Below, one piece after another: positions 1 to 39,431 of a stretch of DNA of 39,431 nt; position 1 is the first letter of the stretch; the number at the start of each line of letters is the position of its first letter. The stretch spans positions 1 to 39,431 of IMG/VR virus record IMGVR_UViG_3300036859_000180; one strand, 5' to 3'. The DNA comes from a virus. A program made the position numbers and the translations under genes. The notes below the pieces were generated by a model. It ran no database searches. It worked only from the letters and a program-made list of their open reading frames with translations, and was not told the origin of the DNA.

Positions 1-146
1 TCGTCGCGGAGCCGGATCGAGGCGAGCGCCTCCTGCTCGTACTTCTGCGCGATGCTGTCGTCGCCCGAGCGCCAGGCCTCGAGCGCCCGCCGGCCTTCCG
101 CTGTGGAGAGCAGCTCCGCCTCCGACCAAGATAGGTGGGGCCGCAA
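1..146 (-). CDS. partial hypothetical protein, cut by left edge
   Basis: The minus strand is open from a TTG at 146 to the window edge and gives 48 residues with an ordinary soluble, helix-rich composition (for example SWSEAELLSTAEGRRALEAW). I do not recognise a family. An in-frame stop lies upstream of the TTG and no strong ribosome binding site is visible, so the start is tentative. It overlaps the zinc-finger frame on the other strand (52-276), and at most one of the two is likely to be right within 52-146. The amino-acid pattern favours the minus strand for 1-110. Confidence 0.4.
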   Translation of the reverse strand, partial: MRPHLSWSEAELLSTAEGRRALEAWRSGDDSIAQKYEQEALASIRLRD

Positions 147-276
147 TCTATACTGCCGCCGATGCCGTGCGGTCGAACCATCGCGGCCAGCCCTGCAACG
201 TCACATCAATGCCTATCATCCGACCGCCGGGCGTGAGGAATGCCAAGCGGATCGAGTCAAGGTAAGGGGGAAGTGA
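52..276 (+). CDS. putative C2H2 zinc-finger protein
   Basis: The last 50 residues carry a compact C2H2-like finger, YCRRC followed by HINAYH (C-x2-C-x12-H-x4-H). The frame is open to the left edge, so the true start could be ATG 52, GTG 103 or outside the window. Its stop overlaps the next start as TGATG and a purine-rich AAGGGGGAAG precedes that start, which supports real translation of the 3' half on this strand. Residues before about position 25 overlap a convincing minus-strand frame and may not be coding. A role in DNA or protein binding is only inferred from the finger. Confidence 0.45.
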   Translation: MLSSPERQASSARRPSAVESSSASDQDRWGRNLYCRRCRAVEPSRPALQRHINAYHPTAGREECQADRVKVRGK

Positions 277-353
277 TGTTCGAGCTAGTGTTCGTGATCG
301 GGATGCTGGTCCTTGGTGGTCTGCTCATGGCCGGAGACCAGGGTAAGTACTGA
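276..353 (+). CDS. single-TM microprotein (25 aa)
   Basis: A 25-residue peptide that is almost one hydrophobic helix (ELVFVIGMLVLGGLLMAG) with a short polar tail. Its ATG overlaps the preceding stop (TGATG) and a GGGGGAAG stretch sits 4-5 nt upstream, so it is translationally coupled. A strong terminator hairpin follows within 10 nt, marking the end of this transcript. Similar tiny membrane peptides occur at 1483 and 35162. The function is unknown. Confidence 0.6.
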   Translation: MFELVFVIGMLVLGGLLMAGDQGKY

Positions 354-361
354 GCACCTCC

Positions 362-394
362 GAACCCCCGATGCTCACACTAGGTCGGGGGTTC
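362..394 (+). terminator. intrinsic terminator
   Basis: A perfect 10-bp inverted repeat, GAACCCCCGA and TCGGGGGTTC, is separated by 13 nt and followed by ACTCTT. It starts 9 nt after the stop of the 276-353 gene. The stem is symmetric and could also act on leftward transcription. Confidence 0.7.
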
Positions 395-400
395 ACTCTT

Positions 401-409
401 GCCCTTGAC
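401..409 (+). promoter_or_regulatory. GCCCTTGAC element, copy 1
   Basis: First of five exact copies of GCCCTTGAC, all on the + strand. It lies just after the terminator at 362-394. TTGAC resembles a -35 box, but no good -10 is seen at the normal spacing. Confidence 0.5.
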
Positions 410-768
410 TCATCCCTCACGCTCTCAGCACAGGGCGTCCGCCCCGCAACCCTAGCCAGGTGCGCAGTGCCGTTAGAGGGCATGCAACGGCGTGCGCTTA
501 GATCAGGCCAGCATGCGGAGTGAAGCTGCTCTCTCAGCTGGGTGGTCCCGGGTGAAGTGTCACCTTAGGTCGTCGGGGGCAGGGTGGGGGTTCGGGGGAT
601 GGTAGAGAGTGCGAATCCAACCCCATCAAGGTCTTGGGTGAATGGCCCCTGACTCAGGACTCCCCGGTTCCTAGCCATATCCCGCTGCTAAAACACGTGC
701 CTAGCTTGTCATAATCCCCTATTCTCGGCACACATACGTGCTGGTCAGTGCAGTAATGGCGGGTATCA

Positions 769-837
769 GTGGTGCATGAGAGGGGTAGGTACCAACTAAC
801 ACATAGGCGGGTACCTATCTAGTAAAGGATGCACCAC
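769..837. repeat. nested inverted repeat (two concentric dyads)
   Basis: Outer arms GTGGTGCAT (769-777) and ATGCACCAC (829-837) enclose inner arms TAGGTACC (786-793) and GGTACCTA (810-817). The two arm pairs are nearly concentric: 8 nt separate outer and inner arms on the left, 11 nt on the right. The loop is 16 nt. GGTACC is itself a palindrome, so each inner arm could be a dimer site. Candidate roles are a replication origin, packaging site or cooperative operator. Confidence 0.8.
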
Positions 838-884
838 CATCTCACCACCCACCACCCCAGACCCCCTGCTCAGAGTGGGTGCCC

Positions 885-896
885 ACCCCCGGGGGT
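885..896. repeat. 12-bp perfect palindrome
   Basis: ACCCCCGGGGGT is self-complementary. It directly follows a short hairpin GTGGG-TG-CCCAC and precedes a related ACCCCGGGT. It sits at the end of the C/A-rich strand segment, so this part of the non-coding region is strongly structured. Confidence 0.7.
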
Positions 897-1024
897 ACTA
901 CCCCGGGTGATAAAAGCTGTATGTACTGTGTAAGGTGTGTGTCCCCAGGAATATCGACGGGAAGGACTTCCCAAACCGAACAGATGCCCTGGATACTGGC
1001 TGTCTACCGAAGGATATTCAGTTC

Positions 1025-1033
1025 GCCCTTGAC
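1025..1033 (+). promoter_or_regulatory. GCCCTTGAC element, copy 2
   Basis: Exact copy, 73 nt before the start of the first gene of the packaging/structural operon (TTG 1107). CCTTAGG follows 11 nt later. The same CCTTAG is found at the same distance after the variant at 28664. Confidence 0.5.
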
Positions 1034-1106
1034 TGTGGTGGCTTCCTTAGGGAAGAACCGCATACGTTCTAGGCACGGTTCTCGGAAGCGAGAGGAAGTC
1101 ACCGGG

Positions 1107-1232
1107 TTGCCGTATAAGTCCGCGAAGCAGAGGCGGTTCTTGCACGCCAAGCACCCGGAACTCGCTGCGAAGTGGGATCGGCAGTACGGGGGCAAGGTCA
1201 AGAGGGCCAAGCCGAAGAAGAGGGGGCGGTAG
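1107..1232 (+). CDS. small basic phage protein, PYKSAKQRRFLHA type
   Basis: 41 residues, beginning PYKSAKQRRFLHAKHPELAA and ending in a Lys/Arg-rich tail. This signature occurs in many phages as a short protein of unknown function, often near head genes. I chose TTG 1107 because the family begins exactly there and AGAGGAAG lies upstream. A longer in-frame reading back to 879 crosses the palindromic non-coding DNA and is unlikely. The basic tail suggests nucleic-acid contact. The stop abuts the next ATG (TAGATG). Confidence 0.75.
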   Translation: MPYKSAKQRRFLHAKHPELAAKWDRQYGGKVKRAKPKKRGR

Positions 1233-1325
1233 ATGCCGAAGGGTATCGGATACGGCAAGTACGGCAAGGCTCCGAAGAAGACCCCGGTGAGGAAGAAGCG
1301 GCCGATGAAGAAGAAGGGCAAGTGA
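1233..1325 (+). CDS. small Lys/Gly-rich basic protein (30 aa)
   Basis: Begins MPKGIGYGKYGKAPKK and ends KKRPMKKKGK; about half the residues are Lys, Arg or Gly. Such peptides recur next to PYKSAKQ-type proteins in phage genomes, and the role is unknown. It starts immediately after the previous stop, and its stop overlaps the next GTG (GTGA). The high positive charge suggests DNA or RNA binding. Confidence 0.65.
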   Translation: MPKGIGYGKYGKAPKKTPVRKKRPMKKKGK

Positions 1326-1486
1326 CCGCGCTTGTCGTCTTCCCAGTCCCGCGCGGCATGACGCCCGATGAGGCATTCGCTGAACAGGAGTTGATGGGTG
1401 GCCTCGTGGAGTATCGCTGGTGGAGGCCTCGATTCCATTGGCCCCTCGTTCGCTGGCATGCATGGTGGATAGACGAGGACGAATGA
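1322..1486 (+). CDS. hypothetical Trp-rich protein (54 aa)
   Basis: GTG start overlapping the previous stop (GTGA), with GAAGAAGGG just upstream. The second half is rich in Trp, Arg and His (YRWWRPRFHWPLVRWHAWW) and ends acidic (DEDE). An internal ATG at 1358 is an alternative start. The aromatic pattern could be an interfacial membrane or packing motif. No family is recognised. The 3' end overlaps the next start as ATGA. Confidence 0.6.
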   Translation: MTALVVFPVPRGMTPDEAFAEQELMGGLVEYRWWRPRFHWPLVRWHAWWIDEDE

Positions 1487-1581
1487 GGGACTGGCAGGCC
1501 CATCAGTGGATCGGTTTTGCCCTGATGTCCCTGGGTGTACTGCACATCACAATCGGGCTGTCGCTGCTATTCATTAGATGA
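1483..1581 (+). CDS. single-TM microprotein (32 aa)
   Basis: MRDWQAHQWIGF followed by one hydrophobic helix ending LSLLFIR. It overlaps both neighbours by the ATGA arrangement, so it is translated in step with the terminase. Amphipathic aromatic N-terminus plus one membrane segment; function unknown. Confidence 0.6.
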   Translation: MRDWQAHQWIGFALMSLGVLHITIGLSLLFIR

Positions 1582-3452
1582 CAGACATCGAGCTCGACCC
1601 GAAAGATCTGCTGCTGGCTAAGGCTGCCATCGCCCGTGTCAAGGCCAAGAGCACCGGCAGCCGCTTGCAGTCCGCCCACATGTACCCCGAGGTGGTCAAG
1701 CTCATCGGGGAGGGGTGGTCCCGTAAGAAGATCGCTCAGCATTTCAAGGTGTATGGAGGTCCGGGTACGGACCACGCCATTGCCTACATCATTAATCGTC
1801 AGGCTCCCAAGGAAGTTACGGGCCCCGCCGACGTCGACGAACGGCACAAGTGGATGCTCCGCTGGTCTGTGGATTCCTTCGTAGCGTTCGTCAAAGAGTT
1901 CGGGCCGTGGGAGGTAGCTCCCCATCAGCGCTCGTGGGTCGAAGCTTTCCTGCGGGAACGGAACCTGCTGCTGAACGTGCCCCCCGGTCACGGGAAGTCG
2001 GAGATCTTCATGGTCTGGGTGCCTATCTGGCTCATCTGCCGGGATAGGAACGTCCAGATCCTTGAGGTGTCCAACTCCGCCGAGGACGCGGGGTACTGGG
2101 GCCTAGAGGTCGCCGGCCAGCTGGAGTTCAACGAAGGGCTCATCCAGGCATACGGGCGGTTCGCTCCGGAGAACGTAGGAGATCAGAAGTGGACCTCTCG
2201 CGGGGTGTTCTCTGTCATGGGTCGTACCCGAAAAATGAAGGGCGCGCAGTTCACGATGGAATCCCGGGGCATGGGAGGACGGGTCCTGGGTCGCCGTGCC
2301 GACTTCATCGTCGTAGATGACCCGACGAAACACGAGGACGCCATCAGCCCCGCCCAACGGGAAAGCCAGCTGGCCCACCTTCGCCAGCAGGTGTTCACCC
2401 GGGCAGAGCCCGAGGGGGATGAATGGAAGGGCGGCAGGATCGCCGTTATCGGCCAGAGGGTCCACATGCTCGACCTCTACGGTGAACTGGAGAAGCAGGA
2501 ATGGACTCGTGGCGAGAAACGCGGAACGCGGGTCTGGCACACCGAGAAGTACCCGGCGGTGCTCGATTGGGAGAACAAGATCACGCTCTGGCCCAAGAAG
2601 TGGACCTGGGACGAGATCGAAGTGGCTTATGCCCGCGTGGGCACCCCGAACGCCTTCGAGACGATGTACCAGCAGAATCCGGTGCCCGAGGGCTCCGCAT
2701 TGGTCACTCAGGAGCAGATCGATGCCTGCAAGGACTGGTCCCGCCCCGCGGGGGTGGGCTTCAAGAAGTCCTCGGACGGCTTCCCCCCCATCGTCAAGGT
2801 TCTCTCGGTAGACCCGTCCCCGACCAAGTTCAACGGCATCATCGTCGGGGACCTCGCGGTTAGCAGGGACTCCTTCGCATTCGCTGTCACCCATGTGGGG
2901 CGTATGAAGGCCGGTATCGAACAGGTCAAGGCCGAGTGCGACCGCCTCATCGACCAGTTCCGCCCCGACTACTTCGTCTTTGAGGAATCGGGCTTCCTGG
3001 CCTGGTTCCGCAACGACCCCTGGTTCCATGACCTGGAGAACCGAGTGGGCTTCATCCGCCACCACACGGGGGCGAACAAGAACCATGTGGAGTACGGCGT
3101 GCAGTCTCTCGCCGGGGATTTCCAGTTTGAGCGGATCTCACTGCCCTACGGGGACGACGATGCAAGGCGGATGACGGACATGCTCGTCAATGAGGCGTTG
3201 CAGTACCCCGATGGAGACACCTACGACACTCTCATGGCCCTGTGGTTCATCAAGTTCAACTACAAGCACCTACGCCCCCGTGGCAAGAAGGGCAGCTACA
3301 TGGGTAGTGGCCGTGGCCAGGGTTGGTCCTTCCTCAAGGGGATCAAGGACCGTAAGGAGAACCAGGATTACGCATACCGCGAGTACATGCGGCAGATGGA
3401 GAAGGCTCGCCGACAGGCGCAGGAGCAGAAGGAGTTGAACCCAGTTGGCTAG
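1578..3452 (+). CDS. terL: terminase large subunit
   Basis: 624 residues, normal for TerL. The ATPase half has Walker A PPGHGKS at about 135-141, Walker B DFIVVDD at 242-248 and a coupling motif VIGQR near 290. The RNase H-like nuclease half has the first Asp in VLSVDPSP near 412, FEES near 468-471 and a late Asp region DTYDTLMAL near 550. Residues 40-75 resemble a small HTH (WSRKKIAQHF), which may be a DNA-recognition segment; no separate small-subunit gene is visible. The enzyme would cut and pump concatemeric DNA into proheads through the portal encoded next. It is coupled to the gene before by ATGA and overlaps the portal by 8 nt. Confidence 0.95.
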   Translation: MTDIELDPKDLLLAKAAIARVKAKSTGSRLQSAHMYPEVVKLIGEGWSRKKIAQHFKVYGGPGTDHAIAYIINRQAPKEVTGPADVDERHKWMLRWSVDSFVAFVKEFGPWEVAPHQRSWVEAFLRERNLLLNVPPGHGKSEIFMVWVPIWLICRDRNVQILEVSNSAEDAGYWGLEVAGQLEFNEGLIQAYGRFAPENVGDQKWTSRGVFSVMGRTRKMKGAQFTMESRGMGGRVLGRRADFIVVDDPTKHEDAISPAQRESQLAHLRQQVFTRAEPEGDEWKGGRIAVIGQRVHMLDLYGELEKQEWTRGEKRGTRVWHTEKYPAVLDWENKITLWPKKWTWDEIEVAYARVGTPNAFETMYQQNPVPEGSALVTQEQIDACKDWSRPAGVGFKKSSDGFPPIVKVLSVDPSPTKFNGIIVGDLAVSRDSFAFAVTHVGRMKAGIEQVKAECDRLIDQFRPDYFVFEESGFLAWFRNDPWFHDLENRVGFIRHHTGANKNHVEYGVQSLAGDFQFERISLPYGDDDARRMTDMLVNEALQYPDGDTYDTLMALWFIKFNYKHLRPRGKKGSYMGSGRGQGWSFLKGIKDRKENQDYAYREYMRQMEKARRQAQEQKELNPVG

Positions 3453-5220
3453 AGACCCGAAGGCCGTCCGGGTAGAGCGGGCTCGGGTGACCGAGGAATA
3501 CATCCTCACCCAGTTCAACTACCACTATGACTCCCAGATGTTCCGTGAGTGGAAGGACCGGATGGAACAGGGGGATCGCTTGTATCAGGGCGACCTCGCG
3601 GGCCTGTTCCCCAACGAGAACGCCCTGCCAGACATCCCTTACGTTGAGAACAAGTTCAAGAACGCTCTGCATGACCTGGCCCGCCTGGCCTCCGAAGGAC
3701 GCGGTGCCGTCAAGTTCTTCGCGGAAGGCGACAGGGATCGGGACATGAAGCGTGCCCGCCTCCGTGAGGCCATCAACTCCGGATACTGGATGTTCAACCG
3801 GATGCAGCGCCGCGAGCACCAGCTGTATCTCGACCTCGCCGGGTCGGGGGCGATGGGAATCGCCGCCTACTATGATGACCGATCGCCCTATCCGCAGATC
3901 CATCGCCTAGACCCGCGCTTCTGCTACCCGGATGTCCGCGATGGGCACATCCAGACCCTACTCAAGGCCGAATCAGTCAAGGAGCGGGTTCTCGCCCACC
4001 AGTTCCCGAATCTTGGGTTGGATGGTTCTGGAGAGAACTCCAGGGACGCCTACTTCGTCGTCTACTACGACGAGGAAGAAGTTGCCGAGGCGGTCTTGAT
4101 CGCAAACCCTCAGGGGAAATATGAGAACGCCAGGTTCGCAACGAAGCCATGGAAGCACAACCTCGGCGTCATCCCCGTCGCCTTCGAGACCCTGGACACC
4201 TACGATGGCGCATTCCACGGACTGCTGGAGCAGCTAGCCGGCCCGCTCATGGTTCGTAACAAAGCCATGCGCTTCATGGTGGACCTAATGGAGCAGATGG
4301 CCCACGCTCCTATCTTCGAGATCGGTGTGGAGAACTGGGACACCGAACCGGGACCGATGACCGTGTATCACGGCGATCCCAACGCCGAGCGGGTAGAGAT
4401 GTCCCGCATCCCCCCTGCCGCTCCCGCTCAATCGATGTGGCAGCTTCTCGGCTACATGGGCGACCAGGAGGAACGAGAGGCCATCCAGCCTCCGTCCCGC
4501 GCAGGGCAGGTCTCCCAGTCCATCGCCTCGGGTTCCTTCGTGGACCGTACGCAGGGGCAGTTGACATCGGTGGTCAAGGAACTCCAGGACAAGCTGGCTT
4601 CGGTGCGCGAGCAGATGAACGAGATCTGCATGAAGACCGACGAGACCTGGATGGATAAGACGAAACCACTCGTACACCCGGTTGCCGGTAAGAACACCTA
4701 CACCCCGTCCGAGGACATCAAGGGCTGGTACTTCCACGAGGTCAAGTTCGGTGCCGGGGCTGGCTTGGACCGCCTGAATACCGACACCCGTGTATTCAAC
4801 GCTCTCGGTGCCCGCCTCATCTCACGCGAAACCGCAAGAGAGGAAGCCCTGGACTACGTGAATGACGTGGCCGATGAACAGGACAAGATCGACCGCGAGA
4901 ACTTGCAAGACGCGATCTTCCAGCGGATGGTGCAGAACCCCGCAACTCCACTGTCCTCCATCGGCCAGGTGTGGCTGGAGATGAAACTCAAGGGAGCTTC
5001 GTTCGAGGAGGCGCTGGAAGAGAAGATGCCAGAGATCATCGAGCAGGAGAAGGCGATCGCTGCTGGTGGGGCCGCTCCTCCTGGGGCACCGCCCACCGAG
5101 GGCGGCGAGATCCCGCCCGAAGAAGGCGCACCCGCCACTGGTCCGACGCCGGCACAGGAGCAGTTGGCGCTTGAAGCACAGAAGGCCCCGCTCCTCCAGT
5201 TGTTCAACCGGAATAGGTGA
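3445..5220 (+). CDS. portal protein
   Basis: 591 residues, directly after the terminase, as expected for the dodecameric head vertex through which DNA enters. The alpha/beta N-terminal half (for example NKFKNALHDLARLASEGRG, RLDPRFCYPDV) and the long helix-rich C-terminal half fit the portal fold. TTG 3445 is chosen because AAGGAG lies 12 nt upstream; the first internal Met is 31 residues further in. Residues from about 531 are Pro/Gly/Glu-rich and probably flexible. No protease domain is fused to it. Confidence 0.85.
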   Translation: MARDPKAVRVERARVTEEYILTQFNYHYDSQMFREWKDRMEQGDRLYQGDLAGLFPNENALPDIPYVENKFKNALHDLARLASEGRGAVKFFAEGDRDRDMKRARLREAINSGYWMFNRMQRREHQLYLDLAGSGAMGIAAYYDDRSPYPQIHRLDPRFCYPDVRDGHIQTLLKAESVKERVLAHQFPNLGLDGSGENSRDAYFVVYYDEEEVAEAVLIANPQGKYENARFATKPWKHNLGVIPVAFETLDTYDGAFHGLLEQLAGPLMVRNKAMRFMVDLMEQMAHAPIFEIGVENWDTEPGPMTVYHGDPNAERVEMSRIPPAAPAQSMWQLLGYMGDQEEREAIQPPSRAGQVSQSIASGSFVDRTQGQLTSVVKELQDKLASVREQMNEICMKTDETWMDKTKPLVHPVAGKNTYTPSEDIKGWYFHEVKFGAGAGLDRLNTDTRVFNALGARLISRETAREEALDYVNDVADEQDKIDRENLQDAIFQRMVQNPATPLSSIGQVWLEMKLKGASFEEALEEKMPEIIEQEKAIAAGGAAPPGAPPTEGGEIPPEEGAPATGPTPAQEQLALEAQKAPLLQLFNRNR

Positions 5221-5609
5221 TCGAGGTGGCCGAAGAAGTCCGACGTGGACAGGGGCCAGACGCCCTACCTTTCGGCGCGGCCACTGCATTGAACGCGGCT
5301 ACGCCCGATGAGCTCGCGCTGGAGACCCCGGAGATCCCGGTCATCTTCGCTCCCGGCACGGAGGACCCCGTACCGGATGACGACCGCGATTTGAATGAAG
5401 ACCTGCAGATCCTCGCCGCTGCCCCGGACCCGGAGTACCGCCGTTCCGCCGTGCCGAAGGAACGACCGGGCCGCGTACCGAAGTACGTGGTGCGCCACCT
5501 CGCACAGTTCCGCGCAGCGGCCACCGCGCCCGACGCCCCGCCCACACTGCGAGCCCTGTACAACGCGACGATCCGCCAGCTGGACGACGAACGCCGTAGG
5601 GGAGCCTGA
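5217..5609 (+). CDS. hypothetical virion-operon protein (130 aa)
   Basis: GTG 5217 overlaps the portal stop; GTG 5226, preceded by AGGTGA, is an equally good start. The N-terminal 60 residues are acidic and Pro/Ala-rich, and the last 50 are basic and helical (PKYVVRHLAQFRAAA, LYNATIRQLDDERRR). Its place between portal and giant protein suggests a small head or connector component. No family is recognised. Confidence 0.7.
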   Translation: MIEVAEEVRRGQGPDALPFGAATALNAATPDELALETPEIPVIFAPGTEDPVPDDDRDLNEDLQILAAAPDPEYRRSAVPKERPGRVPKYVVRHLAQFRAAATAPDAPPTLRALYNATIRQLDDERRRGA

Positions 5610-8600
5610 TGCCGCAGGTACTCCCCGAGGATGTCGGACAGGGCGGCAAGGGCGTCGCGGGCCGTCCTGACCCGGCCGTTCAGTATCAGCCCCCCAAGAA
5701 GCAGAACAAGGGAAAGCCGAAGCCCGCGCCCGTCGAGCCTGCGGCGGTGCAGCGATATGACACGCCCACCACACCCAGGGCTCAACCCCCACCGGGGCTG
5801 GACCCCACCCTGGCTGACCGCATCATCCTGTCGGCCGAACGGACCAAGGCCATCTACCGGGACTCCGTGAGCGACAGTACGATCTACCACGCCCCGGATA
5901 CGACGTACCACTCAGCGGCGGTTCAGAACGACGCGGTCACCACGGAGATCACGAACGAGGTGACCAGCTTCTTCGCGCAGGTCTATGGCAATGAATACAT
6001 GGCGCAACTCATCGCGGCCGAGAATCTGCCCGAGCCGATGCGTTCGAAGTCCATCGCGGCCATGCGGTACCTAGCCGGCCTAACCCCTGATGTCACGGCC
6101 GCTACTGTCCGTGTGCCCTTCTCGTCGTCCCCAACAGCAACGAATCCCCAGGAGTTGATCGAGCAGGCCCTTGCCGACCCGAGCGCGGTAGGCAACATGG
6201 GAAGGGAAGACCAGGTGCAAGTGCGCAGTGTCGCGGCGGAGTTGGTCTCGACCCTGGAGGAACTACCGGATCAGGGAATCGCCGGTGATATCAAACGTGC
6301 TATCGCCATTGGGACCAGTGGCAACTACCGACTGGCGCTAACCGAGGACGACATCGCAACGCTCAAGACTGTCGTGGGGCAACTGCAAGGGCTCAAGCTC
6401 GGCGGTACGACTGAGGAGATCACCTACGCGCCTGGGCGCGATGTCGGTATCGAGCAGGTACGGCAACTGGGCGAAGGCGTCATCGTGCTGGACCTGGATG
6501 ACGCGAAGGCCGACCCTGCCCGCGCCTTCGCGGTGAGAACCTATCTGGAGCAGAACTTCCCGGAACTGGACATCCAGTACGGGCGCGAGGGTATCTGGGG
6601 CTCCCTCGTGGACAAGATCTCGATGCCGCTGGACTACGTCAGCGCACCGTTCGGTGCAGCCCTGCGCCAACTGGGCGAAGTACAGGACCGGATGCGTACC
6701 CCGGAGCAACGTCAGATGCTCTTGGAACGGGCAGACCGGATCGAGCAAGCCCTTGCCACCAATGACAGGCCTGCTTACGACGAGGTCCGTAAGGAACTGC
6801 TCCCCCTGTTTCAACTGGCCGGCGGAGTGGACCCGAACAAGGAGCAGGCGTGGCAAGAGGAAGCATCCCGCGCCGTCGTGGAGTTGCGCGACCTGGGGAC
6901 GGAGGAAGTGGGATTCAAGGAGTTCGCGGACCAGGTGGTGGAGAACACGCGCCCGCGTACCATCGGATTCGGCTTCGCAGATTCGTTCACTCGCGCTACC
7001 GACACGCTGCCGGGTGACTCGTGGTATCAAGCGTCATACCTGACCAGTGGCCTTCTCGCCGCGGTAGTGCTCGATCCCGTCAACTGGGGGCCGGGGCTCA
7101 TCGGCGGACTCAAGGCTGCGAAGGTGGTCCCGAAGCTCAGTCGCGCCAAGGTAGAGGCGGTCATCGCAGACTCGGCCAACGAGCTCGTGGAGGCTGGCAA
7201 ATACCTCACCAAGGAAGCGGCGATGGATGCGGCCCGCGCCTCGCTCAAGGGCGTCATCACCGAGGATGCCTGGTTCCCCATCGTGGGGCGAGGCTGGGTC
7301 AAGAACTCGGCATACCGTGCGTTCGCCAAGTTCCCCGAGGAGATCGTCACCACCAGGCCATTCATCCGTGCTACCAAGCGCCTGAGCAGGCTCAAGGATG
7401 CGGTGGGAGAGGGGGAATTCTTCTCGGCGCTCAATCGCTACTTCGGGGCTGACGTTCGCCGGGGCGGGGGTTCCGAAGTCGCCAAGATGCTTTCGAAGGC
7501 CAAGGGCGAGGATGATATGGGCATCTCGATGATGCGCGGCGTCCTGGGCCTAGATGACCCTGGTGTGAACTTGGACCGTTTCGCGCAAGAACTCCAGGAA
7601 GTGACAGCGCAGTTGGACCTGGGACCCGCGGCCACTACGTTCGACGACTACACAGACCTCGTCGGTCGTCGCGCCCACCTCGACGATGTCATCAGGGGTC
7701 GAGATGTCCAGCGCCCGCTGCAACAGATCTTCACTCGCAAACAGTTGCGCCAGTTGGAGCGCACCGCCAAGGCGAGTCATGGTGCCTACGGCAGGACATT
7801 GCAGGGCGTCATCGGATTCACGGAGAAGTTCCCCGGCAATCTCGTCCGCTGGACGGAGCGTTCGCCGCAGCCGAATGGCGAGTTCGGAGAGGCTTCCCGC
7901 AGTCTGTTCATTGGGATGGACAACATGTACAAGCCCACGGGCGCGGGCGAGGTCATCGTCTTGCCTCACGCGGCGCGACACCCCGGAGCCCTGCGCGGTC
8001 CCGGTGGCATCGTCATCGAGAACGCGGTGGAGGACTCGTTCAACCATCTGTCGAACATCGGCCGCACTCTCGGTCTGGGAGATAGGCGTATCAACGAGAT
8101 CATGGGCGGATGGTCGGGCCTCATCGACAATCCCAGCGCCTCACGCGGCTACGACTTCCTCAAGGAAGCCTGGACGACGATGGTGGATGAGTCACCGCAT
8201 CTGAACGCTTTCGGCAAGCAAGACCTCAAGCAGATGTGGAAGGGCTTCACCTCCGACCGCTCACCAGGCTGGCTGACGGTGGAGTCCCTCGACGGGTCTC
8301 TGCCCTCTCCAGTCAACTACCGCGAGGTCATCGACCCCGCGACTGGAGCCGTCTCACGGGTGGGCAAGCCCGCCATCGAGGCCGACCAGTTGACGGTATG
8401 GCGGACGCCGGGTGTTGACCGCCTCCGTGAGTACCTGACTCTGACACAGTCAACGATGAAGCAGTGGTCCAAGGCGGGCTGGTCCAAGCGCAGCGTGGCT
8501 GGGTTGCACCATGCGGTTACCACCGGCTGGTCGGCGGTGAACAGCTTCTGGCGTACATCCGTCCTGGGATTCCGCTTGTTCGGTGCCCTGCCTGCCAGGA

Positions 8601-11600
8601 TCTTCAACGAGCAGATGCTCCGTATCGCCGCCTATGACTATGCCTCGGCGGTGTGGCACCCCCTGGACTGGTTCTACTCGACCAAGTTTGGTTCGGCTAA
8701 GGAGGGGGCCGGCTTCACTACGTTATTCCGTGAGCATCCCGGCTCTGCGCTGGGTGTGATGGTGGACCAAGTGCAGCGTCACCCCGGCTTCCAGCAGATA
8801 AAGGCTGGGCGGGAGATCGTGACGACGGCAGATGGACCGATGTTCTATCGCGCCTATGCCGACCGCCTGAACAAGTTCTACGCCTCGCCCTCTACGCACC
8901 ACTGGCATCTGGAGAACCTGGGTGACACCGACGCGACCCTGAACGCGATGCGTACCGGCAAGTACGCCGAGAACGGCGAGGACTGGCTACTCACCTATGC
9001 TGAGTACGGCATGGACCCGGCCGAAGCCGTGGGGCGCACGCAGCAGGAACTTGCGCAACTCATTGGGACGGGAGAAGGGGCGGACCTCGTTCGTACCGCC
9101 ATCAAGCGTGGCGAGGTGAATATCGATGGGAAGAACTACCGAGTAGGCACCTCGGACTTCGCGGAGAAGCTGCAAGACATGGCCGAGTCAGGCCGCTGGC
9201 AGCCTGGAACCCAATATATGAACCGATCCGCCGGTGACTATCTTCCGCTTCAACGAGAGACCGGGCTGACGCAGTTCAGGGATAGGTTGTTTAGCACCTT
9301 CTACTCCGCCCCAGACCTGGCCCTGTCGCGTAGCCCGATGTACCGCCAGATGGCGACGCGGGAGTTCAAGAACCTGCTCGGCCGTGGCTACAGCGCGGAC
9401 AAAGCGCGTAGGCTCGCGCAGGCACGGGCGGCGCGTGGCACCGCCGACATGATGTTCACCATCGGAGCCAAGACCTCCGGGGAGTACTTCCTCAAGAACA
9501 TCAACCCGTTCTTCCCGGCCTACCGCGAGCTCGCCACGACCTGGCTCAAGCGTGTGCCCCTGCGCATCGGGGAGGGCCACTGGGGCCTGGGTGCTGCCGC
9601 ACTCGTGCGCCGCGCCGACATCTGGACCGACTTCTTCAAGGATCTGGGTGTACTCCAGCAAGACGAGCAGGGTAAGTCCTTCGTGCCGCTGCCCTTCTTC
9701 GCCCCGCTGGTGCGATTGGTGACGGGCATCGATGCCGAGTTCAACGTGAAGACGGGGGTGGAGTCCTTCGCCGGCATCCTTCCCATGCCAATCGGATTCA
9801 CCGGCCGGGACGAGGAGGGCAATCTCCTGCCGTTGAGCGAGCGCGTGAAGGGAGTCTTCCCGACCCTGGGTGGCCCAGCAACTTTCGTGCTCGGGGCGCT
9901 GAACGACATCCTGCCCGACGAACCGCTCAAGATGGCCGAGGACTATTTAACCCTGTACGGAACGGATTCCTCGCTCGGGCCCCTCTCCGTGGACCGCTTC
10001 TCGGAGGCGTTCGGGTTCACGATGCCGTGGATGACGAACACCACGCAGCAGTACCACGAGGACACGCGCACCTGGGCTGTCATCGATGGCATGCGCCTCG
10101 CCTGGCCGAAGATGATCGAGGAGTTTGGTCCCCCACCCGACGCGACTACGGACCCGAAGGCTGCGGAAAAATGGGCAGAGGCATGGCTGAACCAGGGCGA
10201 GCACTATGCCACGACGACATACATCATGCGCGGCATTGCCGGAATGACCTTGCCGTTCTCCATCCAGATCGAGGACGAGGGCAAGCAAGACATCGCTGTG
10301 ATGTGGACGTTCCTGAACTCGCTACCGCAGGACGACGAGAGTGGCTTCAAGTCCGCCTACATTCGTTCGGTGCTGGCCTCGAATCCCAAGCTCCAGCCCT
10401 ACATGACCGGCAAGACCCTGGACACACGCCTCGTGGACGACCCCAGCGAATCGCAGGACCAGTTCATGCAGGCGGTGCGGAATGGGGACATCAAGATCCG
10501 CTCGGCCCAGGACTGGAGTGTCTTCGCCATCGGCTCCAACGTGATGTCTCACTTCCAGGCGCAGAAGCAGACCATCTACGACACCATGACCACGCCGGCC
10601 GAGTTCATGGTGGACTTCGAGGCACAACGAGCGCTGGACGAAATCGACCGCCAGCAGGATGTCTACCTCGACTCCACGACCGTCGTGGACAACTACCTCG
10701 ATGGGCAGACGCAATCCTTCAAGGACATGTGGGAGACATGGGAGGGCTACAACCGTCTGCGCGACGGCAAGACCACGCCACGCCTATCGGTGGAGGAACA
10801 GACCATCCTGGAGATCTCCCAACTCGAAGATGAGATCGCCAAGTATTTCTCCCGCAACCCGGAGACCTCCGACGACTACTACAAGATCAAGGACCTCATC
10901 TACGAGAAGCTGGACTACGAACCTACCAGCGCCCTCGGGCAAGCCAAGTCCTGGTACTTCGACAAGGTCCAGTCGGGCTACTACGACGCACTCGATAAGC
11001 TGTATAAGCCGGGGATGACGGCTGAGGACTTCCAGAAGATCCGCGACCATGCCAACGAGTACAACCACCGGTGGGTCAACGCGGACCACCCGGAGTGGGG
11101 CGAGTTCGCTCCGCCCGAGGAGTACGCCTTCCTCAAGCTGACGTCCGAGGACCAGCAGCGCGAGGTCGCGGGCTGGGCCGACCTTCCCGCCTACTTCCTC
11201 ACTGAGTTCCAGCGGGAGCAGGTGGGCTACTCCATCCCCGAGAATAAGCAGGGTGATGCCAGTGTCCTCGCCAACTACATCACGAGGAACGAGATCAAGT
11301 TCGATAGGTCCATCGACCGCTACAACATCTCGACGGCCTCGACCACTTACGAGATCAACCGTCGTGTATTTGACCAGGCATACGCCGACAAGGCCAAGGA
11401 GCTCGGCCTGACGGATTACTGGCGAGAAGCCAATGCCCCCGAGTATGAGCGACTCGGCAACGCGCTCAACCTGACCGAACAGACACAGACATGGGCGCTG
11501 GCGGAGAAGAAGGCCCGCGAACTCACGAATCGGATCGAGACCACCGAGTACGCTACCGGGCAGTTCTATTCTGCGGCTGGCTCCTCCGAAACAGCGGAGC

Positions 11601-11764
11601 GCAGCCGCGCTGCTATGTCCTCCGCCGTGCGGACATGGCGGAAGAACGACGCCGCGTTCGACCAGATCATCGGCAACCTGCAAATCTGGATGGGCGAAGA
11701 GGGTAAACCGCTCACCCAGGACGAACTCGTGGACATCCTCTTCTTCAACGTGTATCAGGCCTAG
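5609..11764 (+). CDS. giant virion protein, probable internal/ejection protein
   Basis: 2051 residues, the largest gene in the window, starting with ATG after GGGGAG and overlapping the previous stop. The N-terminal 60 residues are Pro/Lys-rich. Around 474-510 there is a hydrophobic Ala/Gly stretch with DPVNW, and around 970-1000 a segment VLGFRLFGALPARIFNEQM. Around 1290-1330 comes a conserved-looking YFLKNINPFFPAYREL with a following helix. These features recall large multi-domain proteins encoded after the portal in phages without a long tail, thought to be packed in the capsid and ejected with DNA. I see no HExxH, lysozyme, transglycosylase or polymerase motif that would prove an enzyme. 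Confidence 0.7.
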   Translation: MPQVLPEDVGQGGKGVAGRPDPAVQYQPPKKQNKGKPKPAPVEPAAVQRYDTPTTPRAQPPPGLDPTLADRIILSAERTKAIYRDSVSDSTIYHAPDTTYHSAAVQNDAVTTEITNEVTSFFAQVYGNEYMAQLIAAENLPEPMRSKSIAAMRYLAGLTPDVTAATVRVPFSSSPTATNPQELIEQALADPSAVGNMGREDQVQVRSVAAELVSTLEELPDQGIAGDIKRAIAIGTSGNYRLALTEDDIATLKTVVGQLQGLKLGGTTEEITYAPGRDVGIEQVRQLGEGVIVLDLDDAKADPARAFAVRTYLEQNFPELDIQYGREGIWGSLVDKISMPLDYVSAPFGAALRQLGEVQDRMRTPEQRQMLLERADRIEQALATNDRPAYDEVRKELLPLFQLAGGVDPNKEQAWQEEASRAVVELRDLGTEEVGFKEFADQVVENTRPRTIGFGFADSFTRATDTLPGDSWYQASYLTSGLLAAVVLDPVNWGPGLIGGLKAAKVVPKLSRAKVEAVIADSANELVEAGKYLTKEAAMDAARASLKGVITEDAWFPIVGRGWVKNSAYRAFAKFPEEIVTTRPFIRATKRLSRLKDAVGEGEFFSALNRYFGADVRRGGGSEVAKMLSKAKGEDDMGISMMRGVLGLDDPGVNLDRFAQELQEVTAQLDLGPAATTFDDYTDLVGRRAHLDDVIRGRDVQRPLQQIFTRKQLRQLERTAKASHGAYGRTLQGVIGFTEKFPGNLVRWTERSPQPNGEFGEASRSLFIGMDNMYKPTGAGEVIVLPHAARHPGALRGPGGIVIENAVEDSFNHLSNIGRTLGLGDRRINEIMGGWSGLIDNPSASRGYDFLKEAWTTMVDESPHLNAFGKQDLKQMWKGFTSDRSPGWLTVESLDGSLPSPVNYREVIDPATGAVSRVGKPAIEADQLTVWRTPGVDRLREYLTLTQSTMKQWSKAGWSKRSVAGLHHAVTTGWSAVNSFWRTSVLGFRLFGALPARIFNEQMLRIAAYDYASAVWHPLDWFYSTKFGSAKEGAGFTTLFREHPGSALGVMVDQVQRHPGFQQIKAGREIVTTADGPMFYRAYADRLNKFYASPSTHHWHLENLGDTDATLNAMRTGKYAENGEDWLLTYAEYGMDPAEAVGRTQQELAQLIGTGEGADLVRTAIKRGEVNIDGKNYRVGTSDFAEKLQDMAESGRWQPGTQYMNRSAGDYLPLQRETGLTQFRDRLFSTFYSAPDLALSRSPMYRQMATREFKNLLGRGYSADKARRLAQARAARGTADMMFTIGAKTSGEYFLKNINPFFPAYRELATTWLKRVPLRIGEGHWGLGAAALVRRADIWTDFFKDLGVLQQDEQGKSFVPLPFFAPLVRLVTGIDAEFNVKTGVESFAGILPMPIGFTGRDEEGNLLPLSERVKGVFPTLGGPATFVLGALNDILPDEPLKMAEDYLTLYGTDSSLGPLSVDRFSEAFGFTMPWMTNTTQQYHEDTRTWAVIDGMRLAWPKMIEEFGPPPDATTDPKAAEKWAEAWLNQGEHYATTTYIMRGIAGMTLPFSIQIEDEGKQDIAVMWTFLNSLPQDDESGFKSAYIRSVLASNPKLQPYMTGKTLDTRLVDDPSESQDQFMQAVRNGDIKIRSAQDWSVFAIGSNVMSHFQAQKQTIYDTMTTPAEFMVDFEAQRALDEIDRQQDVYLDSTTVVDNYLDGQTQSFKDMWETWEGYNRLRDGKTTPRLSVEEQTILEISQLEDEIAKYFSRNPETSDDYYKIKDLIYEKLDYEPTSALGQAKSWYFDKVQSGYYDALDKLYKPGMTAEDFQKIRDHANEYNHRWVNADHPEWGEFAPPEEYAFLKLTSEDQQREVAGWADLPAYFLTEFQREQVGYSIPENKQGDASVLANYITRNEIKFDRSIDRYNISTASTTYEINRRVFDQAYADKAKELGLTDYWREANAPEYERLGNALNLTEQTQTWALAEKKARELTNRIETTEYATGQFYSAAGSSETAERSRAAMSSAVRTWRKNDAAFDQIIGNLQIWMGEEGKPLTQDELVDILFFNVYQA

Positions 11765-11772
11765 GAGGAACG

Positions 11773-12459
11773 ATGGCAGAACCGAAGAAACCCAGGCGGA
11801 ACCCGCGTGGTCAGAATAGCCAGGGCGGGCTTCCTGGACAGGGTCCCGGTGAGGGACGGCCACAGCTGAACAACATTGACTTCATCACGGCGGTGTCGAA
11901 GGTAAACGCTCCGGGAGTAACCCCGGACATGGTGAGGTCCATCGTCAGGATGGGGGCGAGCCAGGGCCTCGACCCGAAAGAAGTCATCCGTTTCGTGCAA
12001 TCCCGCGCCTTCGGTTCGCTCGGGGCTAGCCCGGAGGCACTGGAATCCGTGATCGGGGCCATCAAGGCCGACCCGCAGAGCCTGACCACGGCCGTGCGAC
12101 TGAGACTGGAGGGTCGTCGCCGCCCCCCAGGTGAAGAACCCGGTGGACTACGGGAGAGGTTCCAATCGACCCTGTTCGGCCTGCATCCAGGACTACGGGA
12201 CGCCTACCTCACATCCCAGGGAGCATCCCTCGATGAGGAAGGTAACGTTCTCAACGCCGAGGGCGAGATCGACGAGGATCTATCGGGGCAGTTCGGGGCG
12301 GTTCGTGACGACGGTCCTGAACCCCTGACGGGTGATGAATCGCCAGAGTTTCTGTATGAGAGCGTGGCGAGCATGATGCAGGCTCGGGCCAACCGTGAAC
12401 AGGCGCAGTCCTACTACGGTGACTACTTTAGTTATAACGAACTTCTGGGGGAGGAGTAG
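11773..12459 (+). CDS. hypothetical virion protein (228 aa)
   Basis: Strong GGAGGA 3-4 nt before the ATG and 8 nt after the giant gene. A basic Pro/Gly/Asn-rich first 30 residues is followed by helices (FITAVSKVNAPGVTPDMVRS) and an acidic C-terminal third ending in Tyr-rich QSYYGDYFSYNELLGEE. It is probably a partner of the giant protein or an internal head protein. No family is recognised. Confidence 0.7.
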   Translation: MAEPKKPRRNPRGQNSQGGLPGQGPGEGRPQLNNIDFITAVSKVNAPGVTPDMVRSIVRMGASQGLDPKEVIRFVQSRAFGSLGASPEALESVIGAIKADPQSLTTAVRLRLEGRRRPPGEEPGGLRERFQSTLFGLHPGLRDAYLTSQGASLDEEGNVLNAEGEIDEDLSGQFGAVRDDGPEPLTGDESPEFLYESVASMMQARANREQAQSYYGDYFSYNELLGEE

Positions 12460-13533
12460 ATGCCGACCGTCAATCCGGACGCTGGCACCGGGGGTGGGGG
12501 CACCTCGGGGGGTAGCACATCCTCGGGCGGTTCGTCCGGAGGCTCCACTAGCACCTCATCCGGCGGCGGGGGGCGTAGCGCCCCCGTGAAGCAGACCCAG
12601 GCCCAGGTGCTTGCGGAGCGTCGGGCTAACCGTGCTATCGCGGAACTGCGCCGTTCGTACCTAGAACTGCTTCGACGCTGGGGAATCCCTTCCAATAAGA
12701 ACCTGATGAACCTCATCGAGAAGGGCGTGCGTAAGGCATGGTCCAGCACGCAGTTCCTTGCCATGGTGCGCCACACCCCCGAGTACCGGAAGAAGTATCC
12801 AGGCATCCAGTGGAAGCTCGGGATGACCGAGGGCCAGTACCTTTCCACGTACTCCCAGTACAAGGCGCGGGCACAGGATATCGGGGTGCAACTCACCAGC
12901 AAGGAGTTTGCCCGGATGCTCCAGCGGGGGGTGGACTTCGAGGAATACTCGGATCGAGTGAATGCCCTGTCGTCCATCCGGTCCTACGGGCCGATGTGGG
13001 AAGCGTTCAAGAACGTTCTGGACGAGAGGGGTCTCAAGGTCCCCGGTAAGGAGCTAGAGAAGAAGGAGCTCGTCAAGTTCCTGATGGGCCAGGGCTCCAA
13101 GGAGTGGGAGCACGCCTGGCAGGAAACCCTGGTCTCGGTAAACCTAGAGCAGGTCGCTGGCGTCCAGGTCGTTGGTAGGGGGGAGAGGGCGGGCACCGAG
13201 GGCTATGACATCATGCGCGGTGACTTGGTCGAGATCCTTCGGCAGGTCGAGTCCCTGACTCCCGGCTTCAACGCTGAGGACATCTCCAGCCGCGACTGGG
13301 CCGAGATCGGCAAGAGGATTCGCAAGTACCCGATGTCTTACCTCCAGAGGTACGGGCTCACCACCAAGGACTTGCTGGAGATGGAACTCGGTGGGCCGAG
13401 GGCCGCTGAAATCGGGATCAAGGCCGAGCGCATCCTCAAGGAACAAGAAGCGTTCTTTGAGCCTCGCCCCGTGCCTCAGTTCGCACAGCAGGTGGGTAGG
13501 CCGCAGGAGGAAGAACTACCGCAGTCTCAGTAG
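12460..13533 (+). CDS. hypothetical virion protein with Gly/Ser tail and helical core
   Basis: 357 residues. The first 40 are almost pure Gly/Ser/Thr, a flexible arm. The core is helical and holds AWSSTQFLAMVRHTPEYRKK near 90-110, a pattern I associate with large phage structural proteins, where it probably mediates packing. The start abuts the previous stop, with GGGGGAGGAG upstream. A terminator hairpin begins at its stop codon, ending the packaging/core transcript before the leftward cassette. Confidence 0.75.
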   Translation: MPTVNPDAGTGGGGTSGGSTSSGGSSGGSTSTSSGGGGRSAPVKQTQAQVLAERRANRAIAELRRSYLELLRRWGIPSNKNLMNLIEKGVRKAWSSTQFLAMVRHTPEYRKKYPGIQWKLGMTEGQYLSTYSQYKARAQDIGVQLTSKEFARMLQRGVDFEEYSDRVNALSSIRSYGPMWEAFKNVLDERGLKVPGKELEKKELVKFLMGQGSKEWEHAWQETLVSVNLEQVAGVQVVGRGERAGTEGYDIMRGDLVEILRQVESLTPGFNAEDISSRDWAEIGKRIRKYPMSYLQRYGLTTKDLLEMELGGPRAAEIGIKAERILKEQEAFFEPRPVPQFAQQVGRPQEEELPQSQ

Positions 13534-13557
13534 GGGGCAAGAGAAAGCCCCCGGGGG
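13533..13557. terminator. bidirectional terminator between convergent genes
   Basis: GGGGGC (13533-13538), loop AAGAGAAA, then GCCCCC (13547-13552), followed directly by GGGGGTTCT, so CCCCC can pair with either flanking G-run. On the minus strand the GGGGG arm is followed by CTTTCTCTT. It separates the rightward structural genes from the leftward cassette ending at 13609. Confidence 0.7.
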
Positions 13558-13608
13558 TTCTGGCAGGAACGGGTGTCCAATCGCCATCACCCCCGAGGGC
13601 GGCTCTTA

Positions 13609-13905
13609 TCAGACCTGCACTGCGAGTTCGCAGCCGAAGACGGAGTCCTCGACATCTATGAAGCATATGTCTAGTCCACGACCAGCGCGGACAACATCGG
13701 CTCCAGCGCCTGCCCAGATCGTGTCGTTGCCAGCGTTCCCGCGGAGATAGTCATCCCCGGCCCCGCCGTTGATCTCATCGGCACCCAACGTCCCGATGAT
13801 GACATCATCGCCGCCTCCTGCCTCCGTGATGGCCCAGGATGTGCCTGGGACCATCAGAAGGGCTGTCGTGGCGAGTGCCACTAGCGTCTTCCTCATGCTT
13901 ATCAC
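13609..13905 (-). CDS. secreted RTX/hemolysin-type calcium-binding repeat protein
   Basis: 98 residues from GTG 13905, with AGGAAGGA 4-5 nt upstream; ATG 13896 is an alternative start. A Sec signal peptide (KTLVALATTALLMVPGTSWA) is followed by GGxGxD-type repeats: GGGDDVIIG, GADEINGGAGDDYLRG, NAGNDTIWAG, AGADVVRAG. It ends with two cysteines (81 and 92) in a C-x10-C arrangement closing in GCE, a layout familiar from small actinobacterial secreted proteins. Calcium folding outside the cell is expected. It is leftward, inside the head operon, and follows a membrane protein gene by 39 nt. It looks like a moron acting on or after release from the host rather than a virion part. Confidence 0.85.
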   Translation of the reverse strand: MISMRKTLVALATTALLMVPGTSWAITEAGGGDDVIIGTLGADEINGGAGDDYLRGNAGNDTIWAGAGADVVRAGRGLDICFIDVEDSVFGCELAVQV

Positions 13906-13944
13906 CCGTTCCTTCCTGCGGTCCCTATGACCGCTCACCCGTTC

Positions 13945-14148
13945 CTAGTCCCCGAATACGAGTTCGAACCCCACCAGCAGCGCATTGGTGAACAGGGAGA
14001 TGATGAATCCCCCCACCATCACCATGATGATGAATCCGATCAGGAGCCCGATGAGGGTGGCAGGCACAAGAACGAGATAGCCCAGCGCGTGTAGCCACAT
14101 CGTCTTGCGCTCCTGCGAACTCATGGCCAGCAGATTGCCCTCGTACAT
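13945..14148 (-). CDS. two-TM membrane protein, leftward cassette
   Basis: 67 residues with a polar 20-residue start and then about 45 hydrophobic residues (LGYLVLVPATLIGLLIGFI and VGGFIISLFTNALLVGFEL), giving two membrane helices. No family is recognised. A -10 box ends 7 nt before the ATG, so the mRNA is probably leaderless; a downstream ATG at 14124 with GAGGGC 13 nt before it is the alternative start. First gene of a two-gene leftward transcript with the RTX-type protein. A role in immunity, export or superinfection exclusion is speculation. Confidence 0.75.
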   Translation of the reverse strand: MYEGNLLAMSSQERKTMWLHALGYLVLVPATLIGLLIGFIIMVMVGGFIISLFTNALLVGFELVFGD

Positions 14149-14155
14149 GGGTCAC

Positions 14156-14185
14156 ATCATACATTCGCCCTTGACGAAAATGCAA
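14156..14185 (-). promoter_or_regulatory. leftward promoter of the accessory cassette
   Basis: Reading leftward: TTGCAT (14180-14185), 18-nt spacer, TATGAT (14156-14161), then 7 nt to ATG 14148. The spacer overlaps a GCCCTTGAC element on the other strand, so leftward and rightward control may interfere. Confidence 0.7.
14167..14175 (+). promoter_or_regulatory. GCCCTTGAC element, copy 3
   Basis: Exact copy 148 nt before the scaffold gene, immediately upstream of its structured leader. TGTAGG follows at a distance similar to the CTTAGG after copy 2. Confidence 0.5.
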
Positions 14186-14191
14186 CCCTGT

Positions 14192-14322
14192 AGGTGCTGC
14201 TAAGGCAGCAGACACAGGGCGGCGGAAGCCCGTGCCACGAGGAACGACCGGCCCCTCGCGCCCTCCTGTTGATCGCCTGGCCGTGCTGTAACGGCTATCC
14301 CTGCGTAACAGGAGGTTTTCTG
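14192..14322 (+). ncRNA. structured 5' leader that can hide the scaffold RBS
   Basis: Four hairpins follow one another. H1 is TGCTGC-TAAG-GCAGCA (14195-14210). H2 is CAC-A-GGGC with GCCC-GTG just after. H3 is CGAGG (14238-14242) with CCTCG (14254-14258). H4 pairs CCTCCTGTT (14262-14270) with AACAGGAGG (14307-14315), a perfect 9-bp match that includes the AGGAGG ribosome binding site. Inside H4 is GCCGT-GCTGTA-ACGGC (14280-14295). No known riboswitch consensus is recognised. It suggests translation control of scaffold and, by coupling, capsid. Confidence 0.65.
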
Positions 14323-14859
14323 ATGCCCGACGAGGACATCTTCACCGTCGATGACGAGGACAACAGCAATACGGACGATGACGCCAAACGCAATAGTGAG
14401 TTCGCCCGGATGCGCAAGGAGTTGAAGGATCTCAAAGCCATCGCCAAAGAGGCGGAGGAACTGCGGACCTTCAAGGCCGAGCGCGAGCAGGCGGACAAGA
14501 CGACTGGAGTCTCTACGATCGTCCAGGAACTGGGGCTACCGCCGGAATGGGGCAAATTCTACCCGGGGGATGAGGTGACGCCCGATGCGATCAAGCAATG
14601 GGCCATCGCTGAGAAGTTCCTCCAGGTGGACCAGGAGTCCGAATCGGCACCGCCCCCGCCCGCTCCTACGACTGGTTTCACGCCCACCGTCATCGAGGGT
14701 ACCCAGCCTGTCGGCACCAAGACGTACTCGGTCGAGGAGTTCATGGAGCTACAGAAGGTAGATCCCCGCAAGGCCGAGGCCGTCTACAAGGCCGGAAGGC
14801 TCAAGAAGGAAGAACCGGAATGGAGCTACTCATCCCGGTTCTACGGACGAGACACCTAA
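14323..14859 (+). CDS. capsid scaffolding protein
   Basis: 178 residues, acidic, with a charged coiled-coil segment (residues 25-55, ARMRKELKDLKAIAKEAEEL) and a Pro-rich linker (SAPPPPAPTTGF) before a Lys/Arg-rich C-terminus. This composition and its position directly before the major capsid gene fit a scaffold that guides prohead assembly and then leaves. ATG 14323 is chosen for AGGAGG 7 nt upstream, inside the leader hairpin. A longer frame back to 14194 would cross the hairpins and is rejected. The capsid gene starts 13 nt after its stop. Confidence 0.8.
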   Translation: MPDEDIFTVDDEDNSNTDDDAKRNSEFARMRKELKDLKAIAKEAEELRTFKAEREQADKTTGVSTIVQELGLPPEWGKFYPGDEVTPDAIKQWAIAEKFLQVDQESESAPPPPAPTTGFTPTVIEGTQPVGTKTYSVEEFMELQKVDPRKAEAVYKAGRLKKEEPEWSYSSRFYGRDT

Positions 14860-14872
14860 CAAGGAGTAGACA

Positions 14873-15718
14873 TTGGCTTCCACTGGCGCAACAGCGCTAG
14901 CCGACTCCATCTTCGCTGAACTGGTGGAGTCGCGCATGGTTCAGGAGCTTCGTCCTGCCATGACGAGCCGTTCCTTCGTCCGCTTCGCTGCAAAGGGTCC
15001 GTCGCAGAACGCCTCGTTCCCCCTCTGGGGAGACCCTGGCGCTGCCGCGGCTCTGACGAACGACCTGTCCGAAGTCGCCTCGACCGCGCTGTCTGACACT
15101 CAGCAGACGGCGGTGGCCGCAGGGGTTGGCTTTCGCGTGGATGTCACGGACTTTGCCCGTGAGATCTGGGCTGGCGACAACCTCTATTCCGAGGTCGGTG
15201 CGATGGTTGGTCGTTCGGTTGCAGAGAAGTGGGAGACGGACCTCGCGGCTCTGATGGACGACTTCTCGAACGTCACCACCGCTGCTTCGACCCTGACCCC
15301 GACCGACCTTCTGGCCGCGGTCTCGGCGCTGGAGCAGCGAGACATCCCACGTCCTTACGTGGGCTATCTCGACCCGAAGCAGACCGGCGAGCTCCGGGCG
15401 GAGATTGCCACCACCTCTGCGTCCTACGAGATCGGACGCGACGGTGAACTGGTGAGTCCGTTCGGTGACTCCGGGTTCTTCGGTACGTACATGGGCCTTC
15501 CCATCTGGCAGACCTCGCTCGTTGTTACGACCTCTTCTCTGGTCGGCGGCGCGGTCTTCAATACTCAGGATGCCATCGGGGCATATGAGGTCATCGCGCA
15601 GCGTCTTGAGACGCAGCGTGACGCCTCGTTCCAGGCGCTTGAGTTCGTGGGAAGCGCATGGTACGGCCTCATCGAGATCAGTGACACTCGCGGTCAGACC
15701 CTCAAGTCGGCTGCGTGA
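14873..15718 (+). CDS. major capsid protein, HK97-like
   Basis: 281 residues, starting at TTG 14873 behind AAGGAG. The order is a helical N-arm (GATALADSIFAELVESRMVQ), FPLWGDPGAAAALTNDLSE, an A-domain-like middle with WETDLAALMDDFSNV and LTPTDLLAAVSALEQ, and a late strand-rich part (GAYEVIAQRLETQRDASFQ). This matches the short HK97-fold capsid proteins placed after a scaffold gene. It forms the shell; the protein from 15826 may decorate it. A GC hairpin follows the stop. Confidence 0.85.
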   Translation: MASTGATALADSIFAELVESRMVQELRPAMTSRSFVRFAAKGPSQNASFPLWGDPGAAAALTNDLSEVASTALSDTQQTAVAAGVGFRVDVTDFAREIWAGDNLYSEVGAMVGRSVAEKWETDLAALMDDFSNVTTAASTLTPTDLLAAVSALEQRDIPRPYVGYLDPKQTGELRAEIATTSASYEIGRDGELVSPFGDSGFFGTYMGLPIWQTSLVVTTSSLVGGAVFNTQDAIGAYEVIAQRLETQRDASFQALEFVGSAWYGLIEISDTRGQTLKSAA

Positions 15719-15728
15719 TGCGTGTACT

Positions 15729-15765
15729 GGGGCGGGGTCCGGGCCGTGAGCCTCTCCTCCGCCCC
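15729..15765 (+). terminator. GC-rich hairpin after the capsid gene
   Basis: GGGGCGG (15729-15735) pairs with CCGCCCC (15759-15765) around a 23-nt loop, with no T-run after it. It may be a partial terminator or an mRNA-stabilising hairpin. The 107 nt between capsid and next gene contain nothing else clear. Confidence 0.45.
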
Positions 15766-15825
15766 GGTGCGCCCAAACGGGTCCCGGTCAGACGGACCAA
15801 CGAACCCCGGATAGAAGGGTAGGAC

Positions 15826-16635
15826 ATGGCTTACGCACTAGTGAACAAGGGGATTACCCGGCCCCCGCATGGCAAGCGGTATATCCACCGGCAGGTGAAG
15901 CTCACCCCGGTTGGTTCAGCCGGATCGGCCGTCGCCACCGCACAGGTGCATACCGGTCCCGGTCGTATCGTTGCCGTGGCAGTGACTTTCGGAACCCAGC
16001 CCGCTACCGCGGACACCCTCATCAAGGCCGACACCACCGATGGCGTGACGTTGTTCACCCTCGCCACCGGAGCGGCAGACGTTGCCCTTACCCCTGTCGG
16101 TACCACGGCGGTGGACGAGGGGCGTGCCGTGACAGCGGCCACCGACGCCTTCTCAGGCGGCTTCCCCATTCGGGACGGCTTCTTCATCGACGTTGCACAG
16201 GCTGACCCGGAGGCCGACGGGGTAATCGTGGACGTGTGGGTCCGGCTCTGCACCTTCGCGCAAATCACGCTGGTCGCACAGTCCGGCGCCGACGGGACCG
16301 GCGCGGTCACGCGCTCCGTGGACCTCCACGGGGCGGGCAGCCTCGCGGCGGTCGCCCTGGACTTCCAGAACATGCCTGCCACAACCGATGTGGTCATCAA
16401 GGCCGACAACACGAACGGTGTGGCGTTGTTCACCAGCACCAGCTCACTCACCGACCTGGCCCCCAGCCTGGTGGGTCGCGCGGGTGGGGACGAGGCCAAT
16501 GCGGCCACGGCGGCCACCGATGGCACCGAGGGCGCCAACTGCTTCAAGCGCGGACTGTTCATCGACGTGGCCCAGGCCGACATCTTCACGTCCGGCAACG
16601 AGAAGATCGTCACCGAACTCTGGATCGACGACTAG
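15826..16635 (+). CDS. tandem-duplicated beta-domain protein, probable capsid decoration protein
   Basis: 269 residues made of two copies of one domain. Copy 1 has PATADTLIKADTTDGVTLFT and ends RDGFFIDVAQAD; copy 2 has PATTDVVIKADNTNGVALFT and ends KRGLFIDVAQAD. Each copy is about 120 residues and mostly beta. Position after the capsid gene suggests a head decoration or stabilising protein. The start has GGGTAGGA upstream. The capsid role is inferred from context only. Confidence 0.7.
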   Translation: MAYALVNKGITRPPHGKRYIHRQVKLTPVGSAGSAVATAQVHTGPGRIVAVAVTFGTQPATADTLIKADTTDGVTLFTLATGAADVALTPVGTTAVDEGRAVTAATDAFSGGFPIRDGFFIDVAQADPEADGVIVDVWVRLCTFAQITLVAQSGADGTGAVTRSVDLHGAGSLAAVALDFQNMPATTDVVIKADNTNGVALFTSTSSLTDLAPSLVGRAGGDEANAATAATDGTEGANCFKRGLFIDVAQADIFTSGNEKIVTELWIDD

Positions 16636-16690
16636 GAGAAGAACCTACATAGACAGCGCCACCTCCGGCGAAAGTAGGAGAGATACCCAT

Positions 16691-17338
16691 ATGGATGTTG
16701 TGGTCGGGATGTGTACGGATGAGAACGTCAGCGCAGAGACGGCGCTGAGTCTCGCACGGACGTGGAATGCCCATCCCGAGTTTCAGTCCCGCCTTCTCAT
16801 TATGAAGGGCGGTTGCGCCGACCTCGCCGGCACGAGGAACAAGCTCGCACGGGTGTTCCTTTCCGGCGAGGCGGAGTGGCTCCTCACCGTGGATACGGAC
16901 ATGGTGTGGGAGCCCGAGGACTGGGCTCGGCTCCGCGACAGCGCGTTGGAGCAATCCGCGCTGTTCGTCTCAGGGACCTACATGGTCGCCAACGACCCGC
17001 CAGCCCCCTGTGCGGTCGTGTTCCTCGACGAGGGGTTCTACTCGTTGAAGATCACCGAGGACACCGACGAGATGTATCGGGTGTCGGCGGTTGGGGCGGG
17101 GTTCTCGCTCATCCACCGGGATGTGTTTCTCAAGTCGGCGGATGCCGGGAACGACCATGAGTGGTACGAGCATGGCCGGCGTGCCCCGAACGGGCAGACG
17201 CTCCCCGAGGACTACGCCTTCTGCTCACGGGTGGGTGAAGCGGGCATCCCCATCTATCTGAACACCAAGGTCCGTATCGGACACATCAAGCCACGCATCA
17301 TCGGATGGAAGGAGTACGTCGATGGCAACCAAGCCTGA
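16691..17338 (+). CDS. GT-A fold glycosyltransferase-like protein
   Basis: 215 residues. It starts with an open Rossmann-like strand (MDVVVGMCTDENVSAETALS), then GTRNKLARVFLSG, and TVDTDMVWEPEDW at 66-78, whose DTD (68-70) matches the metal-binding DxD of GT-A enzymes. Later HEWYEHGRR and PEDYAFCSRV (near 185-195) resemble the acceptor side. It may attach sugar to capsid, fibres or a host glycan. ATG 16691 has AGTAGGAGAG upstream. It ends 17 nt inside the next gene. Confidence 0.7.
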   Translation: MDVVVGMCTDENVSAETALSLARTWNAHPEFQSRLLIMKGGCADLAGTRNKLARVFLSGEAEWLLTVDTDMVWEPEDWARLRDSALEQSALFVSGTYMVANDPPAPCAVVFLDEGFYSLKITEDTDEMYRVSAVGAGFSLIHRDVFLKSADAGNDHEWYEHGRRAPNGQTLPEDYAFCSRVGEAGIPIYLNTKVRIGHIKPRIIGWKEYVDGNQA

Positions 17339-18008
17339 GCTCAAGCGCATCCCCGGATTCAGCCAGGGCGTGCGGGTGAATGCCGCTGCGCGCATGGTGA
17401 AGCTGGCCCAGCCCATCTGCCCCAACTCCAAGCTGGAGATGGAGACCACCCCCGAGGGCCGCATCGTCCCCAAGCGCAGCACCAACCCACATCGCCAGAA
17501 CTGCCAGTTGCAGGGTTTCGGCTGGTGGACATACTGTGAAGAGCAGGAGCATGACCCTTACTTCTCCACCCGTGTCTGGTACTCGAAGGAGCCAGAGTAT
17601 GGCCCCGATCCAGACAACCCGGATCAGACCATCTTACTCAAGGAGAAGACGGTTCGGCATGAGACCAAGTACCCCAACGTCGCGCAGGTCGCTGCCCATA
17701 CCCGCGTGAACGGCGGGCGCGGCGTGAAGTTCAAGATGGACCAGCACGGCTTCAAGCGTCTGCGTGATGTCGGATACGAGGAGGTCTGCCAGTTCCGTAA
17801 CTGCCAGAAGCCCGTCACGGTGAAGAGCCGGGTCGGCCTGTATTGCGACCGAGAGCACGCGGTCCTCATCGGTGCCGACATCCAAAACATCATGTTGCTC
17901 CAGATCAGCGGACGGTTCGAGGCGGGCATGGAGATGGAGGCCCAGCAGAAGCGCCAGCGTGGCCTCATCGAGTCTGGCCAGTTCATCGACGTTCAGCCCC
18001 TCAACTGA
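17322..18008 (+). CDS. hypothetical protein with Cys3-His cluster
   Basis: 228 residues from ATG 17322 behind GGAAGGAG. Cysteines 33, 61 and 72 are scattered in the N-half; C156, C161, C175 and H179 (CQFRNC, YCDREH) form a probable zinc site. The C-terminus is a Glu/Gln-rich helix. It sits among head-region genes between a glycosyltransferase-like protein and two small proteins. No family is recognised. Confidence 0.65.
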   Translation: MATKPELKRIPGFSQGVRVNAAARMVKLAQPICPNSKLEMETTPEGRIVPKRSTNPHRQNCQLQGFGWWTYCEEQEHDPYFSTRVWYSKEPEYGPDPDNPDQTILLKEKTVRHETKYPNVAQVAAHTRVNGGRGVKFKMDQHGFKRLRDVGYEEVCQFRNCQKPVTVKSRVGLYCDREHAVLIGADIQNIMLLQISGRFEAGMEMEAQQKRQRGLIESGQFIDVQPLN

Positions 18009-18478
18009 TGGACGGCCCGGTCATCGGAAAGAAGTACACGACCGAGCAGATGCTGGCGATGGCGCAGGCCTTCCCGGAGCTCACCATCCCCGGCCACGTC
18101 CTTCGCAAAGACGCGGACGGGATGTACGTCATCGTGCCAGAGGCCAAGGCGGCGGGGGCCTTCGGGCGGGGGAAGGCCCTCGACACGGCCTACCGCTCCA
18201 AGCAGTCGGTCGAGGAACTGTTCCCCACGGAGCCCATCCGCAAGCGCACACCCCAGGAGCGGATCGCCTCGCTGGCGGACAGTCTGGCCGAGGACATGAT
18301 GGCGGGCCGGCTGACTCGGGAGCACCTCGGGGAGATTGCCGCCCAGTCCTGGAGGCGCGGAGAGCCGGTCTCCGGTGACGCCGTCCAAGCCGTGGCCGCT
18401 GCCGCCCTCCAGATGGCGGAGAACAAGTTCGAGGACGCGGAGCACAAGAAGGTGGTCCGCACCAGTCCTACAGATTGA
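18008..18478 (+). CDS. hypothetical helical protein (156 aa)
   Basis: Starts in TGATG overlap with the previous stop. Residues 1-30 (KKYTTEQMLAMAQAFPEL) and 80-150 are predicted helices, rich in Ala, Glu and Arg. It could be a small head-assembly or connector protein, but nothing diagnostic is visible. The downstream zinc protein starts in the same TGATG manner. Confidence 0.65.
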   Translation: MDGPVIGKKYTTEQMLAMAQAFPELTIPGHVLRKDADGMYVIVPEAKAAGAFGRGKALDTAYRSKQSVEELFPTEPIRKRTPQERIASLADSLAEDMMAGRLTREHLGEIAAQSWRRGEPVSGDAVQAVAAAALQMAENKFEDAEHKKVVRTSPTD

Positions 18479-18726
18479 TGGGTTACTCCGGACCGCTCCT
18501 TTGCAGGGACTGCGGAGTGGACACCTACGGGGCCATCGACCGGGAGTGGTATCACGTTCATAACGAAGCCTGGGAGTCGGCGGGACTCGCCGTGAATGGC
18601 AGCGGATTCCTCTGTATCGGGTGTCTGGAAAGCCGGATGGGTCGGAAGCTCGTCCCGTCGGACTTCGATGGCTATGACCCAGACCCACGGGACTCACGAC
18701 GGCTGCGTAATCGGCGCGATGGATGA
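18478..18726 (+). CDS. zinc-ribbon protein, LCIGCLE type
   Basis: 82 residues with two CxxC pairs: C9-C12 (LCRDC) and C46-C49 (FLCIGCLESRMGRKL). The second pair with a following LxxRxGR is a signature I know from small actinophage proteins of unknown role. ATG 18478 overlaps the previous stop; the TTG one codon upstream is less likely. It ends in ATGA overlap with the pyruvyltransferase-like gene. Confidence 0.75.
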   Translation: MGYSGPLLCRDCGVDTYGAIDREWYHVHNEAWESAGLAVNGSGFLCIGCLESRMGRKLVPSDFDGYDPDPRDSRRLRNRRDG

Positions 18727-19427
18727 AGTGCTTCTGGTGGAATCAGAGACCCAACCTGGGGGACGTACTCACCCGCATCCTGTTGATGCACAAGGGCATA
18801 GGGGTCGAGTGGGCATCCCCCGGTGAAGCTGACTTCGTCGGCATCGGTTCGGTGCTTGAGTGGTTCGACGGGACCACGGCGACGATCTTCGGGGCCGGGA
18901 GAGCGGGTACCTATGCTCCGCCCATTGACCTGTCACATGCCGATGTGTTCGCCCTACGAGGCATGGAATCTCGCCGGCTAGTCCGGGGCGCAGACGCAGC
19001 TATTCTCGGAGACCCCGGACTGCTCATGAGCGACATCGTCAAGCGTACTCACCAGGGGTACACGGCGGTCGTTCCCCACTGGCAGGACCGGGAACGGATG
19101 ATGACCCTGTATCCAGGTGCCCGATTCGTAGATGTAACCGGAAATCCCCACACCGCCCTGGAGGCCATCGCGGGAGCGAGCACCGTCGTCTCATCTTCAC
19201 TCCACGGGATCGTCCTGGCCGATGCCTTCGGTCTCCCGCGCATGTGGGACTGGTTCGACGGGGTCCAGGCCCAGGGCTTCAAGTTCCGTGACTATGGCTC
19301 GGTGGTCGGTGCATTTGGACCCGGCGAATGGCAACAGCCCGTCGTGGACCACATCAAACGAGACCTAAGGGAAGCTCTCGATTCCGCCCTTGACCCACAC
19401 CCCAATCTAGTTGGCAAAGCCAAGTAG
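18723..19427 (+). CDS. polysaccharide pyruvyl transferase family protein
   Basis: 234 residues. Family landmarks are in order: NLGDVL near 11-16, VGIGSVLE near 39-46, IFGAGRAG near 55-62, ALRGMES near 77-83, ILGDPGLL near 94-101, and SSLHGIVLADAFGLP near 158-172. The family adds ketal pyruvate to sugars in cell-wall or exopolysaccharide; some members have drifted. Near the 16691 glycosyltransferase-like gene, it suggests glycan tailoring of the virion or host surface, perhaps to block superinfection. A GCCCTTGAC element lies in its last codons. Confidence 0.8.
   Translation: MKCFWWNQRPNLGDVLTRILLMHKGIGVEWASPGEADFVGIGSVLEWFDGTTATIFGAGRAGTYAPPIDLSHADVFALRGMESRRLVRGADAAILGDPGLLMSDIVKRTHQGYTAVVPHWQDRERMMTLYPGARFVDVTGNPHTALEAIAGASTVVSSSLHGIVLADAFGLPRMWDWFDGVQAQGFKFRDYGSVVGAFGPGEWQQPVVDHIKRDLREALDSALDPHPNLVGKAK
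19386..19394 (+). promoter_or_regulatory. GCCCTTGAC element, copy 4
   Basis: Exact copy within the 3' end of the pyruvyltransferase-like gene, 80 nt before TTG 19475. CTAGT follows 12 nt later. No terminator separates it from the upstream genes. Confidence 0.45.
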
Positions 19428-19474
19428 ATCGGCTGCGGGCACTAGCCCTAGAGGCCGGGGAAGAGAGGGAGAAA

Positions 19475-19912
19475 TTGGCTGCTATCACGCCAACTGCCTT
19501 CAGCCCCTACAAGGTGCTGAAGGATGTCGCCGCCGAAGCGGCGGGGACAAGCACCTTCTGGTTCGATGTTCCAGAGTGGGTGAAGTCCGTCTTGGTGACG
19601 TACAACTTCACCGCTGCCGCAGCTGGAACCGGGCACTCGGTGGTCGTTACCGTGCGAGCCGCGGACCCAGTGTCACGAGATGACACGAACGACCACGGTG
19701 TCTTGGAGACAAGCGCAACGATTACCGCGGTATCGTTCCACCACTACGCCCTAGCTCCCACGTTCACGACGGCTGGGACAGACTCCGCTACAGCGGACTC
19801 CTCCAGGGTGGTCAACGGTCCCATCCCCTCCCTGTTGGGTGTGCGGATCGTCAATGCGGCTGGAACGGGCGCGACCTACACATACACGCTGACCATCCGG
19901 TTCAAGGGCTAA
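19475..19912 (+). CDS. hypothetical beta-rich virion protein (145 aa)
   Basis: TTG start behind GAGAGGGAG. Mostly beta strands rich in Thr, Ala and Val (VKSVLVTYNFTAAAAGTGHS, YTYTLTIRFKG), resembling small decoration or tail-accessory domains. It is the first gene after a GCCCTTGAC element and precedes a coiled-coil protein. No family is recognised. Confidence 0.65.
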   Translation: MAAITPTAFSPYKVLKDVAAEAAGTSTFWFDVPEWVKSVLVTYNFTAAAAGTGHSVVVTVRAADPVSRDDTNDHGVLETSATITAVSFHHYALAPTFTTAGTDSATADSSRVVNGPIPSLLGVRIVNAAGTGATYTYTLTIRFKG

Positions 19913-19914
19913 TC

Positions 19915-20493
19915 GTGGGGCGCACTCTCGCCCTTCGTAAGTGCGAGGAACATGAGGACTGCCAGCTCCAGTCGTTGAATGGGGGCGAATGGGAACACAC
20001 CCCTTCCCGCCGACCGGTGGGGGAGCGGCTGCGCCTCGATGCTGCCGAACAGCACGCGCTTGAGGCTCAGGTGTCCGAGATCCTGGGCCAGTCCCGCGCC
20101 CTGGGCACGGTTCTCCGAAACCAGCATGAACGGGCAGAGGCACTCATCGGGAAGTTGGAGCTCGCGGAGCAAGTGGGTCCCGCAAGTGAGGCGCGGTTGA
20201 ACGATGCCCTCACAAGGGCACAGGAGGTACTGGGCCGTCTGAGCGAGCGCAGCGACCAAGTGGATGCCTCCTCAACCCGACTGGATGAGTATGTCGAAAA
20301 ACTCAATCGCATTCAGGGTCTCTATGACCTTGTCACCAGTCTGTCCGAACAATGGCAGATCGAGAGTGACCGGGCCGCGGAGCGCGACGCCGAACTGGAA
20401 CGTCAGATCAAACAAGAGCGCCAGGCGCGACTGGACAACTACGCCAAGGTGCAGCGGCAGTTCCGCACCGTGATGGAGCGGTTCGATGGCTGA
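19915..20493 (+). CDS. coiled-coil virion protein
   Basis: GTG start, 192 residues. From about residue 45 to the end it is an almost uninterrupted helix with heptads (EAQVSEILGQSRALG, QIESDRAAERDAELERQI), typical of a trimeric stalk. The N-terminus has two Cys (KCEEHEDC). It probably joins fibres or the neck; the tail-fibre genes follow after the inserted endonuclease gene. Confidence 0.65.
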   Translation: MGRTLALRKCEEHEDCQLQSLNGGEWEHTPSRRPVGERLRLDAAEQHALEAQVSEILGQSRALGTVLRNQHERAEALIGKLELAEQVGPASEARLNDALTRAQEVLGRLSERSDQVDASSTRLDEYVEKLNRIQGLYDLVTSLSEQWQIESDRAAERDAELERQIKQERQARLDNYAKVQRQFRTVMERFDG

Positions 20494-20806
20494 CCTTCCT
20501 GACCATGAAGTCCTCTGGGCCGCGGGGCTCTTCGAGGGCGAGGGGTGGTTCACCAATTCACGCACGGGGACTCATTGGTATCCCAAGGCCGGTGTCCAGA
20601 TGGCCGATGAAGAAATCATCCGACGATTCCATGCGGTGATGGGCCTTGGGCGGGTTCACGGGCCATATCAGAAGGGTTCGAACCGCAAGCCCCAGTGGCA
20701 GTGGCAGGCGAACGGGCGGGAGGCACGGCAGGTAATCCATCGCCTGCTCCCCTACCTGGGCTCCCGCCGACAACTGCGAGCGATGGAGGTGATCTCGTAT
20801 GAGTGA
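20486..20806 (+). CDS. free-standing LAGLIDADG-type homing endonuclease
   Basis: 106 residues. The first 22 contain LWAAGLFEGEGWF, a clear LAGLIDADG helix with the acidic residue in place, and the rest (QMADEEIIRRFHAVMG, HRLLPYLGSRRQL) fits a single-motif half that would dimerise. It overlaps the coiled-coil gene by 8 nt at its start and the fibre gene by 8 nt at its end, so it is neatly embedded in the tail operon rather than in an intron. Such enzymes spread by cutting uninserted relatives. Confidence 0.8.
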   Translation: MADLPDHEVLWAAGLFEGEGWFTNSRTGTHWYPKAGVQMADEEIIRRFHAVMGLGRVHGPYQKGSNRKPQWQWQANGREARQVIHRLLPYLGSRRQLRAMEVISYE

Positions 20807-22055
20807 CCTTCCCTCCAATCAATCCTCCAACATCATCGCCGGCACAAACATGACCATCACCTTCATAGAGACAGAGGGTGCCTACTGGACGATCACCTTT
20901 GAATCTACGGGTGGCGCAGGCGGTGGCCATACCATCCAGGACGATGACGTTGCTCAGACTGCCCGCACCAACCTGTCCTTCCAGGACGGATTTGTTGTTA
21001 CCGACGACGCTGTTGGGGACCAGTCCGAGATCGACCTGTCCTATGGGGCAGCAGGCTACCCATTGGATGTGGCAGATACCGAGGCAGACGGTACGGCCAT
21101 TACGGTTGCCCGCTCCGACCACGTGCACTCGGGTGCGGCTTATCTCAAGGAAGCAGACTTCGACGACATCGACTTTCTGGTTGGGACCGCAACCGCGCAT
21201 ACAGCGGCGGAGATCGTCGTTGGTACTACCCCTGGCGGCGAGCTTGGGGGAACCTGGGCCAGCCCCACGGTGGATGCGACCCACTCGGGCTCGACACACT
21301 CCGCGGCTACTGACACCCACATCGCGGATGCCACCGATGCGCATGACGCTTCCGCCATCAGCGTGCTCGACTCTGCCGCCCAGATTACGGCTACCGAGGT
21401 CGAGGGGGCACTAGCAGAAATCGTGGACGCATCACAGGCCCACGATGCCGCGGCCGACCCGCACACTGGCTATCGCTTGGAGAGCGCGGACCACACGCAT
21501 ACCACGACGGGCCTACAGGCTGGAACGCTTGACCACGGAACGGCACTAACCGGACTCACCGATGACGACCATACGCAATATCGCCTTGAGTCCGCCGACC
21601 ACACCCACCAGTCCACGGGGGCACAAGCGGGGACGCTGGATCACGGCCTGGCGCTCACGGGTCTGACCGACGATGACCACACCCAGTACCGCAAGGAAAC
21701 GGACATCGTTGAGCACGTCACCTTCTCAAAGGAAGGGAACCTGTCCACCGGCACAGGGACCATCCGCTGGTACAACGACACGGGCCGTTCCATCACATTG
21801 CAGTCCGCACGCGGATCAGTAGGAACCGCCCCGACCACACAGTCCATCCTCATCGACATAAACAATAACGGCACTACGGTCTGGTCCACGCAGGCGAACC
21901 GCATCACTATCGCTGCCGGGACCAATACGGATGAGGGTGGGGCATTCGACGACTCGACTATCGCAGATGGTGAGTACATCACCGTTGACATCGACCAGGT
22001 GGGATCGGGCACTGTGGGTGCCGACCTCTCGGTCACGATTTGGTACACGAGCTAA
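20799..22055 (+). CDS. tail fibre protein 1 with His-rich repeats
   Basis: 418 residues. The order is an N-terminal beta part, an HTIQDDD/FQDGFVVTDD module (about 43-90), a VGTTPGGELGGTWASPTVDA module (about 140-165), Asp/His/Ala-rich helices, two exact-length 36-residue repeats (YRLESADHTH...LTGLTDDDHTQ), and a beta-rich tip from about 305. Repeats of the DHTH...LDHG type are common in trimeric fibres and may bind metal along the threefold axis. It should act in host recognition. It shares modules with the next gene. Confidence 0.8.
   Translation: MSDLPSNQSSNIIAGTNMTITFIETEGAYWTITFESTGGAGGGHTIQDDDVAQTARTNLSFQDGFVVTDDAVGDQSEIDLSYGAAGYPLDVADTEADGTAITVARSDHVHSGAAYLKEADFDDIDFLVGTATAHTAAEIVVGTTPGGELGGTWASPTVDATHSGSTHSAATDTHIADATDAHDASAISVLDSAAQITATEVEGALAEIVDASQAHDAAADPHTGYRLESADHTHTTTGLQAGTLDHGTALTGLTDDDHTQYRLESADHTHQSTGAQAGTLDHGLALTGLTDDDHTQYRKETDIVEHVTFSKEGNLSTGTGTIRWYNDTGRSITLQSARGSVGTAPTTQSILIDINNNGTTVWSTQANRITIAAGTNTDEGGAFDDSTIADGEYITVDIDQVGSGTVGADLSVTIWYTS
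21471..21686 (+). repeat. two tandem 108-bp repeats in fibre gene 1
   Basis: Units begin at 21471 and 21579, each encoding 36 residues starting YRLESADHTH and ending TDDDHTQ; a partial third start (YRKETD) lies at 21687. Synonymous differences between units show they are not recent copies. Confidence 0.85.
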
Positions 22056-23236
22056 TGGCCTACGAGTTCATTACCTCGTCGTATGTCCAGTCGGACGGCA
22101 CCATCATGCGCCTGTACATCGCCGACTCGGTCAATGACTTCCCAGCCGCGCCGGAGGGCTGCAAGGCGTTCGACCGCGGAACGGACAAGTGGTATACGCG
22201 CAAGGGCGATAACACATGGGCCGAAGATGCTGCTGGCGGCGGCGCACCAACTACCGCCGATTACCTCGTCGGCACAGCCGATGCTGGCCTATCTGCTGAG
22301 ATCGTCGTAGGCACTTCCCCTGGTGGGGAGTTGGGCGGTACCTGGGGTTCACCCACGGTAGACGCTACCCACTCTGGCTCAGCGCACCACGCACAGAGTC
22401 ACGGTAACGCCGACCATACGTCCACATTCATCGCCGCGGCCGGGGTCACCTACGAGAACCTGGATGCCAACGCTGATGTGGGTTCGGGTGCTACCCAGGT
22501 GGCACAGGGGAGCCATAGCCACGCCGGCGCAGGTCACACCATCGCTGACACTGGTTCAGCCGAAACTCAGAGGGCAACCCTGGACTTCCAGGACGGGTTC
22601 ATCGTCACTGATAACTCCGGAGCAAACAGCACGGATGTAGATCTGGACTACGGCTCCGGGGCAACTCAACCCGCGGCCGGGAACCACACGCACGTAGGCG
22701 GGGGCCTGAACACCACCCTCGTCTCTGGTGCTAGCGGTGCCGCGAACACAGCGGCGGCTCCGTCTGCGACCTGGATGCTTGCCACGGCGGATAACGCAGT
22801 TACAACGGTCGAGACGGTGATGTCCCTGACCGGCCTGGCGGTAGGGACGTATATGTTCGAGTACTTCGTGGTCTGGCGGTCGGGCACCACCACGGTTGGC
22901 ACGTCCTGGGCCGTGGACTACACCGGTACGGTGACTAGGGTTCGCGCCACTAGGCACTACCAGACTACGGGTGCGGCTGCGGCAACGGGTGTAGCGGACG
23001 GGGTGGCTGCGACCCTGACAGGTCAACTTGTCGAGCATATGTCCACCATGACGGATAACGGGGCGCTTGGTCCCAACACCGGAGTCGGGTCCACGACCGA
23101 GGACCAGTTTGACCACATCCGAGGCATCATCGTCGTCTCCACTACCGGGGACCTGAACCTCTCGATGACGGGTGAAGGTAACGGCGCAGTGACCTTCAAG
23201 GCCGACAGTTCTCTGTTCCTACGGAGGTTGGCCTGA
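22055..23236 (+). CDS. tail fibre protein 2, module-sharing paralogue
   Basis: 393 residues from ATG 22055, overlapping the previous stop by one base. The N-terminus (YIADSVNDFPAAPEGCKAFD) is different from fibre 1. It is followed by VGTSPGGELGGTWGSPTVDA and then HTIADTGSAETQR with FQDGFIVTD, the same two modules as fibre 1 in the reverse order. The C-terminal 180 residues are a beta domain, probably the receptor-binding tip. It may assemble with or replace fibre 1. Confidence 0.75.
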   Translation: MAYEFITSSYVQSDGTIMRLYIADSVNDFPAAPEGCKAFDRGTDKWYTRKGDNTWAEDAAGGGAPTTADYLVGTADAGLSAEIVVGTSPGGELGGTWGSPTVDATHSGSAHHAQSHGNADHTSTFIAAAGVTYENLDANADVGSGATQVAQGSHSHAGAGHTIADTGSAETQRATLDFQDGFIVTDNSGANSTDVDLDYGSGATQPAAGNHTHVGGGLNTTLVSGASGAANTAAAPSATWMLATADNAVTTVETVMSLTGLAVGTYMFEYFVVWRSGTTTVGTSWAVDYTGTVTRVRATRHYQTTGAAAATGVADGVAATLTGQLVEHMSTMTDNGALGPNTGVGSTTEDQFDHIRGIIVVSTTGDLNLSMTGEGNGAVTFKADSSLFLRRLA

Positions 23237-23254
23237 TATGTGGAAAAGGACAGC

Positions 23255-24463
23255 ATGAGAAAACTACTAGCACTTCTGATAGCCCTCACCTTTCTCGCCT
23301 TCGCCGGGGTAGCTTTGGCCGATGACCCCGATGGAGACATCCAGGGGGCGCGAGATCTACTGGCCCAGGCCGATGCATTGCTCGCAGAAGAACAGGCGAA
23401 GCCCCCGGTGGTCACCACAGTCACCGAGACGATCACGACCACCGAGACAGTGACGGTCACTGAGGCTCCGGCCCCCCCACCCACCACAACTGCTCCACCG
23501 CCTTCCTGTACGGGAACTGCGGTGGCTCCGGGCGGGGGACTCAAGACAGCGATGGATGCTGCTCCGGCGGGTACCACGTTCTGCCTTGGGGAGGGCACCT
23601 ACACGCTCTCGGCCAGCATCAGCGTTCAGGATGGTGACCGTGTCATCGGTGCGGGACGAAGCCTAACTCACATCGATGGATCGGGTGTTCCGACGAACGT
23701 GTCTGGCATCTTCGGCATCAGCCGGGATGCCTATTTCGAGGGCGTTGACGTGTTCGGCGCCAGGACGCCGCCCGCCGGCACCACGGGCGTCTGTAGCCCG
23801 AACGCCAACTGTGGTCGCGCCTTCGCTACTGGTGGACAGGGCACACTCACGTTGCAATCCATCTCCTGTCACGACAACGGCGGCAACTGCGTCGGCGGCG
23901 GCGGGACCGCGAACTTGGTGGCGGACGACCTCGACTGCTACCAGAACGGGAACGCGTACTCGATGACCAAGGAGTTCCGGTACGCGGCCTGCATCAAGAA
24001 GGCCGCCGCCTACCCGACCGGCAACGACACGGGGAACGTGACCATCACCAACTCGTTCATCCACGACAACCCGTGGGTCGGCATCTGGTGCGACTTCTGC
24101 CACGTCGGCTTCTTCCAGATCACCGACTCGACCCTCAGCCACAACGGCAAGGCGGGCGTGTCCTACGAGGTCTCGGGTGGGGAATCGGCTGGTGACCACG
24201 CGCTGGTGGCGAGGAACGTGATTCAGGGCAACGGGTGGAACCCGGACTCGAACATCGCCCCGACCGCGATCTCGTGCAACTCGTGTGCGGAGTCCATCAT
24301 CGAGGACAACGTCTTCGGCGGGAACGTGAACGCGCTGCTCACGCAGAACCAGCGCCGCGGCTCCTGGGGAGACATCTACGGGGTCATCGTCCGAGACAAC
24401 GTCCTAAACGGTGACGTGGTGAACTGTTCGGCTGTCGGCGTGAGCTGCCCCGGGAACGCGTAG
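23255..24463 (+). CDS. secreted Cys-rich parallel beta-helix protein
   Basis: 402 residues from ATG 23255 (AAAAGGACAG upstream). It has a Sec signal peptide (KLLALLIALTFLAFAGVALA), a helical spacer, a Thr/Val/Pro stalk (residues about 55-85), then a right-handed beta-helix like pectate-lyase folds: GTYTLSASISVQDGDRVIG, VTITNSFIHDNPWVGIWC, FQITDSTLSHNGKAGVSYE. It has 14 cysteines, an even number fitting disulfides formed outside the cytoplasm. A signal peptide is odd for a tailspike; it could be a secreted polysaccharide-binding or -cleaving protein. No catalytic residues can be assigned. Confidence 0.75.
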   Translation: MRKLLALLIALTFLAFAGVALADDPDGDIQGARDLLAQADALLAEEQAKPPVVTTVTETITTTETVTVTEAPAPPPTTTAPPPSCTGTAVAPGGGLKTAMDAAPAGTTFCLGEGTYTLSASISVQDGDRVIGAGRSLTHIDGSGVPTNVSGIFGISRDAYFEGVDVFGARTPPAGTTGVCSPNANCGRAFATGGQGTLTLQSISCHDNGGNCVGGGGTANLVADDLDCYQNGNAYSMTKEFRYAACIKKAAAYPTGNDTGNVTITNSFIHDNPWVGIWCDFCHVGFFQITDSTLSHNGKAGVSYEVSGGESAGDHALVARNVIQGNGWNPDSNIAPTAISCNSCAESIIEDNVFGGNVNALLTQNQRRGSWGDIYGVIVRDNVLNGDVVNCSAVGVSCPGNA

Positions 24464-24469
24464 GCCACC

Positions 24470-25156
24470 GTGGCGACCGTCTTCAAAGGCTCCGTCAACT
24501 CGACGACCAACAATGATTCGTACACGACAGGAACGTTCGCGACCGATGCGAGCAAAGTTCTCGTCGTCATCGCGATCTGTCAGGACACGACGACGAACCC
24601 GCTGACCATCTCCGACACGCTGGGCGCTCTGACGTGGACGAGCCAACTGCAAGTTGCTATCGGCGGTGGTTCATCGCGCGCGGCGATCTGGACGGCCCCT
24701 ACGGGAGCGGGCGACCCGTCGGGTGCCGTCCAGGTTCTCTGTACCGGGGATGATGCCACCGGGGCTTTCGTCACCGTGTGGCAGGTGGACGCGGATACGT
24801 CGTCACCCGTCACGCAGTTGAAGAACAATTCCGGGGCGGGGGGTACGACCCCCACGGCGACGTTCGATGCGAACACCCAGTCCGATTGCATCATCGTCGG
24901 CATGGTGAGCAACGGGAACAGCTCAGGTACGGGGCTCACGGAGCCGAGCGGTTACACGCTGGACGTTGGACCGGCGGGACACGCAACCCCGTCGTCCGGT
25001 TTTCACGGGTGGCATCACGATTCGCCTGGCGCGGTCGGTAGTGTCGCTAACGGTGGTAGTTCTGGTTCCGGGTGGGACATCTTCGCGGTTGAGGTAAACC
25101 CGGCAGCTGTCGCTGCCATTACCATGTCTGTAGGTCACATTTTGATTGGCTTCTAG
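24470..25156 (+). CDS. hypothetical beta-rich tail/surface protein
   Basis: 228 residues from GTG 24470, 6 nt after the beta-helix gene. Thr/Ser/Gly-rich strands throughout (VLVVIAICQDTTTNPLTIS, TATFDANTQSDCIIVGMVS), like Ig- or jelly-roll-type surface domains often found at fibre tips. No family is assigned. A GCCCTTGAC element begins at its stop codon. Confidence 0.65.
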   Translation: MATVFKGSVNSTTNNDSYTTGTFATDASKVLVVIAICQDTTTNPLTISDTLGALTWTSQLQVAIGGGSSRAAIWTAPTGAGDPSGAVQVLCTGDDATGAFVTVWQVDADTSSPVTQLKNNSGAGGTTPTATFDANTQSDCIIVGMVSNGNSSGTGLTEPSGYTLDVGPAGHATPSSGFHGWHHDSPGAVGSVANGGSSGSGWDIFAVEVNPAAVAAITMSVGHILIGF

Positions 25157-25164
25157 CCCTTGAC
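25156..25164 (+). promoter_or_regulatory. GCCCTTGAC element, copy 5
   Basis: Exact copy between two genes, ending 21 nt before ATG 25186. The variant at 28664 lies at almost the same distance from its gene. This conserved distance supports a function in expression of the gene that follows. Confidence 0.5.
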
Positions 25165-25185
25165 CAGCATGAGAAGTACTGACAT

Positions 25186-26052
25186 ATGGCATTGAGTCAG
25201 ACAACCCTCGTTCAGCGGTGTCGTTACGAGCTCGGGGACCGTCCCTGGGAAGATGCCTCCTGTTCGGCAGCTAATGCGACCTCGACCATCACCGGGGCTA
25301 CGGCGACTTTCTGGGAGAAGGGGGACATCGGGGAGTTCATCACGGACGGGGACACCTTCCTGACCATCTCCCTGGCGGCGACAACCATCACCGCCACCCG
25401 GTCCTACTGGGGTTCCACGGGGGCAGCACACACCTCGGAGCGCGTTCTCAAGAACCCCCGGTACACCTTCACGGAGATCACGAACGCCATCTCGGCGGTC
25501 ATCCAGGGAGAGTTGCTGTTCCCGAGGATTTACAAGAAAACGGCCGATACCATCACACCGGCCGCGACGACCACGACCTGGTACGACCTCGCTGCCGACG
25601 CACTGGCACTCATCGACGTGCGGCAGTTGTATGGAACAAATGATACCAAGGAGGGGCGATTCGGGGAGCGTCACGACCGACGTGTCAATCTGCGTCGAAA
25701 CATGACCACCTCTCTCGTTACCTCTGGGGTAGGCCTGCGGTTCCCCGATGGCTTCTTCCACGCCTCGAACACGGTGAACGTGGACTATGCAGCGCGGATC
25801 ACGGATGCGGTGTCGGGTGGCAACTATTCGGACCTGACGGATGGCGACTCTCTGGTCGAGGCTGTCATCTACGGGGCGGTGGCACACCTGGAGGGGGCGT
25901 TGGAGAACCGCAAGCCTCGCAAACCGCGGCAGGACCGAGAGACGCTGCGCGGTGCCGCCTACTTCCGGAGCAAGTTCGATGAGGCCGTGAACCGGGCCTC
26001 CAGCCAACTCCGGGCCGATAGTCCCCTATTGCCCGAGCTCAGCCACGGATGA
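25186..26052 (+). CDS. probable head-tail adaptor / tail tube-like protein
   Basis: 288 residues. The N-terminus ALSQTTLVQRCRYELGDRP is a helix typical of adaptor and short-tail gatekeeper proteins. Beta strands follow, and the C-terminal half is helical (FTEITNAISAVIQGELL, LVEAVIYGAVAHLEGALEN). It directly precedes the nozzle-like gene with a 4-nt overlap, the order seen for short-tail adaptor and nozzle genes. The family is inferred from layout. Confidence 0.6.
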   Translation: MALSQTTLVQRCRYELGDRPWEDASCSAANATSTITGATATFWEKGDIGEFITDGDTFLTISLAATTITATRSYWGSTGAAHTSERVLKNPRYTFTEITNAISAVIQGELLFPRIYKKTADTITPAATTTTWYDLAADALALIDVRQLYGTNDTKEGRFGERHDRRVNLRRNMTTSLVTSGVGLRFPDGFFHASNTVNVDYAARITDAVSGGNYSDLTDGDSLVEAVIYGAVAHLEGALENRKPRKPRQDRETLRGAAYFRSKFDEAVNRASSQLRADSPLLPELSHG

Positions 26053-28031
26053 TAAACGATAGCGCACACGTCAAGATCGGTAGCGTCACCTACGTCATCG
26101 CTGAGGACGAGGAGCCGCACTACAACCACAGCTTCGAATCACTGTTCGCACCGGCCTCCTCCATCGCCGGAGAAATCGCTAAGGACCAGTTGCGACCCGA
26201 GAAGATCCTGTGGTCCATCACAGACTGGATCGGGGGAGAGGGCGGGCGTATCTATTACCCGCAAGACCCGACCCGCTATGACCTTGCATCCCTGATGAAC
26301 CCCACGGTGCGGGGGCAACTCACCACTCGGACAGAGCGACGCCGCTCGGCCGTGGCACGGGCCGGGGCCAATGCAGACACGGCCAGTAGGCCCGCGGGGA
26401 TCTCGACCTACGGCTCCGCACTCATCGCGTGGGAAGACAACATCATCGCCTCAACCGACGCGATTACCTGGGCGTCCGCGCAGGATGTCACCCCAGCCAT
26501 GAGCGGTGCGAGTTACGCAGACGCCATCGCGGATGGCATTAATGCGGCATTCCTTCCATCAGCGGGTGGGGCAGCAGATGCGATCCCGGTAGTAACTGCA
26601 GACGTGGCTACTAATGCCTGGGCCGATGCACAGACTGGTACCGAGCCCAATCCCCCCATGGTTGCAGCAGTCCTCAATGGTGTCCCCTATACCCTTGGTG
26701 AGACGGGGACCCAGTTCAAGCTCTTGAAGAAGGACACCATCATGGACGACGCGGGCAACTGGGGTGCTACCATCGTCTTTGATACGGACATCATTCCGGG
26801 TGGCACATGGGGGACTAACCACTGGACCTCTATCGTGTCCGCTGAGACTGCGCTCTATTTCAGTTTCTCCACTCTATCAACCGGTTATATCTGGGAGCTT
26901 CGGGCAGATATCGGTCGCCCCTTCTGGACGGCCCCCCCCGGCTTCGTCATCAAGAAACTGATTTACCAGCAGGGCGTTCTATTCATCCTTGGGAACCGGC
27001 AGGCAGCGGGTAAGCAGTTCGCGGAACTTCACGCTATCCCACTTCAAACACAATCCCCCGACCTGATCGCCTCGCCACGGAAGCATCAGAACACAGAAGT
27101 GAAGGACTTCTCCATCGGGTGTGCCGGCCCCGATGCTTACCTGTTCTGTGCCGATGCCACCAGTGGCAAGATCTTTCTCTACGACATCCGGAACGACGGT
27201 CTCCACCTGTTTGATGATCTGGCAAACGGTGGTACGGGCGATGGCATGGACTTCGTGGTTGGAACCGACAAGCTCGCGTTCCTTGCGATGCACGGCAGCC
27301 GGCTCTTCGGGGCTACATGGGAACCCTCAACTGGGGCCGATACTAGTCTCCAGGTGTTCTCCTACGACGACCTGGAGCCCGCCAACCGGGACGACTCGCA
27401 GGCCATCAGCGCCACCCTGGAGACGGCCGAATGGGACATGGGGCTGCCGATGGAACTCAAGGCACTAAACGGTTTCTACGTCACATTCAAGGTAACCGAC
27501 TCGGGGACCACATCGGGGCTGGTCGCCAATAGTCGAATCAAGATCTCCTACTCCACCGACGATTCCGCCTATACAGACCTAACGGTTATCACCTCGGCCA
27601 CAACCCCAACGGGGGCCAAGGGCCGGGTGTTTCAGCAGGTCTCGACCGGCTCCAGCACCGTTCTATTCAGTCGGCTCAAGGTGAAGATCACCCTGGACAA
27701 CAACTCGACAGCCGTGGCCCCGCCCATCGTGTTCAGTGTGGTGGCAGATACGCAGCCGATGGCCTATGCCGAATACTGGGACATGGTGGTCAGGGTCGAG
27801 GACGAGAACTCGAACGAACGGCCGCTCTCCCGCGCCAATGACGGGTCCTTCCTGCGGGACAACCTCGAAGACCTCGCCACGAACAAGTCCATCGTGACGC
27901 TACTCGATGGTTACCGCTATCAACAGCCCGACCGCTATACGACCCACACCGTCATGGTCGAACAGATCGGTGACGATATCCGCACGCTGGGCGAAGGCGT
28001 GATGCGGGTGCGAATGCGGGCCATCGCGTGA
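26049..28031 (+). CDS. probable tail nozzle protein, beta-propeller type
   Basis: 660 residues with repeated four-strand blade-like segments across the middle (VAAVLNGVPYTLGETG, TALYFSFSTLSTGYIWELR, GVLFILGNRQAAGKQFAEL, DAYLFCADATSGKIFLYD, KLAFLAMHGSRLFGATW). The blades are followed by an Ig-like part with FKVTDSGTTSG and a C-terminal strand pair. This fits the propeller nozzle at the tip of short tails. No tape measure is found in the window, which agrees. It overlaps both neighbours by 4 nt. Confidence 0.65.
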   Translation: MINDSAHVKIGSVTYVIAEDEEPHYNHSFESLFAPASSIAGEIAKDQLRPEKILWSITDWIGGEGGRIYYPQDPTRYDLASLMNPTVRGQLTTRTERRRSAVARAGANADTASRPAGISTYGSALIAWEDNIIASTDAITWASAQDVTPAMSGASYADAIADGINAAFLPSAGGAADAIPVVTADVATNAWADAQTGTEPNPPMVAAVLNGVPYTLGETGTQFKLLKKDTIMDDAGNWGATIVFDTDIIPGGTWGTNHWTSIVSAETALYFSFSTLSTGYIWELRADIGRPFWTAPPGFVIKKLIYQQGVLFILGNRQAAGKQFAELHAIPLQTQSPDLIASPRKHQNTEVKDFSIGCAGPDAYLFCADATSGKIFLYDIRNDGLHLFDDLANGGTGDGMDFVVGTDKLAFLAMHGSRLFGATWEPSTGADTSLQVFSYDDLEPANRDDSQAISATLETAEWDMGLPMELKALNGFYVTFKVTDSGTTSGLVANSRIKISYSTDDSAYTDLTVITSATTPTGAKGRVFQQVSTGSSTVLFSRLKVKITLDNNSTAVAPPIVFSVVADTQPMAYAEYWDMVVRVEDENSNERPLSRANDGSFLRDNLEDLATNKSIVTLLDGYRYQQPDRYTTHTVMVEQIGDDIRTLGEGVMRVRMRAIA

Positions 28032-28660
28032 GCCCGATTCCCAAGACCCGACTACCGGACCTAGTTACCGACCCTCGCCGGGACGTGCTGTCGGACCAGC
28101 GAGCTCGCAACCAATACCTTGTGTCTCGGTATACCACTCAGCACACCACGCTGGCCGTCAATGAGACGCTGACGTTTACCACGACGGAGTTGCTGCGCAT
28201 CCGCGGGGCTCAGGTTCAGACTGTCTCGGGGGGGACTATCACCGTGCAGGTCCAGGCGAACGGGAGGGACCTATTCGACGACACGGTGCGACCTATCTCC
28301 GGTGCGGCACCCCAAGAGGTAACCCACCTGTACACGATCCCTGCGGGCAGCGCGGTCTCGACAATCGTGGAGGCTACCTCTGGTGTCCCTACGGGGACCG
28401 CGAACATCATCGTCAATGTGGAACCATTCGAGGTGCTTCCCAAGCCCGCCATCGCGCTCATAGGCCGGGATCGGCTGCGTCTATCGAGGCGTATCGAGGC
28501 CCAACAGATCGATGCCGTTAGGCGTTCAACCATCAGGGTTGCCGGGGACCAGACCGAGGCAGGTCAGGGACAGGTTGAACAGGTAAGGAATCGGGTGGGA
28601 CGCAATGCCCGCTCCCTTGTGTATCCCGGTCGGTATGCCTTCCGCGGCGGAAGGCGCTAA
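28028..28660 (+). CDS. hypothetical virion protein (210 aa)
   Basis: ATGA-type overlap with the nozzle gene (GTG 28028). Residues 45-140 form a beta sandwich (LTFTTTELLRIRGAQVQTV, NIIVNVEPFEVLP), and the C-terminal 60 residues are Arg-rich and helical. It is probably the last structural gene. Followed by 32 nt containing a variant of the GCCCTTGAC element. Confidence 0.65.
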   Translation: MSPIPKTRLPDLVTDPRRDVLSDQRARNQYLVSRYTTQHTTLAVNETLTFTTTELLRIRGAQVQTVSGGTITVQVQANGRDLFDDTVRPISGAAPQEVTHLYTIPAGSAVSTIVEATSGVPTGTANIIVNVEPFEVLPKPAIALIGRDRLRLSRRIEAQQIDAVRRSTIRVAGDQTEAGQGQVEQVRNRVGRNARSLVYPGRYAFRGGRR

Positions 28661-28663
28661 TCC

Positions 28664-28672
28664 GCCCTGGAC
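28664..28672 (+). promoter_or_regulatory. variant of the GCCCTTGAC element (GCCCTGGAC)
   Basis: One base differs. It lies in the short gap before ATG 28693, 20 nt from it. CCTTAG follows 11 nt later, at the same spacing as after copy 2 (1025). It marks the start of the lysis/accessory block. Confidence 0.4.
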
Positions 28673-28692
28673 GCAACCCCCATCCTTAGTCC

Positions 28693-29139
28693 ATGTCTGA
28701 GGAGTTCACGGAGCAACCCGACGGAAGGATGGTCGCTGGACCACCCACCGTAGCCAGCCTTGACCTGGGTAAGCCGGACACTGGTACCGGGCTTCGCCGC
28801 CTCCTGGTGATTGGTTTCACCATAACGCTAGGGATTGCGATGTTCATTGCCGGGCGCTCTGCTGCCCCTACTCCCGATCTGCCGTGGCAGGAAGTCGCGA
28901 TTAGCCGAGCCACTGAAGGCTGTCTCCCGGTCCTCCTCGTCGAATCCGTTGCGAGGGCGGAACAAGTGGATCAGCTGAACACGAACCTAGAACAGAAGGC
29001 GTCTCAGCTAAAGGATGGCATCGAGGACGCCACCAACATCGAGACCCACATCCTGCCGATGCCCCCCAATAGCGTCATATCCAAGACATACCCCGACGCG
29101 ACACACATCGGCATCCTCACGCTGGAAAGGTGCTTATGA
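28693..29139 (+). CDS. single-pass membrane protein (148 aa)
   Basis: A cytoplasmic N-tail of about 36 residues, one membrane helix (LLVIGFTITLGIAMFIAG), then about 90 residues outside with a helix (EQVDQLNTNLEQKASQLKDG) and two cysteines (77 and 147), which could pair. First gene of the lysis block, so a spanin- or antiholin-like role is possible but unproven. Confidence 0.7.
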   Translation: MSEEFTEQPDGRMVAGPPTVASLDLGKPDTGTGLRRLLVIGFTITLGIAMFIAGRSAAPTPDLPWQEVAISRATEGCLPVLLVESVARAEQVDQLNTNLEQKASQLKDGIEDATNIETHILPMPPNSVISKTYPDATHIGILTLERCL

Positions 29140-29343
29140 ATGCCGAACGGGCCGTTTGTGAGTGCGGGGGAAGCGAGCCTGATGGATGTGATGGCGAGGG
29201 TTGCAGCACTACATGCTGCCGTGAGGGAGATCAACAAGCATCTGACGTGGATAGACGACAAGCTCTACGAGCAGGCGAGACAAGATCGTGGACCTACCCC
29301 GATGTCTACGTTCAGTGGGACTCCTTCTGGAGAGACTGAATGA
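29140..29343 (+). CDS. hypothetical amphipathic-helix protein (67 aa)
   Basis: One long amphipathic helix (LMDVMARVAALHAAVREINK) and a Ser/Thr/Pro tail. The start is one base after the previous stop and the stop overlaps the endolysin start as ATGA. A competing frame from 29136 is Cys-rich but lacks helix logic. Probably a small partner of lysis proteins or a tail accessory. Confidence 0.6.
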   Translation: MPNGPFVSAGEASLMDVMARVAALHAAVREINKHLTWIDDKLYEQARQDRGPTPMSTFSGTPSGETE

Positions 29344-29795
29344 GCAACTGCTCAGATGGCGACTTCAAAACCCCATACGGAATGGTGACCGCTCGCTACC
29401 CCGGGCGCGTCAAGCCTCCACCTAACCTCCAGTCCTATCATCAGGACGGAGGCGGAACGGTGACGCTACAGGGTCCCGCGCTGCGCTCGTTCCGTGAGGC
29501 GGAGAAGGCAGCAACCCCACGGCGTATGCGTCGAAAGGGGAAGGTGCTTCCGATCCTCATCACGGGCGTTGGCTACCGTAGCTACACGCTCCAGGCGACG
29601 TACTACAAGTCGGACAGCTCTGGTCGCTATGCAAACCCGGACTGTTCGCTGCACTGCGAGGCGTTGGCCATCGACATCGACATGCGACAGGGCATCCTGC
29701 GACGCAAGCGCATCGCGTATCACTTGAAGAAGCGGGGCTGGCACTACGGCGTGTCGGGAGAATCCTGGCACACGTCGTTCAGGCTGTCGGGCTGA
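29340..29795 (+). CDS. endolysin, M15-type zinc peptidase (VanY/carboxypeptidase-like)
   Basis: 151 residues. The zinc site is SLHCEALAIDID (H105, D112), matching SxHxxGxAxD with Ala in place of Gly, followed by WHYG and the final SGESWHTSF with E141 and H144. It would cut a peptide bond in the peptidoglycan stem. No separate wall-binding domain or signal peptide is present, so a holin must let it out. Overlaps its neighbours by 4 nt and 1 nt. Confidence 0.85.
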   Translation: MSNCSDGDFKTPYGMVTARYPGRVKPPPNLQSYHQDGGGTVTLQGPALRSFREAEKAATPRRMRRKGKVLPILITGVGYRSYTLQATYYKSDSSGRYANPDCSLHCEALAIDIDMRQGILRRKRIAYHLKKRGWHYGVSGESWHTSFRLSG

Positions 29796-29974
29796 TGGAC
29801 TTCATCCTGCTCCTTGGTCTAGCCGCGCTGGCAGCCGTTCTGACGATCAAGGGCGTTCTCTGGGCCAAGAAACAGGACCGCAGCGGAGAACGTATCCACA
29901 GCAAGCGGGCACGCCAGCGCATCGACGCCATGTTCGAGGACATCATCAAGCCGCTGAGGAAGAACGATGAGTGA
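29795..29974 (+). CDS. N-terminal TM microprotein (59 aa)
   Basis: One membrane helix at residues 3-22 (FILLLGLAALAAVLTIKGVL), then a basic, charged helix to the end (KKQDRSGERIHSKRARQRI). Starts in TGATG overlap with the endolysin. Candidate holin partner or pinholin-like peptide, from location and topology only. Confidence 0.65.
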   Translation: MDFILLLGLAALAAVLTIKGVLWAKKQDRSGERIHSKRARQRIDAMFEDIIKPLRKNDE

Positions 29975-30140
29975 GTCCGACTGCCTCGAATGTGGGGCAC
30001 CCTGCGAGAGCCAGGGGGGCCATGAGATGAACGGCGTGGACTTCGATGGTAAGGAGGCGCTGTTCTGGGTGGACCGCATCCTCTGCGCTGCCGGCCACCG
30101 CTACTGCCTCGTGGATGAGAACCGGACGGTAAAGCTGTGA
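29967..30140 (+). CDS. zinc-ribbon microprotein (57 aa)
   Basis: CLECGAPC at 6-13, then CAAGHRYC at 40-47: two Cys clusters suggesting one zinc site. Overlaps the previous gene by 8 nt and the next by 4 nt. Role unknown. Confidence 0.65.
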   Translation: MSESDCLECGAPCESQGGHEMNGVDFDGKEALFWVDRILCAAGHRYCLVDENRTVKL

Positions 30141-30406
30141 CCGAACCCGAGAATGGTACGACTGTCCGGATAACCCTAAAGGATGTCTACTCGCTGGTTC
30201 AGGAAGTTCAGAAAGACCTGTCGAAGGGCCTTGGGCAGATGGAGTCTCACGTCGCACAGCCGAACCATGCAGGGACACAGGGGGAACTCACCGACCATGA
30301 ACAGCGCATCCGTAAGCTGGAGAAGGTTGCATGGGCCGCACTTGGGATCGCCGTAGTCGTGGAACCAGCACTCGCCATCTTCTTCTACATCGCGCAGAAT
30401 CAATGA
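30137..30406 (+). CDS. XhlA-like holin accessory protein
   Basis: 89 residues from GTG 30137. A charged helix (TLKDVYSLVQEVQKDLSKG) and coiled coil (TDHEQRIRKLEKV) precede one C-terminal membrane helix (AALGIAVVVEPALAIFFYI). This is the layout of XhlA-type lysis proteins, which work with a holin. Linked by GTGA and ATGA overlaps. Confidence 0.7.
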   Translation: MTEPENGTTVRITLKDVYSLVQEVQKDLSKGLGQMESHVAQPNHAGTQGELTDHEQRIRKLEKVAWAALGIAVVVEPALAIFFYIAQNQ

Positions 30407-30609
30407 CCGGGCCCGACACGCCCCCCGAAGTTCCTGAACCCGGTGACGTGGACTTCCCCGACTCAGTCCTACCCGAAGCCCACTCGGTCACGCTGGTCTG
30501 TCCCGAATGCGGTGAGCTCATCCGGATTCGAGATGTGCATGCGTACGTGCTGTCGAACCACCTCGCGGTGTGTGCCGAGCTGGCCTTGCTCAACGGAGCC
30601 GATGACTGA
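30403..30609 (+). CDS. zinc-finger protein (68 aa)
   Basis: An acidic, Pro-rich first 30 residues, then LVCPECGELIRIRDVHAYVL with a later H and C (C-x2-C...H...C), a probable zinc finger. It overlaps both neighbours by 1-4 nt. Function unknown. Confidence 0.65.
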   Translation: MTGPDTPPEVPEPGDVDFPDSVLPEAHSVTLVCPECGELIRIRDVHAYVLSNHLAVCAELALLNGADD

Positions 30610-30749
30610 TGAAGTATCGAACCATCCGATTCGCTTGGGCTTTCGGCCGGTTGTATGGCTGGCCCCTCCATCGCCGCATCATGTTTGCCCTAGGGTACCG
30701 AGTGCGGTTAGGCCAGCACACCACTGGGCGGGAACGAGCCGACCAATGA
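30609..30749 (+). CDS. small basic aromatic protein (46 aa)
   Basis: MKYRTIRFAWAFGRLYGWPL followed by HRRIMFALGYRVRLG: Arg- and aromatic-rich, could lie along a membrane or bind nucleic acid. TGATG start and ATGA stop overlaps support translation. No family is recognised. Confidence 0.55.
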   Translation: MKYRTIRFAWAFGRLYGWPLHRRIMFALGYRVRLGQHTTGRERADQ

Positions 30750-30949
30750 TTCCCTACGCGTTCCCCAGCCGCATGCCCACCTTCACCGATCCCCAGCGTT
30801 GGGGCCTGTGTCGGTGCTCTTGTCATGAGCAGGCCTATGAGGATGACCCGTTCAGTGGTCGTCCCGCTTCCGACGAACACGGACTATGCCAGTCCTGCGC
30901 CGATGAGGCGTATCTGCCATGGACGACCACGTTAGACCTGTTGACATGA
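30746..30949 (+). CDS. zinc-ribbon protein (67 aa)
   Basis: CRCSCHEQ and later CQSCADEAY give four to five Cys and one His for zinc. ATGA overlap with the gene before. Function unknown. Confidence 0.65.
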   Translation: MIPYAFPSRMPTFTDPQRWGLCRCSCHEQAYEDDPFSGRPASDEHGLCQSCADEAYLPWTTTLDLLT

Positions 30950-31287
30950 ACACGACGACGCCCATGAACACAACGACGACCACGTCGGTGCCGACAGAGA
31001 TGCATTCATTTTGGGATGGCTCGATGCAGGTTTGGCATTTCGGTCCCTTGTTGGGGTGTGGAATCTGCAATCCGCTTCGCGGATATTGTCGCGCTGTCGT
31101 TGTTGCGGATGTTCCCCATGAACAGAGGAGACCTCCCTCCGCCGCCCGGAGAGTTCATGACCTCCGAACAGATCGTGGCGACCATCCGCGACCACTGGGT
31201 AGAGAACCTGGGGGCCACCCCAGAAGAGGCCGGGCTACGCGCCGAACGAGACTTCATGCACATGCTCGCCACCGACTCCATCCGTGA
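30946..31287 (+). CDS. doubtful Cys-containing gene, 3' half probably not coding
   Basis: ATG 30946 overlaps the previous stop (ATGA). The first 50 residues look protein-like (Thr-rich, then WHFGPLLGCGICNPLRGYC). After about 31110 the frame is Arg/His/Pro-rich and lies over the true gene at 31157 in another frame. Either the gene ends in a shadow or a base change has removed an earlier stop. A hairpin ATCCGC-TTC-GCGGAT lies at 31070-31084. The region is less GC-rich than its surroundings. Confidence 0.35.
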   Translation: MNTTTPMNTTTTTSVPTEMHSFWDGSMQVWHFGPLLGCGICNPLRGYCRAVVVADVPHEQRRPPSAARRVHDLRTDRGDHPRPLGREPGGHPRRGRATRRTRLHAHARHRLHP

Positions 31288-31381
31288 ATGGGGATTTTCA
31301 GATACAGGCGAGACTTTGTATGAACCACACGCGACGCCCGTTGCTCGAGCCATCGTGTACGTCCTCGTACGAGACAAGTAA
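31157..31381 (+). CDS. hypothetical helical protein (74 aa)
   Basis: ATG 31157 with CGGAGAG 4 nt before; an upstream in-frame ATG at 31118 has no ribosome binding site. Helix TSEQIVATIRDHWVENLG and a second helix near the end (VARAIVYVLVRDK). No family is recognised. The holin gene starts 10 nt after its stop. Confidence 0.65.
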   Translation: MTSEQIVATIRDHWVENLGATPEEAGLRAERDFMHMLATDSIREWGFSDTGETLYEPHATPVARAIVYVLVRDK

Positions 31382-31391
31382 AGGAGAAGGC

Positions 31392-31586
31392 ATGCTGGAT
31401 AAGATCCTTTCGGCGTTGTCCGCAACCGTTCGAGATATCCTTCTGGCCGGCGTGGCTGCGGCCTCGGGCTATCTCCTTAGCCAGGAACTACCGAAGAACT
31501 GGGATGAAGCTAAGGCCCTCGTAGTCGCCGCCCTTTACATGGGTCTGCGTACCGCCGTCGCCTTCGCCGTCACCCTGCTCAAGTGA
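31392..31586 (+). CDS. holin, two-TM
   Basis: 64 residues behind AAAGGAGAAG. Two hydrophobic helices (ILLAGVAAASGYLLS and LVVAALYMGLRTAVAFAVTLL) joined by a short charged loop (QELPKNWDEAK): a standard small holin layout, close to the endolysin. It would form the membrane lesion for release of the M15 enzyme. Confidence 0.75.
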   Translation: MLDKILSALSATVRDILLAGVAAASGYLLSQELPKNWDEAKALVVAALYMGLRTAVAFAVTLLK

Positions 31587-31708
31587 ACGAGCCCGTTTGC
31601 CCCCGATGTGGGCGAGATATCGACCCCGACGATCTGCACACCGGCATCTGTTGGTCCTGTGGACTCATGGTGGATATGGATCGAGTCGTTGAGGAGACCT
31701 ATCGGTGA
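31583..31708 (+). CDS. zinc-ribbon microprotein (41 aa)
   Basis: GTG start in GTGA overlap with the holin. PVCPRCGRDI and GICWSCGLM give two CxxC pairs 17 residues apart, a minimal zinc ribbon. It ends in GTGA overlap with another one. Confidence 0.7.
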   Translation: MNEPVCPRCGRDIDPDDLHTGICWSCGLMVDMDRVVEETYR

Positions 31709-31848
31709 AGTACGTCTTCCGTTGCCGTACCTGCCCGGTATCCAAGGAAACGATGGTCCGCAGTCCTGCACCGAAGTGCGCCAGGTGCGGCAGGGACATG
31801 CCCAGGGACTACCAATCGGAGGCGGTGAATGTCCAGCATGTCCGGTGA
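31705..31848 (+). CDS. zinc-ribbon microprotein (47 aa)
   Basis: GTG start. FRCRTC and KCARCGRDM form two CxxC pairs, like the regulatory FmdB-type ribbons, though much shorter. It overlaps the next gene by 20 nt. Confidence 0.7.
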   Translation: MKYVFRCRTCPVSKETMVRSPAPKCARCGRDMPRDYQSEAVNVQHVR

Positions 31849-32155
31849 CTACGGGATCGAGGACATCATCGAGGAGTTGTCGGAACTCATCCGAGCGACC
31901 CTGTTAGACGGACAACGCAAGCGGGCACCGTCCTACTGGAAGAACGATCCCGGCCATGTGGACGCGCTGCATCGTCATCTCGTGCGCTACGACTTGGGCG
32001 AGCTCGTAGATGAGGACTCAAAGGCTCACCCACTGGCACACGCCGGAACCCGTGCGCTCATGCAGGCATATCAGGAGATACAGCCCGAAGGCGTGGAACT
32101 GGCTCTACGCCATGCGCAGGAGAGACGGGGGACACTTGCACGGCCCTGGTCCTAG
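31829..32155 (+). CDS. hypothetical protein (108 aa)
   Basis: ATG 31829 behind CGGAGGCGG. An acidic N-terminus (GIEDIIEELSELIRATLLDG) and a second helix rich in Ala (AHAGTRALMQAYQEI). It may modulate the protease encoded next, whose likely start lies 20 nt before this stop. No family is recognised. Confidence 0.65.
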   Translation: MSSMSGDYGIEDIIEELSELIRATLLDGQRKRAPSYWKNDPGHVDALHRHLVRYDLGELVDEDSKAHPLAHAGTRALMQAYQEIQPEGVELALRHAQERRGTLARPWS

Positions 32156-32660
32156 GACAACCACGAATCCCGCTGGTTGGCAGCCAACCTATCCCATGCC
32201 CATCACGGTGCGAGACACCTTCGTTTCAACTCTGGGGCCGAGGAAGCAGGACAAGTGGCGGCTCGCCCTTGAGGAGGCGTTGGGCATCTGGCGTGTCGCT
32301 GGCCTACATTTCGTCGTAGTAGAGGAATCGCCCGCGAAGTACGAGCCCTTTGATGTTTACGATGGGAAGCTGGCTGGCGTGGCCTTCTACGCGGTCCCCG
32401 ATTCCATCCGGCTCGTCCGTCAGCTGACGACGGAGCCAGACAAGGCTCTCTGGGTCGCTGATAAGGGAGGAGCAGCTTTCTTCCGCCCCGTCATGGTCTG
32501 GTGGAAATCCTTCTGGCGTCCGTCCCTGCGTGCCCACATCGCCCACGAGATTGGCCACTGCCTCGGGCAATGGCACAAGACCGGCGGCATTATGGGCGGG
32601 GGCTGGAAGGCGGACGAGCACGAACTGGATTGTTTGCGAACCTACTACCAGCAGGTTTAG
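32136..32660 (+). CDS. metzincin-type zinc metalloprotease
   Basis: 174 residues from TTG 32136 (AGGAGAGACGGGG upstream); ATG 32112 and ATG 32196 are alternatives. The C-terminal part has AHEIGHCLGQWH (H137, E138, H141, H147), the full HExxHxxGxxH zinc motif, followed by GGIMGGG with the Met-turn (Met153). The N-terminal part WRLALEEALGIWRVAGLHF is typical of matrixin-like catalytic domains. No signal peptide is seen, so it may be released by lysis or be carried in virions. Possible substrates are host surface or virion proteins. Confidence 0.8.
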   Translation: MHGPGPRTTTNPAGWQPTYPMPITVRDTFVSTLGPRKQDKWRLALEEALGIWRVAGLHFVVVEESPAKYEPFDVYDGKLAGVAFYAVPDSIRLVRQLTTEPDKALWVADKGGAAFFRPVMVWWKSFWRPSLRAHIAHEIGHCLGQWHKTGGIMGGGWKADEHELDCLRTYYQQV

Positions 32661-32690
32661 CCCTAGACGCCTGCACCACACTGCTTCCAG

Positions 32691-32861
32691 ATGCGATGTC
32701 CTGATAAGGCTTGCACCGGGAACCACAACAACCGGAAGCGAGCCAATCTCTGCCCACGCACACGCGCTGACGAACTAGCGCGTCATCGACGCTTCCGTAC
32801 CACGGCTGCCGGGATGCTCACGCAGGTGAGGTATGAGGCGAAGCGAAGGGGACTCGGGTGA
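32691..32861 (+). CDS. small Cys-containing basic protein (56 aa)
   Basis: MRCPDKACTGNHNNRKRANL and then C21: Cys 3, 8 and 21 with H12 could bind zinc. The C-terminal half is Arg-rich (RRFRTTAAGMLTQVRYEAKR). No good ribosome binding site at ATG 32691. It ends in GTGA overlap with the next gene. Probably nucleic-acid binding. Confidence 0.6.
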   Translation: MRCPDKACTGNHNNRKRANLCPRTRADELARHRRFRTTAAGMLTQVRYEAKRRGLG

Positions 32862-33058
32862 AGCGGTTAGGCGACATTGAACTCCAACGTGCCCAGCTAC
32901 TCAAGGCGCTACGAACGAACATCCGCTTGAAACACAGCCTGGCAGCAGACGAAGAGATCAACGAGAAGTTGCCAGCATTCGAGGCTGCGTTCGACAAGGC
33001 GGTTCAGTCCGGTAAGACGTACGAGCTAGACATAAGGTCGGTCCTGGGGGAGGACTAG
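32858..33058 (+). CDS. hypothetical helical protein (66 aa)
   Basis: GTG start in overlap with the previous stop. Nearly all helix (DIELQRAQLLKALRTNIRL, LPAFEAAFDKAVQSGK). The exonuclease starts right after it, so it may be a partner. No family is recognised. Confidence 0.6.
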   Translation: MKRLGDIELQRAQLLKALRTNIRLKHSLAADEEINEKLPAFEAAFDKAVQSGKTYELDIRSVLGED

Positions 33059-33061
33059 TTG

Positions 33062-33637
33062 GTGACCTTCAAGGTCACCCCACCCCGCACGCTCGATTTT
33101 GACATTGAGAACCGCCCACTGAACTACGCCGGCGAGGATTTCACCTTCTCCGAGATCACAGCCATCGCTTGGTGCTTCGTTCCCCCCCAGAATCGGGGGA
33201 AATTGCAGATAGATGCCCTGTGCCTGGGCGAGGTTCCCTTTCGCACCATGCTGCTAGGCTTCCTCGCTGCCTTCGTCCAAGCGGACATGGTGACCGGCCA
33301 TAACATCATCCGCCACGACCTACGCATCCTGAATGGGGCGTTGCTGGAGGAGGGACTTAGTCCACTGCCTCCCATCTTGGTCTCTGATACCTACGCGGAT
33401 CTCAAGAAGAAGGGTGGGGTATCGGGGTCACAGGCCAACCTCGCAGCCATGTTGGGGGTGAAGTCATCCAAGGTAGGGATGAGTCAGGCAGACTGGCGGG
33501 AAGCGAATAGGTTGGGGCCAGCCGGTATCGAAAAAACTCGGCGTCGCGTTATTGGCGACGTCAAGCAACATATCGCGTTGAGAAAAGAGTTACTCAGGCG
33601 TGAGTGGCTTCGGCCTCCGCGTCTGTGGTCGCCCTGA
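33062..33637 (+). CDS. DEDD-type 3'-5' exonuclease (RNase H-like fold)
   Basis: 191 residues. LDFDIE at 11-16 gives the D-x-E of motif I (D14, E16); GHNIIRHDLRIL has motif II D86; RRVIGDVKQH gives a late Asp (D166). VSDTYADLKK resembles the connecting strand of this fold. GTG 33062 is 8 nt after GGAGG; TTG 33059 is an alternative. It likely processes DNA ends in replication or recombination. Its last 44 nt overlap the leftward gene at 33594. Confidence 0.75.
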   Translation: MTFKVTPPRTLDFDIENRPLNYAGEDFTFSEITAIAWCFVPPQNRGKLQIDALCLGEVPFRTMLLGFLAAFVQADMVTGHNIIRHDLRILNGALLEEGLSPLPPILVSDTYADLKKKGGVSGSQANLAAMLGVKSSKVGMSQADWREANRLGPAGIEKTRRRVIGDVKQHIALRKELLRREWLRPPRLWSP

Positions 33638-33731
33638 CCGGCCAGAATGCATCGATTAGCTGGTCGATGATCCATGCGCTACCGACCAAGCCCCCGACCG
33701 TTCCCAAGAAGATCACTAGTCCATCGTTCAT
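33594..33731 (-). CDS. leftward TM microprotein (45 aa)
   Basis: Preceded by GGAGGAGG 4 nt from the ATG, the best ribosome binding site in the area, and by a full promoter. One membrane helix (LVIFLGTVGGLVGSAWIID) then a short acidic tail. It converges with the exonuclease gene and overlaps it. Next to a repressor-like gene on the same strand, it could be a superinfection-exclusion peptide, but this is inference. Confidence 0.8.
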   Translation of the reverse strand: MNDGLVIFLGTVGGLVGSAWIIDQLIDAFWPVRATTDAEAEATHA

Positions 33732-33760
33732 ATGTCCTCCTCCGCTATGTCCTGAGAATG

Positions 33761-33789
33761 AACCTATCCCTATTTCCCCCTCCGGTCAA
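33761..33789 (-). promoter_or_regulatory. leftward promoter of the TM microprotein
   Basis: Leftward TTGACC (33784-33789), 17-nt spacer, TAGGTT (33761-33766). Expected start about 33754, giving a 22-nt leader with GGAGGAGG. Confidence 0.75.
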
Positions 33790-33843
33790 TAGCCTGAGAT
33801 AGCCCTAGAACCGATTCTCCGGGCTCCTAAGCCATTTCGGGCT

Positions 33844-33857
33844 CGAACGCGTGTTCG
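33844..33857. promoter_or_regulatory. LexA/SOS box
   Basis: CGAACGCGTGTTCG, a perfect dyad CGAAC-N4-GTTCG that matches the Gram-positive and actinobacterial LexA consensus. It covers the -35 region of the rightward promoter-like TAGGAT at 33872. Host LexA bound here would block rightward transcription until DNA damage. Confidence 0.75.
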
Positions 33858-33877
33858 CTTGCCTGGCCCCCTAGGAT
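33849..33877 (+). promoter_or_regulatory. rightward promoter under the SOS box
   Basis: TAGGAT at 33872-33877 fits an actinobacterial -10; the -35 position (33849-33854) lies inside the SOS box and is poor. Start would be near 33884, 9 nt before ATG 33893. Confidence 0.4.
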
Positions 33878-33892
33878 TGCCGATGGGGAGGC

Positions 33893-34285
33893 ATGAGGGC
33901 GTTCAGGTCGCAGGGGGGAACACAGCACCACATCCCGGATGAGCATGGATTCGCCTGGTGTGGGCTTCCGCCGGGGAGCCTCAGTCTTGGAACCGCAGCG
34001 GCGTGGGCCGAAATCCCGGACCATCTGCGATGCCAAACGTGCCGCCGACTGGCCCCATTCCCGATCCACTTCGTTCGGAAGGTTCGGGGTGGCAAAGCCC
34101 TAGCAGAACGGGTGGTAGCTCATCCAAGACCACGCAGAGGCCCACGAACTGATGGTAGCTGGGCCTGGCGTGACCCGAAAACCACGTCGAGACAGTTTTG
34201 GGGTGAACTTGGAAAGGAAAGGCCCAGGCCACATCCGCCTGTGTCATACTCCGTCGAGCGGCAGCAGCCCGGAGCCACAACCTGA
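33893..34285 (+). CDS. zinc-finger protein converging on the repressor gene
   Basis: The first 60 residues carry a familiar small-phage zinc pattern: HIPDEHGFAWCGLPPG, then RCQTCRRL (H/C...C-x2-C). GGGGAGG precedes the ATG at very short spacing. Beyond residue 65 the frame is Arg/Pro-rich and lies antisense to the HTH gene, so the true protein may be short or the frame disturbed. Expressed from the SOS-box promoter, its transcript would run against the repressor mRNA. Confidence 0.55.
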   Translation: MRAFRSQGGTQHHIPDEHGFAWCGLPPGSLSLGTAAAWAEIPDHLRCQTCRRLAPFPIHFVRKVRGGKALAERVVAHPRPRRGPRTDGSWAWRDPKTTSRQFWGELGKERPRPHPPVSYSVERQQPGATT

Positions 34286-34334
34286 ACTCCTCGTCGATCT
34301 CTGATTTCGGCTTGGACTCCGCCCGCTGAGTCAT
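33981..34334 (-). CDS. XRE-type HTH transcription regulator, repressor candidate
   Basis: 117 residues, ATG 34334 behind GGGAGGG. The HTH lies at about 28-55: RSMTQADVAWAF, VHPKTVSTWFSG, then the wing-side helix SYHQFVGLCVVLDEL. The last 35 residues look like a shadow of the convergent zinc gene. Its promoter is overlapped by a perfect dyad, suggesting autoregulation. With the SOS box nearby it resembles the core of a lysogeny or dormancy switch, though no integrase is in the window. Confidence 0.8.
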   Translation of the reverse strand: MTQRAESKPKSEIDEEFRLWLRAAAARRSMTQADVAWAFPFQVHPKTVSTWFSGHARPSYHQFVGLCVVLDELPPVLLGLCHPEPSERSGSGMGPVGGTFGIADGPGFRPTPLRFQD

Positions 34335-34353
34335 CGATCTGCCCTCCCGGCTT

Positions 34354-34369
34354 TACGTTCTTTGACGTA
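34354..34369. promoter_or_regulatory. operator-like dyad TACGT-N6-ACGTA
   Basis: TACGTTCTTTGACGTA is a perfect 5-bp dyad, 5 bp past the -10 of the leftward repressor promoter, near its start site. It is well placed for repression. Confidence 0.55.
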
Positions 34370-34373
34370 CGTA

Positions 34374-34402
34374 TTCCTACCCCATCTCCCATTCCCTGTC
34401 AA
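34374..34402 (-). promoter_or_regulatory. leftward promoter of the HTH regulator
   Basis: TTGACA (34397-34402, leftward) is a perfect -35, 17-nt spacer, then TAGGAA (34374-34379). Leader of about 30 nt. Confidence 0.75.
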
Positions 34403-34417
34403 ATCTAATCTTTGACA
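34397..34417. promoter_or_regulatory. operator-like dyad TGTCAAA-N7-TTTGACA
   Basis: Perfect 7-bp arms, 21 bp in total, covering the -35 of the repressor promoter. The other arm is itself a rightward TTGACA without a good -10 (CACCCT after 16 nt). Confidence 0.7.
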
Positions 34418-34487
34418 CACCCTTACCCTGCAACACCCTACGTGCTCATCCAGTGCTTCGCCGCTACATCTTGTGGAGCCAGAAGTT

Positions 34488-34529
34488 CGGATAATCTGGG
34501 ATGGCGACTTGACACCACCGGATTCTGGG
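34488..34529 (+). repeat. direct repeat CGGAT(AA)TCTGGG around the early promoter
   Basis: CGGATAATCTGGG (34488-34500) and CGGATTCTGGG (34519-34529) start 31 bp apart, about three helical turns, on either side of the -35 box. A possible activator or repressor pair of sites. Confidence 0.5.
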
Positions 34530-34537
34530 TGCATGAT
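34509..34537 (+). promoter_or_regulatory. rightward early promoter
   Basis: TTGACA (34509-34514), 17-nt spacer, CATGAT (34532-34537). Start about 34544, which makes the structured segment up to 34785 an RNA leader. Confidence 0.65.
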
Positions 34538-34544
34538 CCGCGGG

Positions 34545-34785
34545 ATGGATGCCGGGAATGTACGTGATGAGAATCCTCCGCCCGGAACTACCGCGGGCGG
34601 ATTTGACCGTGTGGCGGGGGTCGAGGGAATGGCCACCCTCCCGGCGTCCATTCCTCCCCCCGCCCACGAAATTCAGGGGGGTGGCGAAACCGATGTGGCC
34701 CCGGGTGCGGGCGTTGCGGGGATAACCACTAGGCAGGCGTCCGGGATGGACTCGCATCGTTCCCGGCCTAGTCGCCCCCCTGAAT
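34545..34785 (+). ncRNA. multi-hairpin leader RNA before the early genes
   Basis: Stem A: TCCGCCCG (34577-34584) with CGGGCGGA (34594-34601). Stem B: GTGG-CGGGGG (34611-34620) and GGAATGG (34626-34632) with CCATTCC (34648-34654), CCCCCG and CCAC (to 34667). Stem C: ATTCAGGGGGG (34671-34681) with CCCCCCTGAAT (34775-34785), 11 perfect pairs. Inside C, ACTAGG (34728-34733) and CCGGGA (34741-34746) pair with TCCCGG and CCTAGT (34761-34772). The last hairpin contains ATG 34746. No known RNA family is recognised; replication-origin DNA is an alternative. Confidence 0.6.
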
Positions 34786-35165
34786 ACGATTCCCTTCCAT
34801 GGGCCTGCGTTACCTGCGGCCGTTGGGTGAACCCGCTGGAACGGATTCATACAGACATCGGGCTCTTTCACGATGCCGTCGAGTGCTTGACGGGTGAGCA
34901 GTACGAGGCCCTGGTAGCTCGGTACGCCTGTCGGTGTGACGAGGAAGACAAACGCGCCCACGCCACGGCCGAGTTCCTGACTGGCCTAGCTGAGCAGATG
35001 TGGGGAGACACCCCCCGTGTGACCCCCGAGGAGAAACGAGAGGCCCACCGGATTGCGGTGGCCCTTGAACCAGGCGAATACGACTCCGACGATCTAGACC
35101 GGATTCAAGCCGCTTATGAGCAGCGGATGCGGGAGTTCGAGAAAACCTGGGAGAGCTACCCATGA
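34746..35165 (+). CDS. zinc-containing early protein
   Basis: 139 residues from ATG 34746. WACVTCGRWV (CxxC), a later C, and YACRC form a probable zinc site, followed by a long charged helix (RIQAAYEQRMREFEKTW). The frame stays open back to 34473, but the early promoter and hairpins there make that part leader rather than coding; ATG 34629 is another candidate start. The start codon lies in a stem, so translation may be controlled. Stop overlaps the next gene. Confidence 0.6.
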   Translation: MDSHRSRPSRPPEYDSLPWACVTCGRWVNPLERIHTDIGLFHDAVECLTGEQYEALVARYACRCDEEDKRAHATAEFLTGLAEQMWGDTPRVTPEEKREAHRIAVALEPGEYDSDDLDRIQAAYEQRMREFEKTWESYP

Positions 35166-35260
35166 ACATCTTCCTGGTGCTGTTCGTCTTCTTTGTAGGT
35201 GGGTTCCTGGGGATGTTGATTATGGCGTTGGCGGCGATGGCTGATGAGGACCGGCGATGA
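35162..35260 (+). CDS. single-TM microprotein (32 aa)
   Basis: MNIFLVLFVFFVGGFLGMLI plus a short acidic end. ATGA overlaps at both ends. Same plan as the peptides at 276 and 1483. Function unknown. Confidence 0.65.
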   Translation: MNIFLVLFVFFVGGFLGMLIMALAAMADEDRR

Positions 35261-35547
35261 GCGACCACATGCCGGGACCGTGGACTTATCAGGTTCTCAA
35301 CCGTGACGATAGGACAAGCTTCATGGTCTCGATAGTGGAAGGCGATCCAGCGAAGTGGCAGACCATAGCGGAGTGCAGCTTCGACGCACCGAGGGCCAAC
35401 GCCGGCCTCATCGCGGCTGCCCCGGACCTATTGGCGGCCCTGGAACGGATTGATGAGCACGTCACGGCGTTCCCGAAGCAAGAGCTAGAGGCCGCTTGCG
35501 TGAACACGGTTCGTGCCGCCATCGCCAAGGCCCGGGGGGACCGATGA
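35257..35547 (+). CDS. conserved small phage protein, NAGLIAAAPDLLAAL type
   Basis: 96 residues. The middle segment ANAGLIAAAPDLLAALE is a signature found in very many phage early regions; the N-half is a small beta domain (WTYQVLNRDDRTSFMVSIV). The role is unknown. Linked by ATGA overlaps. Confidence 0.75.
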   Translation: MSDHMPGPWTYQVLNRDDRTSFMVSIVEGDPAKWQTIAECSFDAPRANAGLIAAAPDLLAALERIDEHVTAFPKQELEAACVNTVRAAIAKARGDR

Positions 35548-35897
35548 GGTCCGACCAGATCCTTCACCGAACCATCCAGCGAGTTGATGAGACCGTCTTA
35601 CTTGAGCAGGGACGCAAGGTGGAGCGAGGACTGTGGGACGAGAACACCCGCAACTCGATGCTGACCGACGAGCAGCGGTTGTGCAGCCTACTCACAGCGA
35701 GGGTGGCAGCAGGATGCACCTTCGCCACCTGGAACGAGACCAAGGACAGGCTGGCAGCGATGAAGGTACGGGAGGGGCATTACACACCCGGAGGCCATGA
35801 CATCGATTGCCCTTGCGATCACTGCGAACGCGGGTGGAAGCGGTTGATGTATGCGGTTGGTGTGCTTCCCCGGCGCCATCAGGCGATGAACCGATGA
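35544..35897 (+). CDS. hypothetical protein with CPCDHC motif
   Basis: 117 residues from ATG 35544. A helical N-half (ILHRTIQRVDETVLLEQGRK) and DIDCPCDHCERGW near 95-107 for zinc binding. Overlaps its neighbours by 4 nt. Function unknown. Confidence 0.7.
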   Translation: MRSDQILHRTIQRVDETVLLEQGRKVERGLWDENTRNSMLTDEQRLCSLLTARVAAGCTFATWNETKDRLAAMKVREGHYTPGGHDIDCPCDHCERGWKRLMYAVGVLPRRHQAMNR

Positions 35898-36187
35898 GCG
35901 AGCATGGTCGCCCGGGGACTTATACGAACAACGGTTGCCGGTGTGGAGCCTGCCGCGCCGCGTGGACAGCCGCCTGCAAAGAGTCGCGCGTGGCTAGGGC
36001 TAGCGCCCTGGCGGGGGGGATACGCCCAAGGGCTCGACGTGGTCCCGCGCCCAAGGACTCTCGACTGGTGCCGCACGGGGTAGAGAGCACCTACTTCAAC
36101 TGGTCCTGTCGGTGTGATGCCTGCAAGGCAGAGCACGCATGGCGCGAGCGGGATCGAGCCCAGGCGCGGAAGGCGCGAGCATCATGA
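35894..36187 (+). CDS. double zinc-knuckle protein
   Basis: 97 residues with two copies of an HG...Y...GCRC-x2-C unit: HGRPGTYTNNGCRCGACRAA and HGVESTYFNWSCRCDACKAE, 56 residues apart. Single-unit forms are common small phage proteins; a tandem form suggests fusion or duplication. Basic linker and tail. Probably binds nucleic acid. Confidence 0.75.
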   Translation: MSEHGRPGTYTNNGCRCGACRAAWTAACKESRVARASALAGGIRPRARRGPAPKDSRLVPHGVESTYFNWSCRCDACKAEHAWRERDRAQARKARAS

Positions 36188-36948
36188 CTCTCAAGACCGT
36201 CACCTGGGTCTCAGACATTGGTGAGCCGACTGATCGCCAAGTGCGCTATATCAACGTGGCCTTCCAAGATAAGGACACGGCATACATCGGGAAGAAGAAC
36301 ATCGACACTGCCGTCGAAGTCCACGGCCTGTTGACTGAGGCCCTGAACAAGCCCATTGAGTTCACCCTTGAGGAATCGGGGACGAACAAGCACGGCGGGA
36401 CCAAGTTCAAGATAAAGGCTTTTGGCGAGTACCAGCCAGCGCCATTCGTTCCGGGGGCGGCGGGTAGTTCTGCCACTTCTCCCCGCCGCTCCCCGGAGCA
36501 TGACCAGTTCATCCAGGAAAGGATGGACCGAAGGACCGCATTGATGCAGGCGGTCACTGTCTTCGGCTCGGCCAGCGATATGTTCAGCGGTTTAGTGCAG
36601 CGATACGCTGACGAGGCATACGAATGGCTTCGCAAGACTTCGGAGTCCACATCAAGCGAACAGCAATCCCCCCTTCCACAAGCAGGTGTGGACTCCGAAT
36701 CAACGTCCCCGGCCGCAGGACCAGTTTCGACTACGAGGGATCGGGTCGAGGCAGGCGTAGCGACCAAGGGAACCAGCGACCAGGATTCTGGCAACGCACC
36801 CGCCGGGGATGACCGTGGGGGGCAGTCCGCTTATGGGGAAGGAGTGGGCTGCCCCCCGCATGACTTGGATTTGGATATTGCCCCGAAGGCGCAGCGGTTC
36901 CCCTGTAGGCGTTGTGGTTTCTGGATCAAACCAACGGTCCCAGCATGA
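36184..36948 (+). CDS. possible OB-fold protein with C-terminal zinc site
   Basis: 254 residues from ATG 36184. Residues 1-90 are beta-rich and OB-like (DRQVRYINVAFQDKDTAYI, IEFTLEESGTNKHGGTKFK). A helical part near 105-155 is followed by a disordered Ser/Glu/Gly-rich linker, and CPPHD...PCRRCGFWIK at the end. This plan would suit a single-strand-binding or replication accessory protein; that is inference. Confidence 0.6.
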   Translation: MTLKTVTWVSDIGEPTDRQVRYINVAFQDKDTAYIGKKNIDTAVEVHGLLTEALNKPIEFTLEESGTNKHGGTKFKIKAFGEYQPAPFVPGAAGSSATSPRRSPEHDQFIQERMDRRTALMQAVTVFGSASDMFSGLVQRYADEAYEWLRKTSESTSSEQQSPLPQAGVDSESTSPAAGPVSTTRDRVEAGVATKGTSDQDSGNAPAGDDRGGQSAYGEGVGCPPHDLDLDIAPKAQRFPCRRCGFWIKPTVPA

Positions 36949-37565
36949 AAGCCTGCTCCCGCTGCCGCCAAATGTTACCTCTCAGCGAGTATCACCGCTG
37001 GAACAAGGGGCGTGATGGCCGCACGGCGGACTGCAAGACCTGCCGCAACGCGCTCACCAACGCATGGAAGCAACTGAACCCCGAGAAGGCGCACGCACAG
37101 AGTAAGCGGTGGCGAGCCAACAACCTTGAAAAAGCCAAGGCACAGTGTCTCATCACCGCGAAGCGTAGCCGAGAACGGCGGAGGGAATCGGACCCAGAGG
37201 GATATGCCGAATACCAGCGGCAGTACAACATCAGAAACCGCGAGCGCAAGAGTGCACAGACGCGGGCATGGCGAGCTAAGAACCCAGACCGGTCGAGGGA
37301 GAACGCCATGCGGGCCTGGTACAAGCGCTGGGCGCGGTTCAAGGCAGTCGAGCACGAGGACCTAGATCGCTGGGACATCTACGAACGAGACGGGGCCCGT
37401 TGCTACCTTTGCGGTGAGGATATCCATCGCAAGGACTTTGAACTAGACCACATCATCCCGCTTGCGAAAGGCGGGGGCCACATCAGAGGCAACGTAGCGG
37501 CCACACACAAGTCTTGCAATCGAAGCAAGGGTGCGAAGGAAGTCGGGGCTGTTCGTTCGGGGTAA
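36945..37565 (+). CDS. HNH endonuclease
   Basis: 206 residues from ATG 36945. N-terminal zinc site CSRC and CKTC (4, 7, 30, 33), a long Arg/Lys-rich helical linker (50-135), then the HNH domain: CYLCGEDI (C153, C156), FELDHIIPLAKGGG (D168, H169), N183, H188 and C191 (HKSCNRSKG). The basic linker suggests DNA binding. It may be a homing nuclease or a DNA-processing enzyme. Confidence 0.85.
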   Translation: MKACSRCRQMLPLSEYHRWNKGRDGRTADCKTCRNALTNAWKQLNPEKAHAQSKRWRANNLEKAKAQCLITAKRSRERRRESDPEGYAEYQRQYNIRNRERKSAQTRAWRAKNPDRSRENAMRAWYKRWARFKAVEHEDLDRWDIYERDGARCYLCGEDIHRKDFELDHIIPLAKGGGHIRGNVAATHKSCNRSKGAKEVGAVRSG

Positions 37566-37652
37566 CGCCCAGGGCCTGTCGGGAGACACGCCACCGCTCG
37601 CGGAGAGACTACGGACCGCGCCGGGGACGAACGTAAAGGAGGCCCAGGTTAG
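37566..37652. other. short gap before next gene block
   Basis: 87 nt with AAAGGAGG near its end for the next start. No clear promoter or terminator. Confidence 0.5.
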
Positions 37653-37919
37653 ATGTTTGATGTTGAACTTGAGTCGCACAAGGCCGGGGCTGTCATAGAC
37701 CAGCTTCTCGACACTCCGCCTTCGTTGCCCCGGGTTCATTTCTCGAATCCAGACATCGACTACCTAACCCGGACACGAGGACTGGAACCGAGGTTCGTAG
37801 GCCGAATGCTCGGATGGTTCGGTGAAGAAGTAGTCCTAGAAGCCCTTCGTAGATTCGAGAAGGGTTGGACTGAATCTGTGTTCGTTGGCATCTGCCGGAA
37901 TGTGGAGAAACACGCATGA
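37653..37919 (+). CDS. hypothetical protein (88 aa)
   Basis: AAAGGAGG lies 10 nt before the ATG. Alpha/beta pattern: MFDVELESHKAGAVIDQLL, then RFVGRMLGWFGEEVVLEAL. Residues near 60-80 form an amphipathic helix. No family is recognised. ATGA overlap with the next gene. Confidence 0.7.
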   Translation: MFDVELESHKAGAVIDQLLDTPPSLPRVHFSNPDIDYLTRTRGLEPRFVGRMLGWFGEEVVLEALRRFEKGWTESVFVGICRNVEKHA

Positions 37920-38119
37920 GGCGAGAGCACCAACGCTCGGTGCAATGCGAGGCGACCTGTCACGACTTGCACGCGGTCTGCTACGGCCGCTATGTCGAGG
38001 TCGAGCTGGAGAAACCACCGTATCCGGGCGGACTCGGTAAGAAGTATTGGCAGCACTCGTTCGAGTGTCTGTGCCCCTGTCATAAGAAGCAAGCTGGCAT
38101 AGCTGCGGACGTGTCCTAG
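37916..38119 (+). CDS. Cys/His-rich protein (67 aa)
   Basis: CEATCHDLHAVC near 11-22 and CLCPCHKK near 51-58: two clusters giving seven zinc ligands. Basic. Role unknown. Confidence 0.7.
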   Translation: MRREHQRSVQCEATCHDLHAVCYGRYVEVELEKPPYPGGLGKKYWQHSFECLCPCHKKQAGIAADVS

Positions 38120-38132
38120 TTCGGGGGAGGCG

Positions 38133-38915
38133 ATGAGAGTGCAGGGGTTGGAGATGTGGTCTCGCGACGCGCTCATCGCCGAGGTCGAGCGGCTCCAAGC
38201 CGAACTCACTGAGAGTAATCAGGAGATTGAACGACAGGGGTTCGAGTTATCCCGTTACATGACTGAGGTTGAGGGGTTGCGACGAGACCGTGATTCCTGG
38301 AAGGAACACGCCAGGGCCGTTGAGGGCAACCTCCGCATCCTCGGCGAACACGACATCAAACCCCTCAAGGCCGAGGTCGAGCGGTTGCGGGAATGGTCGA
38401 AGGACAAACCGGAAGCCGAGCGCCGCTGGCGTGAAACCGTGGCCGAGAACGAGCGGTTGCGGGGTGAGTGTGAAACAGCCTCGCTCAACCGCTTGGAGAA
38501 CGAGCGGCTGCGGAGGGAATGTCCACACGACTCATGCGACGGAGTAATGGCCTCTGTGGGGTTGTGGTGGTGTCGCGAGTGCGACCGACTCGTGCTCTTG
38601 CTACCTACCGAGGCGGGCCTTTGGGAGACTCGGCTGGCGACGTATGCCGATGTTGATCGGCTCGTCATCGAGGGGCATGCACGCCTAGTTGGAAAGGTCG
38701 AGAGCCTGCGGACGAACCTTGCTACTACGGTCGAGAACCGCGACGCATGGATGGCCAAGGTCGAGAGGCTACGACGTATCGAGAAGGCAGCAAAGGCGGT
38801 ATTCGGGGAAGGCGAGCGTTATCCGTCTTATTTAGATGCAATAGATGCACTCCGCAACGCCCTAGCCGAGGATCGAACCGACAACCCCGAGCCGTTCAAT
38901 CAGGGCGAGGGATAA
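38133..38915 (+). CDS. coiled-coil protein with central zinc ribbon
   Basis: 260 residues behind GGGGGAGG. Coiled coil 10-125 with repeated AEVERLR/ENERLR heptads, a zinc site near 130-152 (CPHDSC and WWCRECDRL), a second coiled coil 190-225 and a helical end. The repeated ERLR heptads may have grown by duplication. Probably a scaffold for early protein complexes. Confidence 0.7.
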   Translation: MRVQGLEMWSRDALIAEVERLQAELTESNQEIERQGFELSRYMTEVEGLRRDRDSWKEHARAVEGNLRILGEHDIKPLKAEVERLREWSKDKPEAERRWRETVAENERLRGECETASLNRLENERLRRECPHDSCDGVMASVGLWWCRECDRLVLLLPTEAGLWETRLATYADVDRLVIEGHARLVGKVESLRTNLATTVENRDAWMAKVERLRRIEKAAKAVFGEGERYPSYLDAIDALRNALAEDRTDNPEPFNQGEG

Positions 38916-38917
38916 GC

Positions 38918-39431
38918 ATGAAGTACCGCACCATCGTCGCCGACCCGCCATGGCCGATGCCCGAGACCGGCGTGACGACTCGTGGTGAGACTGACGCGAA
39001 GGGTCGCTACACGGCGAAGTCGGGTCGTGTGGTGGACGGAACGTGGTGGGGGCGTCACCGCGGAGGGACGGTGGGCCTCGGCTACCCCACGATGACGCTT
39101 ACCGAGATTGGGGCGCTCCCGGTGTCCGAACTCGCGGAGCCCGATGCTCATGTGTATCTCTGGACGACGAGCCGTTTCCTTGAGGATGCCTACGGCGTCG
39201 TGCGGGCATGGGGGTTCCGGCCCGCCCAACTCCTGACGTGGTGTAAGCCCCCGATGGGGATCGGCTTCGGTGGTGCGTTCGTGAACACCACCGAATTCGT
39301 TCTGTTCGCCCGCCGCGGTTCGCTCAAGGCGATGGCCCGTGAGGATTCAACGTGGTGGAACTGGTCGCGTCCGTACGAAGGCGGACATATCGCGCACTCG
39401 GCGAAGCCCGAAGCGTTCCTCGACATGGTTG
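38918..39431 (+). CDS. MT-A70 family DNA methyltransferase, partial
   Basis: Starts MKYRTIVADPPWPMPETG: the DPPW catalytic motif of adenine-N6 methyltransferases is at 9-12. Later GGAFVNTTEFVLFARRG and HSAKPEAFLDMV match the SAM-binding side of the family. 171 codons are visible before the window ends. It would protect phage DNA from restriction or mark it for regulation. Confidence 0.85.
   Translation, partial: MKYRTIVADPPWPMPETGVTTRGETDAKGRYTAKSGRVVDGTWWGRHRGGTVGLGYPTMTLTEIGALPVSELAEPDAHVYLWTTSRFLEDAYGVVRAWGFRPAQLLTWCKPPMGIGFGGAFVNTTEFVLFARRGSLKAMAREDSTWWNWSRPYEGGHIAHSAKPEAFLDMV

Follow-up and report, generated by a model that had tools for sequence, protein, structure and literature searches.

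A LexA-type box upstream of a zinc-finger-like gene that overlaps a likely repressor gene antisense in an uncultured phage

The locus and its genomic context

The sequence analyzed here, referred to throughout as the window, is the 39,431-base IMG/VR virus record IMGVR_UViG_3300036859_000180 (G000 in our numbering), with a G+C content of 61.5% over the whole record. The locus of interest begins with an exonuclease-like gene (33059-33637), followed by a 255-bp stretch containing an SOS (LexA-type) box at 33843-33858, and then by two genes, Z and H, which run tail to tail on opposite strands and share 305 bp (33981-34285). Z (33893-34285, + strand) encodes a 130-aa protein with a zinc-finger-like H-x9-WCG ... 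C-x2-C pattern, while H (33981-34334, - strand) encodes a 117-aa helix-turn-helix (HTH) protein resembling the XRE and HTH_31 families, which is a likely phage repressor.

No tRNA genes were found in the 39,431-base window, and a DNA-level search of phage records retrieved nothing matching it. Scans of the viral_contigs and genome_contigs collections returned only two relatives of the locus, L002 (record G001, 32.6 kb) and L013 (record G002), with all remaining matches being spurious. L002, from viral_contigs, is the sole close relative, and the L013 gene pair was located by a degenerate-pattern scan. The terminase, portal, and capsid region of G001 is of a different kind from that of the window, so that the regulatory arm is common to phages with unlike structural modules. 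When window positions 28660-36716 are compared with L002, the right arm shows 68-94% DNA identity, the structural genes are of another kind, and the mosaic boundary is sharp. Two further genes of the window may be recorded here. A 2051-aa protein, to which no role was assigned, is encoded directly after the portal-like gene (5609-11764, + strand), and a 216-aa ORF (32010-32660, + strand) contains HEIGHCLGQWH, a zinc metalloprotease-like motif (HExxHxxGxxH); the latter has a related ORF in L002 and retrieved no match in PHROG.

The best terminase matches, at about 26% identity, are mainly to actinophages, with Streptomyces phages nearest, and the major capsid protein (14873-15718, + strand) is nearest to those of Pelagibacter phages at about 30% identity. 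The phage host is possibly an actinobacterium. No tyrosine integrase (PF00589) was found in the window or in G001, and no serine recombinase (PF00239) or ParA (PF13614) was found in any of the three records, all of which may be fragments. As a result, induction from lysogeny is an assumption in what follows.

The LexA-type box and the leader upstream of Z

The box, TCGAACGCGTGTTCGC, contains a dyad at 33844-33857, CGAACGCGTGTTCG, made of two perfect half-sites around an RNRY center. The LexA consensus of Streptomyces venezuelae is tCGAAC-N4-GNNCGa (PMC9380542), and the only mismatch of TCGAACGCGTGTTCGC to it is the last flanking base. The exact pattern CGAACN4GTTCG occurs once in the 39,431-base record, namely as CGAACGCGTGTTCG; under a first-order Markov model 0.057 occurrences would be expected per record, and only 0.0076 of the stricter pattern CGAACRNRYGTTCG. 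A second core match, GAACCGAGGTTC at position 37785, was set aside, being located inside an ORF and having no RNRY center.

For a graded comparison, a 14-position LexA matrix was built from 15 published S. venezuelae sites (PMC9380542, Table 1), with the ruvC and alkB rows left out as poor matches. The box scores 17.3 bits on this matrix and ranks first among the 78,836 positions of the window, 3.6 bits above the runner-up (13.7 bits). Sites as good as this are expected by chance 0.05 times per record and 0.0003 times within the 255 bp that separate the exonuclease-like gene from Z. The matrix represents Streptomyces sites, and it is from the site itself that we take the relevant LexA to be of the CGAAC-N4-GTTCG type. 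The initial annotation had described a perfect LexA-type dyad at these positions, and it is there as described, with the addition that it is also the top matrix site of the record. Upstream LexA boxes in S. venezuelae lie between -14 and -199 from the start codon (PMC9380542), a range that includes both the box in the window (-50 from the Z start codon) and its counterpart in L002 (-93). Taken together, we consider it likely that TCGAACGCGTGTTCGC would serve as a LexA operator and that Z would be under LexA control.

A search for the same box in relatives, which the initial annotation had called for, was borne out in L002 and not clearly in L013. Record G001 contains exactly one GAACN4GTTC, located upstream of Z just after the exonuclease gene. 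This site, TCGAACACCTGTTCTA (L002 6535-6520), scores 18.9 bits and ranks first in G001, and simulated sequence totaling 1.5 Mb contained no site as good. From the exonuclease gene to Z, the leader measures 255 bp in the window and 99 bp in L002, and the two are only partly alignable and rearranged. With the two boxes at different places in this rearranged leader, plain sequence identity does not explain their conservation. In one alignment, TAGAACCGATTCTCCG in the window (33806-33821; 6/8 match) falls near the position of the L002 box as a possible decayed box, which would fit a replacement of the site; this is no more than suggestive. L013 keeps both H and Z and has only weak sites before Z, the best of them at 11.0 bits (rank 8 in G002) and 9.4 bits (rank 15). 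The 9.4-bit site, CCGAACACCAGACC, lies 27 nt before a TAGGCT, an offset identical to that in the window; we nevertheless do not count it as a conserved box, as sites of that strength are frequent.

The initial annotation had also placed a promoter at the -10-like TAGGAT (33872-33877, + strand), covered by the box. The spacing does fit, as a spacer of 15-18 bp from TAGGAT puts the -35 hexamer within the box. However, no TTGACA-like hexamer was found at the -35 position in the box region, a consensus promoter scan made no call at TAGGAT, and the element is not conserved in L002, with the L013 Z gene being preceded by the TAGGCT mentioned above. With neither a -35 consensus nor a scan call, the TAGGAT promoter is only plausible. 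Downstream of it lies the ribosome-binding site of Z, GGGGAGG (33885-33891, + strand), with similar G-rich sites before Z in both L002 and L013. In the window, the part of the leader that precedes the box also contains an ORF of 45 aa with a hydrophobic segment (MNDGLVIFLGTVGGLVGSAWIIDQLIDAFW...; 33594-33731, - strand). This ORF has the ribosome-binding site GGAGGAGG, together with a promoter-like element, TTGACC-17-TAGGTT, at 33761-33789, and the short leader of L002 has no room for it.

Genes H and Z and their antisense overlap

H matched the PHROG category "transcriptional repressor" (E 3e-4), and Pfam HTH_31 was matched at 3.9e-8 within the H family. The protein is 94% identical in L002. 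Only the HTH match was obtained, with no peptidase domain recognized in the profile matches. Lambda CI is a self-cleaving repressor; H, having no recognized peptidase domain, should not cleave itself in that way and would need an outside trigger. The likely H promoter is TTGACA-17-TAGGAA (34374-34402, - strand), and the same element is present in L002. It is accompanied by a dyad, TGTCAAA-N7-TTTGACA (34397-34417; TGTCAAA-N8-TTTGAC in L002), which is a candidate for either an H operator or paired -35 elements. Divergent from H is a likely rightward promoter, TTGACA-17-CATGAT (34509-34537, + strand), which is also conserved in L002. As far as can be judged from these predicted elements, the arrangement is that of a repressor gene flanking an operon that runs the other way, and we infer that H represses the rightward genes. 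The first rightward ATG (34545) comes 7 nt after the -10 element CATGAT; this spacing, found in both the window and L002, suggests a leaderless mRNA. The first rightward gene begins with M(D/F)AGNVR in both the window (34545, + strand) and L013 (2061, + strand), the two genes being otherwise unlike.

The initial annotation had mentioned a zinc-finger product, and the support for its gene is clear. Outside the overlap, all nine substitutions between Z of the window and Z of L002 are synonymous (P about 1e-6), and L013 carries a homolog that is 41% identical. Judged by this substitution pattern, Z is a real gene under protein-level selection. Searches of PHROGs, Pfam, PDB sequences, and phage records with Z retrieved nothing, known antirepressors included, and its predicted structure is too poor to be of use (pLDDT 53).

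Z and H together form the antisense arrangement that the initial annotation had proposed: the geometry is confirmed, in that Z overlaps the leftward HTH gene by 305 bp, and the rightward transcript itself is predicted. Within the overlap, the changes between the window and L002 are mostly silent in Z at 34002-34102 and mostly silent in H at 34137-34284, which indicates that in each gene the constraint falls mainly on the N-terminal half. In L013, H, like Z, is 41% identical to that of the window, and the register is the same, with the CHPEP of H facing Z residues 63-68 in L013 as in the window. The keeping of this register at such a level of identity indicates that the antisense overlap is old. 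The open Z frame over H was not accepted as evidence in itself, since 16-34% of recodings of the opposite gene keep the frame open by chance. We found no described example of a geometry like that of H and Z in the open-access literature, which does not establish that none exists. What would be unusual about this locus is that a putatively LexA-controlled gene has a conserved antisense overlap with a likely repressor gene.

Discussion

Of the proposed switch, what was observed is that the site exists and is rare, that L002 also has it before Z, and that both overlapping genes are real. From these, the following sequence of events may be proposed. While LexA is intact, it would occupy the box and Z would be off, and H, expressed leftward from its own promoter, would keep the divergent rightward genes off. 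Upon DNA damage, the host would cleave LexA, and the promoter, if damage-inducible as we propose, would transcribe Z head-on into H. The Z protein, a candidate SOS-induced antirepressor, would most likely inactivate the apparently non-cleavable H, and the antisense, convergent Z transcript would also lower H synthesis. Binding of LexA, the role of H as repressor, and opposition to H by Z or its transcript are each predictions of this proposal. We give the full switch, in which LexA represses Z and damage releases Z to counteract H with antisense reinforcement, about an even chance of being correct. The initial annotation had described an induction switch without an obvious separate antirepressor; this was probably the wrong emphasis, as the best candidate for an antirepressor is the very gene that follows the box.

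A different role for Z is the alternative that survives best. Z could be SOS-regulated through the box and act elsewhere, for example on a host protein or on late gene expression, with the overlap reflecting genome compaction and any antisense effect being incidental. Z belongs to no recognizable family and has no link to an antirepressor, and with so many recodings staying open, a long overlap would be cheap in this genome, both of which are in line with such a role. Against this, the register of the overlap is kept at 41% identity even with different upstream neighbors, a depth of conservation that points to joint action of H and Z. We regard this alternative as somewhat unlikely.

We consider it quite improbable that the dyad has nothing to do with LexA and instead arose by chance as a palindrome, works as a terminator or RNA hairpin for the exonuclease gene upstream, or serves H as an operator. 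In favor of this view, about 0.05 such sites are expected per record, the search that first noticed the box took in the whole window, and the LexA of the host may recognize another motif. As a terminator or RNA hairpin, however, the dyad fails: its predicted fold in the window is no better than that of shuffled sequences (z -0.65, compared with z -1.63 for L002), and it is not followed by a T-run. An operator of H is unlikely, with no GAACN4GTTC near H or the rightward promoters, and chance alone would have to account for the top site of G001 sitting in the same intergenic stretch. Last, an effect of the transcript alone, with a LexA-controlled RNA lowering H by pairing or polymerase collision and the Z protein not being the effector, has the precedent of lambda OOP (PMC5869508) and a unit spanning most of the H coding sequence including the HTH part, but is very improbable given that Z is selected as a protein, retains its ribosome-binding site, and is recognizable in L013.

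Returning to the switch in which the Z protein counteracts H, the selection on Z as a protein means that RNA alone would not be the whole story. A stronger version would have a single LexA-controlled unit opposing the repressor twice and inseparably, by RNA antisense to most of the repressor's coding region and by a zinc-finger antirepressor of an undescribed family, encoded across from the very same codons. This version is tentative and, in our estimation, unlikely; if true, repressor and antirepressor would be tied to each other by the overlap, such that neither could be lost or exchanged singly.

To our knowledge, the sensing of DNA damage by phages whose repressors are small and non-cleavable is understood in only a few systems, mostly enterobacterial. 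If the proposed switch is correct, an uncultured and possibly actinobacterial phage couples its switch to host LexA through a gene that physically overlaps its target. It would also mean that phages differing in their structural genes share a compact repressor/antirepressor module, and it would provide a rare example of conserved proteins encoded on opposite strands of the same 300 bp.

The closest functional model is provided by the LexA-controlled antirepressors of temperate phages, i.e., Tum of phage 186, AntC of N15, and GfoA/GftA of the Gifsy phages (PMC3121763). In both cases a host LexA operator, predicted in ours, stands over a small phage gene whose product inactivates, or in ours may inactivate, the phage repressor; Z lies under such a predicted operator, and its presumed cognate repressor has no recognized self-cleaving domain. 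Z has no sequence relation that we could find to Tum, AntC, or GfoA, and its action as an antirepressor is a candidate one. In addition, Z is antisense to most of the repressor gene, whereas no such overlap is described for Tum, AntC, or GfoA in the passages drawn on here.

The antisense geometry has its own parallel in the pO promoter and OOP RNA of lambda, where a LexA site lies in the promoter region of a transcript that is antisense to cII and favors lysis (PMC5869508). As there, a promoter with a LexA site would here be antisense to a phage regulator gene, given the 305-bp overlap geometry and a predicted transcript. In contrast, OOP is a small RNA whose target is the activator gene cII, while the Z transcript would be the mRNA of a conserved protein that opposes a likely repressor; with Z under protein-level selection, it is not a small RNA of the OOP type. 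In the Bacillus phage GIL01, LexA together with gp7 directly represses the phage's own lysogenic promoter (PMC4551915). The present locus resembles GIL01 in the predicted use of a host LexA box in a phage regulatory region and differs from it in having a separate HTH gene, H, and a single box before Z. Lastly, LexA-bound phage genes have been reported in an actinobacterium, namely tail-fiber and hypothetical genes with the same type of box and strong mitomycin C induction (PMC9380542); unlike Z, they are not described as overlapping a repressor gene. By analogy, the proposed switch, homologous to none of these systems and involving no new principle, looks like one that would work in the manner of the SOS-controlled antirepressors Tum, AntC, and GfoA and of lambda OOP.
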